From Chondrosia reniformis (taxonomy: Eukaryota > Porifera > Demospongiae > Chondrillida > Chondrillidae), in NCBI GenBank assembly GCA_947172415.1, contig OX359190.1, positions 9,548,001-9,612,000 of the forward strand: a DNA stretch of 64,000 nt, given 5' to 3'. This document shows positions 1 to 64,000 of this stretch, one piece after another. Both the position numbers and the translations under genes were made by a program. Each line of letters begins with the position of its first letter. Positions within the stretch are counted from its first letter, which is position 1. The notes under the pieces are model-generated. The model was not told where the DNA came from. It worked only from the letters and a program-made list of their open reading frames with translations, and searched no databases.

Positions 1-194
1 TAAACGAAACATTACAAGACACAGCTCTGCTATATTCACCATTTTAAGGTAATAACTGATTAACAGTTAACCAAAAATGACATCTTCTTATGTTCAAATC
101 ATATGTCTACTAACACAATAACCTCATTCACAGACTTGTATACAATACTTGCTGCATGATGCCATGTATGTACCTACATATATAGGAGACTTAC

Positions 195-2279
195 ACTCGC
201 GGAACTGTGGAAAGGTAGTGCAAGAAACTAAGAAATTTTGGATGGATGTCGCTAGTCTTGTTTGTCTTCAGCCAATCTTCTAACAAATTTGACTCAAACT
301 TTCTTAACATAAACAAAATCTCCTTATATGGAAAAGAGTATCTCATGACATAATCAAGAGGCTCTGTTACCTATGAAATGAGATAGATGTCTTTCAAGCC
401 TAAATCTCAGGATTTTAACTCAAAGATTAGTTATCAAAACTACATACAGTACAAAATGTAAGAAAGTTAGCGTTCACCAGGCATGTATCTAGGTCTCGAA
501 CTCACAGGGGCGACAAGACGTACTATGTCAACTTTTTTACAATTTGTACCATACTACATCCATTCTACAGTAAAAGGCCTATAGGGAACTAAACCTAGTG
601 ATAGCTGATGCATGTAATATACTTTATTTCTATAAGCAGATATTATCCTCTCTAATGGGTTCCTCAGCATGGAAAACTTGAAGTATTCCTTTAGTCTCCA
701 TTCCCTCTCTTCTGGCTTGAGATAGGCCAGCTTATTTGCTTGTCTTAGAATCTGTTCAGGAGGTCTGTTGCTTGACTCGGTGGGTGGCAATATACCATTT
801 AACACAACAAAGAGTCGTTTCCAATTTGAACAACCAACTGAAAAATGACAAAAACACAGACTTGGATTACTACATGAATAATCCAATACACCATTTTCCT
901 ACATGCTACATCTACTTTAGAGTAAAGGCCTATAGGTAGTGAGAGCTTTGGATGAGGATACAAGAGTTTCCTCCTCCTTCTCTTCTTCTCCACTGGACCA
1001 GACAGCTACATACATGTTTGGTAATATAATTGCTATAAAGATGTACCTTTTGGAACGTAACAAAAGATTAATTTCTTGTCATCATCATAGAGAAGATGTT
1101 TAAACAATTCATACTCTCTAACTCCTTCTTGGAGACTATCATTTGCTGAGGAAAAGGCTGCACAGAATGTTTTCATTGCTTCTTTCTGAAACTACCACAA
1201 GAGAAGATAATAAACCACAACTGTTATCACAATCCAACACTATATATACATAGGCCTATATAGTACACATGTTCTCAAAACAACAATCATAGGTTTGCCA
1301 CCCCAGCACTCAAATAACATACTTACTGCTTTGTTGGGCTTATACGTATATAGTAATAATCTTAAAAATATGAATATATTAGGAGCATACACATGTGTAT
1401 ATAGTACCTACCTTCATCCGTTCATTTAAATCCTCTATACTGTACGGTGCCTCAGGTTTCTCCTCGTATTCTACATATACGTATGTACATGCGTACGTAC
1501 ATTAATTTTCAATTCTTCTAACCATCTAGTTTGCAATGTTACACAGACTAACTGATCTAGTTACTCCTGAATAAATGTGAAGTGTAAAATGTACCTAAAG
1601 ATTTGTCCAAGATTTTATGTGGCATTTCTGGGTGCTTTAGTGGAGTGATGTGGTCTCCATTTAATATTCTTCTTAAAGCAATAGCACTCTCCTTATGATA
1701 CTTCTTATGTAAGTCATCCATCTCTATAAAGCGACCATCCAAAGATTAATAGAAATATTCTTTGTAGCTACGTACATATGCGTAATTAACACACCATTTT
1801 TCTTACATCTACTTTAAAGTAAAGGCCTATAGAGAACTAAACCTAGTGAGAGCTTTGGATGAGGATACAAGAGTTTTCTCCTTCTTCTCTTCTTCTCCAC
1901 TTGGCCAGACAGCTGTTTCTGGGAATTCCACTCTTCATCAGTGACCCTGGGAGTCTTTGTCATGTTCTTGATCTTTTGTGAGTCAATAGTATGTACTACT
2001 ATACATTTACAAAGACAAAAAGTTGACTGTACCATCGTCTGACATCAATTCTTCTTCCTCAATTTCATGTATAAAATCTTTAGCATTCAAAAATTGTAAC
2101 CCATCAGTTGTTGGAATTTGGTAAGCTGCCACAGAAACATCTCTTGCTTGTAAAAGAGTTTTGTATGTTTCTCCACGTTCTCCCACTAACCAAACTAGAG
2201 CTATCATTCCCAAAACTATACAGTTACAGACAAATAGCAACTTGGAGGCTTTGCAGATGATTATTGATCTTTTATACAT
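195..2279 (-). CDS. Carbohydrate sulfotransferase (HNK-1ST/CHST8-14-like), 3' end outside window
   Basis: Predicted Golgi type II membrane enzyme that moves sulfate from PAPS to a glycan. Exons on the minus strand: 2279-2033, 1723-1595, 1470-1412, 1185-1047, 837-623, 370-195; all phases agree. Exon 1 carries a short cytoplasmic tail and a membrane anchor (about residues 13-32, LLFVCNCIVLGMIALVWL). Exons 4-5 join to CYVPKVGCSNWKRL, the family's 5'-phosphosulfate-binding loop (VPKVACSNWKR in relatives). RNPLERIISAYRNK is the 3'-phosphate-binding motif. About 322 residues are visible against a usual 330-420. The last visible exon ends at a strong GTAAGT donor, with an in-frame stop just beyond it, so I infer that the gene continues past the left edge; the C-terminal part of the domain is missing. 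The exact sugar acceptor cannot be told. Two copies of a dispersed repeat lie in its introns. Confidence 0.8.
881..1005 (+). repeat. Dispersed repeat R1, copy in sulfotransferase intron
   Basis: Contains the shared string ACACCATTTTCCTACATGCT, then AGTAAAGGCCTATAG and GAGAGCTTTGGATGAGGATA, followed by a CTTCTTCTC tract and CCAGACAGCT. The same order recurs around ten times in the window in both orientations. A 3' part of a further copy lies at about 560-600. No coding capacity; probably a SINE or MITE. Confidence 0.7.
1788..1990 (+). repeat. Dispersed repeat R1, longest copy
   Basis: About 200 bp, one of the two fullest copies (the other at 35985). It adds to the shared core a 3' part reading CTGTTTCTGGGAATTCCA, TCAGTGACCCTGGGAGTC and TTCTTGATCTTTTGTGAGTC. 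It lies in intron 1 of the sulfotransferase gene. Confidence 0.7.
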
Positions 2280-2414
2280 TGTTAATTAGGAACCAATTCC
2301 TAGAAGAATCCACCTGGCTTGCATAGAAAGAATTCTCTGTCTTGTGTAACCCGGGCTTAGATGTGAGCGACAGATGAACTATAGCTGAACGAGATAAAAT
2401 GAAACATTATTGCA

Positions 2415-2475
2415 TATATTTGTCTAGATGCCCAAAAGAGACTAAGGATGTACCATCTCAAAGATAACACTTGGA
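2415..2475. repeat. Palindromic repeat R2, short copy
   Basis: Carries CAAAAGAGACTAAGGATG followed by CCATCTCAAAGATAA, matching one arm of the fold-back motif seen more fully near 6395, 14425 and 49010. Confidence 0.45.
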
Positions 2476-2649
2476 TATTTGATATTTCCCAAAATAAACC
2501 TAACAACAGTGGGGTATAGAGATACAATCAGTGCTTTATGGTATGTGCCAGGAAACTATACAAGTGTGCCTACTCTATACAACAGCTGCTCAGCTATTGT
2601 CCATGAAGCCAGGCAATGTCAACAAGATGATTGGCCCAAACTATATTCA

Positions 2650-2775
2650 TGAGTGGTATTTGAAGTGACAAACTACAAGTACAGTAATCACAATGAAAAG
2701 GGTTCTGGTAATTGAACCAATGCAAGACAGCTGGTTATGACCACCAGTGCTCTGCCATTGAGCTGCGTACATACC
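2650..2775 (-). mobile_element. tRNA-derived SINE-like element
   Basis: On the minus strand it reads CTCAATGGCAGAGCACTGGT (tRNA D-arm/A-box-like) and then TTGGTTCAATTACCAG (T-arm/B-box-like), followed by a tail with GTGATTACT. Similar heads occur at 23285 and 26225, and similar tails at 23400 and 32900. It is too degenerate for a functional tRNA. Confidence 0.5.
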
Positions 2776-5104
2776 ATTTTTACAGGATTGCTCCATTCAT
2801 GTTTCCCCTCTTATACGAACATGCACAATTAGTTTTCCATTTGAAGTAGTTTGTAACAATTCATATTTATCTGACAACATTGGAAGTTGAGAACATATAC
2901 AGTACGTAGAACTGATATTCAGTTCCGAGTTTATCTCCCCACTCAGGCTGGTAAGTACAATACAACAGCAGTACTTGATATAAAGCTACATAGGTGAGAT
3001 GCTTTGAATCCCTGCAAACGTTATCTACTCAACGAGAGGAATGGTATGTGACGAGTGTGAAGAGGTAGCGAGAAGTATAATTATAATACAAGTCCTATTT
3101 CAACATTGGAAACACGTAAAGTTTAGTTTTTGTTACGGTTGTGGTTGTCCGTATTCATCTAAGGGCAAAGGGTATATATCGACTTACTTAATATTAAATA
3201 AAGCGGTTAATATGGAACCATTTGGCGTAGCGTGGAAAGGTCGGGCTGTGTTTACCACTCCCACTTCTTCTCCAATAGGCCCTTATATACGTCCCACAAT
3301 ACAATATACAATAGAAATACTGGATTAATCGTAAAGCATTTACCATTCCTCAAATAATGGGAAAAACGAATTTTCTTCAAAAGTAAAATTACTACAGATG
3401 TTATTTGAAGGTGAATCAGTTTCACTTGGACATGACCACTTATATGGCACTCACACTAGTAGTCCCAAAGTCTTTCCCCATAGATATACGTATAGCACCA
3501 CCGGCCAGTCGCAAACACTCTTCAAAAGAAGCACGTGACACACTTGAGGATATCACGTGATGGCAACATGGTTTCCCGGATAAGTAAAACACTCAATTGT
3601 TAACCTTTGCCTTATCGAAACGACTATCTACTGTTCCAAGAAGCTGTTTTTGAGGTAAAGTATATGTCTATAAAGTCATAGTTAGTTGTGAAGCGAAATT
3701 TGACAGTTCAGTTTTTACTAGCTGCAAAGATTGTGTATACAGTAATAAAGGTGGATGTCTACCAATTGTTAAAGTTTTTCTTTTAACGGAACAGTCAGGT
3801 ACAGTTTGTTAACGAATAACGGTTTCTTTCTTCGGTAGCCATTTATACGGCTCTGCCTTATATGGGCATTGTTGACTCGCCAGTTTTCTTTGCCGTATAT
3901 TTGTATTGCTCAGTAGGCAACTGGAGTTCACTGGACCGGTATTATTTCCTTGTTAATTGGGAATATACAACCGGTTCAGCTGCTGCTAAGAGGAACTCCG
4001 TACGTACCTATATATGCTTGAACGTAGTGTCTGTACATATAACTTGGAGCGAATTTATGTTTTGAAGAAGCTGTAAAGTTTGAAGTTATTCTATGTAAGG
4101 ATTTGGGTTTAGTATTGTATTACATTGCAATGTGGCGTATATAGCGAGTGAGTTGCTTAGCAGGTTCTATACTGGACAATAAAAGTGGTTCAAATTAAAT
4201 TTGCTGAAACAGTTAAAAAAATGGAGAGAAAACTAAAACTTGAAACTCAAAGTTTCCTTTTAGGCATAAGTTTAGATTTCTAGAGATGTATCTTACCTAA
4301 AGTGTGTTACTATTCCATAGAGAGATAGCTTTGTGTACATAGGTATATACTTGTGTTATTGTACTGTGGATGTGGTGAGAGCTCTGGTTGGGTTGCTAGG
4401 ATTAGAGCTAGGCAGTGGTTAGTTTTGTGGTTTGGGGGCTATTTCTGGGAAAATTAGTTGTTAGAGGATAGAACGAATCACATACACTTTAAACTGAGTT
4501 GTGTGTGAAATGCATTGACTTATAGATTGCAAACAATCTGAGGTACAAGGTACTGTATATGTTTTATGACTGTTAACTGACTTATTCATGAGATAGTACA
4601 AGTGTAGAAACTACGTAGTGTGTCACCTTTAAGCCATCAGCCTAGAGCCACTGTTGTACCACATCCTCACAGTTGTAACGTTCAACCAAAAGATTGAAGT
4701 CCAAATTACTTTTTAGACACTTTAAGAGTTGAAAGATGTGCAATCCAAAAGATGGCCACGTTAAAGAGGTTTATATCAACAAGTTAATGTGTATATTTTG
4801 CTAATTATGTATTTAATTGCAATGAGGTAAAGTTACTCTTTAAAATTTCTAAAGACAGCAATTGTACGTAAACAATGGTAAAATTTAGAGTAATTTATAG
4901 TTAATCCAAAATTAATTCAGCACCTGAAACCGAATTGTGCATACATTTACCTGAACCATACTTGCTTGTGGATTATGAAAGTAAAACAGTGAATCAAATT
5001 ATATGGAAAATGATTTCAATTTTATAGTAATATTACAGCACGTGTGTGTGCATGTGAACTACATGTGGTTGGTTTACCTGTATTACTCATTCTCTGATGT
5101 AGTC

Positions 5105-8100
5105 ATGGCTGCGTCTCCAGTGAAATCCACAATGAAATCCCAACTCCCAATTTCAGTCATACCCTTTTCTTGTAAGACTATCAACCCCAAGGAATTAGTT
5201 GAGAAACTGCTGCACTCCCAGTCTGAGGTGTTCATAATGGACTGTAGACCCACTCTGGCCTACAATTCCATCCACATTTCCGGTGCATTGGGAATTAATC
5301 TAAACCCCATGATGACCAAACGACTGAAAGCTGGTAAGCAGGAGAGCCACTTTGCAACACATTGCTAATCAAGTCCACCACCCTGAGCTACGTAATTCCC
5401 CCACTCTGAGCTACGTAATTAATCTCCCATCCCTGAACTTAATCTCTCGTCCCTGAACTTAATCCCCTACCCTGAACTTATCTCCGACCCTGAACTTATC
5501 TCCGACCCTGAACTTATTTCCGACCCTGAACTTAATCCCCGACCCTGAACTTAATCCCCGTCCCTGAACTTAATCCCCGACCCTGAACTTATCTCCGAAC
5601 CTGAACTTATCCCCGACCCTGAACTTATATCCGACCCTGAACTTATCTCCGACCCTGAACTTAATCTCTCGTCCAAATATGTATGTATTTCTTTAGTATT
5701 GTTTCATCAATCAAGCATGAACTATCTTTCTGCGTAGGTAAACTTTCACTGGAGGATGTAGTTATACCTAAAGACCAAGGAAAGAAACTGTTTCTTAGCA
5801 ACTGTCCTATTGTGATCTACGATGAATGTACAGATGAAATTTCCATAACAGGACCAGCTAACACATTACATGTTGTTCTTAAGTCCTTACTTGACCAAGG
5901 GAAAGTACCTTACCTATTAGCTGGTATGTATGTATGTATGAAGTTGATTATATTACTTAATACCTTAGAATACAGTATTGGAGATAATAATAATCATTTG
6001 CAAGTGCATGTGTAATATTTTTTATTTATATTTTATTATTTATTACTTTATAAAAAGTAAAATTTGACTTTTTCAATTTCACTGTTTAAATGAAATAAGA
6101 AAGTATTTCTAGCCGAAATATTTAGCATATACAGATGTGACCGTATGTTAAATTATCATCAAATGCATATTTAGAATATATTTTAAAGTGTAATGACTTA
6201 AACATGCATGTTAGTCAAGTTCAGTTTTGCTATTTGAGGTAAATTTTACAGAATGTAAAACTACATAGATAGGTAGGGCTGTTATTTCTTTGTTATTTAT
6301 ATGTACATACATATACGTATACTCTAGCCATGTGCAGAATATTTGAGCAGTTATGAATCAATAAGTGGATGACAGGGATTTTGACAGGAACTACGCCAAA
6401 CTTATCTTTAAGATGGTTCATCTTTAGTCTTTACTGTACGTGTCTTTAGATGCTCAAAAGACTAAAGATGAATCATCTCAAAGACTAATCAATAAGTACT
6501 AGAAACTCAATAATCATGATAATAGGATGAGGTGTATTGCCCTGTTTTGGGAAATTATTATTATTTATGGTTGGTTGAAAATATCCGGATGTAAGTTTTG
6601 CAACAACAAATATATTATATATATTTCAATTATTTCCCAAATAGCTGTTTCCCAGATGTTGCAATACACAAGAAATGCTCTTTCATAATCCTCTATGTTT
6701 CTCAACCAACTTATGTAAAATTTTATATGGTGGACCTTGATCATGAAAATATTTCATCACAAAAATTTATGCATATGAAAATTTCCTGAATTATGTTATA
6801 CAGAAATTATGTTATATAGATGCACTGTATACATATGTACGTATCTGTGTGTAGGTGGATTAGCTGTTTTCAGCAAGTTGTATCCAAAGCTCATTGATGT
6901 CTGTGGCGAGTCAGAAAGTCCTCGTCCTGCTGTCAACTGTGCCTCGCCTCCCAGCGTCACTCCTGGGGCTTGTGAAGATGTGCTGGCATGGCAGACTGCA
7001 CCCCCTGTAAGGATCCTCTCGTATCTTGTCATAGGTGAGCTCTTGATGGACACCCAGCAGTCTGTTGGTTATCATATAGAACCATCATCATGTGATTTTG
7101 AATAATCTTAATTTCTCTCCCAATTTCACTCCCTCCCTCCCTCTCTCACTCCCTCCCTCCCTCCCTCTATCACTCCCTCCCTCTCTCACTCCCTCCCTCC
7201 CTCCCTCACTCCCTCCCTCCCTCACTCCCTCCCTCCCTCCCTCCCTCACTCCCTCCCTCCCTCCCTCCCTCCCTCCCTCTCTCACTCCCTCCCTCCCTCT
7301 CTCCCTCTCTACCTCTAGGTAATGAGAAGGATGCTGCTTCATTGGAATGTTTGCATCACTTTAATATAACTCATGTTCTAAATGTCACAGAAAAGTGTCC
7401 AAATTTCTTTGAAGAAAGACCTGGTATTAAGTACTTGCGTGTCCCAGCCTCTGATACTGGTCGAATGAGGCTGCTGGATTATTTTGAAAATGCTAACTTG
7501 TTTATTGGTACGTATGTTCATATTCAACATATTCCCATCATCTTTTGACCCTTTTTGTTTGTAGTTGAAATCCACACACCTTCCTCCACACCAACTTCCA
7601 ACCTACTCCCCCCACACCCTCCCCCCACACCAACTTCCAACCCCCTCCCCTTATGCTGATGTCCTACTAATTGATAGAGTGGCCATCTTATGTCATTCCT
7701 TACTTGTAGATGAAGCTCGCAAGCAGAATACCTCTATCTTGGTGCACTGTATGGCAGGAATTTCCCGCTCCGTCACTATCTCCCTGGCCCATCTAATGAA
7801 GGAGTACAACATGACAATGCAGGCAGCTTACGACTTTGTCCAAAAGCTTCGACCTTCCATTTCACCAAACCTGAGCTTTATGGGTCAGCTCTTGGAGTAT
7901 GAGAGAATGCTGGATCTCGGTAACGAGAAGCATTCACCCGAAATACTAGCAATGGATCCACTTTCAAAGGCGTTAAAGGAAAGTCTCAAACCAGAATACA
8001 TGCAGCCTCAATCTCAGCTAGAAAAAACCAGGCAGCTTGTGAAGGAAGGGGAACTTCCCCTTAGACAGCAATCAACTCCATCCACAAGCTCATTTAAGAG

Positions 8101-8419
8101 CCAAACTTCTACCTCCTCCACACACTCGGGTTATGGAGGCGTGGCCCATAGCACAAGTAGTGAGGGTTTAAGTTCAAGTGGAGTCTTCACTGGTTCAGGA
8201 CTGTCAGCTAGTTATTCTGGAAAATCTGCTTTTGTACTGCAGAAGCCAATTAGAAAGAAGAGAACACAGAGTGAAGCAGATTGTTCAGTCAAAATTACTA
8301 AACAAAAGATGGAGAAAATAAATAGAAAAACTTTGTCACAAAGAAACTCTCCCAAAGAAAAGCGTAAAGTAGAAGGTTCTAATACCTCTTCAGAACAGGT
8401 CTCTGCAGCAAAGGATTAA
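5105..8419 (+). CDS. Dual-specificity MAP kinase phosphatase, DUSP8/16-like
   Basis: Dephosphorylates Thr and Tyr in the activation loop of MAP kinases; DUSP8/16 relatives prefer JNK and p38. Exons 5105-5333, 5738-5923, 6855-7034, 7319-7507, 7710-8419 join in phase to 497 residues. Residues 1-150 form the rhodanese/CH2 domain (FIMDCRPTLAYNSIHISGA, as in MKPs). The catalytic domain follows at about 195-350, with conserved IGNEKDAAS and the signature VHCMAGISRS. By exon count the nucleophile is Cys275, the loop Arg is Arg281 and the general-acid Asp is in VPASDTGRMR. After the catalytic domain comes a Ser/Thr-rich tail of about 150 residues with basic clusters (PIRKKRTQ, PKEKRKVEG) that could direct nuclear entry. 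Long Ser-rich tails are typical of DUSP8/16. Start chosen at MAASPVKS, just before the conserved domain; an upstream in-frame Met at 5003 looks like 5' leader. Each intron carries simple or tandem repeats. Confidence 0.9.
5385..5670 (+). repeat. Minisatellite in DUSP intron 1
   Basis: About 15 copies of an 18-20 bp unit around CCTGAACTTAATCCCCGA, with frequent unit-length variation (CTTATCTCCGA versus CTTAATCCCCGA). Confidence 0.9.
6395..6490. repeat. Palindromic repeat R2 in DUSP intron 2
   Basis: Arms reading GGTTCATCTTTAGTCTTT and CAAAAGACTAAAGATGAATC face each other with a short loop. Related copies lie near 2415, 14425 and 49010, so it is a dispersed fold-back (MITE-like) family. Confidence 0.6.
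7125..7316 (+). repeat. (CCCT)n-rich tract in DUSP intron 3
   Basis: A 190-bp run of CTCCCTCC units broken by CTCACT, reaching the 3' splice site of exon 4. It also provides the polypyrimidine tract before CTAG/G. Confidence 0.95.
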
Positions 8420-8693
8420 TGTAATGATCCATTGCATGCCGGACTTGACATAAAAATGATTTGCTAATTAAGGAAAGATTTTCATGTTGTTGTTATTGCT
8501 GTGTACTTGTTTACTTGTAAACTGGGATGGATTTAATTGTTCATTTTATATTTTAGTAAATCTACACATGAAACTTTGTTATAGCATCTTGCTCTGCATG
8601 TTATCAGTATGTGGTGGGTTGATCTAGCCTAGAAATTAAAATGGCGTTGCCTTATCTTTCCGTTTTTCTGATGTCACGTGCAAAAAATGGCTG
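8420..8693. other. Gap between DUSP and LRMDA
   Basis: Only 274 bp separate the DUSP stop from the LRMDA start on the same strand. It must hold the 3' UTR of one and the promoter/5' UTR of the other. An ATG at 8686 begins a five-codon upstream frame overlapping the chosen start at 8694. Confidence 0.5.
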
Positions 8694-11600
8694 ATGGCTG
8701 CTGAAGGTCTGATTTACCGTTCAAAGGCTCAGATTAAACAGGAAAAGGAAAGAAAACTCCAAACGACAAAAAGTCCCAAGAAGAAAATGTCCGCGACTAA
8801 GGGACCAACTGATAAAGAACATGTAAGCTCTATCAAACTTACATACGTATGTATCACTCTTTTCTCAATGCTTCAAGGTTTCCTTATATGGCGAGGACAT
8901 AGTGAGGCTGCCTGCCGACTTTTGTGCAGTTAATGGGCCTAGCGCCAAGCGACTTGATCTCAGTTACAACAGAATTGCGTAAGACCACTGTCGTACAACA
9001 TGAACCTTACCAGACGTGTGCACCAATGATTAGTCAATCCTCTATTTAATTATGCAGTAGTATGCATGAAAAATCTAATACACCACTTTCCTACATGCTA
9101 TGCCTACTCTGTGAAAAAGGCCTATAGGGAACTAAACCATGTATTATCCATATATAGTTTTATATGCACAAAACAATGATAGATGGATAAAGATAACCAT
9201 GAATTATGAATAACTGATTGGTAAAGACCTAATTGCCTTTCATACAATAGATAATTAGATGGATTGGTGACAAGAATACAGAAAAGACACGACAAATATC
9301 ATAACTGTACATTAGATTATGAATGAGGAAAATTATTAAGATTGCTTATATACTGTATGTACGTATATTATTTAGTTCCCTATAGGCCTTTTACTCTAGA
9401 GTAGATTTGTTATGTGTTTATAGTAGATGTGTAGTAATTTCAGAGGAGATACATGATTGGAGCTTCTCTGTATGCAGTACCTTTAAAAATGTATTTTGTT
9501 AACAGTATCAGATTGTACAAGCTACATTTGCTTGAACGAACAATTTTCAATTATTTTAAGAATTAAGAATTGTCAAAAGTGGTATGCATTTGCATTTAAT
9601 TATTGTAATGTACCACAAAATATAAAGTTTATTCAATTACTTCATTCAGCACAGCTTGTAAATTCATTCTAACATTAGAATTTATATAGTTTGCTCCTCC
9701 CTATGGCCATACTCTTACATTACAATTTATATAGTTTACTCCTCCCTATGGCCATACTCTTACATTACAATTTATATAGTTTACTCCTCCCTATGGCCAT
9801 ACTCTTACATTACAATTTATATAGTTTGCTCCTCCCTATGGCCATACTCTTACATTACAATTTATATAGTTTACTCCTCCCTATGGCCATACTCTTACAT
9901 TACAATTTATATAGTTTACTCCTCCCTATGGCCATACTCTTACATTACAATTTATATAGTTTGCTCCTCCCTATGGCCATACTCTTACATTACAATTTAT
10001 ATAGTTTACTCCTCCCTATGGCCATACTCTTACATTACAATTTATATAGTTTACTCCTCCCTATGGCCATACTCTTACATTACAATTTATATAGTTTACT
10101 CCTCCCTATGGCCATACTCTTACATTACAATTTATATAGTTTACTCCTCCCTATGGCCATACTCTTACATTACAATTTATATAGTTTGCTCCTCCCTATG
10201 GCCATACTCTTACATTACAATTTATATAGTTTACTCCTCCCTATGGCCATACTCTTACATTACAATTTATATAGTTTACTCCTCCCTATGGCCATACTCT
10301 TACATTACAATTTATATAGTTTACTCCTCCCTATGGCCATACTCTTACATTACAATTTATATAGTTTACTCCTCCCTATGGCCATACTCTTACATTACAA
10401 TTTATATAGTTTGCTCCTCCCTATGGCCATACTCTTACATTACAATTTATATAGTTTACTCCTCCCTATGGCCATACTCTTACATTACAATTTATATAGT
10501 TTACTCCTCCCTATGGCCATACTCTTACATTACAATTTATATAGTTTACTCCTCCCTATGGCCATACTCTTACATTACAATTTATATAGTTTACTCCTCC
10601 CTATGGCCATACTCTTACATTACAATTTATATAGTTTACTCCTCCCTATGGCCATACTCTTACATTACAATTTATATAGTTTACTCCTCCCTATGGCCAT
10701 ACTCTTACATTACAATTTATATAGTTTACTCCTCCCTATGGCCATACTCTTACATTACAATTTATATAGTTTACTCCTCCCTATGGCCATACTCTTACAT
10801 TACAATTTATATAGTTTACTCCTCCCTATGGCCATACTCTTACATTACAATTTATATAGTTTACTCCTCCCTATGGCCATACTCATACCATCAAAATCAA
10901 ACTAACAAGACATTTCACTTTGTTACTTTGTGATGCTGTATGTAAATTTAGGACATTGGAAGGACTGGACAAATTTGAGATCTTAGAAGAACTGATTTTG
11001 GATAATAATGATGTTACAGATGAAGCCATTTCAAAGCTACCCCATCTACCTAATCTCCATACTTTATCGGCAAATAAGAACAACATATCCTTTCTAACAT
11101 AGTCACATGAATGTCATGTGATCGTCATGTTATTACTATATGAATAATGTAAACTACATCAATTTGTTTATGAGCCCCTTCGCTATAGAGGGCTCTTAGC
11201 TGACCTGATAGAATAGAGGGCTAGTGGGCTCTTAGCTGACTTGGTAGAATAGAGGGCTAGTGGGCTCTTAGCTGACTTGGTAGAATAGAGGGCTAGTGGG
11301 CTCTTAGCTGACTTGGTAGAATAGAGGGCTAGTGGGCTCTTAGCTGACTTGGTAGAATAGAGGGCTAGTGGGCTCTTAGCTGACTTGGTAGAATAGAGGG
11401 CTAGTGGGCTCTTAGCTGACTTGGTAGAATAGAGGGCTAGTGGGCTCTTAGCTGACCTGGTAGTTTAGTGGGCTAGTGGGCTCCTAGCTGCTAATTGCAC
11501 TGAGCTTGTGCATAGACTATGATAATAAGCAAATAATGTATGTAAAGTATATATACGTAGGGCTGCATAGAGGGGGGCTGTCTAGGATTGAACCCCCTAA

Positions 11601-14600
11601 ACTGCTTTGACACCTTCATACTAGTGCCCCTCCCCCCAACCCCAAGTTCTGCATGCAACCCTGTATTCAAGTTGTGTTTCCTTGACTCCAAACCACATCA
11701 AAGACACAGATGCTCTACTAAATATCTTAAGAGAAAAGTGTTCAAAGTTGAATTTCCTGAGTCTCCTGGGAAATGACGCCTGCCCAAACGAGCTCCTTGG
11801 TAGTGGACATGACGACAACGACTACAAGAGATATAGGTAACCATTTGCTTTCTTTGGAGGTCTTCTTATGAAGATTTGTTAGATGTCTGAACTGTAGTAT
11901 ATACTCTGTTTCTTCCGTTACTCATGAAGTTAAGCTGTATACGAAATACACAGCTACTGCATGTTTAAGTGTGTGCAATGTGGAATCAGAAGACAGTTGT
12001 TAAGATTGAGGTGTACTCTGAAGAACAGGGAATTCTCTGTATGCAGTTGTTCTACGTATGTTGAAGCCAAAGGATTTGTCCTAGTGTTGCATGGTTTACG
12101 GCCTGAAGGACTTTAACCTGAAAGAATTCTCAACTCTAGTCTGAAAGTATCTTAAATAAGTTATGTTCACTAATATATGAACCTAGATCAAATCTTTACC
12201 ATAAAGGGTAATCTAATGATGTCACTGACAAAGCCTCTCTTCCTAATGTGTTGTAGTTAAAAGTAATAAAATCAATATTGTTTGTTGCTAAGCTACTGAA
12301 TTACCTAAGAACAACCAATCAAATCACTGAAGATTGTTTTGTTGTCTACCTTATAATTTGACTTTTGTGTGAGCATTAGAATATAAGAGCTAAAATGTAA
12401 CATTAGAATGCCTATACAGTGCTATTATATAATACAACCTTAATGTTATGACCCTTTTCCTAGCATTCCGGTTGTATTATATAACTTTTTGGATATGCCA
12501 AAATACTTTCTACTAATGCTTTCAAGCATTGTATTATCATTAAGCTTTTGATGATACATCACACCACAAAATTAACCACAAGAAATGAGAGATTCATGCA
12601 TTCTGCTGAGCTGGGTAGTCTTCATACCTCCATTTCACTGGGTTAGGCGGCCATTTTCAGTAGCACCTCTATCATCAGTTGTGTATCCTATAGCTGTTGC
12701 CTCAAATGGTGTATATATATAGTGACATCATTAATGATTCAATAGATAAACTTGCTGTGTGAATGCTATTTACAGTACTATAAATTTCAAGCAGTAGCAA
12801 TTAAAAGAAAACTGATTTACTGTGTAACTGTCTTCTAAAATGTTTTCAAAAAATGGCTTGGTAAATCTTTGCCTATATCATTTTATATTTCTTTTTATCT
12901 AGGCTATATGTTGTGTTCAGATGTCCGACATTAAAATTTTTGGATTCAAGAATAGTTTCAGAGGAGGAACGAAAGGAAGCAAAAAGAGTCGGACAATTTA
13001 TGAAAGTAGTTAAACCAAGTCAGGAAGTAAGTGTATGATGACTTAAATACAATTATTCATTTTATTGTATCATAATCTGAGTAGCTAAAAGGACTTGAAG
13101 TGACAATTATAACACTGGACATTTGGTTATCAACCCCATACGTATTGTATGGTGGTTCCTGCTTAATAGTATTAAATTTGTAACTCATCACTTGTTTCTC
13201 AGTAAAAAACATGTATGAAAGACCTAGATTTAGATATAAGGACTTAGAGGAGAAGAGAGAACAAAGATTGCAAGGGTCACTGATGAAGGTGAAATTCCCA
13301 GAAACACTGTCTGACCCAGTGGAGAAAGAAAGAAAATTGGTATAAAATTGTATCCTCATCCGAAACTTTATTGATTTCCCAAAGTATTACTTAGTCAAGG
13401 AAACGGTCTATTCTAAGTATTCTTCCTTTGTCAACCGTATCTTTAGGAAGTGGTGTCTCGGATCGTTCATGTATATATGAGACCCAACTGCTGTCATCAC
13501 CACCTATCACACGCAACCTGATTCTCTAGGGTGATGGATAGTTAAGGATAGCACCGTTATTCCTCCTTCTGAGACACCATTTTTTCTGTATTAATTACAT
13601 AGATTGAATATACCATAATGCATAGCAATTGTACTTTATAGTAATTCTAGACCATCTCGCCTGGATTCAATAGTAAATTCTTGCTGCTTTTAGTGATGTA
13701 TAACAATTTTCTAAAGTGTGTATTTGCAGCATGTTAGCAATGATGTGTTAGATTATTTATTGTATTAGAGCTTTGAATCACCCATCTCTCTTAAGATTTA
13801 TCATTTGATTCTGATAATCCTTGTTGCTAAGTTATGTGACATTTATACTACATAGACGTTCTGTGTGTAAATAGGTTCCTTCTAAGGCAAAAGAGTAATT
13901 GAGTAATTCTGGATAATCTGAAGTCCTTAAACTCAATACACAGCTGTCTCCTGGCTACTTAAACCACAGTACAGTTTTATTTACTTTCACAATGCACAAT
14001 ATATATAAAAAATTATTAGAGTATCAATATGAATAATTCTGTAGTTGGCCAATGTTCTAGAAAATACTTTTGGTAATACAATGCAAATAGAATGTGGTAT
14101 ATTATGTCATATAATGACTCTTAAATTGGGTTATTTATAATAATCCTTTACTAGATTAATTGGGAATTATTTCTAGATGAATATTCCCAATTATATCACT
14201 AATCCTTTTTAATTGCCTTCTCACCGTATTGACTGTTTGAATTTCCTTTGCTGTATTGTGTGTTGAATTTGCCTGCACGTGTTCAGCAGAACTACAGAAC
14301 AACCACTGTTTATATACGTAAATAAGAGTAAACGAGTGATTTTATTCGTCTATTTTGTCCTCAGATTAGACTTAGAAATATGTGAACTTGATGTACTAAG
14401 ATGATAGATATTTCTTTTAACGGTGCCAAATTTATCTATGAGATGTTTCATCTTTAGTCTTTTGAATGTCAGTTGCTGAAGAAGACCCCCAGGATCAATA
14501 TGTCTGATTCCAAAAGAACAAACTGCATCTCTAGATGCTCAAAAGACTAAAGATAAACCATCTTAAAGATTATTAATGTGCTTACTTCCTTCGAAGTGAA

Positions 14601-15171
14601 GAGAAATTAAGGTTATTTATCTTTGCATCTCTATTTACAGTCTCTTGAGGGAACTGAGAAAGAAGACGAATCAAGCAGTCCTTACTCTCCACTCCCAGAA
14701 GTAACTGGACATCAGCAGAGAGGTATTCAATCATTTATCGTCTTCTTCAAATGAAGTGTCAATCAATTGTTAGAACTAAAATACTATGAGATGCTATTTA
14801 TAGTGAGACCTTTGACCTATATACGTATACACCATTATATCCTGGGCGCTCTGGAAAGAGCTGTACTACTGTAATATGGACATGAATAAAATATTAGTGC
14901 AACAGTACCAATGATTACCTACCGTTCCACTTTGTACTCTAAACCGAAGGGTTTATCAGTGTTGTGGTTGGTATACCAGCTCAACCAAGCTGGAGGTATT
15001 TTGTTATTTGTTTTCTTTACTTTTTATCAGCAGGATGATGTCAAGAGGGACTACCATTGTTTACTTGTTTTTCTCCTTCTTCTGTATACAGTTGTATTTG
15101 GAAAAGTCAAGTATGTCTATCACGGAAAGCAATCCGAAGGAAACAGATTTATACGAAACAGCCAGTTATAA
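8694..15171 (+). CDS. LRMDA: LRMDA (C10orf11) orthologue, leucine-rich repeat protein
   Basis: Exons 8694-8822, 8878-8978, 10952-11084, 11697-11836, 12903-13026, 14641-14722, 15092-15171 sum to 789 nt, 262 residues, with all phases fitting. A Lys-rich N-terminus is followed by leucine-rich repeats ([46 protein letters not shown]) and the LRR cap [14 protein letters not shown]...DYKRYR. Then come FMKVVKP, a Ser/Pro-rich linker and the C-terminal block [19 protein letters not shown]. These C-terminal blocks are diagnostic of LRMDA, which in vertebrates is linked to melanocyte differentiation and albinism (OCA7); its role elsewhere is not established. Intron 3 is of the U12 AT-AC class. Introns 2 and 3 carry large minisatellites. 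The start was chosen because the upstream ATG at 8686 runs into a stop. Confidence 0.92.
9078..9146 (+). repeat. Dispersed repeat R1, 5' part, in LRMDA intron 2
   Basis: CACCACTTTCCTACATGCTA through AAAAAGGCCTATAGGGAACT. A short reverse piece (TAGTTCCCTATAGGCCTTTT) lies at about 9370-9410, so the two could form a split inverted pair. Confidence 0.6.
9690..10885 (+). repeat. 27-copy, 45-bp minisatellite in LRMDA intron 2
   Basis: About 27 almost identical 45-bp units containing CCTCCCTATGGCCATACTC and ACAATTTATATAGT. Units differ mainly at one base (TTGCTCC or TTACTCC). Reading from the left the G units are 1, 4, 7, 12 and 17; the rest carry A. Because 45 is a multiple of three, a 404-codon open frame runs through it, but it has the composition of the repeat only and lies between two well-supported LRMDA exons, so it is not a gene. 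Confidence 0.97.
11085..11696 (+). other. U12-type AT-AC intron (LRMDA intron 3)
   Basis: The intron begins ATATCCTTT, the exact minor-spliceosome AT-type donor. It ends CCAC, with TTCCTTGAC (11678-11686), a perfect U12 branch site whose A lies 11 nt from the intron end. No GT donor near 11085 gives a sensible join. The AT-AC join restores [15 protein letters not shown], which aligns with the LRR of LRMDA. Length 612 nt. Confidence 0.88.
11185..11482 (+). repeat. 36-bp minisatellite inside the U12 intron
   Basis: About eight copies of a 36-bp unit containing GGGCTAGTGGGCTCTTAGCT and GACTTGGTAGAATAGA; the outer copies are the most diverged. Confidence 0.95.
13210..13375 (-). repeat. Dispersed repeat R1, reverse copy in LRMDA intron 5
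   Basis: Reads CACTGATGAAGGTGAAATTC, CCAGAAACACTGTCTGACCC, AGTGGAGAA and TATCCTCATCCGAAACTTTA, the reverse complement of the 3' half of R1. Confidence 0.6.
14425..14580. repeat. Palindromic repeat R2 in LRMDA intron 5
   Basis: Arms ATGTTTCATCTTTAGTCTTT and CAAAAGACTAAAGATAAACC flank a core with GCTGAAGAAGACC, a string also present in the copy near 49090. Confidence 0.6.
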
Positions 15172-16255
15172 GCTGACTCTCACTATATGGATTTGAAAAT
15201 CTATTTCTAAGCATGTTTGGACTATTTTAGTTTTGCCGTTTCTGTGTAATATTAAATCATGTCGCTGCTTAAGCTACTAAAACTTTAACCTTGATAATCA
15301 ATTTATTGCACAGTAGAACATTTACATAATATAAACTAGATCTGTAGAGTCTAACAAATTAAAGATACAAAACCAAACTGTACATGTATCCTTAGAGGCA
15401 CAAAAAGTTGAAAGATGAACCATGAAGATAGTTTAGCATGTTTTTATAGAAGAATTCCTCATTGTCTAGCTGTCTGTTGCTCAACCATCTTTGGAGGAGA
15501 CTCTGGTCCCCATGCAACCTTGGTTCCACCCATTAACTCATTGTGCTACATATATACTCGGGAGACATGAGTGGGTGGGGTAAATCCTGAGTCAAATGAT
15601 GACATCAAGGCTTTAGGATCTGTTCTTGATCTCGAGTTAAAGCCCCCCATATACTTTTCAATTTCCTTATTTGTTTAGTAGAATTGGCTTTATACATCAA
15701 GAGGCTCTTCATATAGTACAAAAATTTAATATCATTCATTAATTCCAGGAAATGACTTCAAATTCAAACTTGACAATGCATCCATAATATGATTAATAAT
15801 TGTATATACTTGTTAATAAAATTTATTATTGCATATTACGAAACAACATTTCCATGCAGCTAATGTAATCAAAAGATGGAAATAAAATCAAGTGTTGATT
15901 TAAAGCTTTGGTGCATAGGTAACGGTCTTTGGGTTTAATGGATTTCTACTGACTTTAACTATTATTAATATCTTTGCAGTATCAGGTTGCTAATGGTCTT
16001 ATCCAAAGTATGCATTGTTACAAAGAGAGGGGAACCCCCCAAATATAACAGATCATAGCATAGCTGTATGACAGGTAAAAACAATAGTTATTACAGGTTC
16101 TTATAAAGCAAAAAAGATAAAATATAAGTTAGATTGGATAATGAGTTTACTCACTGTAAATATAAATATAAATAATAAAGTACTAAATCAAAGGGTCCAT
16201 ATTAAGTTAATCAGGAATATTCCTCCATCTTTTTGCTGGGAAGACGAAAGACTTG
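15172..16255. other. Tail-to-tail intergenic region
   Basis: The gap between the convergent LRMDA and secreted-protein genes. AT-rich, without recognisable coding sequence or a clear repeat; it should hold both 3' UTRs. Confidence 0.5.
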
Positions 16256-19200
16256 CTAATTGCACATACGTATTTTACTATTTTGAATTAAACTGAAGTA
16301 AGGACGGACAAATTTCAATACACTTGGATCTTCTTTACACTCCTTCATTGATTCAATAATCGGATGGAGACACTCATTGTTACGGTGTTTACTACTACAT
16401 TTGCAGAAATCCTTTTTCAATTCCTCATAACATTCATAAGAACGCATCACTTCAGTAAGAATTATCATTGATTCTGCAAGCTTGTCCTTAATTCTTAGCA
16501 ATGTAGCATAACCATCTCTTGGTGCACATGGATTATGCCTATTTCGATATTCATTATTCCAATTTGTACATAGCAACGTCCTTCTGAATATTGCCATACT
16601 TAACGACCTTCCCGTTGGTACAGTTGGACAGGTTAAGTAATCCTGGAAATAGAAAGACAGAAACCCAGTGTTATGGGGACATACCACATAATTAGCTGCT
16701 ATTCACAAAACCAGATATTGTGCAAACAATATACCATCATTATTAAAACCACTATAGGTACTACTGAAAGTGGTCTAATTCTAAGGTGGTCTGGTTTGTG
16801 AAGAGCTTTCCAATGCCAAGTATAGGTAAAGAGAATGGTCTAATTAATCCAATGCACTAAAGTGTTTGTTAAATTTGTATATAAATATTACAAATAAGGA
16901 AGGCAGGGGTGAGTCCCTGGTTTATTATATATTAAAAAGTTGAGTAAATTTTGAATTTGTTGAAGTTTGAAGGGGAGATTTAGGTACGTAACTTCAAAGA
17001 CAGTGGTAATTTCTGTGAGGAATGCAGCTACGCATATATTAAAATTATTTTATGTCAAACATGATGTTTTTAATTCGGAATAGCGAGGTTTAACCAGTAT
17101 CTTAAGATGGAAATTTGAAATTAACACTTTAGTCTTAACTACAGGGTGTCCTCAATTTTCATCTTTTACTAGTTGCTCCACTGCTGCCACTCCCACCACT
17201 AGTTGCTGCCACTCCCACCACTAGTTGCTACCCCGCTGCCACTCCCACCACTAGTTGCTACCCCGCTGCCACTCCCACCACTAGTTGCTACCCTGCTGCC
17301 ACTCCCACCACTAGTTGCTACCCTGCTGATTTAATTATAGACCACTTACCCAAGCGGCATGGGAGTAGGAATTGATTCGTTTATTAATCCACTCCTTCAG
17401 GTACCTTGGCAATGAGCTGGTATTATAGCAGTCATCTGGATCAATAACCCTTTCTAAATCACAGTGTGAGTAGAAGGACTGATTACTGTAAACTGCACTG
17501 GCATAGATCAGCTGCGAGTACATGTGAAATTCTATATCCATCTGCACCTTTTTCTACACATTTACAATGAAGAGAACTCCACTTAAATAAAGTATATACA
17601 CATACACACTTAGCAATTATATACTGCAACCTGACTAATCAATAGTGTACTGTAATACAGCTACTGTCAGAAGGCATTACATTTAATGAATTTAGCATTT
17701 TCAATTTCTTGCGATTTTTGAAATAGCATTTGTCTAACTATAAATTAAAGACATTTTCAATAAAGGTTTCAAAACATCAGTGTGGTATATATAACCTCCT
17801 GCCTTTTGGCATATATATATATATACAATACATCCTACAGCTAAGTGATAAGATAAAATGAGTTCAACTGCACCTGGCAGTCCTTAACTATGTAAACATG
17901 TAATGAAATTCATGATTTTGTAATTATATTCATAGCATGTAAGTGGTGACCTTTAGCAGAGAAAACAAACCTGAGAGACCTCAGACATGTTAGTACTCTC
18001 ATTCCCATCCCACTTCCAGCTGCCATTTTATAGGGCCGGGTCTGGTGTTTAAAGTCCAAAACCTTGGCACTCCAGCTCGCTGGCGAGCTGACCAATCAGA
18101 TTATCGGAAACGTGTCTACGTCATCAATATCAAATATACGTAACAGCTTTAGCAAATTTACGTGTCTTGCAATTGCTGCGTGTCATGGATATTCCAGACT
18201 CAAAGCGAAAGGAGTCACTTTAGACCTTGTGAACGATGTCATCAAACATGCCTGACATGATCTTGTTTACACCACAGCTATGAGCGACCAGGACAAAGCG
18301 ATTAAAGAGTTCCTCCATGGAAGGGATTTTTTCATTTCCCTACCCATGGACTAAGGGAAATTTCTTTGTTTCTCCACCTTACCAGGTGTGTTCGACTTCC
18401 TTAAGCGTACATTCAGTAAATCGTCATAGTTATGTGTTCGTGTGACACGCCTACTTGTGACGTCACGAAAGCCAAGGTTTTGGACTTGAAACACCAGTCC
18501 ACCTCTTGGCCCTAATAAAATGGCGGCCAGAAGTGGGATGGGAATGAAACTAACAAGTTAGATGTTTAAACATATGAAATACAATACATATATATATAGC
18601 AGCCATGTTTTTTATGCCATCCCTACTTAGGGAGTACAGTACGTAGAATGTAGATTGGGTAAAATGGCAATAACAGTAAATCTCAATAACAGTGAATTTG
18701 TCAAAGAGGATTACCCATAATTGAGATAACTCATGGACATGTATATTTATTCAGCTGAGTATCAACAGCATAGTATGTACAAGGCCCAATGGAGAAAGAT
18801 AATTAATATCCAAAACTTCATGATTATTCGTACCATAAGTTCACGAAAGGGAGTGACATCTGGGGTCGGAGAACAGGCGACAACACTTGAGGTAACTGCT
18901 TGTGAGGAGACAGGAATGGATGAACTAAGTGATGAAGACATCTGTGATGAACCAGATGTGCTAAGAGATGATGATGGAAGTGGTGATGGGGTTGTCGAGG
19001 TACACGTCGTGTTAAGTGATGCTGATGGAGTTGGTGATGGGGTTGTCGAGGTACACGTCGTGTTAAGTGATGCTGATGGAGTTGGTGATGGGGTTGTCGA
19101 GGTACACGTCGTGTAAAGTGATGCTGATGGAGTTGGTCGTGGTTTTCTTGTAGGACGGGACGTGCTACACGCCTTAAACAAAACATTACACTATAGGGAG

Positions 19201-19955
19201 AGAGAAGCATATCATGTCAATTATACATGATCACAGTGATAATTAAACCACAACTGTTTAAAGTACATTTTAGAGGGAATTATGAAAGGCCACACGTGCA
19301 TGCATTCTTTTGTAATACAAAATATATGCATAATGTAAACCATTACTGTGATGACTCACATAGTCATGCAGTTGAACTCTGACCCGTCATTAGGTCAACT
19401 GGTGATAGACCACACAGAAATGTGACCTCCCACTTATTACAAAGTCTATGTAGGTGACTAGCAACTGAGATTGTACCTCTTTGCAATACACGATTTTGAT
19501 AAAACGACCATTAATTACTATTGTATTACAAATAAAATATGCACATATCCGCCAAATTGTATATCTCAATAGTTAAAACATACGAACTTTCAGTCCCACA
19601 AAAACTTTATCCATCCTATTTGCAAGAAAAGGGCGATTTGCAGACTGCCGATACAACATACTTCCCTTTAGGTTATCAATATTTGGAGCGCATTAGGCGG
19701 TGTGAAGAAGAAAATACATACAAATACCAAAATCCTGATATTAAGTGCAGTTTCTTTCTCCAAGTGACTTGGTACACCGTCTTGAAACTCTATTTTATAT
19801 TATAGTTAAATAAATAATCAAAATTACACTAATTATTGACTTACTACTTTGGCGACGTCAGTGTGACTACGGTACACGCTAGAGATCGGCACTGGTGCAG
19901 AACCAGTGCCGGAGAATAAAGCACTGGCTATCATGATCAAGCTTAAGACTTGCAT
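16256..19955 (-). CDS. Secreted protein: mucin-like repeats plus Cys-rich C-terminus, unrecognised
   Basis: I do not recognise the family. Exons 19955-19845, 19172-18834, 17547-17350, 16642-16256 are all phase 0 and give 344 residues. Exon 1 encodes a signal peptide (MQVLSLIMIASALFSGTGSA, cleavage after about residue 20). Exon 2 is almost wholly Ser/Thr/Pro, with three or more copies of a 17-residue unit (SPTPSASLNTTCTSTTP), each with one Cys, so dense O-glycosylation is likely. Exons 3-4 are ordinary globular sequence with 11 Cys (two in exon 3, nine in exon 4, including CKC). The odd count leaves one Cys free or pairing outside the region. No membrane segment is seen after the signal. A TATA box lies about 60 bp upstream of the ATG. 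Intron 3 has a 30-bp minisatellite. It could be an extracellular matrix, mucus or recognition protein; that is guesswork. Confidence 0.68.
17175..17330 (-). repeat. 30-bp minisatellite in intron 3 of the secreted-protein gene
   Basis: About five copies of a 30-bp unit, GCTGCCACTCCCACCACTAG plus TTGCTACCCC, ending 20 bp from the donor of exon 3. Confidence 0.92.
17999..18547. mobile_element. MITE-like element with about 75-bp inverted ends
   Basis: The left end TCATTCCCATCCCACTTC...GTCCAAAACCTTGGC is matched in reverse at the right end GCCAAGGTTTTGGAC...GTGGGATGGGAATGA. The arms are about 70-80 bp with a few mismatches. The 400-bp core has no transposase. It lies in intron 2 of the secreted-protein gene. 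I could not identify a clear target duplication. Confidence 0.75.
18990..19140 (-). repeat. 51-bp coding minisatellite
   Basis: Three near-identical 51-bp units (GTTGTCGAGGTACACGTCGT and flanks) encode the 17-residue Ser/Thr/Pro repeat of the secreted protein. A partial fourth follows on the C-terminal side. Confidence 0.92.
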
Positions 19956-20010
19956 GGCTTCTTTGTAGTTTCTCAGTGTTCAGAATATGCTGCTCGGTGT
20001 AGCTGTATTC

Positions 20011-20017
20011 TTTTATA
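20011..20017 (-). promoter_or_regulatory. TATA box of the secreted-protein gene
   Basis: TATAAAA on the minus strand, 56 bp upstream of the ATG at 19955, a normal spacing for a short 5' UTR. Confidence 0.5.
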
Positions 20018-21299
20018 AGAAGCAATCGGAACCGGAAATATCCGAAGGTCATCTGTAAAAGATATCTATTTCAGAGACAGTATAAATCAAATCTCCATGT
20101 CATTATTAGAAGGGAGCTATCATGTAAAACAGGTGTTGCAGCTGTTGTTTGTTGTTCAGCAAATATGAGCATGTAACATTTTCACACACTGTAAATGCAA
20201 TGTGACAAAGCTTATCCTTCTCTTTATTCTGTGGTTAAAGCTTCTAGTCCATAAAGTCATGCATGGTAATGCAATTTTATTCTCAAGGCTAACCCCTATC
20301 CAATAGTGGGTGTCCTTTTAAAAGCTTTAAAATGGAAGCCATAAGATTTGCTGAATGGAGCTTTTCATCCATTTTCTCATTTGAAATACAAGTGTGGTGT
20401 AGCCAATGAGACTGTCAGAAACTTAATAAACACACTCTCTAAAAGGATCTGTTTTGCAAATTACATCATAAAAACTTTAGCATATAAAGATGCTATAAAG
20501 GTATAACACAGACTTATAAATTATTTTACTTTATATATGCAATGGAAAATATAACTCAAATTACTTGTTTCAAAGCTATAATCCTTGCAGAAGACAAGTA
20601 AACCACATTCTATTAATGTCTGTATATACATGTGTAATTAATTGCCTCAGATTCACTAACAGTATACGTCAGACATTATTCTGAAAATGCTTGTGGTTAT
20701 GAAGCTGATAACGTATTTATTACATCTGTATACAATTGTTTACCATGAAACATACACACACACACATATATACCTTGACATATTATAGCATGTTATTGCA
20801 CACACATCTGTTTCACATCTGCAAAATGACTTATGTTACAATCTATATCTGTGCATGATGCTTTAAAAGCATAATGGCTGTGCTTAGAATTTTCTACTTG
20901 GCTAGTGAGAGTAACATTGTTTTATAGTCCAGACAGTACTAATTTCACAGTCTGCTTATATAATTAATATAACTATGTGTTCATGGACTGCAAAAAATTT
21001 GAGAGGCATAGTCATACAAATCATCCTATATCTATTCTGAATTGTAGGGAAATAATTATCCACTACTATGTATACATGTACATGAGAGGTATGAAAGGCT
21101 TCACTGTATAAGATATCATACAGTAATGTGATATTGTTGTGAAAAGTTTAGAATGACTAGTATATTGTTGTATATAATACCTACAGAGAGAGAGATTTTT
21201 AAGTAATAATTAGCATTTGTACATTACAACTGTTGACAGATATAGAGTATTTATCTTTTTTTGCCATGTTAACTACTGTGTTTGAGTATATTATGTGTA

Positions 21300-21360
21300 C
21301 AGGCTACCCCCTGCAAAGGGGATAAAGCCCATGGGTGATTGATTGATTGATTGATTGATA
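21300..21360 (+). repeat. LINE-type 3' tail with (TGAT)n
   Basis: GGCTACCCCCTGCAAAGGGG followed by GATAAAGCCCATGGG and a TGATTGATTGATTGAT microsatellite. A related end (GAGGAGAAGAGCTGCTTGAT) is at about 30860. Such short terminal microsatellites mark the 3' ends of some non-LTR retrotransposons. Confidence 0.4.
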
Positions 21361-22087
21361 ATACCTACAGAACTACCTACCTCCTTGCATTCTGGTTGCT
21401 CATGATCATATAAAATGTATATCTGTCCAAAAACTAAATGGATCCCGAATCAATCCTCTGTATATGCATGCACACACATTCACCATCTGGTGGATGATGT
21501 ACTTTACCCACCAACGATTTAATAGTGTATATATGTTTGTCATATATACACTATTGTAGTGCTACCTTTTAAGAACATAAGGTAATACATCCAAGTGTTT
21601 ACACAATTGAGTTAGCAATGTTTTGTTGTTTGTTTAGGTTAGAGATATAGTTGCTGAAGCCACAAAAAAAGTGATGACCTTGCATGAATACGTACATGGT
21701 AGTAGACTCATCTTCATTGGATGGGACTCTCTGGACAGAGGAAATTATGCAATTCTTTTCTATTACAAAAGATATAGGTTCATAAAAATTATTCATTTTA
21801 ATCAGCAAATCTTTATTATATAGTTAATCAGACTTTGGCAGTCAACAACAAACAAACAACAAACTGCATGGAGAAAAGGTTGCTTGATAAATTTCTACTT
21901 GATATATGTGTTTTTATACGTATATTTGTTCATGGCCTAGTCTTTAAATCTTTAGTTATAATTAATGGGCAGACAGAGGATAATTAATCACAAATGGAGA
22001 CATGTTCGTGTTGGCTATGTAAAAAGCTATACATGAGGGCTAGTCCGTAGGAAACTTTGTCTTGCTTATTTGAATGTATGCTACCTT

Positions 22088-22308
22088 TCAGTAGGATCAC
22101 ACTCACATCACTTTAGTAGGATCACACTCACATCACTTTAGTAGGATCACACTCACATCACTTTAGTAGGTACACACTCACATCACTTTAGTAGGATCAC
22201 ACTCACATCACTTTAGTAGGATCACACTCACATCACTTTAGTAGGATCACACTCACATCACTTTAGTAGGATCCCACTCACATCACTTTAGTAGGATCAC
22301 AACTGACA
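22088..22308 (+). repeat. 25-bp minisatellite
   Basis: Nine copies of a 25-bp unit containing TTTAGTAGGATCACACTCAC. The period is constant apart from a small change in one copy (GGTACACAC). Confidence 0.95.
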
Positions 22309-23158
22309 ATTGCAAACCACATCACTAACCTGAGCATTCAACATAATATATTTATTGTACCTATAATAATAATGTATGTTCCTTCAACAACACTTGATGT
22401 ATATATGTATATACGTGTCACCTCCCAAACATCCCATAGTAAATTCTAAGCATAAAGTGCAGCATTAAGGTAACTACTTGCTGATATATAAAAGCGATAG
22501 GTTACTATGTGATTGTATAATAGATAGGTTATGGAGCTTTCTGTAGCAGTGTGAAACAATTCGGTCCGTAGACCTTCAGCAGCTGAATAATACAATTTGA
22601 GTTACAGAATTAATCAAGAGAACTGACAGGTGGAGAAAACTGTGATGTCATGTGATGCCATGAGTTATTGCAACATTACTATTATGTATTTGTATATATA
22701 CAGCTTAGAATTAATATAGAATTTAATGATCTCGCCTCTTTAATGTGATAACATAGAATATTGTAAATTGATCCCATAACAATTTAAGATATATTTCCGT
22801 ATTTGGACAGCACAGCTGATTCATATATATACGTATATCAAGAAGTGTTGCTTTGTGAAAACGACAGCAAATATATTAGACACTATCTGTAATATACACT
22901 AATGAAACAAGTGATTCCCATGAATAAACAACTTTCCTTTTCCATTGTAAAGAAAGGAAGAAATAGTAATATGATAAATTTATATCTTTATCCTATAATA
23001 TATGTATAAGTGATAAGTCTGGAATATATTGATGTACTTCTTTAGCCTCATGTACATACATATATGATAATTAACCATTTAACCATGCAGAAAAATGGTA
23101 TATTATACATATTTCAGATTAAAGATTTCAACATAATCAAATGTAGTATATATACTGT

Positions 23159-23280
23159 ATACCGTATTATCTCTAATATAAGCCCAGTCTCTTATACAAA
23201 CCCAGTCTCCAATAAAAGCCCAGGTTCAGAGGGGTTTGAAAAATACAAGCCCCGGGCTTATATTAGAGATCATACGGTAT
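23159..23280. mobile_element. Short MITE with imperfect 27-bp inverted ends
   Basis: ATACCGTATTATCTCTAATA continuing to TAAGCCC at the left is matched by GGGCTTATATTAGAGATCAT and ACGGTAT at the right. The 65-bp core repeats CCAGTCTC and AAGCCCAG. Total about 122 bp, flanked by TA-rich sequence. Confidence 0.75.
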
Positions 23281-23284
23281 ATAG

Positions 23285-23450
23285 CTGTAGCAATTTTAGT
23301 TCAATGGCAGAGCATTGCATGGCGGTCACTATACAAGCTCTCCTGGGCTCAATTCCCAGCAATTGCTGCTTTCATGTATTTCTCTCTTCATCCATGTTTG
23401 AAAATGATTACTTGTGGTTTGATTATCACTTTGATTATTTTATTCATAAA
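23285..23450 (+). mobile_element. tRNA-derived SINE-like element
   Basis: Contains TAGTTCAATGGCAGAGCATT (D-arm/A box) and 45 bp later GGGCTCAATTCCCAGC (T-arm/B box), then an unrelated body ending ATGATTACTTGTGGTTTGAT. The same tail occurs in reverse at 32900-32935. It directly abuts the short MITE to its left. Confidence 0.6.
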
Positions 23451-25975
23451 TATAACAACTATATAGTCAATTCTACTTCTAATTTCTAATATAGATGTCA
23501 ACCAAGTCTTTATATATTATATTTAAAGTGCATATGCAGTTGCTAAATAAATTATAGAAGCCTTATTTGAGATTAAATTTGAGCCATGTCAATATCAATC
23601 AGCACATTCCATGTACAATGTCAAGGGTTAAGGTCTCTTCTGTTACTCCCAGGAACCTTACTCTGTGTTTGTAAGGCTCCATGCTTGACATCCTACAAAA
23701 TAGGTCTATATGTGCAATATATTAACACGTGCTGTGGTATGGTTCCGGAGATGAAAGTAGCTACCCGCCGTTTCTAATTATGTTATACATTTAAATATAA
23801 TTAAGTGCAACCGAAGGCAATACACATCCACTAACACTACTATTTGTACTCAATTAATAATTTCTACCTCTTAATGCAGGTGTCTTCATTGATTAGTGAC
23901 AGTAAATTAGTTAAACAGCTGCATGTTCAAAATGTGTTTTCTCAGGGCACCTAGCAACAGAAACTATATGCATTTTATCTATTTAGACCATATTATATAT
24001 ATACATGAACCATACCATGCACACCACGTGTTAATACATTATCTGCCTGTAAATTCTAAATGTTGATGCTGCATACGTCATATATTCAAACAGCCACTGA
24101 AAAACTGGTATAAATGGTGATTTGAGGTAAGTGAGAACTGTATGAGTGACAAGATGAACAGGAATTAGGAAAGATCGATATTTATATATATTTTCCTCTC
24201 CCTGTAAGATATATACAGTACAATACAAAGTTACATATATACAGGAAATGTGAACGAAGTAATATTAAGACAATATATTAAAATATATTACATTTTAATA
24301 TAATATAATATAGTAAGACAATATATTAAAATTCAAATAAAAGAGCATTTTGGTATACTTAGTTGAGCGAGGTATTATATGTATATATTGTTTTGACTGT
24401 ACTATATATACAGTCATCATTATTATTATTTTTATTATTATAATTATTCATATTACTATATAATAATCTGGCAGAATCATTTATGGTTATTATCAATCAA
24501 TTAAGACACCCTATACAGTTTTTAATTATTGGAGAATTTACTCAATATATGAATGGTTTATGCGTTGTTATGTAATATTATGTATGTCCCGTCAACTGTT
24601 AAACAGTTTTGTAAGTGTTATATAGATTAGAAACCACATTTGTAATTCATAATTTTATTCCACTTTTTATATCTGTTTTGCCTGATTATTATATATACAA
24701 ATTACTTAGGTTCATGAGAATATATAGAAAGAATTACAGTATTACTGTATAAATTATACTATATAGTCATGATCACTGCTGCAAGCACTCTCACCAATGT
24801 CTTTAAATACAAATGTACATATAAGCTAGTTTAATAGTCTATATTGCTGATGAAGACCTCCGGGTTAAAACATCCAGAATTAGTAAATTCATGTTGCTGA
24901 CGCTCAATAAGATTTTATTCTCATAAGCTATAGTCTATAATGTAAAAATGTCATACAAACGCTCTACCTAATTAAACCTAGGCTTGGTAAAACATGAAAA
25001 GATATAATTTATAATTTATACATTTCTTTGTCTTGTATTATATATATATATAATTCATGTTTTGTCTGTATATATATGTTGTATACATCTTCGTCTTCAG
25101 TGTATACGTACGTATATACCCAGTATATATATGCTGTACTTCCACTCCACTCTCTTTGATTGATTTCTTGTAAATGAAAACCGTTGAGGTTTGATGAATG
25201 CTGACGTCATGTTTTGGTGGATAACTCAGTGGCCAATGTATTGAGGAATTAAGGTGTCTGATAATATCTGCTTTAGATAACATTTCAAGCATAAATAATT
25301 ATTTAGCATTACAAAGTGAACTAGCTTGTGTCATAAATGCCTTCATTGTTAGGGGTATAAGTGTTTTCAATGCTTCACCAGTCTTGTATACATTATAGCC
25401 ATGACAACACAGCTGAATTTCAGATGATATACTTGCAATGTAACCCAGCACTTAGTAGCTGAAGAAAAGATTTTGTAAATGATATACTAGATCCTTTTCT
25501 TCTCATTATTGCAGATGTATTCATATAGGATATATACATTACCTTAATTGAATTCTTACTCCTTTGTATGATTATTAGCTATTTATTTGTATTCAAGATC
25601 ATATATCCATTATGGTCAGAAGAAAGCAACCATATATAACTGTCAAATTTAAATTTTAAATTGGTCTAAACTTTCATTTTGTGTTAGTGGTTTGTAAGGT
25701 ATTGATTCCAAAGACACTTTCTCAGACAGTTGCGTGGCCATTTCCTTGCGATGTATAAGATTAAGACACATATCTATTTGACGTTGTAGCTTGCCCTTTG
25801 AAGTCTAAATTGATCAGATTAAACAATACTGTATATCATCCTTATATACATTATATACATTTTTCAGGGCACATATACTTAAGGAGAATTGTACACTATA
25901 TATGCATTAAAAAAGGAAAATGCATACATTATATGCATGACATCATTTTCTTATATGCTATACATCTAACAATAC

Positions 25976-26110
25976 TTAAGAGTAAAAGGCCCCTATAGGG
26001 GGAACTAAACCTATATAGTGAGAGCTTTGGATGAGGATATAAGAGGTTTCTCCTTTTACTAGACCAGACAACTGTTTCTGGGAATTCCACCCAGTATATA
26101 TATTCTGGGT
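25976..26110 (+). repeat. Dispersed repeat R1
   Basis: AGTAAAAGGCCCCTATAGGG, GAGAGCTTTGGATGAGGATA and CTGTTTCTGGGAATTCCACC, with some internal deletion. Just beyond, GGGTGGAATTCCCA is an inverted piece of the same end. Confidence 0.65.
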
Positions 26111-26224
26111 GGAATTCCCATATATATATATATATACAAACACATAGTATGAAAAATCATTGTTATTCACACCATGATAATAGTAAGCATCACGAAAATA
26201 GAAAAACACGAAAGAAGCGATTGT

Positions 26225-26292
26225 TGGGAATTCGAATTTAATTATGATAGTTGGTTATGATCACCAGTGCTCTACTGCTGAGATGTATTGAG
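26225..26292 (-). mobile_element. SINE-like tRNA head
   Basis: On the minus strand CAGCAGTAGAGCACTGGTGA precedes ATTCGAATTCCCAAC, an A-box/B-box pair close to the copy at 2650-2775 (shared CACTGGTG.TCATAACCA). Confidence 0.45.
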
Positions 26293-27711
26293 TAGAGTAT
26301 TGCCACAGCAATACTCTATTCAAGTATATATCTTCCTTTTATACTAACTACATGTACGTATAGGAGCAGATGTATATTATATACATAGCTGTACACGACA
26401 TATATATGTATTGCATACAAATTAAACACATCAGCATTACATACTGTAGATATACGTATATACGTACATACGTACATACGTACATATATATATGGAATAT
26501 TGTATGGAAGTACTTTAGGTATAAATATGTAATTGATATGCTATGTGGTCTGGTCACAATCTATAGGCTATTGCTCTATGCATAATTATGATGCACGCTC
26601 AAATGTCTAAATGTCAAACTTACTTGTAGTAAGTATATGATACCATCCGATACAGTATACAGTTACTATATTTAACATAATACTTAAACTTATCCTGGTA
26701 GAAGTCAAATGTTTAACTTGCACTGGGCTGTACACACCTGTATAATGTATATAACCGCAGGCTAAATAAGTATAAATAGTTCAACATTACTGGTTTGCAT
26801 TTGGTAGTCGACCTGTCCAGCCAGCTATAATTGCAAAGAGTACTATGTTCTGATTAGAAAGGCAGGCTACCAGCATTTCTTCTAGCAATTTATTAGTCAG
26901 ATTATATGAGACATGTTCAATTACTAGCAGTTCTATTGCATTCTAAGCAGTAAGTGTTATAATGTATTTGAACAAATGCAATATCATTTTCGCAAATTCT
27001 TCTTGAAAGATATAACTTCTGACAATTAGGGCTTTTTCTGATGTGCTAGACAAAATGGCACCTGTTCTCAACTTAACTACCTATTGAGACAATTTGATCC
27101 ATTTTTCACTTATTGTTGTCGAATTAATCCAGTTAGGAAATTATTTGCATGGCTGAATCACATGGGTATTGTATTTTCAGGGTTACAATTATATACTCTT
27201 ATGAAGAAGACAACTTAAAGTAATTGCAAATTGTCAAGAAATATATTACAACTTATTAAATCATAAAGAGAAGGGTGAGAACTTGAAGTAATAAACAAAT
27301 AAACGAGTAATCCATTCTTGTAAATGCATTATCTAATACCATGTAACTAGATTACATCTTAAGTGAGAATTTTGCATCGAATTAAATTGTTTATATATTT
27401 GGTTTGTATTAGATAATAAAGCTACTTACGTAAAATATAGACACTTATTCATTAGCCATTTATATATGTAACATTTGAATATATTGTATTACATATATAT
27501 AGTCAGATCTTCTTTAATATTGGTTATATACAGAATATAACCACTATATAACCACCAATAGAAGACACATATATAACTAGGGTGATGGAATCAACAGCAC
27601 TAGAGGTGCATGTACATACACATTGAAATAAAGTTTAGTTTATATACGTAGATACATATATATATAGTTTTAATTTAATTTCAGAGTGATGATCTCGGTT
27701 GGTTGTAATTC

Positions 27712-28190
27712 ATAACTCAGGGGTAACTCTCTTCCAACCAGCAACAAATGAAAATTCAACAATCTGATGTTTCGACCGCTTACTGTGGCCTTCTTCAGAG
27801 TACAAATAATCAATACTGAATGTCTGTGGCACATAATGAATACGTAATCAATGCTACACAATAGGTAGTGACATAAAAGATGTGTATGATGTCATCAGTT
27901 CTCCAGGAAGCAAGAAGAACTGCTAAACAAGTAACAGAGTTTGGAGATTGACGGGTGCTGGACTATCATTGTAAGAGGAGGACCCCATTGAGAACTGATG
28001 ACATCATACATATGTCACTACCTATTGTGTAGCATTGATTATGCATTCATTATGTGCCACAGACATTCACTGAATCAGTATTGATTATTTGTTCTCTGAA
28101 GAAGGCCACAGTAAGTGGTCGAAACGTCAGATGGTGAATTATTTGAATTTTCATTTGTCACTGGTTGGAAGAGAGTTACCCCTGAGTTAT
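27712..28190. mobile_element. Fold-back (MITE-like) element with about 195-bp arms
   Basis: ATAACTCAGGGGTAACTCTC at the left end and GAGAGTTACCCCTGAGTTAT at the right end start two arms that match over nearly 200 bp, down to GATGTCATCAGTTCTC / GAGAACTGATGACATC, leaving a loop of about 85 bp. A near-identical ATAGTTTTAATTTA lies just outside both ends (near 27665 and 28189) and may be the target duplication. No coding capacity. Confidence 0.85.
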
Positions 28191-30589
28191 AGTTTTAATT
28201 TATATAACTTTTTACCACTTTAATAATTATTGGAACATTTCTGAGCATATAATTTTCTAAATCAAAGCTACATATTTTTTAGATGCTTTACGAATGCCTA
28301 TAAAATGGAAGTAACTTGTAATTGAATATATATCCTCCAAATGTCCTCTACAATCATTTAAGGAAATACTGTGGTATCACTATCCATTCTCACCGTTCTC
28401 ATATTTAAGAGATTAATATGATACGTATGTACATATATAACCATATTAAGCAAGCATACAAACATATTATTTACTAATATATATAGACATGCATGGAATA
28501 GCCACACATAATAATGACCTTTAGCTAAATATATATATACACATATTTTCATATTGAAATGTTCAGAGGCTAATAGTTTAAACATGGAATATGAGCATGT
28601 ATATATTTAATGCAGTATGATTCCAATTGCATGTTGCAGACGTTTTTAAGACAATATACGTATATGGGGTATATATGTTCCAATGACCTCAATAGGTGTA
28701 TATAGGTGATATGAAAAACATTTATGTACTTATATATATATATACGTATATGCATGAATCATGAATTTCCTCTATATGTGAAATATATAGCCATATATAG
28801 ATGTATTGTATAAAGGGAGTATATTATATAGAAATATGTTACTAAAGTTCTTAAATTATTTAATAGAATCAGGAAAGTCTTCAGAATGACTTCAATAATC
28901 TGTCACAAATTTAATTGATCAATCACTCATATCCTTCTACCAAATACATGCCATATATATACATCCAAAGAGGCTGGTAGGAAATTCAAATATATGGCTT
29001 CCTGTAGATATAAGTTTTCTTCAAATTAGCCAACCTCTTCTTGTGTTTCTGTTAAGTGTTGGTAGATGCTCCTTCAGTTGACAATCTAGTTACTGTTTCC
29101 CGTTATATCACTTAAATTCTTCATACCAGGTGCACCTACTGTATGTATATACAATACAAGTATATATATAATTATATTATATTAATATACAGACCTAGAG
29201 CTGAGTAGAGTTCAACACGCATCTATATCTGTATAATTTAAATGCATGACCCATATATAAATCAAATATATATGGTACATATTTTTACCCATTTTAATTT
29301 ATCCATTATTAGATGTGTATATACGTAGCATGCTATTGTTCTTTGTACTAATTATATGTAACACATGTGTATATAAATTAATAACCCTGTTTCTATATAC
29401 AATATACACAATACCATATATAGAATACATGCAGTTCAGTCATTCTTTAATTGAGTAAAATTATTATCAATTGCAAGTTCACATCAAAGTATATATATAT
29501 ATATACCAAAATACTTATAGTACATCTTTGGGGAATAGATAAGGATGGCAATACTGAGTGATTGCTATACGTACGTACGTACATTAATAGCTAGATATAT
29601 ACAGTACTTATTTAATACATTTCACCTATGTTAAACATGCAATATAATATATTAAACATGCATTAGTATAGTACATGCAAATGACAGGTTTGTATATATA
29701 CGTATATGGTACTGTGGTAAATGTATTGTACACAAATGCATCTTCAAAGTTCTTGTGATAAATAATACTCGAGGTTACTTCATAATCTGTATTGAGGCTG
29801 GTGTAATTGATTATGTCAATATATAGTTGTATATATGTGAGCGTCGCACCAGTATATTTCATCCCTACAATTATATACTCCTACATGGTTAGTTTACTTC
29901 CGAGAGAGGGGGAGGAAAACAATTAATCCATCATGTAGTTGCTGATGTAAACCATCTGGGTTGTAGCGCTCTACCAAAAGCCCAATGTTAAAAAGTTGAA
30001 AAAATATGCATATATATACTTAGAACTCAACATGCAAACTATACAGGATATCTATATTCATTGTCACTTTAAAAGGTGTGTACCATACAGTATGTAGGGG
30101 TGGGCCCAATAAATATGTCTACTTTTATGACATTGTTAGTCAGTATATATGTGGCAGCTATATAGTGAAGCTACGTACATATACAATAATATATATAATC
30201 TACTGTATACAAGCATGGATGTGTTTGAAAATAAAACTAACATATGTATGATATTGTATGTAGTCATGATGTGTCAGTCTGCCTGGAGAGAGCAGCTGTA
30301 TAGACAATAATACAATGTATGATCATGCACGTGTTATTATTTATGTATATATATACGTATTCTTAATTATATGACATTGTATGGGTACATATTTAATATT
30401 GCCATCACCCAACCATCTAATTGCTATTGATTAGCACCAAAATATGGGTTAAGCTAACAGCTGTTTAGTGCATGAATTCGAATATGCATAGAAGACAGTC
30501 AATTTTAATAACAACGTTAACAATATTAATGTTAAATACTGTATACAAATCAGTTTATATATTATTTTACCATGTATGCTAAGTAGAGG

Positions 30590-30890
30590 GTGTGACCAGA
30601 ATGGGAAGAGTAGCAAATGAAGAAGGCTGGGGGTTGAAGCAGTTCTAGAAGTGGCGGATAGGAAGAAGAAGAGTGGAGGAAGAAGATTGAGGAAATGCTG
30701 CAGGAGAGGCTGATGAGAAGAGTGTTTGAGGAAGAGGTGTGTGGTAAACGACCAAGAGGACGGCCAAGGAGACACTTAATGATTTTTGCCTATATTATGC
30801 AGAACAGTCTGTATTCCTAGTAACTGATTATTTTTTACTATTGTACATAACAGCGACCTCCTACTGAGGAGAAGAGCTGCTTGATTGATT
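30590..30890 (+). mobile_element. LINE-like 3' remnant
   Basis: One frame reads ...VCGKRPRGRPRRHLM, resembling the basic GxRPRGRPRxRW segment at the C-terminus of many non-LTR reverse transcriptases. It is followed by a TGATTGATTTGA end. Surrounding frames are interrupted, so only a decayed end is left. Confidence 0.4.
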
Positions 30891-31159
30891 TGACCATGCA
30901 TGTTAAATCCTTAAGAAACATCTGTGTCTTATACACATATAATTACCAAATTTATTTCCTATAAATACTGTTAGCAGTTCTCAAAACAATATAAGTGTTA
31001 TGTAACTGTTACTTCGCTTGTAATCAAGAAATCACTGTTTACAGTTACTATGGTCTTATGTATGTGGGATCTTGTCATTTGAAACCACCAAGGGTGATCA
31101 TCTCATCCAGCAATAATATCCCTCAAATTGAAAGGTTGTGCACACAATTGCTAAACAAA

Positions 31160-31265
31160 CCATTTTTCTTACTTGCTACATCTATTTACTTTAGAGTAAA
31201 AGGCCCATAGGGAATTGAATGAGGATAAAAGAGGTTTTGCCTTCCTGGAACATCCTTTTACTCTT
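31160..31265 (+). repeat. Dispersed repeat R1, truncated
   Basis: ACCATTTTTCTTACTTGCTA, CTTTAGAGTAAAAGGCCCAT and GATGAGGATAAAAGAGGTTT in R1 order. Confidence 0.6.
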
Positions 31266-31787
31266 CCTCTTCTCCACTAAGTTGGTGGATGCATAGGACC
31301 TTAAGAGGAATATACTGTATATACGTACAACGGAACGTTAACCAGTCTAATCTGGTCATATAATTTGGCTGCTATAAGCAAGATTTAAAAGTACATAAAA
31401 TTATAATAATGTTATGTGAATTTTAGAATTTGCCCTGAAGTGGTTGTATACACTTTATAAATAAGTGATCATGATTGTATGTATATATATAGAGAGAGGT
31501 GGCTGTTCAAATAACGTAGGTTCCACTGCTATATTATATTGTCAACATGCAGGATTAGTGCCCATGTAAGCTAGTACGTATAATGTAAATTTTTACTGCA
31601 TGAGTTAATCTTATCATTCTTGTTATTACTTTCATCTACTCTGCCAGCAAATGATAAAGGATAAATAATAAACAATAAAGTACAGTTTCATACTACAAAA
31701 GAATTGAATGAATGCATTCATGTGAGATGAAATTATGTTTGTGAATAAATGGATGGTCAGACACTTTTCCTCTTCTTGAATCAACTC

Positions 31788-34700
31788 TTAAACTTCCGTG
31801 TCAGTTTGTAGGCTTAAAGTGCTCATTTGCTCAAGAATGAATGAGATTGTGTGTTTCCTAATTTGAGTAATGTGCTGTTGAAGAGCTTGGATTTGAGATT
31901 TCAATTCAATATTTTCTCTCTTCAAGTCTCCCACTTCCGCAGCAAGAAGATCCCGTGCCTATGATGTAAGTAAAAATAATAGGTTATGTTACAACACTAA
32001 CCCTCTTCCAATAACACTAAATATCAAGCAACGTGGCTCATAATGCGCTAGATCCCGTGCCTATGATGTAAGTAATAATAATAGGTTATGTTACAACACT
32101 AACCCTCTTCCAATAACACTAAATATCAAGCAACGTGGCTCATAATGCGCTAGATGTTTCATGAAAACAGTAAAGAGGAGCTCAGACTATTCATGTGTAT
32201 ATCTGTCCATTAAGAAGTCTACTTTTGAATTTTTCGTGAATCTAAATTTCCTTTTCCTCCCCTAATAGAGAATGTACTGTACTAATCTACAAGAGTGAAC
32301 TTGTTCAGTCAAGCAGGGTCTGTGAAATACGTACGTACAGTAGCACTCTAGTTAGTGCAAGTGTGTTAACGACTACAGTTTTGGTTTTATGGTAATAGTT
32401 AGTAGAAACCCTATTTAAACTTGTGCATTCTCCTGAACACGCTTTTAAATTTTGTACAAAGAGGCGAATTCAATAGACCCTTTTAAAGTCTACATACGCA
32501 ATGAGGCAACAGAAAATGAATGTCTTTCTAGCTAGGTACCTCTTCTGCTCTTGTTAATCTTTCACTGATGTTGTCAAACTGATCATCATCAGTATATACA
32601 GAAGCAGTATCCAGACTTGGGTTGGCTGTATTTCTTCTAATCTTGCGACCTAAACAGGTTACAAGTAATTTATACCAAATACATTATAGTTATAATTTCC
32701 AAATCATTTGGAGGTTCTGTGAATAAATTGTGATAATTACTCTATGTACTAACTTTTTCTGTTATTTCTTCCTTTTCTACAATCAACGACAACCCACTCC
32801 TTACATTCCTTATGACAGACAATCCCACAATCCTTGCATTTCACTCCCTGCTTCACCAACCCTGACAGCTACACACATATTGTTTACATACACATAAATA
32901 TCACGAGAGATAATAAAACCACAAGTAATCATTCTCAACATGATGCTGCATGGCAACGAAAGATAACAATGTTATCAAGATTTAATGTATAACTGGTCAC
33001 CAGTCTTGAACCACATGCAATCAGCCATTTTACATATATATCTGCCAACATTTGGTAAAAAAAACAGCTGCCCTATTCCAATCTAATTTAGTGAGCTGTC
33101 ATTGTTGTAGCAGGGATCAAATTTATATCCTATTAAAAGGTATATTAGGTGGTCATGGATTGGTGATTTAGAAGTAAGGAAACACTGCATGTCTTTGATG
33201 AGATCACCATTCCTCCACACTGTTCACAAGTTGCACGTGAAAGAAAGGTGTGTTCTGCAAAATTATGCTTGAAATACTCTCGGAGTTGCTGATTTGCACG
33301 CAAAAAGTACTGCAACATTTCATCTCGAGTGATCATTCCATCACTAATTGAATTGATTATTAGGTTAATTAATATAATATCAGATGTCATACACATACGT
33401 ATGTACATATGTATGTACGTATGTACAAACAATGTTGTATCAGTGTAAGTACGTAATGTTTAGCATGTGCACATAATAGAATTTTGTCAATAAAGGTAAT
33501 GTAACTAAAAGGCAGTTCAATATCAGATGCATTCCTTAAGCCTATGTTTGTATGCATAAGAATAATGTGAAATCTCAATTAATTCAGGGAATCAAAAATT
33601 ACATAAATATATATATACAGGGGGGAATCTTGTACTAATTTCTAACCAGAATGCTAAATATAGTGGCAAATAGCATTTGAATAAAGGCATATTTACAATC
33701 TCACATCTTTGAAAGATAGATACCCAGGAAATTAGTTAAAAAATTTAAAATTTTAATTCATCTTAAAGTGACTACTAATATCATATGTGACTATAGATTT
33801 GTACATATCTGCTATTCATAGAAATTTTATGTATAAAATTCTAAGGCACATTTTGTTTAGAAAAAGTGTCATCTCACGTACTGGTTTTCATCTAATTCCG
33901 AAAAGTTTTCAATGAAAGGAAAATTGCTTTGTAAAGCCTGAAATTCATTGATTGTCAGGGAGTCACCTGATTGGTCTTTTGAATACATTCGGAAGACAGC
34001 CTGTGGGAGATGGATGAAACAATAGGTGCAAAATGTAAAAATGCTGGTCAATTATACACAGATGATTGACAATTGAGGGGGCTCAATGGGAACCTTTTGT
34101 CTTGACAGGAACAAGAGAAATTAGCAATTTAAAGGTGGGTAACCCAGATGTTTAAGTCAGCAGCTGTACAAAGGTTGCCTAAGGTATTTCTGGTAAGTGA
34201 AAGTCTATGACATCAAGCAAAACTAATCAATTAACAATAACTTTTTAAGATAAAAACATCCAACTTAATCAGTATTATAAACCTTTTAAACCAATATCAT
34301 TAAATACCACAGTCTTGTCTGTCCCCCAAGGGCTAAGTGGGGAATTCAACTCTAATCAGGTCACTGAGCTGACTAGACTAGGTTTAGCTAAACAGCTAAC
34401 AATAGTACACACACAATATATTGTCACATTTGGTAGACAAGACACTGTCAGACACGCAGACAGTGCATAAACACAAATGTTCACTTTGGCCATAACAAAT
34501 AATATCTATTTATAGTAACCATTGTTACACTTTGCCTAGTAACACATGGCAAGATTCAAATGGAAGGGAACAAATTTATTTTAAAGGAACACAGTTAACT
34601 ATTATCTAAATGGCCATTATAAGATGTGGACATTTGTGAGTATCAACAACAAAACAACAAAACAACAAAACAACAAAACAAAAAAACAACAAAACAACAA

Positions 34701-37700
34701 CAAAACAACAAAACAACAAAACAACAGCTATTAAAAAATTAGGTAGTATATCCAAATGACATGTACCTACATACCTCAAGCATGGAATCTATAGTTAACA
34801 ACATTATATGTTAGATTTGTATAGTGTAATACAAAAGATTTTGATACAGACAAGAAACATTCCATTTAATGTACGTACGTCAACCATCTTTTCCACATTT
34901 CTTTGAATTGTTTCGGGATCAGCATTTGTAGATTGACCTTTCTTTGATGCCCAATCAGCAAAGGATAAGATATTACTAGATCCTCCTTCAACTTTCCAGT
35001 CCTTAGTGTCCTTGGTCGCCTCTTTGGACTCCAAACTCAAGGATATCTCCATAAGAGTGTCATCGGTCATTTGAATATGCACTACAGCAGCCTATATTAA
35101 TAGACATGCATACATATGTCAGTGTTATTAGTATAAATTAGAACCACTGCATTATTACAACATTTACAAGCAATAAATCAAATCACTACCTAGGACAAAG
35201 GCACATTTATATATAAAGACAATTACATATTTAACTTGATTGCAGGGTCAGATCTAAAGGGGGTATGATGCCAAGTTATAGAGAAATGTAACAGAAAGCA
35301 AAAGTTAGTGTTAATGTCCCCCTGAAAGAATAGAGCTGATAGAAAGTCAACTCAGAGGGGGTGCTTCAACACTCCTAAATCTGCTACTGTAGCATGTGAT
35401 TAGTAAAAAATGGTTGCTACAGAATGACAATTTAGTAATAAACAGACTCCAAGTGTTAGTGAAAGGATTCCATCTTGTTTCATCCTCTGAAAACATTATG
35501 GCAGAGAAAAATGGTTGGACTATAGCTAGATGGGGTCCTGAACGTACAATATGGGTCCTGAACGTACAATATGGGTCCTGAACGTACAATATGGGTCCTG
35601 ATCGTACAATATGGGTCCTGAAAGTACAATATGGGTCCTGAACGTACAATATGGGTCCTGAATGTACAATATGGGTCCTGAATGTACAATATGGGTCCTG
35701 AATGTACAATATGGGTCCTAGAAAACTATCAAGTGTCCTCTTGTGCAAGGTTGTCATGGTAACTTACTCTTAAGATTCTTGTGAAATCAATGTCAACTTT
35801 GGTTGATGGATACTTTTGCTTGGAATATTTTATGTAGGAGAAGATGTTTACGAGATTATCGTACTTGTCCATCCTCAGTTGACCAGCTCTGTCTGGATCC
35901 TTCACTAGATCTCCTCCGTTAGCATGGATGGCACAGAGGTCCTTTAGGACTATACCTTTAGGTATATAGACACATGAATTAGCTAACACACCATTTTTCT
36001 TACATGCTACGTACATCTACTAAACCTAATGAGAGCTTTGGATGAGGATACAAGAGTTTTCTCCTTCAACTTCTCTTCTCCACTGGGCCAGACAACTGTT
36101 GCTGGGAATTCCATCCTTCACCAATGACCCTGGGAATCTTTGTCTTTTTCTTGATCTTCTTGATCTTTTGTGAGTCCTTGGTGTGAGAATTTCATGACCA
36201 TATTAATCTAATCATGTGACTTTAGTTTTAAGTCACATGATAATCACATGATTCTCAGGCATTAGATAATTACAATAGGATCTTCAGAAGACCAACACAT
36301 TCTACACAAGACTTACATAAAACCGGAAGGAGAAATGTCTTATTTTCTTTTATTTTTGCAGTTTTTTGACGGTATTTGGCAAAGTTGCTTGACATGGAAA
36401 ACATATCAGTCAATGAGTCCAACTCCTACGTATATAAAAGAAATAATCTCCTAAAAATGGCAGCTGTAGTTCTGGCTGTTCATGAATGCACTAATGGATG
36501 GATGGATGGATGGATGAGTGGATGGATGAGTGGATGGATGGACGGACGGACGGATGGATGGGTGGATGGATGGATTGATGGATGAACGGACGGACGGCTG
36601 GATGGATGGATGGGTGGATGGATGAGTGGATGGATTTAGTTATAAGTCTTTATAGTGGAACAATATAACACTGCTGCTGTACGTTAGGTGGTGGCGCTCA
36701 TTGAGATGATTCTACCTCAATCTTTTGTTTTGCTATTTCTGACCATGTCACAGAGAGTCTTCTGATAGCTGTACTCTGAAGGCCGCCCACAACTGCTAAG
36801 GCAGTGTTCAAACTTCCCAGGTGAACTAGTTCACTAGCAGTTGTAATCAACTTGATGATGGTCTTTGCTCTTCTGGTTGCCGAGGCTTTCTGTCTCAGAA
36901 CGACGCTCTGAACCCAACGAGATAGCCCATTAAAGAAGTTGATCAAATCGGTGATGTGAGGGGTGTGGTCAGTAGGACCTACTGCCAGTGCATACAGGTG
37001 GAACTCCTGAAACTGGAACAGATTGAAAAATACTGAAGTCAGGGTTCATAAAATGGAAAACTGAAATAGCTAATAAAGACAATGAAACACAAACATGTAC
37101 ATACTACGTATATATACTTTCATACCAATAATAGTTTCAAAAACACAAATATTCTAAAAAATCCATTTATTATTACAGCTTGTATTACTACTGCGTTGAG
37201 TGAAAAAAGAAATAACATTAGTATATACACGATATACAGAGATAAGATCTAGGGGTTCAAAAGAAGAACTTCCAGTAAGGCACTAGGTCACTGATGAAGG
37301 GTGGAATTCCCAGAAACAGCTGTCTGACCCAGTGGAGAAGAAGATGAAAGAAGGTAGAAAAGACTCCTGTATCTTCATCCAAAGCTCTCTTCAGGTTTAG
37401 TTCCCCTATAGGCTTTTTACAGAATAGGCATAGCATGTAGGAAAATGGTATCTTAGATTACCCGTGGGATTATGGTCGCTTACTGGGATTCTCCTGAAGT
37501 ATTTTAAGTCAATTGCCAGTAAAGTGTCTGAGAGTTCTTCAGCTGTCATGTTGTCAAAAGCTATAGATTGCTTTCGCGACGGCTTATTCAGTGGGTGTGA
37601 TCCAGAAGGTGGGCCTGCAGGAGTTTGAGGCACTGAGGAGAACCACGGTAACTCGGGCCTGATAGAAATTTGAAAGATTATCAATCAAAAGAGCAAATAC

Positions 37701-40098
37701 GTATCTACAAACATGAGATAATGCTGATGAAGACCTCCGGGTCGAAACATTCAATTTGTTTTTAAATACAATTGTTGCTGAGTCTCAATAAATTAGTATA
37801 CTCATTTTGAATGCAACAAAAACCCTTTATCACTTCATCTACACATATATACAGTATTATACATATTATGTATGTACATACATGCATGGTATCTTATATT
37901 CTCCATCTTGCTGCCCTCCTCCCTCCCTCCACTCACTCCCTCTCCGCCTTCTTTCACAGCTACTCTCATTCCCCTCCATACCCTCCTCTCTCTCCCATCC
38001 CTCTCCATTCCCTCCTCTCTTTCCCATCCCTCTCCCACTTCCTCCATTCCCACCTCTCTCTCCCATCCCCTTCCATACCCTCCTCTCTTTCCCATCCCCC
38101 TTCCATCTCCCTCCATTCCCTCCTCTCTCTCTCATCCCCCTCCTCTCTCTCTCTCTCATCCCCCTCCTCTCTCTCTCTCTCTCTCATCCCCCTCCCTAAC
38201 TTATACTTGGTATTATACGGCTCACATGTCATCCAAACTCAGCAGGTCTGCCATACTCTCTTTTCCATCTTGTTGAAGCTGATCTTGAAACTTATTCAAT
38301 CTGTCTGTCAGCATATGGTTGAACCTGAAGTCCTCAGAAAATTGAGTAACCCAATAGCTGTAGTAGAGAGACAGATTATTTGTAGAAGGAATAAGAGAGA
38401 AAAATAAGAAAAACATTGTACACAGATAATTTACATACAAGTAAATGAATATACTTGCAAGATTTCAAATAGCTCACATTATGAATTAACAACACCTTTT
38501 TGTCAAAACATGCTGATTGTTATTTTGTAATCTTATATTGATAATATATCATCACAGGCTATTCTGGATGACCCTGGTCACATATATCACATCACAGGTT
38601 TTAATGGACGCTTGCAAGTTTTCAAATTCACAAACTCAAACAGCATTAATAAGTGCCAAACATATTTGCACTTACTATAAATACACTATATAGTATTCAC
38701 TATAATATGTAGGAGGTGTGGAAATGAAAGGGACACTCTGGGTGGGGCTTACTGAATGGCTCGAATGACTGCTAACTGTGATATCTCAGCATCATTGCCC
38801 TCCCCCTGCGTGCCAGTCTTGAGCTCAACTGTATCAGATATGGTACCTTTGCAAAATCTGAACTACATGTTAAGGAATGGACAACTTCATCAGATCCAAC
38901 CAAGAATCTACCAAACTATCACTCACCCATCCCAGGCCTCACTCACCCACCCCGTGCCTCACTCACCCACCCATCCCAGGCCTCACTCACTCACCCATCC
39001 CAGGCCTCACTCACTCACCCATCCCAGGCCTCACTCACTCACCCATCCCGGGCCTCACTCACTCACCCACCCCGGGCCTCACTCACTCACCCATCCCAGG
39101 CCTCACTCACTCACCCATCGCAGGCCTCACTCACTCACCCATCCCAGGCCTCACTCACCCATCCCGGGCCTCACTCACCCATCCCAGGCCTCACTCACTC
39201 ACCCATCCCAGGCCTCATTCATCTGTCATATCTCTCTCTATGCCTGAATACCATATCCTTCACAATACCGGACAACACACATCTATGTATACGCAGGTGC
39301 TGGTGAAGGGGGAATTCACAGATGCTTAGCCCAGAATTATAGATCTGAAAGAAAAATGTCTCCTCATCTGAAGTCTTATAAATCAATGGGTTAGGCCGTT
39401 CATGAGTCTGGTTAATCTCATTGATGGATGAATAGGCAAATATATACAGTTCACATGAAGACATAGACAGTAGAGCTTTGGGAAGAGATTGCTAAGGAGA
39501 GCTCCAAAGGATACATATCTAAGAACAGATCAAAGAGACTTAAGTCTTTGATGTACCACTTGGCAACCAGGAAGAAAGATTCTGGATGAGTTCTCCCGGG
39601 AGGAAAGTCCTGATTCTCTAATTCTATATGGAAAGAGACACATTAACATGTAGTGTATTCAACAATATTGAACTGTGTCACAGCAAAGATGAGATTAAAT
39701 GGGTGAAATAATAAAATGAACAGTTCTGATATACTCCATTAGTGTTATAGGAGCTAATTTAAAGTAAATACAATTGGTACATTTACTGTACTCTCATTAA
39801 TATAAGCTTTCTTTGTTATAATTATATTTACTCCACTTGTACTGCACAATCAGTAAAACCAATTGTATTTAGCAGTTTTGAATAATTAATACTTTCATTT
39901 TCATAAGAGAAGCATTGAGAGATGTATATGGTATTGTACACATACATATTGCAACTTGCACTGCACTAAAGATGAGAGTAATATAATGATTGTCTGTTGA
40001 CTCAGAGAGAATATATGCTAATAAACATTAAAAAACGTCATTATTCATCACATACCGAAATGTCCAAGTACTTCTCTAAGAAGTTCGCCCAACTTCAT
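31788..40098 (-). CDS. RasGRP: Ras guanyl-nucleotide releasing protein
   Basis: Loads GTP on Ras/Rap at membranes in response to diacylglycerol and calcium. Fourteen exons: 40098-40056, 39623-39515, 38857-38753, 38357-38226, 37658-37462, 37032-36716, 36425-36317, 35955-35768, 35091-34879, 34000-33882, 33343-33208, 32868-32754, 32649-32540, 31958-31788; total 2064 nt, 687 residues. Residues 1-130 are the REM domain ([14 protein letters not shown]). Residues 150-400 are the CDC25-type RasGEF domain ([61 protein letters not shown]). EF-hands lie at about 470-540; the second loop [12 protein letters not shown] is canonical, the first ([12 protein letters not shown]) is one residue short and probably weak. 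The C1 domain at about 535-585 fits HX12CX2CX13CX2CX4HX2CX7C exactly. A short coiled coil ([19 protein letters not shown]) ends the protein, as in RASGRP1. Intron 2 is U12-type. Confidence 0.93.
31949..32155. repeat. Tandem duplication over the last RasGRP 3' splice site
   Basis: About 103 bp starting GATCCCGTGCCTATGATGTA is repeated back to back with almost no change. It includes the acceptor and first bases of the last coding exon, so the acceptor exists twice (about 31959 and 32061). Confidence 0.88.
32890..33130 (-). mobile_element. SINE-like element in RasGRP intron 11
   Basis: In reverse it ends AATGATTACTTGTGGTTTTA TTATC, the tail also seen at 23400-23440. The head near 33115 (AATTTGATCCCTGC) resembles a B box but is diverged. 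Confidence 0.4.
34645..34728 (+). repeat. (AACAA)n tract
   Basis: Repeated AACAAAACAACAA in RasGRP intron 9; simple low-complexity DNA. Confidence 0.9.
35531..35718 (+). repeat. 20-bp minisatellite in RasGRP intron 8
   Basis: Nine to ten copies of a 20-bp unit ATGGGTCCTGAACGTACAAT, with changes at two or three positions, 50 bp from the donor of exon 8. Confidence 0.96.
35985..36180 (+). repeat. Dispersed repeat R1, near-full copy in RasGRP intron 7
   Basis: Runs from CACACCATTTTTCTTACATG through GAGAGCTTTGGATGAGGATA to CTTCTTGATCTTTTGTGAGT, closely matching the copy at 1788. Confidence 0.7.
36495..36640 (+). repeat. (GGAT)n tract in RasGRP intron 6
   Basis: GGATGGATGGATGAGTGGAT repeats with GGAC variants over about 145 bp. 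Confidence 0.95.
37255..37450 (-). repeat. Dispersed repeat R1, reverse copy in RasGRP intron 5
   Basis: TCACTGATGAAGGGTGGAAT, CCCAGAAACAGCTGTCTGAC and GCATAGCATGTAGGAAAATG: R1 in reverse, ending a few bases from exon 5. Confidence 0.7.
37910..38205 (+). repeat. CT-rich imperfect minisatellite in RasGRP intron 4
   Basis: TCCCATCCCTCTCCATTCCC and similar units, then (CT)n with ATCCCCCTCC. It lies just downstream of exon 4 in gene direction. The shadow open frames on both strands have repeat composition only. Confidence 0.92.
38858..39514 (-). other. U12-type GT-AG intron (RasGRP intron 2)
   Basis: The minus-strand intron begins GTATCCTTT, the exact minor-spliceosome GT-type donor. It has TTCCTTAAC at 38877-38869 with the branch A about 12 nt from the CAG end. 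The join (phase 2) gives [20 protein letters not shown] and keeps the REM frame open into RAIHYWV. Length 657 nt. Confidence 0.82.
38925..39220 (+). repeat. 24-bp minisatellite inside the RasGRP U12 intron
   Basis: About twelve copies of CCCATCCCAGGCCTCACTCA CTCA, some missing one CACT, adjoining the branch-site end of the intron. Confidence 0.95.
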
Positions 40099-40801
40099 GT
40101 TCACTGAAGACTATACTGAAGGTATATAGTAAATTTTGACTTATTGACCCCGTTCCGGCTACTGTTCATTGCTTTCAGTTTGTAATAACTTACCGTGTTA
40201 TTATGGTTCAAAGTTTATTTAATATGTGTTTCGTTCAGCTGTCCTCGTTTATTCGATTCGTAAGGGTCTTTGACAGGATCTTTAGATACTCCGTCCCCTC
40301 GGCGACTCGCGTACTGTAATTTATTGTGGTTTACGGAGCATTTCGTTCGCTTCCAATAAGAAGCCAGACCGGTAAAGGCCCATGGGCCATTAATTTAAAC
40401 AGCCGCATGTAGACTTTCTTCAAATATTTTAACATTCACTCCTACACACGCCACTCAGAGAGCCATGCTTGAAAAAATATATGGTTGAACGAGTCAATTG
40501 ACAGCTGGTCCAATAACTATTTAGAGTTGCTATGTATATTTCATTCTGAACTCACTCGAGTTGAAACACAAAATCTTTCAAAAAGATGGCCTAAAGAAAG
40601 TGAGTTGCTAAGGTGTTGCAATTTGGAGTAACTGGAGCAGTGCAAGTGAAACATACTTGAGATGAACACGAGTACCATTATACAATCAGAATCTAAATTA
40701 CTTCAAAGTAAAATGCAAAATATTTGTGCTTGTAACCAATATCCTGAAATTCTTAATACTTTGTATACATTGCAAACAAATGATGCAGAACTCCTACTAG
40801 T
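40099..40801. other. RasGRP upstream region / GTF2A1 3' flank
   Basis: A 700-bp gap between two genes on the same (minus) strand. Its middle (about 40230-40390) is richer in GC and CpG than its surroundings, as expected for a promoter. No coding sequence seen. Confidence 0.5.
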
Positions 40802-43800
40802 TCACCATTCCGCTTCACCATTGGCCTTTTGAAAGACATAGTCCCTGTTTCTGACACTCATTATTCCATTCTTTAGATAAAATTTCCACTTGACTTTGTT
40901 GGATCTTGTAACCTAGAGAGAGAAAACAAAGAAAGTTTTGAAGGAGGAAAATTAATTATAAAAATAAAAAGATATACCAGGTATACAATGTCAAAGCTAG
41001 TAATCATTATACACACTTCTGGTGATTTAGCTGTTATACAGTGCTGATTAATTAACTAAAGACTACGTATTATAGAATGAGGATCTTCTTCAAACTGTGT
41101 CAAGCCTATCTTTTAGATGGTAATTCTTTCATTGGCTAATGTTTCCCACATAAACAAATAATTACTAGTTGCATCTGAACTAGACACACAAAAAGGTTGA
41201 AAGATGATATATCATTGTTATACACCTTTAACATTATCACAAAAAGCCAAAAAATGAAATTCATAAAATTTCATAAATTCCAACAGTCCACAAAGTTATT
41301 CCATATATTTAGTTCACTTACCTAAAATGGAAATAACCGAATTACTGTTCCATGATAAGTGTGTATACGTACACACACACACACGTGAATTGACACTACA
41401 TTAGCAAACACAACTAATAGTTCCATACCTTGTCAAATTGACAGATAATTATATCTGTATTTCCATCCTCGGAATTGTTGCCATCTGTAAGATCATCATC
41501 ATCTTCAGAGTTCAAAGGATTATCATCATCATCTGCTTTACTGTCTCGATCGCCCTCAGCCTCTTCCTAACGGCAGAGAGTGACGGAGTGACAGAGAGTG
41601 ACATAGTGACAAGAGTAACAGAGAGTGACAGAGTGACATAGAGTAGCAGAGTGACATAGAGTAGCAGAGTGACATAGAGTAGCAGAGTGACATAGAGTAG
41701 CAGAGTGACATAGAGTAGCAGAGTGACATAGAGTAGCAGAGTGACATAGAGTAGCAGAGTGACATACGTAGAGTAGCAGAGTGACATAGAGTGACAGAGT
41801 GACATAGAGTAGCAGAGTGACATAGAGTAGCAGAGTGACAGAGTGACAAGAGTAACAGAGAGTGACAGAGTGACATAGAGTAACAGAGAGTGACAGTGAC
41901 ATAGAGATATTCTATCTGTATATTTCTTCAGCCTCATATACATACACATATCAACCCCATATCTTCAGGAAAATGGTGTGTTTAGATATTTGTTCATATC
42001 AGCCATCAAAGAAATCTCTTTCTTTACACAATATGCAGTACAATATGTCCTCTCTTACATCATCAGACTCCTCCTCCTCCTCATCTTCGCTACTGCTGTC
42101 ACCATGGGGACCATCAAGTTGAACAAAAGCCTTCACTTTTCTTTGTCTCCGTTGAACACCTTCTCCTACAGCAGATTTAGACTCCACTTTCTTCACTGCA
42201 TGTCTCCCTGCTCTTCTGCTGTTCTTCCTCCTTGTCATTAGGAAAGGCGGTAATGAAGAGAGGGAAAGTGTAGCATCAGATTCCAGTGTATCGGAGGCAA
42301 CCAATTCCACTTCAATAGTGTCTCCTGAACGCTGTAAAACAGAAACGTCTTGCTCACAATACTTGTTGAAGTCAGGAATGCTACTAATTTCATTTTAATG
42401 ATTCCGGACTACTTTAGCTATGAATAACAACTTGGATTAAATATTGAGATGTCTTGGAAAATATAAATATAGGAAGAGAGGTAATAAGAGCATAAAAAGA
42501 CATAAATGTACTCCATCTCTGTTTTACCTTTTGTCAACAAAATAACTATGAATATAATTACATACTTTATCCACAAGTGAAGTAAATTCCACTAATTCAT
42601 CATAATTCCCATCCACCTGTGAAGGATTTGAATTCTTTGACTGCTTGTTGCCATGGTTACCTTGAACTGTTGATGATGACGATGGGCTGCCCTGAGTGGT
42701 GGTTGCTATTGGCAACTGTATAGTGGGCATTTGCATAGGGTTATTAGTAAGGACAGACAGTGGTATGTTACCGCCACTGAGAGCTAACTGACTAAGATGC
42801 ACAGGAACCATCTGAAAGGAGGAGAGAGGGAGAACGTGAGAAGGGAGAGTGAGAGAAGGGAGAATGTGAGAAGGGAGAACGTGAGAAGGGAGAATGTGAG
42901 AAGGGAGAACGTGAGAAGGTAGAGTGTGAGAAGGGAGAACGTGAGAAGGTAGAGTGTGAGAAGGGAGAATGTGAGAAGGGAGAACGTGAGAAGGTAGAGT
43001 GTGAGAAGGGAGAACGTGAGAAGGTAGAGTGTGAGAAGGGAGAACGTGAGAAGGTAGAGTGTGAGAAGGGAGAATGTGAGAAGGGAGAACGTGAGAAGGT
43101 AGAGTGTGAGAAGGGAGAACGTGAGAAGGTAGAGTGTGAGAAGGGAGAATGTGAGAAGGTAGAGTGTGAGAAGGGAGAATGTGAGAAGGTAGAGTGTGAG
43201 AAGGGAGAATGTGAGAAGGGAGAGAGGGAGAGTGAGAGAAGGGAGAGAGGGAGAGTGAGTGGAGCAATGGAGTTCCTTACTCACCCCTGGCATCTGGTAG
43301 AACAAGTGGGGTATTCCTGAGGGGTACTGGAGGACCTGGGGTAGGGCAGTGCTATTTCCAGTTTGATTTTGTGTGGATACTGCTTTGCCAGCTGCACAAC
43401 ATTCATACAAACAACCAATGAAATTCAGGGGTCTGAGTGATAGGAGATTCAGTTTAATTTTAACACTAACCTTGAGATGAAGATTGTGACTGAGTTTGAT
43501 TCTGGCCCTGGGTCTGGCTCTGGCTCTGGGCCTGATTCTGGCTCTGGCCCTGGGCCTGATTCTGGCTCTGGGCCTGGGCCTGGGCCTGGGCTTGCACTAA
43601 TGTTTGAAGGCGCTGTTGCTGAATTTGCTGAAGTGCCTGTTGAGTGAGTTGCGTACCACTAGTAGTGACCCGATCCGGCTGTCTCACTACTTGGACAGAA
43701 GTAGTAATCGGGTCTTGGGGAGTTGCCTTCTTCTGTTGTTGTCGTGCCATGTGAAGTTGGTGCTGTTGCTATGGTGATGACAAACACACAATGGAGAGGA

Positions 43801-45049
43801 TAACATGTTAATATGACTCTGAGTTTATGAGGAATATGAGGAAGGTAATCATGGTAACGACCTTTAAACCTAAACAGATTATAAAATTGTCCAGATCATA
43901 AGAAGCTACATTCACACTTAGTGGTATTACTCAGACATTGGAGACAAATGAGAGCTATAAGCAAGAAACATGAAGTGGAATCGGACATTCATCTCATGCT
44001 GGAACCAACTGAGGAAAACCAAAACTGACCAGCCATCTTGGGTACAACCACCCTAGCTGTGATAATCAAACCACAACCATTACATGGAACATTGGGCATG
44101 GACCAACTGAATTTCTTATTTCATTCTCTGCGGGTGGATCATTTAACTCACCATGACAACACTCGAGGACTGGTGATGACCTGGTTGTGACCTTGAAGGC
44201 ATGAAAGATGCACCTTCTAGATCCACTGGTGTACGAGAGAGAGATCCAGTTTGCTTCAATCTGGTCTCCCATTTCTAATATTAGAAATGGAAATGGGAAT
44301 AAGGTGCACATTCAATTAGTACAAACACAAAACACTAAAAGTGAAACGACAAACATAACAGATGGAGCAGAAGAAGTAAAGAAAAGACTCCAGTATCTTC
44401 ATCCAAAGCCCTCTCCAGGTTTAGTTCCCTATAGGCTTTTTTACAGAGTAGGCATAGCATGTAGGAAAATGGTGTATTAGATTTTTCATGGCTAGTGGAA
44501 AAAGAAGAAAAATTGTATCTAAAGTTAAGCCATTAATTAAGGAAATTATATTTTAGTCTATTCTATTTGTATATTTCCTTCACCCTACATACATCTGTCA
44601 ACCGTATCTACAGGAAAATGTTATTTTAGATTTTTGATGATAAAGACACAAAATCATTGGAAGGAAGACCAACTACTTCTCCTAAAGTAAGCATGACAAA
44701 ACAGACACTGTTACCTCTCTGAGTTCCTTCAGAACCTGTTCATCTACTCCCTCGTTAAGAAAGGCGTCCCTGATGTTCCTACAAACATCTGCTATCACCG
44801 ATTTATACAGGGACTCCTGTTGAAATAACATTCATAGACATATCTTAATTGTATTCATGGGGCCATACGACCACAATATATAAATAGGAACACGCTTTTG
44901 AGAGTACTTGTCAAAGTAGCTATCTTTAGTGTTCCGCTCTACAATCTAGCTAATATAGTTGCCCTTTAATCTTTTGAATATATATTTACATTTTCAAAGA
45001 CTTTCAGCCGCTAACTTACTGTAGGATCGGGATTCGAGAAAGTGGACAT
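40802..45049 (-). CDS. GTF2A1: TFIIA alpha/beta subunit precursor
   Basis: General transcription factor that stabilises TBP on the TATA element. Eight exons: 45049-45020, 44816-44715, 43762-43471, 43391-43285, 42811-42566, 42331-42059, 41566-41429, 40912-40802; 1299 nt, 432 residues. The N-terminal helix domain is LYKSVIADVCRNIRDAFLNE through GVDEQVLKELRE. A Gln-rich linker follows (AQAQAQAQSQNQAQ). The C-terminal beta domain is acidic, then DIIICQFDKV.RS.KVKWKFYLKNGIM...YVFQKANGEAEW, the family's end. QVDG at residues 242-245 matches the Taspase-1 site that splits human TFIIA into alpha and beta. A second such motif, QLDG, is at 330-333 in exon 6, which has a basic stretch not typical of the vertebrate protein. 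Introns carry 18-bp and 15-bp minisatellites. Confidence 0.93.
41575..41910 (+). repeat. 18-bp minisatellite in GTF2A1 intron 6
   Basis: AGTAGCAGAGTGACATAG repeated about 12 times, with flanking variants built from AGAGTGACA. Confidence 0.95.
42822..43258 (+). repeat. 15-bp minisatellite in GTF2A1 intron 4
   Basis: About 28 copies of a 15-bp unit GTGAGAAGGGAGAAC, in three variants (GGGAGAAC, GGGAGAAT, GGTAGAGT) whose order forms longer runs. The open frames through it are artefacts of the period being a multiple of three. Confidence 0.96.
44370..44485 (-). repeat. Dispersed repeat R1, reverse copy in GTF2A1 intron 2
   Basis: CTCCAGTATCTTCATCCAAA, GGTTTAGTTCCCTATAGGCT and GGCATAGCATGTAGGAAAAT in reverse R1 order. 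Confidence 0.65.
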
Positions 45050-45334
45050 TCACGGCTGCCTTACTTATATACTTGAAGAGGACATGATACGGAAATATAT
45101 AGAGTTTTACGGAGATATCCGTTGATTGCGTCATCACTTCCGCTACATGCTCGTTAATAATTGTAATTACAAATATACAATATAGTACACTATTCACACT
45201 AGAGTTTATAAAATAGTAAAACTTTAGGTGTTAAGTATGCTTCTATTTCATATGTATATATGTATATATATACAACTGTTATATATATATAGTAGAATAA
45301 GGATTTGTTATATATCTATATGCCTCCTTCCTTA

Positions 45335-48178
45335 TTAGGTAAATTTTACTTGACTAAACCTCCTGAAAAGCTCAACTTCTGAGAATGGTAAGTGATTACC
45401 ATTGTTGGGGCTGTCATCATCCTTCTTCAGAAAAATCTCTTCCTGTTGTTCTTTATCCGATGATTGCTTCTTCATATTCTGTTCCAAAAGAACTGGGCTC
45501 CTTTCCTTTATTTCTTCATCAATTCCTTGTCCCATCTTTCCTGCAGCCTTGTTTGGCTTCAAATAGGTGGACCAGAAAAAAGTTGCAAACAGGATCAGAT
45601 AACTGGTGTACAAGGCGACAGCTAGAATAGGGTTGGCGAGGTTAACCTCAACTCGTCCATCGCAATAAAAGGTGTGGTCCATCAGGGCATTGAGTAACAC
45701 ATAAGAGTTGATAAATATACCTACCACCATTTGGATGAGTTGCATTGAGGTTAAAGTCATATTAATCCATTTAGGAGGCCGATAAGAGCCTATGGCTCTT
45801 ATTGCATAATAGGAATACATAAATGTGTGCATGAAATAGTTCATTGCCATATGCCAGAGGAAGGTTGATGTGCTGTTGGCAAAGAAGAACCACACATAGA
45901 GAGTGACAGTGGTGTGATGATACCAATGTAGAAAAATCAGCTTCTGCTTCCTCAGTACAATGAAGATGGTATCACCAAATTCTAAGATTTTTGAAAAAGC
46001 AAAGAGAATGGCCCAGACGTTAGTAAAAATAGGCAAGTCTTCCTCCCAATCAGTTTGAGGATCAATCTTGCAAACGGAGGCAAACCACCCATTTTGGAGT
46101 ATCCTTTGAACAAACGGAATTCCTATAAAGTGTGGAAAAATGAACATGTTATCCCTATGACAACCTATCCAAAATTTGTAAATTTAAGAAGTGAGTTATT
46201 AATTGTTCACATGAAATTGGTAGGGTATGCATTATATTATTTAGATCTGAAAAATGGATACATGAATGTAGTATAACAAAAATCTTGGATTTAACAGGTT
46301 TCTGAAATTCAAATGCACTAATTGTTACATTCACTAGTGCACACACTAGATAAATACCACACAGACAGTGCAACTGTTTAACAGGTAAATGTTTGGTTTT
46401 CGGTGAGTTCTATTTTTGTCTTGACAACGCCTTTCTCTGCCATGTGGTTCCATTGTTATTTATTGTAACTGTATCCTTGTGAAAAGAATTGGTTCCATTT
46501 TTAGCTACAACGTCAACTGACTGCTCTGCCTTTCTATCAACAACTGACTTTGGCTTTTTTGTGGTCATGTAAGTGACGTAAAAGAAATGAGCAAAAAGCA
46601 CAAAGTAGCTGAAATACATTGCAAATGTGAGGTATATTGAAACACGATCTTTTTCAATCTTTCCATCACAATAGAAATGGGGATCAGCCACTATGTTGAT
46701 GTAAATATAAGTGTTGATCCATAAACCAGTAACCATTTGAATGAGTTGTAAGCTCGTTATCAGCATATTGACCCATTTCGGAGGTCTGATGTGACCACTA
46801 GCCCGAATAGCATAGTAAAGATACATGATGGAGTGAACAAAATAGTTCATCACAATGAACCATTGGTCTCCCGAACTGCAGTAACCATAGCGAAAGTAAC
46901 AATACATCATCACTGTGATATGATGATACCAATGTAGAAAAATGAGTTTTTGCTTGCGAAGGACAATGAACAAGGTATCTCCCAATTCCGGTAGCTTTGA
47001 CATGCAAAAAACATAGGCCCACATGCCTGCCTGTCCGGGAAGAATCGGAAGGTCTTCGCCCCAAGGGGCCTCTTCACTAGTCTTGCAAAGGCTAACGTGC
47101 CAACCATATTTTAAGACCCGTTTCAAAATGGGAATACCTGATGGGAAATTGAAACAAAGCAGCAGTCACCTTTGAGGTATGAACAACGTGACAGTCACTG
47201 GTTGAAATCAGCAATTCTTCTTAATTTTCAAGCTCTCTAGAGAACACTTGGAATGCCATAAAAATAAGTTTCCTCTATAGCATGAATTATCAATTATTGA
47301 GACTGTATTTCTAACCAGTGTCTGCCACTCCAAAAGAAAAAAAAAGAAAAAACCAATAATATACAGATGAAAATTTAAAGCTGAATTGTGCCTGTGTACA
47401 GGGGGGTGGGGTGACAGCACTGCCAGAAATTCAGGGATGGATCTAGGGAGAAATTTGTTCTGTATACTCTGTTATTGTGACAGAAATACTATTATATCTC
47501 TGCTTTTAGCTGTTAAATATTTATAGATCACTTTGTCACTAAGTCTATAAGTTACATTAAAGTCTTAAAATTCAACATTTGACTGCGTTTGAGAATGCTC
47601 AAAGACAATCTAGATCTGTCCCTCAGTCTTTCCTTCAAAAAAGCAAATACTTACAAAAACTAATTAAAAACATTAATCTGAATACAAAGTGAATTAAGAC
47701 ATACAAATGTCACTGCTTCCATTCATACAAACACGTTTACATGACAACCACAAATTCAGAGTCACATGATGATGATGGTAACATGATAACCACAAAAATG
47801 AAAAAAAAAATTGAAAATGAAAATGAAGAAGTTAATAACAAAGACATACTTTAAACAGGTTCTCACTTTATTAGACTATTTAAGGATCTGCATCCGCTTA
47901 ATAGACTTACCAGTGTGGTAAAACCCCATAAGACTGAACAAAGCCAAGGAGAGGCTCCACCCAAACAACCAGCGTCTCAAATCATATGGTTTGCGATCTG
48001 TCATCAGCCATTGTAGACCAAAGATTATGGTGACATACAAGGTTGCAGCATAGATTGACAAGTGCCAATTGTCTTGACACCAACCCATAGCTGTAGTGTA
48101 GTTAAAACGATTTTCTAGTTCACGAAAAGTATCCATCCTTCTAAATTCCTCAGATAAATATGATTGACCAGATTCCAA
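45335..48178 (-). CDS. ELOVL3/6-like fatty-acid elongase, distal 3' exon form
   Basis: Elongases condense malonyl-CoA with acyl-CoA in the ER membrane. The catalytic exon 46122-45335 starts in mid-protein (GIPFVQRILQNGW) and has no 5' exon of its own in the 290 bp before the neighbouring catalytic exon ends. Joined to exon 48178-47911 (donor G/GTAAGT) it gives 1056 nt, 351 residues, in phase. Motifs: ILEFGDTIFIVLRKQKLIFL, histidine box HWYHH, MNYFMHTFMYSYYA, several membrane segments, and a charged tail. So I infer either alternative terminal exons of one gene or a partial duplicate that lost its first exon. Intact frame and conserved catalytic box argue against simple decay. Confidence 0.7.
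46410..48178 (-). CDS. ELOVL3/6-like fatty-acid elongase, proximal 3' exon form
   Basis: Exons 48178-47911 and 47137-46410; 996 nt, 331 residues. Exon 1 gives the N-terminus and first membrane spans (YAATLYVTIIFGLQWLM, KPYDLRRWLFGWSLSLALFS). Exon 2 has LPELGDTLFIVLRKQKLIFL, histidine box HWYHH, MNYFVHSIMYLYYAIRA and YCDGKIEKDRV. The ELGDTxFIVLRKQKLIFLHWYHH block is typical of ELOVL3/6, which elongate saturated and monounsaturated C12-C16 acyl chains; substrate range is not shown by the sequence. The tail ends with a Lys/Arg-rich stretch (WQRKALSRQK), consistent with ER residence. It shares exon 1 with the distal form. Confidence 0.85.
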
Positions 48179-49296
48179 AGTATTTATATCTAAAAGTAAA
48201 GAAAATTGAGTAGAAAATCTTTAACTGCATCATGGGAAATTCAAATTGAATACTGCTTTTAATGTCTAAAAAATTGTATATCCTTGTTGTAATTGATCCT
48301 TGTTGTAATTGATCCAAACGAACGAGATATAAAAGGATACTGTTCTACTAGTGGAAGCTCTCACGTAGTTAACCTTCAAAATGTTAGCTCTGATGACACA
48401 CATTTTTGGTACGCAAATTTAAGCATTAGTTATTCTCTGTATTTGATTCCTTCAAAAATTATTGCTTAGTTTTGATGCAGTTGAATTATGTTAAGTTTTA
48501 CAACATTGGCAGGGCTAGAGGCAAACACGAAAAATCAGGGCGGTCGCCATAATTGTTACCAATTGAATAACTACTAGGATAACTCATGGCAACTACTACG
48601 AGTTCGAAGCAACCCACCTTTGTATTACCCTCTATAGATTCAAACCTCTTGTTGGAAGCTGGAGGGAAACGGCCTTAAGTTATCGACTTGACCTTTAAGA
48701 GGTCGGCAACCTCTGGAAGACGTAATTATGTGTCCAACTTTATGTGTACACACGGGAGTCACGTTCGTTTAATAAGGTGATTGACCATTTTTCCAGTGGC
48801 CTGACGAAATCACGCGCATGTTGTCAGCTCGGCTGATGGTGAGTCACACCTCCAGCCACGCCTACCACAGAGTACGTGCCAACAAAGGAATTTCATTGGT
48901 ACCAGTTGCTGCCAAGCCATTGACTGATAAACTTTTGGGATGTATTGACATTCTTGCTTGGCATATTATTCAATAAAGACATCAAACTATACATATTAGA
49001 TGATAGGGATTTCTTCTAACTGCACCTTATCTTTGTGAGATGGCTCATCTTTAGTCTTGTGAACATCTAGTAGCAACCTCCAGCAACTACCATCACTTGC
49101 TGAAGAAGACCAGGGCCGAAACATCCACTTTCGAATTACAAACTGTCTGGAAATTATTTAATTTTTTAATTTCCAGAAATCAAATTTATGAATAATTAAA
49201 CTTATTTATAAGTGTAAATAATTAATATATACTAAATGGTCACGCATATACAGTAAATGTAGTCACTTTGGTAATATCCTATAGTAAATACATGCT
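48179..49296. other. Gap between elongase genes
   Basis: A 1.1-kb region holding the promoter of the two-form elongase gene and the 3' flank of the intronless elongase. It also contains a plus-strand TATAAAAGG (48329-48337), followed 44 bp on by an ATG (48381) that opens MLALMTHIF and a G/GTACGC donor (see findings), and an R2 copy near 49010-49130. Confidence 0.5.
49010..49130. repeat. Palindromic repeat R2
   Basis: GAGATGGCTCATCTTTAGTC plus GCTGAAGAAGACCAGGGCCG AAACATCC; matches the copy at 14425. A string with the same core (GATGAAGACCTCCGGGTCGA) occurs near 24850 and 37725. Confidence 0.55.
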
Positions 49297-50229
49297 TCAG
49301 CGATGTCTAACAATTCCATTATAGTTAGACTTTCCATTCAAAAGAGTCAACTTTCCATTTCGAAGCTCATTATCTGTCACTTTGGTAATTTCTGGTGTGG
49401 TTTGTGGAGCATTCTTACTTTCCTTGGCTGGTTTTTTGACTATGTAAGCATTGTAGAAGAAATTGGCAAAGAGGATGGCGTAAGAGATATAGAAGAACAC
49501 TGAGATAGCAACAGCTATCCAGTCAATGCCACCGCAGAATCGTCCACTCAACCATGCCCGAACTGACACGAAATTGACATAGATTCCAACAAACATTTGA
49601 GACAGTTGCACTATTGTGATGCACTTTGAAACTGTCCTTGGAAACCGTCGTCCTGTTGCAGTGATTGCATAATACATGTACATGATTGAGTGAACAAAAA
49701 AATTTATGGAACCAAACCATATTCCCGGCCCTACAGGAAAGGCATAGCTATACCAACAATATATAAAGACGGTTACATGATGGTAGTAGTGAAGGAAGGG
49801 TAGCTTTGTTTTGCGTAGGACAATGAAGGCTGTATCTAACAGTTCTGGGAGCTTGGAAAATGCAAACAGAAAGGACCACAAACCCATTGCATGTACTCCT
49901 TTGTAAAATTTCAGGTCACAGGTGGTGTGCTCAAAACCTCCTTGCTTATATTGAGTATAAATCAGATAGGAACAGCGAAACAGACAGAAAATGCTAAAAG
50001 TACTGAGAAGGAAACTCCAAATACTTAGGGCTTTCCTGAGGTCGTACGGCTTTCGCTTTTCCATCCACTGCCTACCAACATAAATAAGTAGCAAGTATAT
50101 TGCTGAAAAGAGAAACGATAAAGTCCAATATTTCTTCATCCATAAAGTAATCTTTACATCATCAAATTGGGATTCCACTTCTCGAAGAGCATAATGAACG
50201 CTTGTAGCATACTGTACAACTGAATCCAT
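49297..50229 (-). CDS. ELOVL6-like fatty-acid elongase, intronless
   Basis: A single 310-residue frame. N-terminal spans (LSFLFSAIYLLLIYVG), KPYDLRKALSIWSFLLSTFS, then LPELLDTAFIVLRKTKLPFL with histidine box HYYHH, INFFVHSIMYMYYAI, and C-terminal spans. The tail has VKKPAKESKN. It is closest in form to the neighbouring two-exon elongase but lacks the intron at the conserved position. It could therefore derive from a retrocopy or from intron loss; no poly-A remnant or target duplication is evident. Complete length for the family (260-330). It is divergently paired with the elongase at 50693. Confidence 0.9.
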   Translation of the reverse strand: MDSVVQYATSVHYALREVESQFDDVKITLWMKKYWTLSFLFSAIYLLLIYVGRQWMEKRKPYDLRKALSIWSFLLSTFSIFCLFRCSYLIYTQYKQGGFEHTTCDLKFYKGVHAMGLWSFLFAFSKLPELLDTAFIVLRKTKLPFLHYYHHVTVFIYCWYSYAFPVGPGIWFGSINFFVHSIMYMYYAITATGRRFPRTVSKCITIVQLSQMFVGIYVNFVSVRAWLSGRFCGGIDWIAVAISVFFYISYAILFANFFYNAYIVKKPAKESKNAPQTTPEITKVTDNELRNGKLTLLNGKSNYNGIVRHR

Positions 50230-50692
50230 AGTGGTATTCTAACTAAATGTAATAGAACAATAAATAATTATAAAAAGGAATTCGCAGGCAACAACCGTAA
50301 TCAATTACCTATTCAAAGTCATATAACAGTGAAAGTACGTATCTTAAATAATTATTAATCAAATTATTAGTTTACAGGATAGACAGAATAGTGGGAATTC
50401 ACTATATCTCTACTCCAGGTACAATAAAAGCTAAAAGGTCAAATTTCCAGCTCAATTAAGTAAAGGCCCGAAACTAAATATTCAGGGCCTTTGATGATGA
50501 GAATATCTACAATAAAGTATAAATGAATTAGGCATCTTCCAGCTCACCTTTAGGTACGGGTTGTAACTGCGAGTCTACGCTGAAGCGAGACCTTTTTGAA
50601 GCGTGATGTGTGGGATTGGTAAAAGGTCGCCAATATTGTCCGTATACACGTATATTCGGACCACAGAGTCGTAAGTGCGGAAGTTGCATAAA
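50230..50692. promoter_or_regulatory. Shared head-to-head elongase promoter region
   Basis: 463 bp between the start codons of two divergent elongase genes. No TATA box is obvious; the right half (50560-50690) has more CpG than the surroundings. A bidirectional promoter is an inference from spacing. Confidence 0.4.
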
Positions 50693-51466
50693 ATGGGGTT
50701 AGGTGAGCTTTGAAACCAGAAATTTAGCCTGTGTGTCAGCCTTGTAAATTTTGCACTATTTACTGTTGTAGGTTCTGTCCTAGCAACGTTTTCCAGCCTC
50801 CCGAGTTTTCCACTCTTCGTTGCTTATCTTCTCTTCACCTCTTCTGCTCGATATTTCTGGAGATTCGTCGGACCTTATGAGCTGAAGATTCCACTGTTTT
50901 TGCACAATTTAGTCTGCTGGAGTCTCAGCATGTATACGTTTGTTGTTGGAGCATACGGCTTGGCAGTCTCGGATAGTTTACTGCCCATACGAGATGCAAA
51001 TCCACCATTGGTTCACATGGCTTACATATATTGGATCAGTAAGATAATTGAACTGATAGATACCGCTTTCATCATCCTTCGCCACAAAAAGAGACAACTG
51101 TCAACTCTTCATGTTTTTCACCATTCCAGCATGCTGTTGCTTGCTGATTATTCGTATAATATATCTCCTTGGACACCGATAATACTAGGACTGGTTATCA
51201 ACTCTTTTGTTCATGTAGTGATGTATGGATACTACATATTTTCTGTATTTTATGCGCCAAAAGAGAGTAGCTGGTGGAAAAGGGGGATCACCCTACTGCA
51301 AATGGCACAGTTTCTGTATGGTATTGTGTATAGTACTAATGGTTACCTCAATTTAGGCTATTGTTTTTACTCTGTCTTGTATCCAGCTATCATGCTCACT
51401 TTCTTTTCAAACTTTTATTACAACACATATATCCTTGGGAGAAAAAGAAATATCAAGAAAGAATGA
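50693..51466 (+). CDS. ELOVL-family elongase with HVFHH box (ELOVL1/2/4/5/7-like or divergent)
   Basis: Exons 50693-50702 (only ATGGGGTTAG) and 50772-51466; 705 nt, 234 residues. Motifs: IYWISKIIELIDTAFIILRH, histidine box HVFHH (the HxxHH type with Val, as in the polyunsaturated-chain elongases), INSFVHVVMYGYYIFSV, LLQMAQFLYGIVYS, FFSNFYYNTYI and the Lys-rich end RKRNIKKE, a likely ER-retrieval signal (KKxx-like). It is shorter than usual (about 270-300), lacking most of the N-terminal region. The 10-nt first coding exon was chosen because its donor (G/GTGAGC) and the acceptor TTGTAG/GT give an open frame into conserved sequence. An internal Met at 50900 would lose the first span. Confidence 0.8.
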
Positions 51467-51697
51467 TACGTTTTATGACTTCATTGAGGATAGCTAATGA
51501 CATATATATCTGCTATAAACATTTTTAATTTAAATCTCTCTGTGTTCTCTATACCGAACCATTTCGTACATTTTTATTACTAAACTGTACATAAAATTGA
51601 TGATTACTGCGGTAACCTGTAACAATTGATAAAAGCATGGATTAGAGCCTAAAGGGACTTCAAGTGTGTTACTGTACATGTAATTAAATCGAAGCGG

Positions 51698-53191
51698 ATG
51701 TCAGTACCACGTGCTTGGAGGGGCTTCCCCATGAAACTGTGGCATCCACAATTCCAGCGTTTCTCCTCTCTTTTGTGGCAGTGGATACTTTGCAATTTAT
51801 TCAGAATGTCTAACATGGAGATCGAAGAGGTTTTACAAGATAAGGAGGACCCTAAACCGAGTAAAATACCGAAAACATGTCCCAGTCAAGGCGAGCGAGA
51901 TTCTGACAAAGAAGGAGCGGAGTTCACTGGGAGGCAGACACTCAGAAAGAAGAAATGCGCCCTCCTCTTATCCTTTTGTGGTAAAGACTACAAAGGTATG
52001 CAGACAAACCCTGGCGTTAAAACTATTGAGGAAGAGCTGATAAGAGCTGTGTACCTATCGGGCGCCATCAGTGAAGAAATGAGAGACAATTTAGGCAAGC
52101 TGAAGTTTCAGCGTTGCGCTCGAACAGATAAGGGAGTGTCGGCCGCTCGACAACTTGTTTCCCTTAAAATGGTACCCGAAGCCTCACTTGTTGTTACAAT
52201 AAACGAGCACCTACCGAAAGATATTAAAGTGATGAAGTTATTTAGAGCCATCAAGTCCTTTAACAGCAAAGATTGGTGCGACTCCAGAACCTACGAATAC
52301 TTTATGCCAACGTACGCTTTTGCTCCGAGTTTGAGCGAAACTACGCGAAATTTTAGATTGCATGAAGGCCAAATTGAAAGGATTTCCCAATTGTTGAGGA
52401 AGTATCATGGCACCCACAACTTCCACAATTTCACTTCCGGTAGAACAGCTGGGGACCCTAGCTCCAAGAGATATATAATTAGTTTTGAATGCGATCAACC
52501 GAAAATTGTAAATGGAAATGAGTACATTTCTTTAAAAGTACAAGGTCAAAGCTTTGTGCTGCACCAAATAAGGAAAATGATTGGATTACTGATTGCTGTT
52601 GTGCGTGGTCACGTCTCAGAGGAGATATTTGAACGTTGCTTTTTGAAGGAGAAGGTGAATATACCTCGAGCACCAGGTCTGTACCTCATATTAGAAAATG
52701 TTCACTTTGATAGATATAACAGGAAGTTTGGGTCAGATGGCACTCATCAAGTACTGGAATGGACTGGAGAAGATATTAGAAGGAAAATTGAAGATTTTAA
52801 AGTAGAAAATATATTTAGTGTTATTCTAGAAACAGAATTAAAAGCGTCTCCAATGCTGGAATGGCTGGCTACACTTAATATACATACATATGATGATCCT
52901 GAATCCCTACCACACCTCTCAAGTGGGTGTGGTGTCCCCTTGCCACACCCCTCGAGCAAGTCTGATGTCCCCTTGCCACACCCCTCGAGCAAGTCTGATG
53001 TCCCCTTGCCACACCCCTTGAGCAAGTCTGATGTCCCCTTGCCACACCCCTCGAGCAAGTCTGATGTCCCCTTGCCACACCTCTTGAGCAAGTCTGATGT
53101 CCCCTTGCCACACCCCTCAAGCAAGTCTGATGTCCCCTTGCCACACCCTTTGAGCAAGTCTGACGTCCCCTTGCCACACCCCTCAGACTAG
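51698..53191 (+). CDS. PUS1: tRNA pseudouridine synthase 1
   Basis: Converts U to pseudouridine in tRNA (positions 27/28 and others) and other RNAs, in nucleus and mitochondria. A single-exon frame of 497 residues. TruA-type fold: LLLSFCGKDYKGMQTNPG, then FQRCARTDKGVSAARQLVSL with catalytic Asp144, SRTYEYFMPTYAFAP, YHGTHNFHNFTSG, VKGQSFVLHQIRKMIGL (here VQGQSFVLHQIRKMIGLL), and APGLYLILENVHFDRYN. The first 36 residues (RAWRGF, WHPQFQRFSSLLWQWILC) are basic/hydrophobic without acids and precede a second Met (codon 37). That matches the two-start layout of human PUS1: mitochondrial long form, nuclear short form. The last about 90 residues are eight 11-residue repeats (SKSDVPLPHPS) made by a 33-bp minisatellite. 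No intron. Confidence 0.95.
   Translation: MSVPRAWRGFPMKLWHPQFQRFSSLLWQWILCNLFRMSNMEIEEVLQDKEDPKPSKIPKTCPSQGERDSDKEGAEFTGRQTLRKKKCALLLSFCGKDYKGMQTNPGVKTIEEELIRAVYLSGAISEEMRDNLGKLKFQRCARTDKGVSAARQLVSLKMVPEASLVVTINEHLPKDIKVMKLFRAIKSFNSKDWCDSRTYEYFMPTYAFAPSLSETTRNFRLHEGQIERISQLLRKYHGTHNFHNFTSGRTAGDPSSKRYIISFECDQPKIVNGNEYISLKVQGQSFVLHQIRKMIGLLIAVVRGHVSEEIFERCFLKEKVNIPRAPGLYLILENVHFDRYNRKFGSDGTHQVLEWTGEDIRRKIEDFKVENIFSVILETELKASPMLEWLATLNIHTYDDPESLPHLSSGCGVPLPHPSSKSDVPLPHPSSKSDVPLPHPLSKSDVPLPHPSSKSDVPLPHLLSKSDVPLPHPSSKSDVPLPHPLSKSDVPLPHPSD
52916..53191 (+). repeat. 33-bp minisatellite forming the PUS1 C-terminus
   Basis: Eight copies of a 33-bp unit, GATGTCCCCTTGCCACACCC plus CTCGAGCAAGTCT, in frame to the PUS1 stop. 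The same unit forms an array at 58280-58612. Confidence 0.96.
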
Positions 53192-53803
53192 TCTGGTATA
53201 CAAGGTTATACAGTATAACAAGAGTTGGCCTACCTGCAGAGAAGATGCTATATAATTATTGCAGTTAAACATTCCACTCTCTTTTAAAGCAAGTAATAAT
53301 GATGGTTTTAATCTAAAACTATATATGCATTGGTCATTTTTGGTTACTGCTATTAAATGATGGATCATTTATATTTAAAAGGACTGATATAATCATGGTA
53401 AAAGGAGTATATGAGTCAATTGATTGGCCTATTTTTTATAACCAAACTTAATATTTCGTTTTAATTGAAGCCAGTTTGATCCATGCATGCGGAAGTGGAT
53501 GTCGCTACTAAATTTGGTTCTGGATTTAAATGTAAATGCCTCCCCTTCTATAGGTATACCTTCCTATATTATTGCTTAACCCTCCTATATTATTTCTTAA
53601 GTTTACCTTCATATACATATAATATCCTTTTCCCTAGATATTTTCTATATACAGTGCAAGTTATAATATACTAAGGTAATCTAATATAAATAATATAATT
53701 ATATATATAATAGTTCACACACCTATAGCTAGCTACCTATATGTTCTATTATCCAAGTTTCACACACTAAAATCATGCTATTGCAGCAACATCCAATTGT
53801 TGT
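53192..53803. other. PUS1 3' flank
   Basis: AT-rich; the 3' UTRs of PUS1 and of the convergent peptide gene must fall here. No coding sequence seen. Confidence 0.5.
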
Positions 53804-54268
53804 TTACTTCTTTCCAAAAGGCCAGCCTTGCGTCTTGGCCTTGACAAATGGCCAACCTTGCGTCTTGGCCTTGACAAATGGCCAACCTTGTGCCTTAGCT
53901 TCACCTAATGCTTGGTTTCTTGCAACATGATTCAAATAACGCTGCCAGATATAGTCTTCAATGCCACCTTCATCCTCATCATCTTGAGCTACACCTTCAT
54001 CCTCATCCTCACCTTGAGATTCAGCAAGTTGAGACATCAGCTCATTGAATAGCGCTTCTTCTTCGGCTCTGGAATAGTCAGGTTCTTCAGCTATATATTA
54101 TATATATATTTATGATATTGGTATATATAGTATAAGTTGATATATGTAGTAAATATATATAATATACATATACATATAGTTTGGTAATATATACATACCA
54201 ATAACTGCACGAGCAGAGGTGGTGTAGACAACTGCAGTTAGGAGGAGAAGAATGGAGACCACTTTCAT
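53804..54268 (-). CDS. Secreted peptide precursor A, Trp-Pro-Phe repeat tail
   Basis: Exons 54268-54199 and 54090-53804; 118 residues. Signal peptide MKVVSILLLLTAVVYTTSA (about 20 residues). An acidic propiece follows (AEEPDYSRAEEEALFNELMS, then GEDEDEGVAQDDEDEGG), then a helix-like connector IEDYIWQRYLNHVARNQ. The C-terminal tail is three tandem copies of a 10-residue unit (KAKTQGWPFV) ending GKK-stop. GKK is a typical amidation/carboxypeptidase signal, so the last peptide would end in Phe-amide. The propiece is almost the same as in precursors B-D but the tail is unrelated. The repeated 30-bp DNA unit (about 53815-53905) shows that the tail arose by local duplication. Function not known; antimicrobial, toxin-like or signalling roles are possible. 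Confidence 0.78.
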
Positions 54269-54381
54269 CTTCGTACAGTTTTCAGTTTCTTGTTGAGTAT
54301 AAGGTTTCTTTAGGGATGTGAGGTGAATTGACTTCTCTCTGTTCACCCTTTTACGTATAGCCAGAGCTTGTAACTCTTCTG

Positions 54382-55957
54382 TTACTGTGTATGTGGACAT
54401 AATGTAAAAGTTGCACCTACATACATTTAACAAGCTCTTATGTGTCAAATGTACATCAGTTCCTGGACCATTAAATTTTGACAACAGCAAATGCCTATAT
54501 ACATATTATAGTACAGAATTCCTATTAGAAGTGTGTATATATAATATATATTATGTGTATTGTGTAAGTGCACGCAACAGACCCAGAAATAGGACCTATA
54601 CATCTATTTCATTACATCAATACATTCTATACACTTTGGTCAAGGAAACATTTCCCATTATATATAACACTATATTTTAAACTTGCATATATAGAGTGCA
54701 CTTCTAATTAGTGGTTTTTAATGAATTAGTACAACTTACATAATATTATACATAGACCCACTAAATTCATCCTCCTTGTTTACATACGTACATATGTATA
54801 CAGCCAGGATTAACTCATACTTATATAAGTACCCCATAGAGCTCAACATTTAAGAACATGTTGACTTCAAGCTTAAGGTCCTATATTCACTTATTTAAAA
54901 AGAAAGGCAGTTGTTTTAAAAATCTAAAGTCTAGCTATATTCTTAGGAGTGTCTAGATTACACCCCATACCTGCCCTAGAAAATAATATGGGCTGGAGGA
55001 GTGCCTCAGAAAGACAATTAGTACAAGCAGTACTATTTTTTAGAAAGGTATCCATCATGGAATCAAACAGATTGTGTTATATGATACTACAATATATGTT
55101 TTAAAAATTCTAAAGTCTAGCTATATGAAAAATTGAAAAAGATCAGAATAATTAATCCATTGCAATTAATTGCTTCCAAAATAACTTCATCTTTCATAAT
55201 ATATACCTTTCAGGTCATTTCTCTATATTTTTCATCCAGGTCATTTGATGTATTCCTCTCTCTAGTTACCATAGATACTCAAGACGAGTAAAATAGATTG
55301 CTCAAAGGGATTATATAGTTTCACAATGAGTCAAACTGATCTATAGGATACAGAGAACCTGTTAAGCATGTACTACACAACTCTCCCAACAGAATTACAA
55401 TAGCTAGGTGTTACTAATTACTAGGGAGTGGTAGACATGCTAAATCTGCATGGTAGTCCCATTGAACAGATGTAATCCAGGACTGGTACAGTTGTTCTAC
55501 TTGCTGCTTTCATTATATACTTTCTTTAACCACCTGAATGGGTTAAGCCAACAACTTTAATGATTCCCTAACACTCAATCCTTCTTCGTTCTTAATTGGA
55601 CATGTTGCTAGGTAACTGAAATTTGATTTCCATGACAATTCTTTCAAAGAAATAGAGTATAGGTTGCATAAGTATTACAAACTACATTTTGAACAGTCTC
55701 AAAAGTAAGCATTCTTAAAAATGTGGATTATACATCGCTAATCATAACATGTACAGTAACTTGAAAGAAAAACAAACCTTATAGACTTCATCTAAAGCTG
55801 ATACATTGTTTGTCTGATTCCAGTCCATAAACAAGATGACCTACCAATCAGTGTAGTTTAGGGCATGATCAATGCCTAAGTTCCTCAAATCAGTCAACTA
55901 TAAAGCTGCAGCAGCAATGGCCATTTTGGATTCACAAATTGATTGACCCCAATAGCA
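54382..55957. repeat. Segmental duplication, copy 1 (pairs with 60075-61650)
   Basis: About 1.58 kb, offset 5693 bp, virtually identical to copy 2 over its whole length; the one difference I noticed by eye is in GGATTCACAAATTG versus GGATTCCCAAATTG. It begins about 115 bp upstream of precursor A's start codon. No coding gene seen inside. Confidence 0.95.
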
Positions 55958-57158
55958 TTTAGTACATAATAAAGCTATACATATCTATATAACTTTAGAG
56001 TTGCATGGGTCAATGACACAGTTATCACCATGGTTACCTACACGAAGTACTATTGCCAAATATATCCAGTTTACAGTAGCCAAGTAGTCATGGCAACGCA
56101 TCAGATGATGTGAAAAGAAGTAACAGTAAAGCATGACGACTGAATGGATGGATCACCTCTAAAGAACATTTTCTGTTAATACTGCATGGACTCATAAACT
56201 CCTAAATATTTTGGTTTATTTTTACCATAGAACTAGTAAACCATTCAGTATTTTATTTTTTGTGAATACTTCATTTTATTATTGTAATTGCTATTATATT
56301 ATTATTATTATTATACCATAATACCATAAGTTTGCTAGTAGCTATATCAACTAAAACGTGTATAGTGCTGCAAATCAAGCTATTAAGGGGAAGTCCCTTC
56401 ACGTGACCCCACGTTTGCTCGTAGTATGCGCTTCAGTGTTCAAACTCTCGAGATGTTTGGCCACTAAAGATGTTCGCGTAAGCCTACAACCACACTCTGT
56501 GATTTCCTTTATTAGATTATTCAGCCTGCCTCTTGTTTTGAGGGTTATTAGAGTCATATATTGAATACGAAAGGCACCCATCTCATTGTTTCAAATGCTA
56601 AAGTCTAGCTATATGAAAAATTGAAAAAAATCTTTTAAAATATATAATTCCTTTTGATTTGCATAACTAAACCAAGTCTTCTTAAATTTTCTTTTAATCA
56701 TTTTTGTTTTATATGGGGATAGTTGATGTGAAACACATTATTTTTTCTATATAACTTTAGAGTTGCATTGTCAATGACACAGCTATCACCATGGTTACCT
56801 ACACGAAGTACTATTGCCAAATATCCAATTTACAGTAGCCAAGTAGTCATGGCAACACAACAATCGGCAACACATTATTGGTGAGTTTTCATAACTCACC
56901 ATGCAATCAATATATGCTATGAAGACCTCCGCTTATATAATTAATTTTTGCTGCACACTGTAACTTATATTATCAAATGAATTATATGTGATAATAATTG
57001 CACACAAAACACTAAGACTACCAAACCTACGTATATATTTGATTTATGTCCCAGACTACCTGATTTATATAGTTCACACACACACACTAAATTATGTTCT
57101 TTATGTTAATTGCACACTGAAAGCAGAAAAGTAATCCAAATCCACAACATCCACATCT
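55958..57158. other. Diverged duplicated spacer between precursors A and B
   Basis: Contains blocks repeated at 59100-59290 and 61800-62700, such as CTATATAACTTTAGAGTTGC, ATCACCATGGTTACCTACAC, ACAGTAGCCAAGTAGTCATG and GTGCTGCAAATCAAGCTATT. These are older copies of the flanks of the peptide genes. The open frame at 56358-56564 is matched at 62265-62462 but with indels, so I do not call it a gene. Confidence 0.6.
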
Positions 57159-57617
57159 TTATTTCTTCCCTACTGCGTTGGCTATACGACATGCATGGTG
57201 GACGTATGGCATAGCCTTTTTAACAAAGCCACTCACTCTACGTATAAAGCTTCCCCATTGTATCTTAGCCTTTCCATTTCCTTGAGTCCTTGCTACATGC
57301 TGGAGGTAACGCTGCAAGATATAGTCTTCAAGGCCACCTTCATCATCATCATCTTGAGCTACACCTTCATCCTCATCCTCACCTTGAGATTCAGCAAGTT
57401 GAGACATCAGCTCATTGAATAGGGCTTCTTCTTCAGCTCTGGAATAGTCAGGTTCTTCAGCTATATATATATATACGTATATATATTGTTGATATTGGTA
57501 TATACACATATATATAGATTGATCATGATAATACATTCTATCCTTACCAGTAACTGCACGAGCAGAGGTGGTGTAGACAACTGCAGTTAGGAGGAGAAGA
57601 ATGGAGACCACTTTCAT
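57159..57617 (-). CDS. Secreted peptide precursor B, cationic tail with one Cys
   Basis: Exons 57617-57548 and 57460-57159; 123 residues. Same signal peptide and acidic propiece as precursor A (DYSRAEEEALFNELMSQLAE). Connector LEDYILQRYLQHVARTQ. Tail about 35 residues from GNGKAKIQ: WGSFIRRVSGFVKKAMPY, VHHACRIANAVGKK. The tail is Lys/Arg-rich, can form an amphipathic helix, and carries a single Cys, so a disulfide dimer is possible. GKK-stop predicts C-terminal amidation (Val-amide). The stop codon TAA is part of AATAAA. TATA box at 57704-57697, 80 bp upstream of the ATG. Confidence 0.85.
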   Translation of the reverse strand: MKVVSILLLLTAVVYTTSARAVTGKDRMYYHDQSIYMCIYQYQQYIYVYIYIAEEPDYSRAEEEALFNELMSQLAESQGEDEDEGVAQDDDDEGGLEDYILQRYLQHVARTQGNGKAKIQWGSFIRRVSGFVKKAMPYVHHACRIANAVGKK

Positions 57618-57696
57618 CTTCGTACAGTTTTCAGTTTCTTGTTGAGTATAAGGTTTCTTTAGGGATATGAGGTGAATTGACTGCTCTGTGTCCACC

Positions 57697-57704
57697 CTTT
57701 TATA
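57697..57704 (-). promoter_or_regulatory. TATA box of precursor B
   Basis: TATAAAAG on the minus strand, 80 bp before the ATG. The whole 5' leader (TCAATTCACCTCATATCCC and CAACAAGAAACTGAAAACTG) is conserved among the four precursor genes. At gene A the TATA stretch is interrupted. Confidence 0.7.
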
Positions 57705-58279
57705 GCCAGAGCTTGTAACTTTCCTGGGAAGTATAGACTTTATTAAAAATCTGCATAATTTAAAACGCCCGAGTGAGTTGCACACAACAGACCCAGAAAT
57801 AGGACCTATACATCTATTTCATCACATCAATACTTTCTATACACTTTGGTCAAGGAAACATTTCCCAATTTATACAACACTAGATCTTGAACTTGTGTTA
57901 TAATAATAGAATGCACTTCTAATTAGTGGTTTTTTAATTAATTCCATACAGTAGTGCATATATAACTGTATATAAAATTGTTAACGTCTATAGCTATATG
58001 AAAACTCACAAGATAAGAGGAAAGCATTTGTTCCAAAATAACTTCCTCTTTATCATATACGTACTTTTCAGGTCATTTCTCTATGATTTTTCAGCAATTC
58101 AAATCCAACATCTCAATATTCATGTGCATAGCCTCGTATGTTTCCAATGCTCAAGAGATATAGTTGAATGTATATTTAACCATGATTTTGTACTTCTATA
58201 TATATATATATATACCTAAACTGTATAATTAATTATGTTTTGAATGTTATCAATTAAAATACGTATACATATAGTTAAT

Positions 58280-58612
58280 CCTGTCCCCTTGCCACACCCT
58301 TCAAGCAAGTCTGATGTCCCCTTGCCACACCCCTCAAGCAAGTCTGATGTCCCCTTGCCACACCCCTCGAGCAAGTCTGATGTCCCCTTGCCACACCCCT
58401 CAAGCAAGTCTGATGTCCCCTTGCCACACCCCTCGAGCAAGTCTGATGTCCCCTTGCCACACCCCTCGAGCAAGTCTGATGTCTCCTTGCCACACCCCTC
58501 GAGCAAGTCTGATGTCCCCTTGCCACACCCCTCAAGCAAGTCTGATGTCCCCTTGCCACACCCCTCAAGCAAGTCTGATGTCCCCTTGCCACACCCCTCA
58601 AGTGGGTCTAGA
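58280..58612 (+). repeat. 33-bp minisatellite, same unit as PUS1 tail
   Basis: Ten copies of the unit GATGTCCCCTTGCCACACCC plus CTCGAGCAAGTCT. Copies differ mainly by CTCGAGC/CTCAAGC. The array is open in several frames on both strands, but no splice or start context supports a gene. Confidence 0.96.
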
Positions 58613-58845
58613 TCTCAAATATGTCTGATGCATCATGGCTATATATATATATTTAGTTGATTTTAACTGCATGACTATTATATAACTATGTAAATATATG
58701 TATTAATTTTAATTTTAAATTAATCCAAAATGGCCGTTGCTGTTGCAGCATATTTATAAAGTAAATAAAAAAACATTTACAAAAATGATGTTAGAAGTAG
58801 GAATGGCAGTGTTCACTAATACATCTGCAAAAGTATCGAAACAAG

Positions 58846-58985
58846 ACAGTGATTATGTGATAAGGCTAATCATACAGAAGTTGCATTTATACTGAAATTT
58901 AAGTAACTTAACCATACACTTCTGTGTTTGGGCACACTAACCTGAAGTAGGAATGGTGCGCCCAAACACAGAAGTGCATATTATG
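58846..58985. repeat. Hairpin-bearing repeat, matched in reverse at 63900-64000
   Basis: CACTTCTGTGTTTGGGC and GCCCAAACACAGAAGTG are inverted around a 25-bp loop (AAGTAGGAATGG). The left flank (GATAAGGCTAATCATACAGA AGTTGCAT) recurs as its reverse complement at the right edge of the window, which cuts that copy. Confidence 0.7.
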
Positions 58986-59521
58986 AAAGTGTATTAGCTT
59001 TATAGATATGATAATTAATAAGATATGCATCCTTTTGCAGACTTCAAGTATTTTTAATGTTTGAATGTAATAATTTATTGTAACAAGTTTAATTCTTTTT
59101 TCTATATAACTTTAGAGTTGCATGGGTCAATGACACAGTTATCACCATGGTTACCTACACAAAGTTCTATTGCCAAATATATCCAGTTTACAGTAGCCAA
59201 GTAGTCATGGCAACACAACAATCGGCAACACATTATATTGGTAAGTTTTCATAACTCACCATGCAATCAATATATGTTATGCAGACCTCCGCTTATAAAA
59301 TGAATTTTTTGCTGCACATTGTAATTTATATTATCAAATGAATTATATGTGATAATAATTGCACACAAAACACTAAGACTATCAAACCTACGTATATATT
59401 TGATTCGTGTCCTATAGACTACCTGATTTATATAGTTCACACACACACACTAAATTATGTTCTTTATGTTAATTGCACACTGAAAGCAGAAATGTAATCC
59501 AAATCCACAACATCCACATCT

Positions 59522-59965
59522 TTATTTCTTCCCTACTGCATGGAGTACATGTGGAGCAAGTGATTTAGCAATATGGAAAATGTGGCCCCATGATTGTATC
59601 TTAGCCTTTCCATTTCCTTGAGTCCTTGCTACATGCTGGAGGTAACGCTGCAAGATATAGTCTTCAAGGCCACCTTCATCATCTTCATCTTGAGCTACAC
59701 CTTCACCCTCATCCTCATCCTCACCTTGAGATTCAGCAAGTTGAGACATCAGCTCATTCAATAGGGCTTCTTCTACAGCTCTGGAATAGTCGGGTTCTTC
59801 AGCTATATATACATATATACGTATATATATTGTTGATATTGGTATATATACATATATATATATAGATTGATCATGATAATACATTCTATCCTTACCAGTA
59901 ACTGCACGAGCAGAGGTGGTGTAGACAACTGCAGTTAGGAGGAGGAGAATGAAGACCACTTTTAT
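59522..59965 (-). CDS. Secreted peptide precursor C, His-rich tail; 5' end uncertain
   Basis: By analogy with B: exons about 59965-59896 and 59802-59522, 117 codons. Signal-peptide core VFILLLLTAVVYTTSA, propiece AEEPDYSRAVEEALLNELMS plus GEDEDEGEGVAQDEDDEGG, connector LEDYILQRYLQHVARTQ, tail IQSWGHIFHIAKSLAPHVLHAV then GKK-stop. The tail is shorter than in B and D, with one Lys but four His, recalling the His-rich, pH-dependent clavanin style of peptide. The 5' end of exon 1 departs from the other three genes, so this may be a decayed copy or use another start. Splice sites, TATA box (60052-60045) and the stop/AATAAA overlap are kept. Confidence 0.6.
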   Translation of the reverse strand: MKVVFILLLLTAVVYTTSARAVTGKDRMYYHDQSIYIYVYIPISTIYIRIYVYIAEEPDYSRAVEEALLNELMSQLAESQGEDEDEGEGVAQDEDDEGGLEDYILQRYLQHVARTQGNGKAKIQSWGHIFHIAKSLAPHVLHAVGKK

Positions 59966-60044
59966 CTTTGTACAGTTTTCAGTTTCTTATTGAGTATAAG
60001 GTTTCTTTAGGGATATGAGGTGAATTGACTTCTCTCTGTCCTCC

Positions 60045-60052
60045 CTTTTATA
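60045..60052 (-). promoter_or_regulatory. TATA box of precursor C
   Basis: TATAAAAG on the minus strand in the same place relative to the leader as in precursors B and D. Confidence 0.65.
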
Positions 60053-60074
60053 GACAGAGCTTGTAACTCTCTTG

Positions 60075-61650
60075 TTACTGTGTATGTGGACATAATGTAA
60101 AAGTTGCACCTACATACATTTAACAAGCTCTTATGTGTCAAATGTACATCAGTTCCTGGACCATTAAATTTTGACAACAGCAAATGCCTATATACATATT
60201 ATAGTACAGAATTCCTATTAGAAGTGTGTATATATAATATATATTATGTGTATTGTGTAAGTGCACGCAACAGACCCAGAAATAGGACCTATACATCTAT
60301 TTCATTACATCAATACATTCTATACACTTTGGTCAAGGAAACATTTCCCATTATATATAACACTATATTTTAAACTTGCATATATAGAGTGCACTTCTAA
60401 TTAGTGGTTTTTAATGAATTAGTACAACTTACATAATATTATACATAGACCCACTAAATTCATCCTCCTTGTTTACATACGTACATATGTATACAGCCAG
60501 GATTAACTCATACTTATATAAGTACCCCATAGAGCTCAACATTTAAGAACATGTTGACTTCAAGCTTAAGGTCCTATATTCACTTATTTAAAAAGAAAGG
60601 CAGTTGTTTTAAAAATCTAAAGTCTAGCTATATTCTTAGGAGTGTCTAGATTACACCCCATACCTGCCCTAGAAAATAATATGGGCTGGAGGAGTGCCTC
60701 AGAAAGACAATTAGTACAAGCAGTACTATTTTTTAGAAAGGTATCCATCATGGAATCAAACAGATTGTGTTATATGATACTACAATATATGTTTTAAAAA
60801 TTCTAAAGTCTAGCTATATGAAAAATTGAAAAAGATCAGAATAATTAATCCATTGCAATTAATTGCTTCCAAAATAACTTCATCTTTCATAATATATACC
60901 TTTCAGGTCATTTCTCTATATTTTTCATCCAGGTCATTTGATGTATTCCTCTCTCTAGTTACCATAGATACTCAAGACGAGTAAAATAGATTGCTCAAAG
61001 GGATTATATAGTTTCACAATGAGTCAAACTGATCTATAGGATACAGAGAACCTGTTAAGCATGTACTACACAACTCTCCCAACAGAATTACAATAGCTAG
61101 GTGTTACTAATTACTAGGGAGTGGTAGACATGCTAAATCTGCATGGTAGTCCCATTGAACAGATGTAATCCAGGACTGGTACAGTTGTTCTACTTGCTGC
61201 TTTCATTATATACTTTCTTTAACCACCTGAATGGGTTAAGCCAACAACTTTAATGATTCCCTAACACTCAATCCTTCTTCGTTCTTAATTGGACATGTTG
61301 CTAGGTAACTGAAATTTGATTTCCATGACAATTCTTTCAAAGAAATAGAGTATAGGTTGCATAAGTATTACAAACTACATTTTGAACAGTCTCAAAAGTA
61401 AGCATTCTTAAAAATGTGGATTATACATCGCTAATCATAACATGTACAGTAACTTGAAAGAAAAACAAACCTTATAGACTTCATCTAAAGCTGATACATT
61501 GTTTGTCTGATTCCAGTCCATAAACAAGATGACCTACCAATCAGTGTAGTTTAGGGCATGATCAATGCCTAAGTTCCTCAAATCAGTCAACTATAAAGCT
61601 GCAGCAGCAATGGCCATTTTGGATTCCCAAATTGATTGACCCCAATAGCA
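60075..61650. repeat. Segmental duplication, copy 2 (pairs with 54382-55957)
   Basis: Near-perfect copy of the block upstream of precursor A, here placed upstream of precursor C. Identity stops sharply at GCATTTAG on the far side. No gene inside. Confidence 0.95.
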
Positions 61651-62914
61651 TTTAGCTACATATGTGCAGATATATGAAAGTGTATTAGCTTTATAGATAT
61701 GATAATTAGTAATATATGCATCCATTTGCAGACTTCAAATATTTTCGATGTTTGAATGTAATAATTTATTGTAACAAGTTTAATTCTCTTTTTTTTCTAT
61801 ATAACTTTAGAGTTGCATGGGTCAATGACACAGTTATCACCATGGTTACCTACACGAAGTATTATTGCCAAATATATCCAGTTTACAGTAGCCAAATAGC
61901 CATGGCAACACATATACCAAAGCCTCACTTGCTAAGCACCTTTGACAACTACATACACATAATAAATGATAACCACAAAGGTATACAATGTAGATCACAG
62001 TAAATTAAGGTGTGCATCAGATGATGCGAAAAGAAGTAACAGTACAGCATGATGACTGAATGGATGGATCACCTCTAAAGAACATTTTCTGTTAATACTG
62101 CATGGACTCATAAACTCCTAAATATTTTGGGTATTTGTACCATAGAACTAGTAAACCATTCAGTATTATATTTTTTGTGATTACTTCATTGTAATTGTTA
62201 TTATATTTTTATTATTATTATACCATAATACCATAAGTTTGCTAGTAGCTATATCAACTAAAACGTGTATAGTGCTGCAAATCAAGCTATTAAGGGGAAG
62301 TCCCTTCATGTGACCCCATGTTTGCTCGTTATATGTGCTTCAGTGTTCAAACGCTCGATATGTTTGGCCACTAAAGATGTTCACGTAAGCCTATACTCTG
62401 TGATTTCCTTTATTGGATTATTCATGCTTCTTGTTTTGGAGGTCATTAAAGTCATATATTAAAAACGAAAGGCACCCATCTCATTGTTTCAAATGCTAAA
62501 GTCTAGCATATGAAAAATTGAAAAATATCTTTTAAATATATAATTCCTTTTGATTTGCATAACTAAACCAAATCCTCTTAAATTTTCTCTTTGTTTTATA
62601 TGGGAATAGTTGATGTGAAACACATTATTGGTAAGTTTTCATAACTCACCATGCAATCAATATATGTTATGAAGACCTCTACTTATATAATTAATTTTTG
62701 CTGCACACTGTAACTTATATTATCAAATGAATTATATGTAATAATAATTGCACACAAAACACTAAGACTACCAAACCTACGTATACGTATATTTGATTCG
62801 TGTCCTAGACTACCTGATTTATATAGTTCACACACACACACACTAAATTATGTTCTATATGTTAATTGCACACTGAAAGCAGAAAAGTAATCCAAATCCA
62901 CAACATCCACATCT
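61651..62914. other. Diverged duplicated spacer between precursors C and D
   Basis: Shares blocks with 55985-57150 and 58985-59340 (for example GTGTATTAGCTTTATAGATA, GCAGACTTCAAATATTTT, ATGGACTCATAAACTCCTAA), with more substitutions and indels than the recent 1.58-kb block. An open frame at 61716-62003 spans these repeats and is not convincing. Confidence 0.6.
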
Positions 62915-63338
62915 TTATTTCTTCCCTACTGCAAATCTGAGAGCATGTTTAGCTACAGTTGGACCGTACTTTTTAACAGCGCCCCATGCTTTTCTTCCCC
63001 ACCCTTGTATCTTAGCCTTTCCAAATCCTTGAGTCCTTGCTACATGCTGGAGGTAACTCTCCAAGATATAGTCTTCAATGCCACCTTCATCATCATCATC
63101 TTGAGCTTCACCTTCATCCCCACCCTCACCTTGAGATTCAACAAGTTGAGACATCAGCTCATTGAATAGGGCTTCTTCTTCAGCTCTGGAAAACTCAGGT
63201 TCTTCAGCTATATATATTATATTGTTGATATTGGTAAAATGTAATTTAATATACATTTCTATCCTTACCAGTAACTGCACGAGCAGAGGTGGTATAGACA
63301 ACTGCAGTTAGGAGGAGGAGAATGGAGACCACTTTCAT
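62915..63338 (-). CDS. Secreted peptide precursor D, Trp/Lys-rich cationic tail
   Basis: Exons 63338-63269 and 63207-62915; 120 residues. Signal peptide MKVVSILLLLTAVVYTTSA. Acidic propiece EEPEFSRAEEEALFNELMSQ plus GEGGDEGEAQDDDDEGG. Connector IEDYILESYLQHVARTQGFG. Tail GWGRKAWGAVKKYGPTVA followed by KHALRFAVGKK. Before GKK the tail has six or more Lys/Arg and no acids, starts Gly-Trp-Gly and can form an amphipathic helix with a Pro kink, a layout seen in piscidin/styelin-type membrane-active peptides (resemblance of design, not proven homology). GKK-stop predicts amidation. TATA at 63424-63417. Confidence 0.86.
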
Positions 63339-63416
63339 CTTCGTACAGTTTTCAGTTTCTTGTTGAGTATAAGATTTCTTTCGGGATATGAGGTGAATTA
63401 CTTCTTTGTGTCTGCC

Positions 63417-63424
63417 CTTTTATA
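63417..63424 (-). promoter_or_regulatory. TATA box of precursor D
   Basis: TATAAAAG on the minus strand, about 80 bp upstream of the ATG, in the conserved leader context. Confidence 0.7.
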
Positions 63425-64000
63425 GACAGAGCTTGTAACTTTCCTATATACAACTTCCAACTCAAATTATATGTAATTTCTGGGAAGTATAGACTTATGT
63501 AATTAAAAATCTGCATAATTTAAAACGCCCGAGTCAGTTGCACACAACAGACCCAGAAATAGGACCTATACATCTATTTCATCGCATCAATACATTCTAT
63601 ACACTTTGGTCAAGGAAACATTTCCCAATATTATTTAACTCTATGTCTGAAACTTGTGTGTTATAATAGAGTGCACTTCTAAATAATGGGTTTTAATTGA
63701 ACTACAGTAGTACATATATAACTGTAATCAGAGAGTAGCTATATACGGGAGTACTCTCTAAGTAGGAATGGCCAAAAAACATCTAATGTACGTACGTATG
63801 ATCAAGCAACACTTCATAAATCACCAACGAAGGATTCAAAAGGCAGATAACCAGGAATAGACCCATTTCTGAAATTAATTTTTTTCATCTTCTTCTTCAG
63901 CTTGGTGTGCCTAAACACAGAAGTGTATGATTAATTTATACTTAAATTTCAGTATACATGCAACTTCTGTATGATTAGCCTTATCATATAATCACTGTCT
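63425..64000. other. Upstream flank of precursor D to window edge
   Basis: Its first 250 bp match the flanks of precursors B and C (CACAACAGACCCAGAAATAG, ACACTTTGGTCAAGGAAACA). The last 100 bp are the reverse of the hairpin repeat near 58850. No gene seen. Confidence 0.55.

Follow-up and report, generated by a model that had tools for sequence, protein, structure and literature searches.

A multigene family of secreted prepropeptides with variable basic tails in the demosponge Chondrosia reniformis

This study revealed four two-exon precursor genes (A to D), all on the minus strand, at positions 53804-63338 of a 64,000-nucleotide stretch of Chondrosia reniformis DNA, hereafter the window (Table 1). 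An earlier note made from the sequence had described four same-strand, two-exon genes sharing one splice phase, and this was confirmed: each of the four has its exons bounded by GT..AG splice sites, with a phase-1 intron common to all. The ends and tails are also as described there, with Gly-Lys-Lys-stop closing A-D, WPF repeats in A, a single cysteine in B, a His-rich tail in C and a Trp/Lys tail in D. The design reads, in order, signal peptide, acidic propiece, [AV]xxQ, a basic and mostly amphipathic tail, and G(K,R)n. In the repetitive tail of gene A, AKTQ occurs again ahead of each later repeat. The TATAAAAG box lies 81-88 bases before the start of B, C, D, E, F1-F3 and H (as TATAAAAA in H), the last five being copies beyond the window. 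Gene A carries neither this box nor an AATAAA over its stop codon, both of which are common to B-E. As the GKK end forms AATAAA over the stop in seven of the nine tailed copies, the constancy of GKK is not pure evidence of amidation.

Table 1. Positions in the window of the precursor genes, their parts and upstream boxes.
Feature	Positions	Strand	Remarks
Gene A exons	54268-54199 + 54090-53804	-	GT..AG, phase-1 intron
Gene A exon 1, predicted signal peptide MKVVSILLLLTAVVYTTSARAV	54199..54268	-	
Gene A exon 2, acidic propiece	53888..54090	-	last residues AKAQ
Gene A tail	53804..53887	-	GWPFVKAKTQ-GWPFVKAKTQ-GWPF-GKK-stop
Gene B exons	57617-57548 + 57460-57159	-	GT..AG, phase-1 intron
Gene B exon 1, predicted signal peptide	57548..57617	-	
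Gene B exon 2, acidic propiece	57258..57460	-	last residues AKIQ
Gene B tail	57159..57257	-	WGSFIRRVSGFVKKAMPYVHHACRIANAV-GKK-stop
TATAAAAG box upstream of gene B	57697..57704	-	candidate, consensus match in AT-rich DNA
Gene C exons	59965-59896 + 59802-59522	-	GT..AG, phase-1 intron
Gene C exon 1	59896..59965	-	opens with ATA in place of ATG; a stop in frame just upstream
Gene C exon 2, acidic propiece	59594..59802	-	last residues AKIQ
Gene C His-rich tail	59522..59593	-	SWGHIFHIAKSLAPHVLHAV-GKK-stop
TATAAAAG box upstream of gene C	60045..60052	-	candidate, consensus match in AT-rich DNA
Gene D exons	63338-63269 + 63207-62915	-	GT..AG, phase-1 intron
Gene D exon 1, predicted signal peptide	63269..63338	-	
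Gene D exon 2, acidic propiece	63005..63207	-	last residues AKIQ
Gene D tail	62915..63004	-	GWGRKAWGAVKKYGPTVAKHALRFAV-GKK-stop
TATAAAAG box upstream of gene D	63417..63424	-	candidate, consensus match in AT-rich DNA

The cluster of four proved real but too small a count. With gene B as query, the genome yielded 13 copies, five on contig C2, five on C12 and three on C10. A fifth cluster gene, E, lies 2.1 kb past the window end, and the eight copies beyond A-E are on the two other contigs. Start, splice sites, frame and tail are intact in eight of the 13, and the remaining five lack a start, exon 1, the frame or the tail. Of the nine copies outside the window, four show evident damage: two on C12 end before the tail, one on C10 contains an in-frame TGA, and no exon 1 came to light for another. 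Searching with exon-1 DNA was not exhaustive, as it returned six places (five on C2, one on C10) and missed the exon 1 copies of C12. Nine of the 13 genomic copies were used in what follows, the four without a tail being left out.

Among B-E, the contrast between a constant front and a variable tail is pronounced, as the earlier note had proposed. The p-distance is 0.038 in exon 1, 0.052 in the propiece, and 0.015 and 0.063 in bases 1-100 and 101-300 of the 3' flank, a range of 1.5-6.3%, against 0.097 (9.7%) in the intron and 0.471 (47%) in the tail; GKK-stop is identical (0.000). The proposal that the tails are under diversifying selection in the sense of dN exceeding dS, for which a comparison of dN/dS in propiece and tail had been suggested, was not borne out. 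In B-E, tail dS ranges from 0.39 to saturation, compared with 0.03-0.085 in the prepro part, and synonymous divergence of the tails is as high as non-synonymous divergence; since synonymous sites are saturated too, there is no plain dN>dS signature. The alignable C12 pairs F1-F2, F1-F3 and F2-F3 gave mixed tail dN/dS values of 1.6, 0.5 and 2.0 (about nine changes), with 0.4, 0.9 and 0.6 in the prepro part, and the one test made, on rounded counts for F1-F2, was not significant (Fisher p 0.18). We therefore reject plain positive selection; old, diverse tails held within homogenised flanks would fit these sequences better. Copying of tail cassettes from elsewhere was likewise rejected, because the tail DNA of B, the only one tried, matches the genome nowhere but at its own place. 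The aligned tails of B, D and E share GTTAAAAAG, which makes them look diverged rather than swapped.

A search for relatives, which the earlier note had advised, identified 32 proteins, including three 'uncharacterized' proteins of Halichondria panicea. The relatives keep the same precursor design, and those from H. panicea place the family in two demosponge subclasses. When the H. panicea protein P0020 was compared with the whole genome in six frames, all four matches at E<=10 fell within this peptide family (E 2.3e-4, 4.3e-4, 0.005 and 1.2), gene D being the best. Comparison of a profile of nine Chondrosia sequences with one of 21 P0014-type sequences gave a probability of 97.6% (E 2.9e-12). 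None of the 12 family proteins scanned at E<=10, a set without gene C, reached a Pfam cut-off, nor did any of them match the frog prepropeptide models. Among solved structures, neither the family profile nor P0014 nor either of two tails had a convincing match, and relatives of P0014 were not found in GTDB genomes. AlphaFold, given exon 2 of gene D and 22 relatives, predicted three helices, one of them over the tail, at low confidence (mean pLDDT 56); Foldseek returned no match with this low-confidence model, a negative that carries no weight. In the literature on sponge, Chondrosia and Halichondria antimicrobial peptides, of which most subscription papers lay outside coverage, the family occurs in no title or displayed abstract among the papers listed, and it is apparently new to the literature.

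With regard to charge, amphipathicity and ends, 35 precursors were surveyed: the nine Chondrosia copies and 26 of the 32 relatives (P0037, a near-copy of P0033, and the truncated P0024 and P0042-P0045 are out). Propiece net charge ranges from -4 to -34, and the tail is net positive in 34 of 35, the exception being the short, uncharged tail of H (charge 0). The hydrophobic moment lies above 95% of a tail's own shuffles in 25 of 35; the ten below this line include D (0.948) and A, a clear failure (0.32). A C-terminal glycine with optional basic residues is present in 31 of 35 (exceptions P0023 and P0030-P0032), and no tail has more than one cysteine. Outside the 35, P0002 has an odd tail with three cysteines. 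The more acidic the propiece, the more basic the tail (Spearman -0.49, p 0.004, n 33, uncorrected for relatedness); this correlation and the AxxQ counts used 24 of the 32 relatives, P0015 and P0019 also being out. The P0014-type alignment comprised 21 relatives, and P0002 and P0006 were used in none of these sets.

The tail is not preceded by a dibasic site. Instead, the residue directly before it is glutamine in all nine Chondrosia and all 21 P0014-type aligned precursors; this invariance rests on the alignments, as the site table of the 35 is partly a product of its construction, the boundary pattern having allowed few residues. An unforeseen observation was the recurrence of AxxQ along the propiece as well as at the tail boundary: 138 occurrences in 33 propieces against 32.4 expected, or 111 against 27.0 without the terminal site. 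P0006 has no AKxQ site. We regard AxxQ as a candidate non-dibasic processing signal. As for the amidation-type end, two exons on contig C4 match structures of the amidating enzyme PHM (best E 2.5e-10 and 1.1e-9), each matching 13 of 13 sequences among the matches listed, and the genome also has P_proprotein and M14 peptidase matches. The part of the earlier interpretation that stands is a multigene family with a constant prepro part, an acidic propiece, a variable basic tail and an amidation-type end.

We consider it probable, on the strength of these sequence features, that these demosponge genes form a multigene family whose secreted prepropeptides yield defence peptides that are linear, cationic, amidated at the C-terminus and active on membranes. 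Exon 1, as read from its sequence, would route the chain into the secretory path, and the acidic propiece could neutralise the basic tail up to cleavage. The conservation of the boundary suggests that an endoprotease cuts after the Gln of [AV]xxQ and frees tails that mostly start with Gly-Trp. A carboxypeptidase, of a kind for which family matches exist in the genome, would then trim K/R, PHM/PAL would convert the exposed glycine to an amide, and the helical tail may disrupt microbial membranes. Tandem duplication probably produced the copies, whose flanks would have been homogenised while their tails were kept different, so that each animal would possess an assortment of distinct peptides. 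A bolder version is possible but doubtful: an ancient demosponge peptide system in which a Gln-directed protease, not a dibasic convertase, acts at the repeated [AV]xxQ and a mechanism keeps the tails of homogenised genes hypervariable, either by barring gene conversion from the tail or by directing mutation to it. Neuron-less animals would then have arrived independently at the design of frog skin and cone snails.

It seems unlikely that the tails are instead regulatory, neuropeptide-like signals acting on sponge receptors, with gene A as a polyprotein hormone precursor. Gene A does contain AK[AT]Q-GWPF three times, and its last unit would give GWPF-amide; amidation-type ends and PHM exons are present, and another predicted amidated peptide, phoenixin, is described in sponges (PMC9004410). 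However, A alone is repetitive in this way among the nine Chondrosia tails, no dibasic site precedes the tail, and the tails are mostly long, strongly basic, amphipathic and freely different between copies, which is unusual for receptor ligands. A chemical defence whose targets are not microbes but grazers, foulers or animal competitors finds a precedent in the sponge peptide ASABF, which deters gastropods in addition to killing microbes (PMC3210614), but the present data contain no pointer to a target and this explanation overlaps with the membrane-active defence favoured here; we judge it improbable. That the locus is a decaying, mostly silent repeat cluster, with open frames left over from recent duplications, is very improbable. 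The missing ATG of gene C, the broken C12 and C10 copies and the near-identical flanks, which indicate recent duplication or conversion, speak for decay, whereas the eight copies with intact features, the upstream box kept in eight copies and the retention of the design in P0014-type proteins speak against it.

If the family does supply defence peptides, a host-encoded, multicopy and variable peptide arsenal would open the control of microbes by the host to testing and enlarge the stock of linear peptides with new ones. It would also show that a design with a constant front and a variable tail occurs on an early branch of the animals. From AxxQ one would predict a processing enzyme other than a dibasic convertase. 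According to a review, symbionts are now credited with a substantial share of what had been regarded as sponge compounds, and ASABF is one of few well-characterised sponge antimicrobial peptides (PMC12466427); a Chondrosia specimen carried a high-microbial-abundance community (PMC12181767).

Several known systems resemble this family in part. ASABF of Suberites domuncula is likewise a gene-encoded sponge antimicrobial peptide (PMC3210614), but has a cysteine-stabilised fold, whereas the present family has no cysteine framework, and no resemblance was seen. Conotoxin superfamilies also combine a constant signal part with a very diverse mature part; their first intron is mostly in phase 1 and introns are conserved within a superfamily, although one passage of the same source calls them poorly conserved (PMC3862624). 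In contrast to the sponge genes, conotoxins have a cysteine framework, and only the A superfamily, of the nine covered there, has two exons (PMC3862624). For the styelins of tunicates, the start of the Pfam model (PF17562) aligns at the tail of two C12-type proteins with 7.3 and 10.3 bits (E 8.1 and 1.0), both far under the 27-bit cut-off, and does not match the other 10 of the 12 scanned proteins. Styelins place their acidic part differently from the sponge family. The myticalins and modiocalins of mussels are encoded by a multigene family in which the ends are conserved and the mature region, linear and cationic, is hypervariable, and they vary between individuals (PMC5577615); their propeptide is C-terminal, whereas in the sponge family the acidic part precedes the tail. 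Frog dermaseptin precursors comprise a signal peptide, an acidic propiece and one C-terminal basic helical part with a glycine amide donor, behind a conserved prepro part as in the sponge family (PMC3742671). Gene A differs from this single mature part in its repetitive tail. In dermaseptins, Cys closes the signal peptide and Lys-Arg the propiece (PMC3742671), whereas the sponge precursors exhibit neither: the leader ends in ...SARA in Chondrosia and ...VAYAA in most P0014-type proteins, and the propiece in [AV]xxQ. Judged by composition, the sponge tails fit the net-positive, amphipathic, cysteine-poor profile of linear cationic antimicrobial peptides (25 of 35 amphipathic; gene A clearly not), and their likeness to frog dermaseptins and mussel myticalins is probably best read as convergence.

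This analysis revealed that the sponge peptide family is real and conserved, and apparently new to description. The window corresponds to C2:9548001-9612000, and the four two-exon genes (A to D) that the earlier note had placed in it were all present, on the minus strand. Exon 1, of 70 bases, encodes the leader; then come a phase-1 intron of 61-108 bases with GT-AG ends and exon 2, which encodes the acidic propiece and the tail. Gene C opens with ATA-AAA where ATG-AAA is expected, with an in-frame stop just upstream, which leaves three apparently intact copies among the four in the window. We searched 117,379,552 bases in 15 contigs; the genome is described as 117.37 Mb, made up of 14 chromosomal molecules and the mitochondrial genome (PMC12181767), and its longest scaffold measures 10.41 Mb. 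Exon 2 of gene B matched 13 places: A-D, a fifth copy past the window end (gene E), five on contig C12 and three on contig C10. Two C12 copies end in a stop ahead of the tail, one C10 copy carries an in-frame TGA and another has no detectable exon 1. Eight of the 13 copies (A, B, D, E, the tailed C12 copies F1, F2 and F3, and the C10 copy H) retain their start, splice sites, frame and tail. With a C12-type protein as query, the additional matches were parts of the tails of both truncated C12 copies, in another frame, and two weak hits at other places (E 0.21 and 3.0); a C10 protein found no place in the genome beyond those already known.

Coordinates of gene E, past the window end, and of features in the window
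Feature	Position	Strand	Remarks
Gene E	C2:9614072-9614549		match to gene B exon 2
Sulfotransferase-like ORF	554-886		PF03567
Dual-specificity phosphatase ORF	7565-8419		PF00782
45-base repeat, about 27 copies	9668-10888	plus (open frame)	98% matches; 404-codon open frame, probably not a gene
Four adjacent ELO (fatty-acid elongase) family ORFs	45335-51466	three minus, one plus	
tRNA pseudouridine synthase ORF	51698-53191		PF01416, E 5.4e-14; continues into 33-base repeat
33-base minisatellite, end of pseudouridine-synthase ORF	52933-53184	open frames on both	consensus TGTCCCCTTGCCACACCCCTC[GA]AGCAAGTCTGA
33-base minisatellite, between genes B and C	58282-58602	open frames on both	same consensus

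Averaged over pairs of genes B-E, exon 1 differs by 3.8%, the intron by 9.7%, the propiece by 5.2%, the tail by 47.1% and the GKK-stop by 0; the 3' flank differs by 1.5% in its first 100 bases and by 6.3% in the following 200. In the alignment, divergence jumps abruptly at the codon right after Gln and stops at GKK or just ahead of it. The variable tail on a constant front, as proposed in the earlier note, is borne out by 47.1% against 3.8-5.2%. Ordinary positive selection on young copies is not supported: it predicts a tail dS close to that of the flanks, and the tail dS is far higher (0.39 to saturated, against 0.03-0.085 in the prepro part), with synonymous change as high as non-synonymous. 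Synonymous divergence was reportedly also raised in a study of vertebrate antimicrobial peptide genes. Upstream regions group A/C/E (97%) and B/D (95% over 260 bases), and introns group B/C/E (95-98%); this mosaic points to unequal crossing-over or gene conversion. In our reading the tails are old, the flanks were homogenised recently, and selection or chance keeps the tails distinct; mutation directed at the tail is a possible alternative. Gene A with its upstream region (about 53940-55970) and gene C with its own (59640-61660) are 96.6% identical in an alignment of 2042 bases. The block starts about 1.7 kb upstream, spans exon 1 and the intron and reaches into exon 2; it is a recent duplication or conversion.

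A candidate TATAAAAG box precedes the start by 81-88 bases in B, C, D, E, F1-F3 and H (variant TATAAAAA in H) and by 80-81 bases in the truncated C12 pair, within AT-rich DNA containing other TATA-like words; it is broken up in gene A. The Lys-Lys-stop codons create the polyadenylation-type signal AATAAA in B-E and F1-F3, which is a second reason for the constancy of the GKK end; the signal is absent in A and H.

Gln immediately precedes the tail in 9/9 Chondrosia and 21/21 aligned sequences of the P0014 type (relatives described below), with P0006 as the exception. The boundary, located with a guiding pattern, reads A/V-x-hydrophobic-Q, then mostly Gly-Trp. Across 33 propieces, A-x-x-Q occurs 138 times against 32.4 expected, a spacing picked post hoc in related sequences; A-x-x-x-Q falls well short of expectation (4 against 32.4), A-Q slightly exceeds it (48 against 34.2), and four further spacings that were tried also stay below it. 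Ala or Val stands three places before 151 of the 283 propiece Gln residues. Taken singly, nine chosen precursors gave shuffle values from 0/5000 up to 0.06, the latter for gene B. In gene A, AKTQ recurs ahead of the second and third GWPF. Because AxxQ is located at tail and repeat boundaries, we prefer a protease that would cut after Gln. The other readings are cleavage ahead of Gln, which would then form pyroglutamate, and a part for Gln in structure or cross-linking.

With regard to amidation, the Cu-monooxygenase search gave 16 genome matches, and exons of two loci (contigs C4 and C6) were compared with structures. Two C4 exons matched peptidylglycine monooxygenase structures only (best E among the matches listed, 2.5e-10 and 1.1e-9), and one C6 exon had no structural match. 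Candidate processing enzymes comprise four P_proprotein and 30 M14 peptidase matches.

A protein search with gene B returned seven proteins, all Chondrosia-type: A-E, P0002 and P0006. The last two lie on a 1.36-Mb contig that is probably not part of the searched assembly, and their tails are unlike any read from the C2, C12 or C10 copies; they may come from an alternate haplotype, possibly with presence/absence variation between haplotypes. The P0006 tail is new and lacks AKxQ, and that of P0002 is out of pattern. A family profile reached P0014 (E 0.09), which shares 14 of 17 residues with a C12-type protein at the tail start. P0014 as query gave 32 proteins including itself, among them Halichondria panicea LOC135337519, -523 and -524, annotated solely as 'uncharacterized protein', whose close locus numbers suggest clustering there as well. 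In P0014 and similar proteins the leader reads into the tail unbroken, so their genes may be intronless or the sequences derived from cDNA. Profile-to-profile comparison of the two types gave 97.6% probability (E 2.9e-12), and H. panicea P0020 hit four places in the whole Chondrosia genome, all of this family (weakest E 1.2). KKYGPT occurs in the D tail as well as in that of H. panicea P0027, and the F1 tail has GWFRRA-RKVGRFV in common with P0014. As Chondrosia belongs to Verongimorpha and Halichondria to Heteroscleromorpha, the family dates back at least to the split between the two, barring transfer.

Net charge is positive in 34/35 tails, and the hydrophobic moment exceeds 95% of a tail's own shuffles in 25/35; gene A (0.32), gene D (0.948) and eight tails of the P0014 type make up the ten below this line. 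Defining features of the frog skin peptide family were looked for in the sponge precursors and are absent, and the peptides are therefore not members of that family. As to function, we infer that their working mode is most likely like that of the frog skin peptides.
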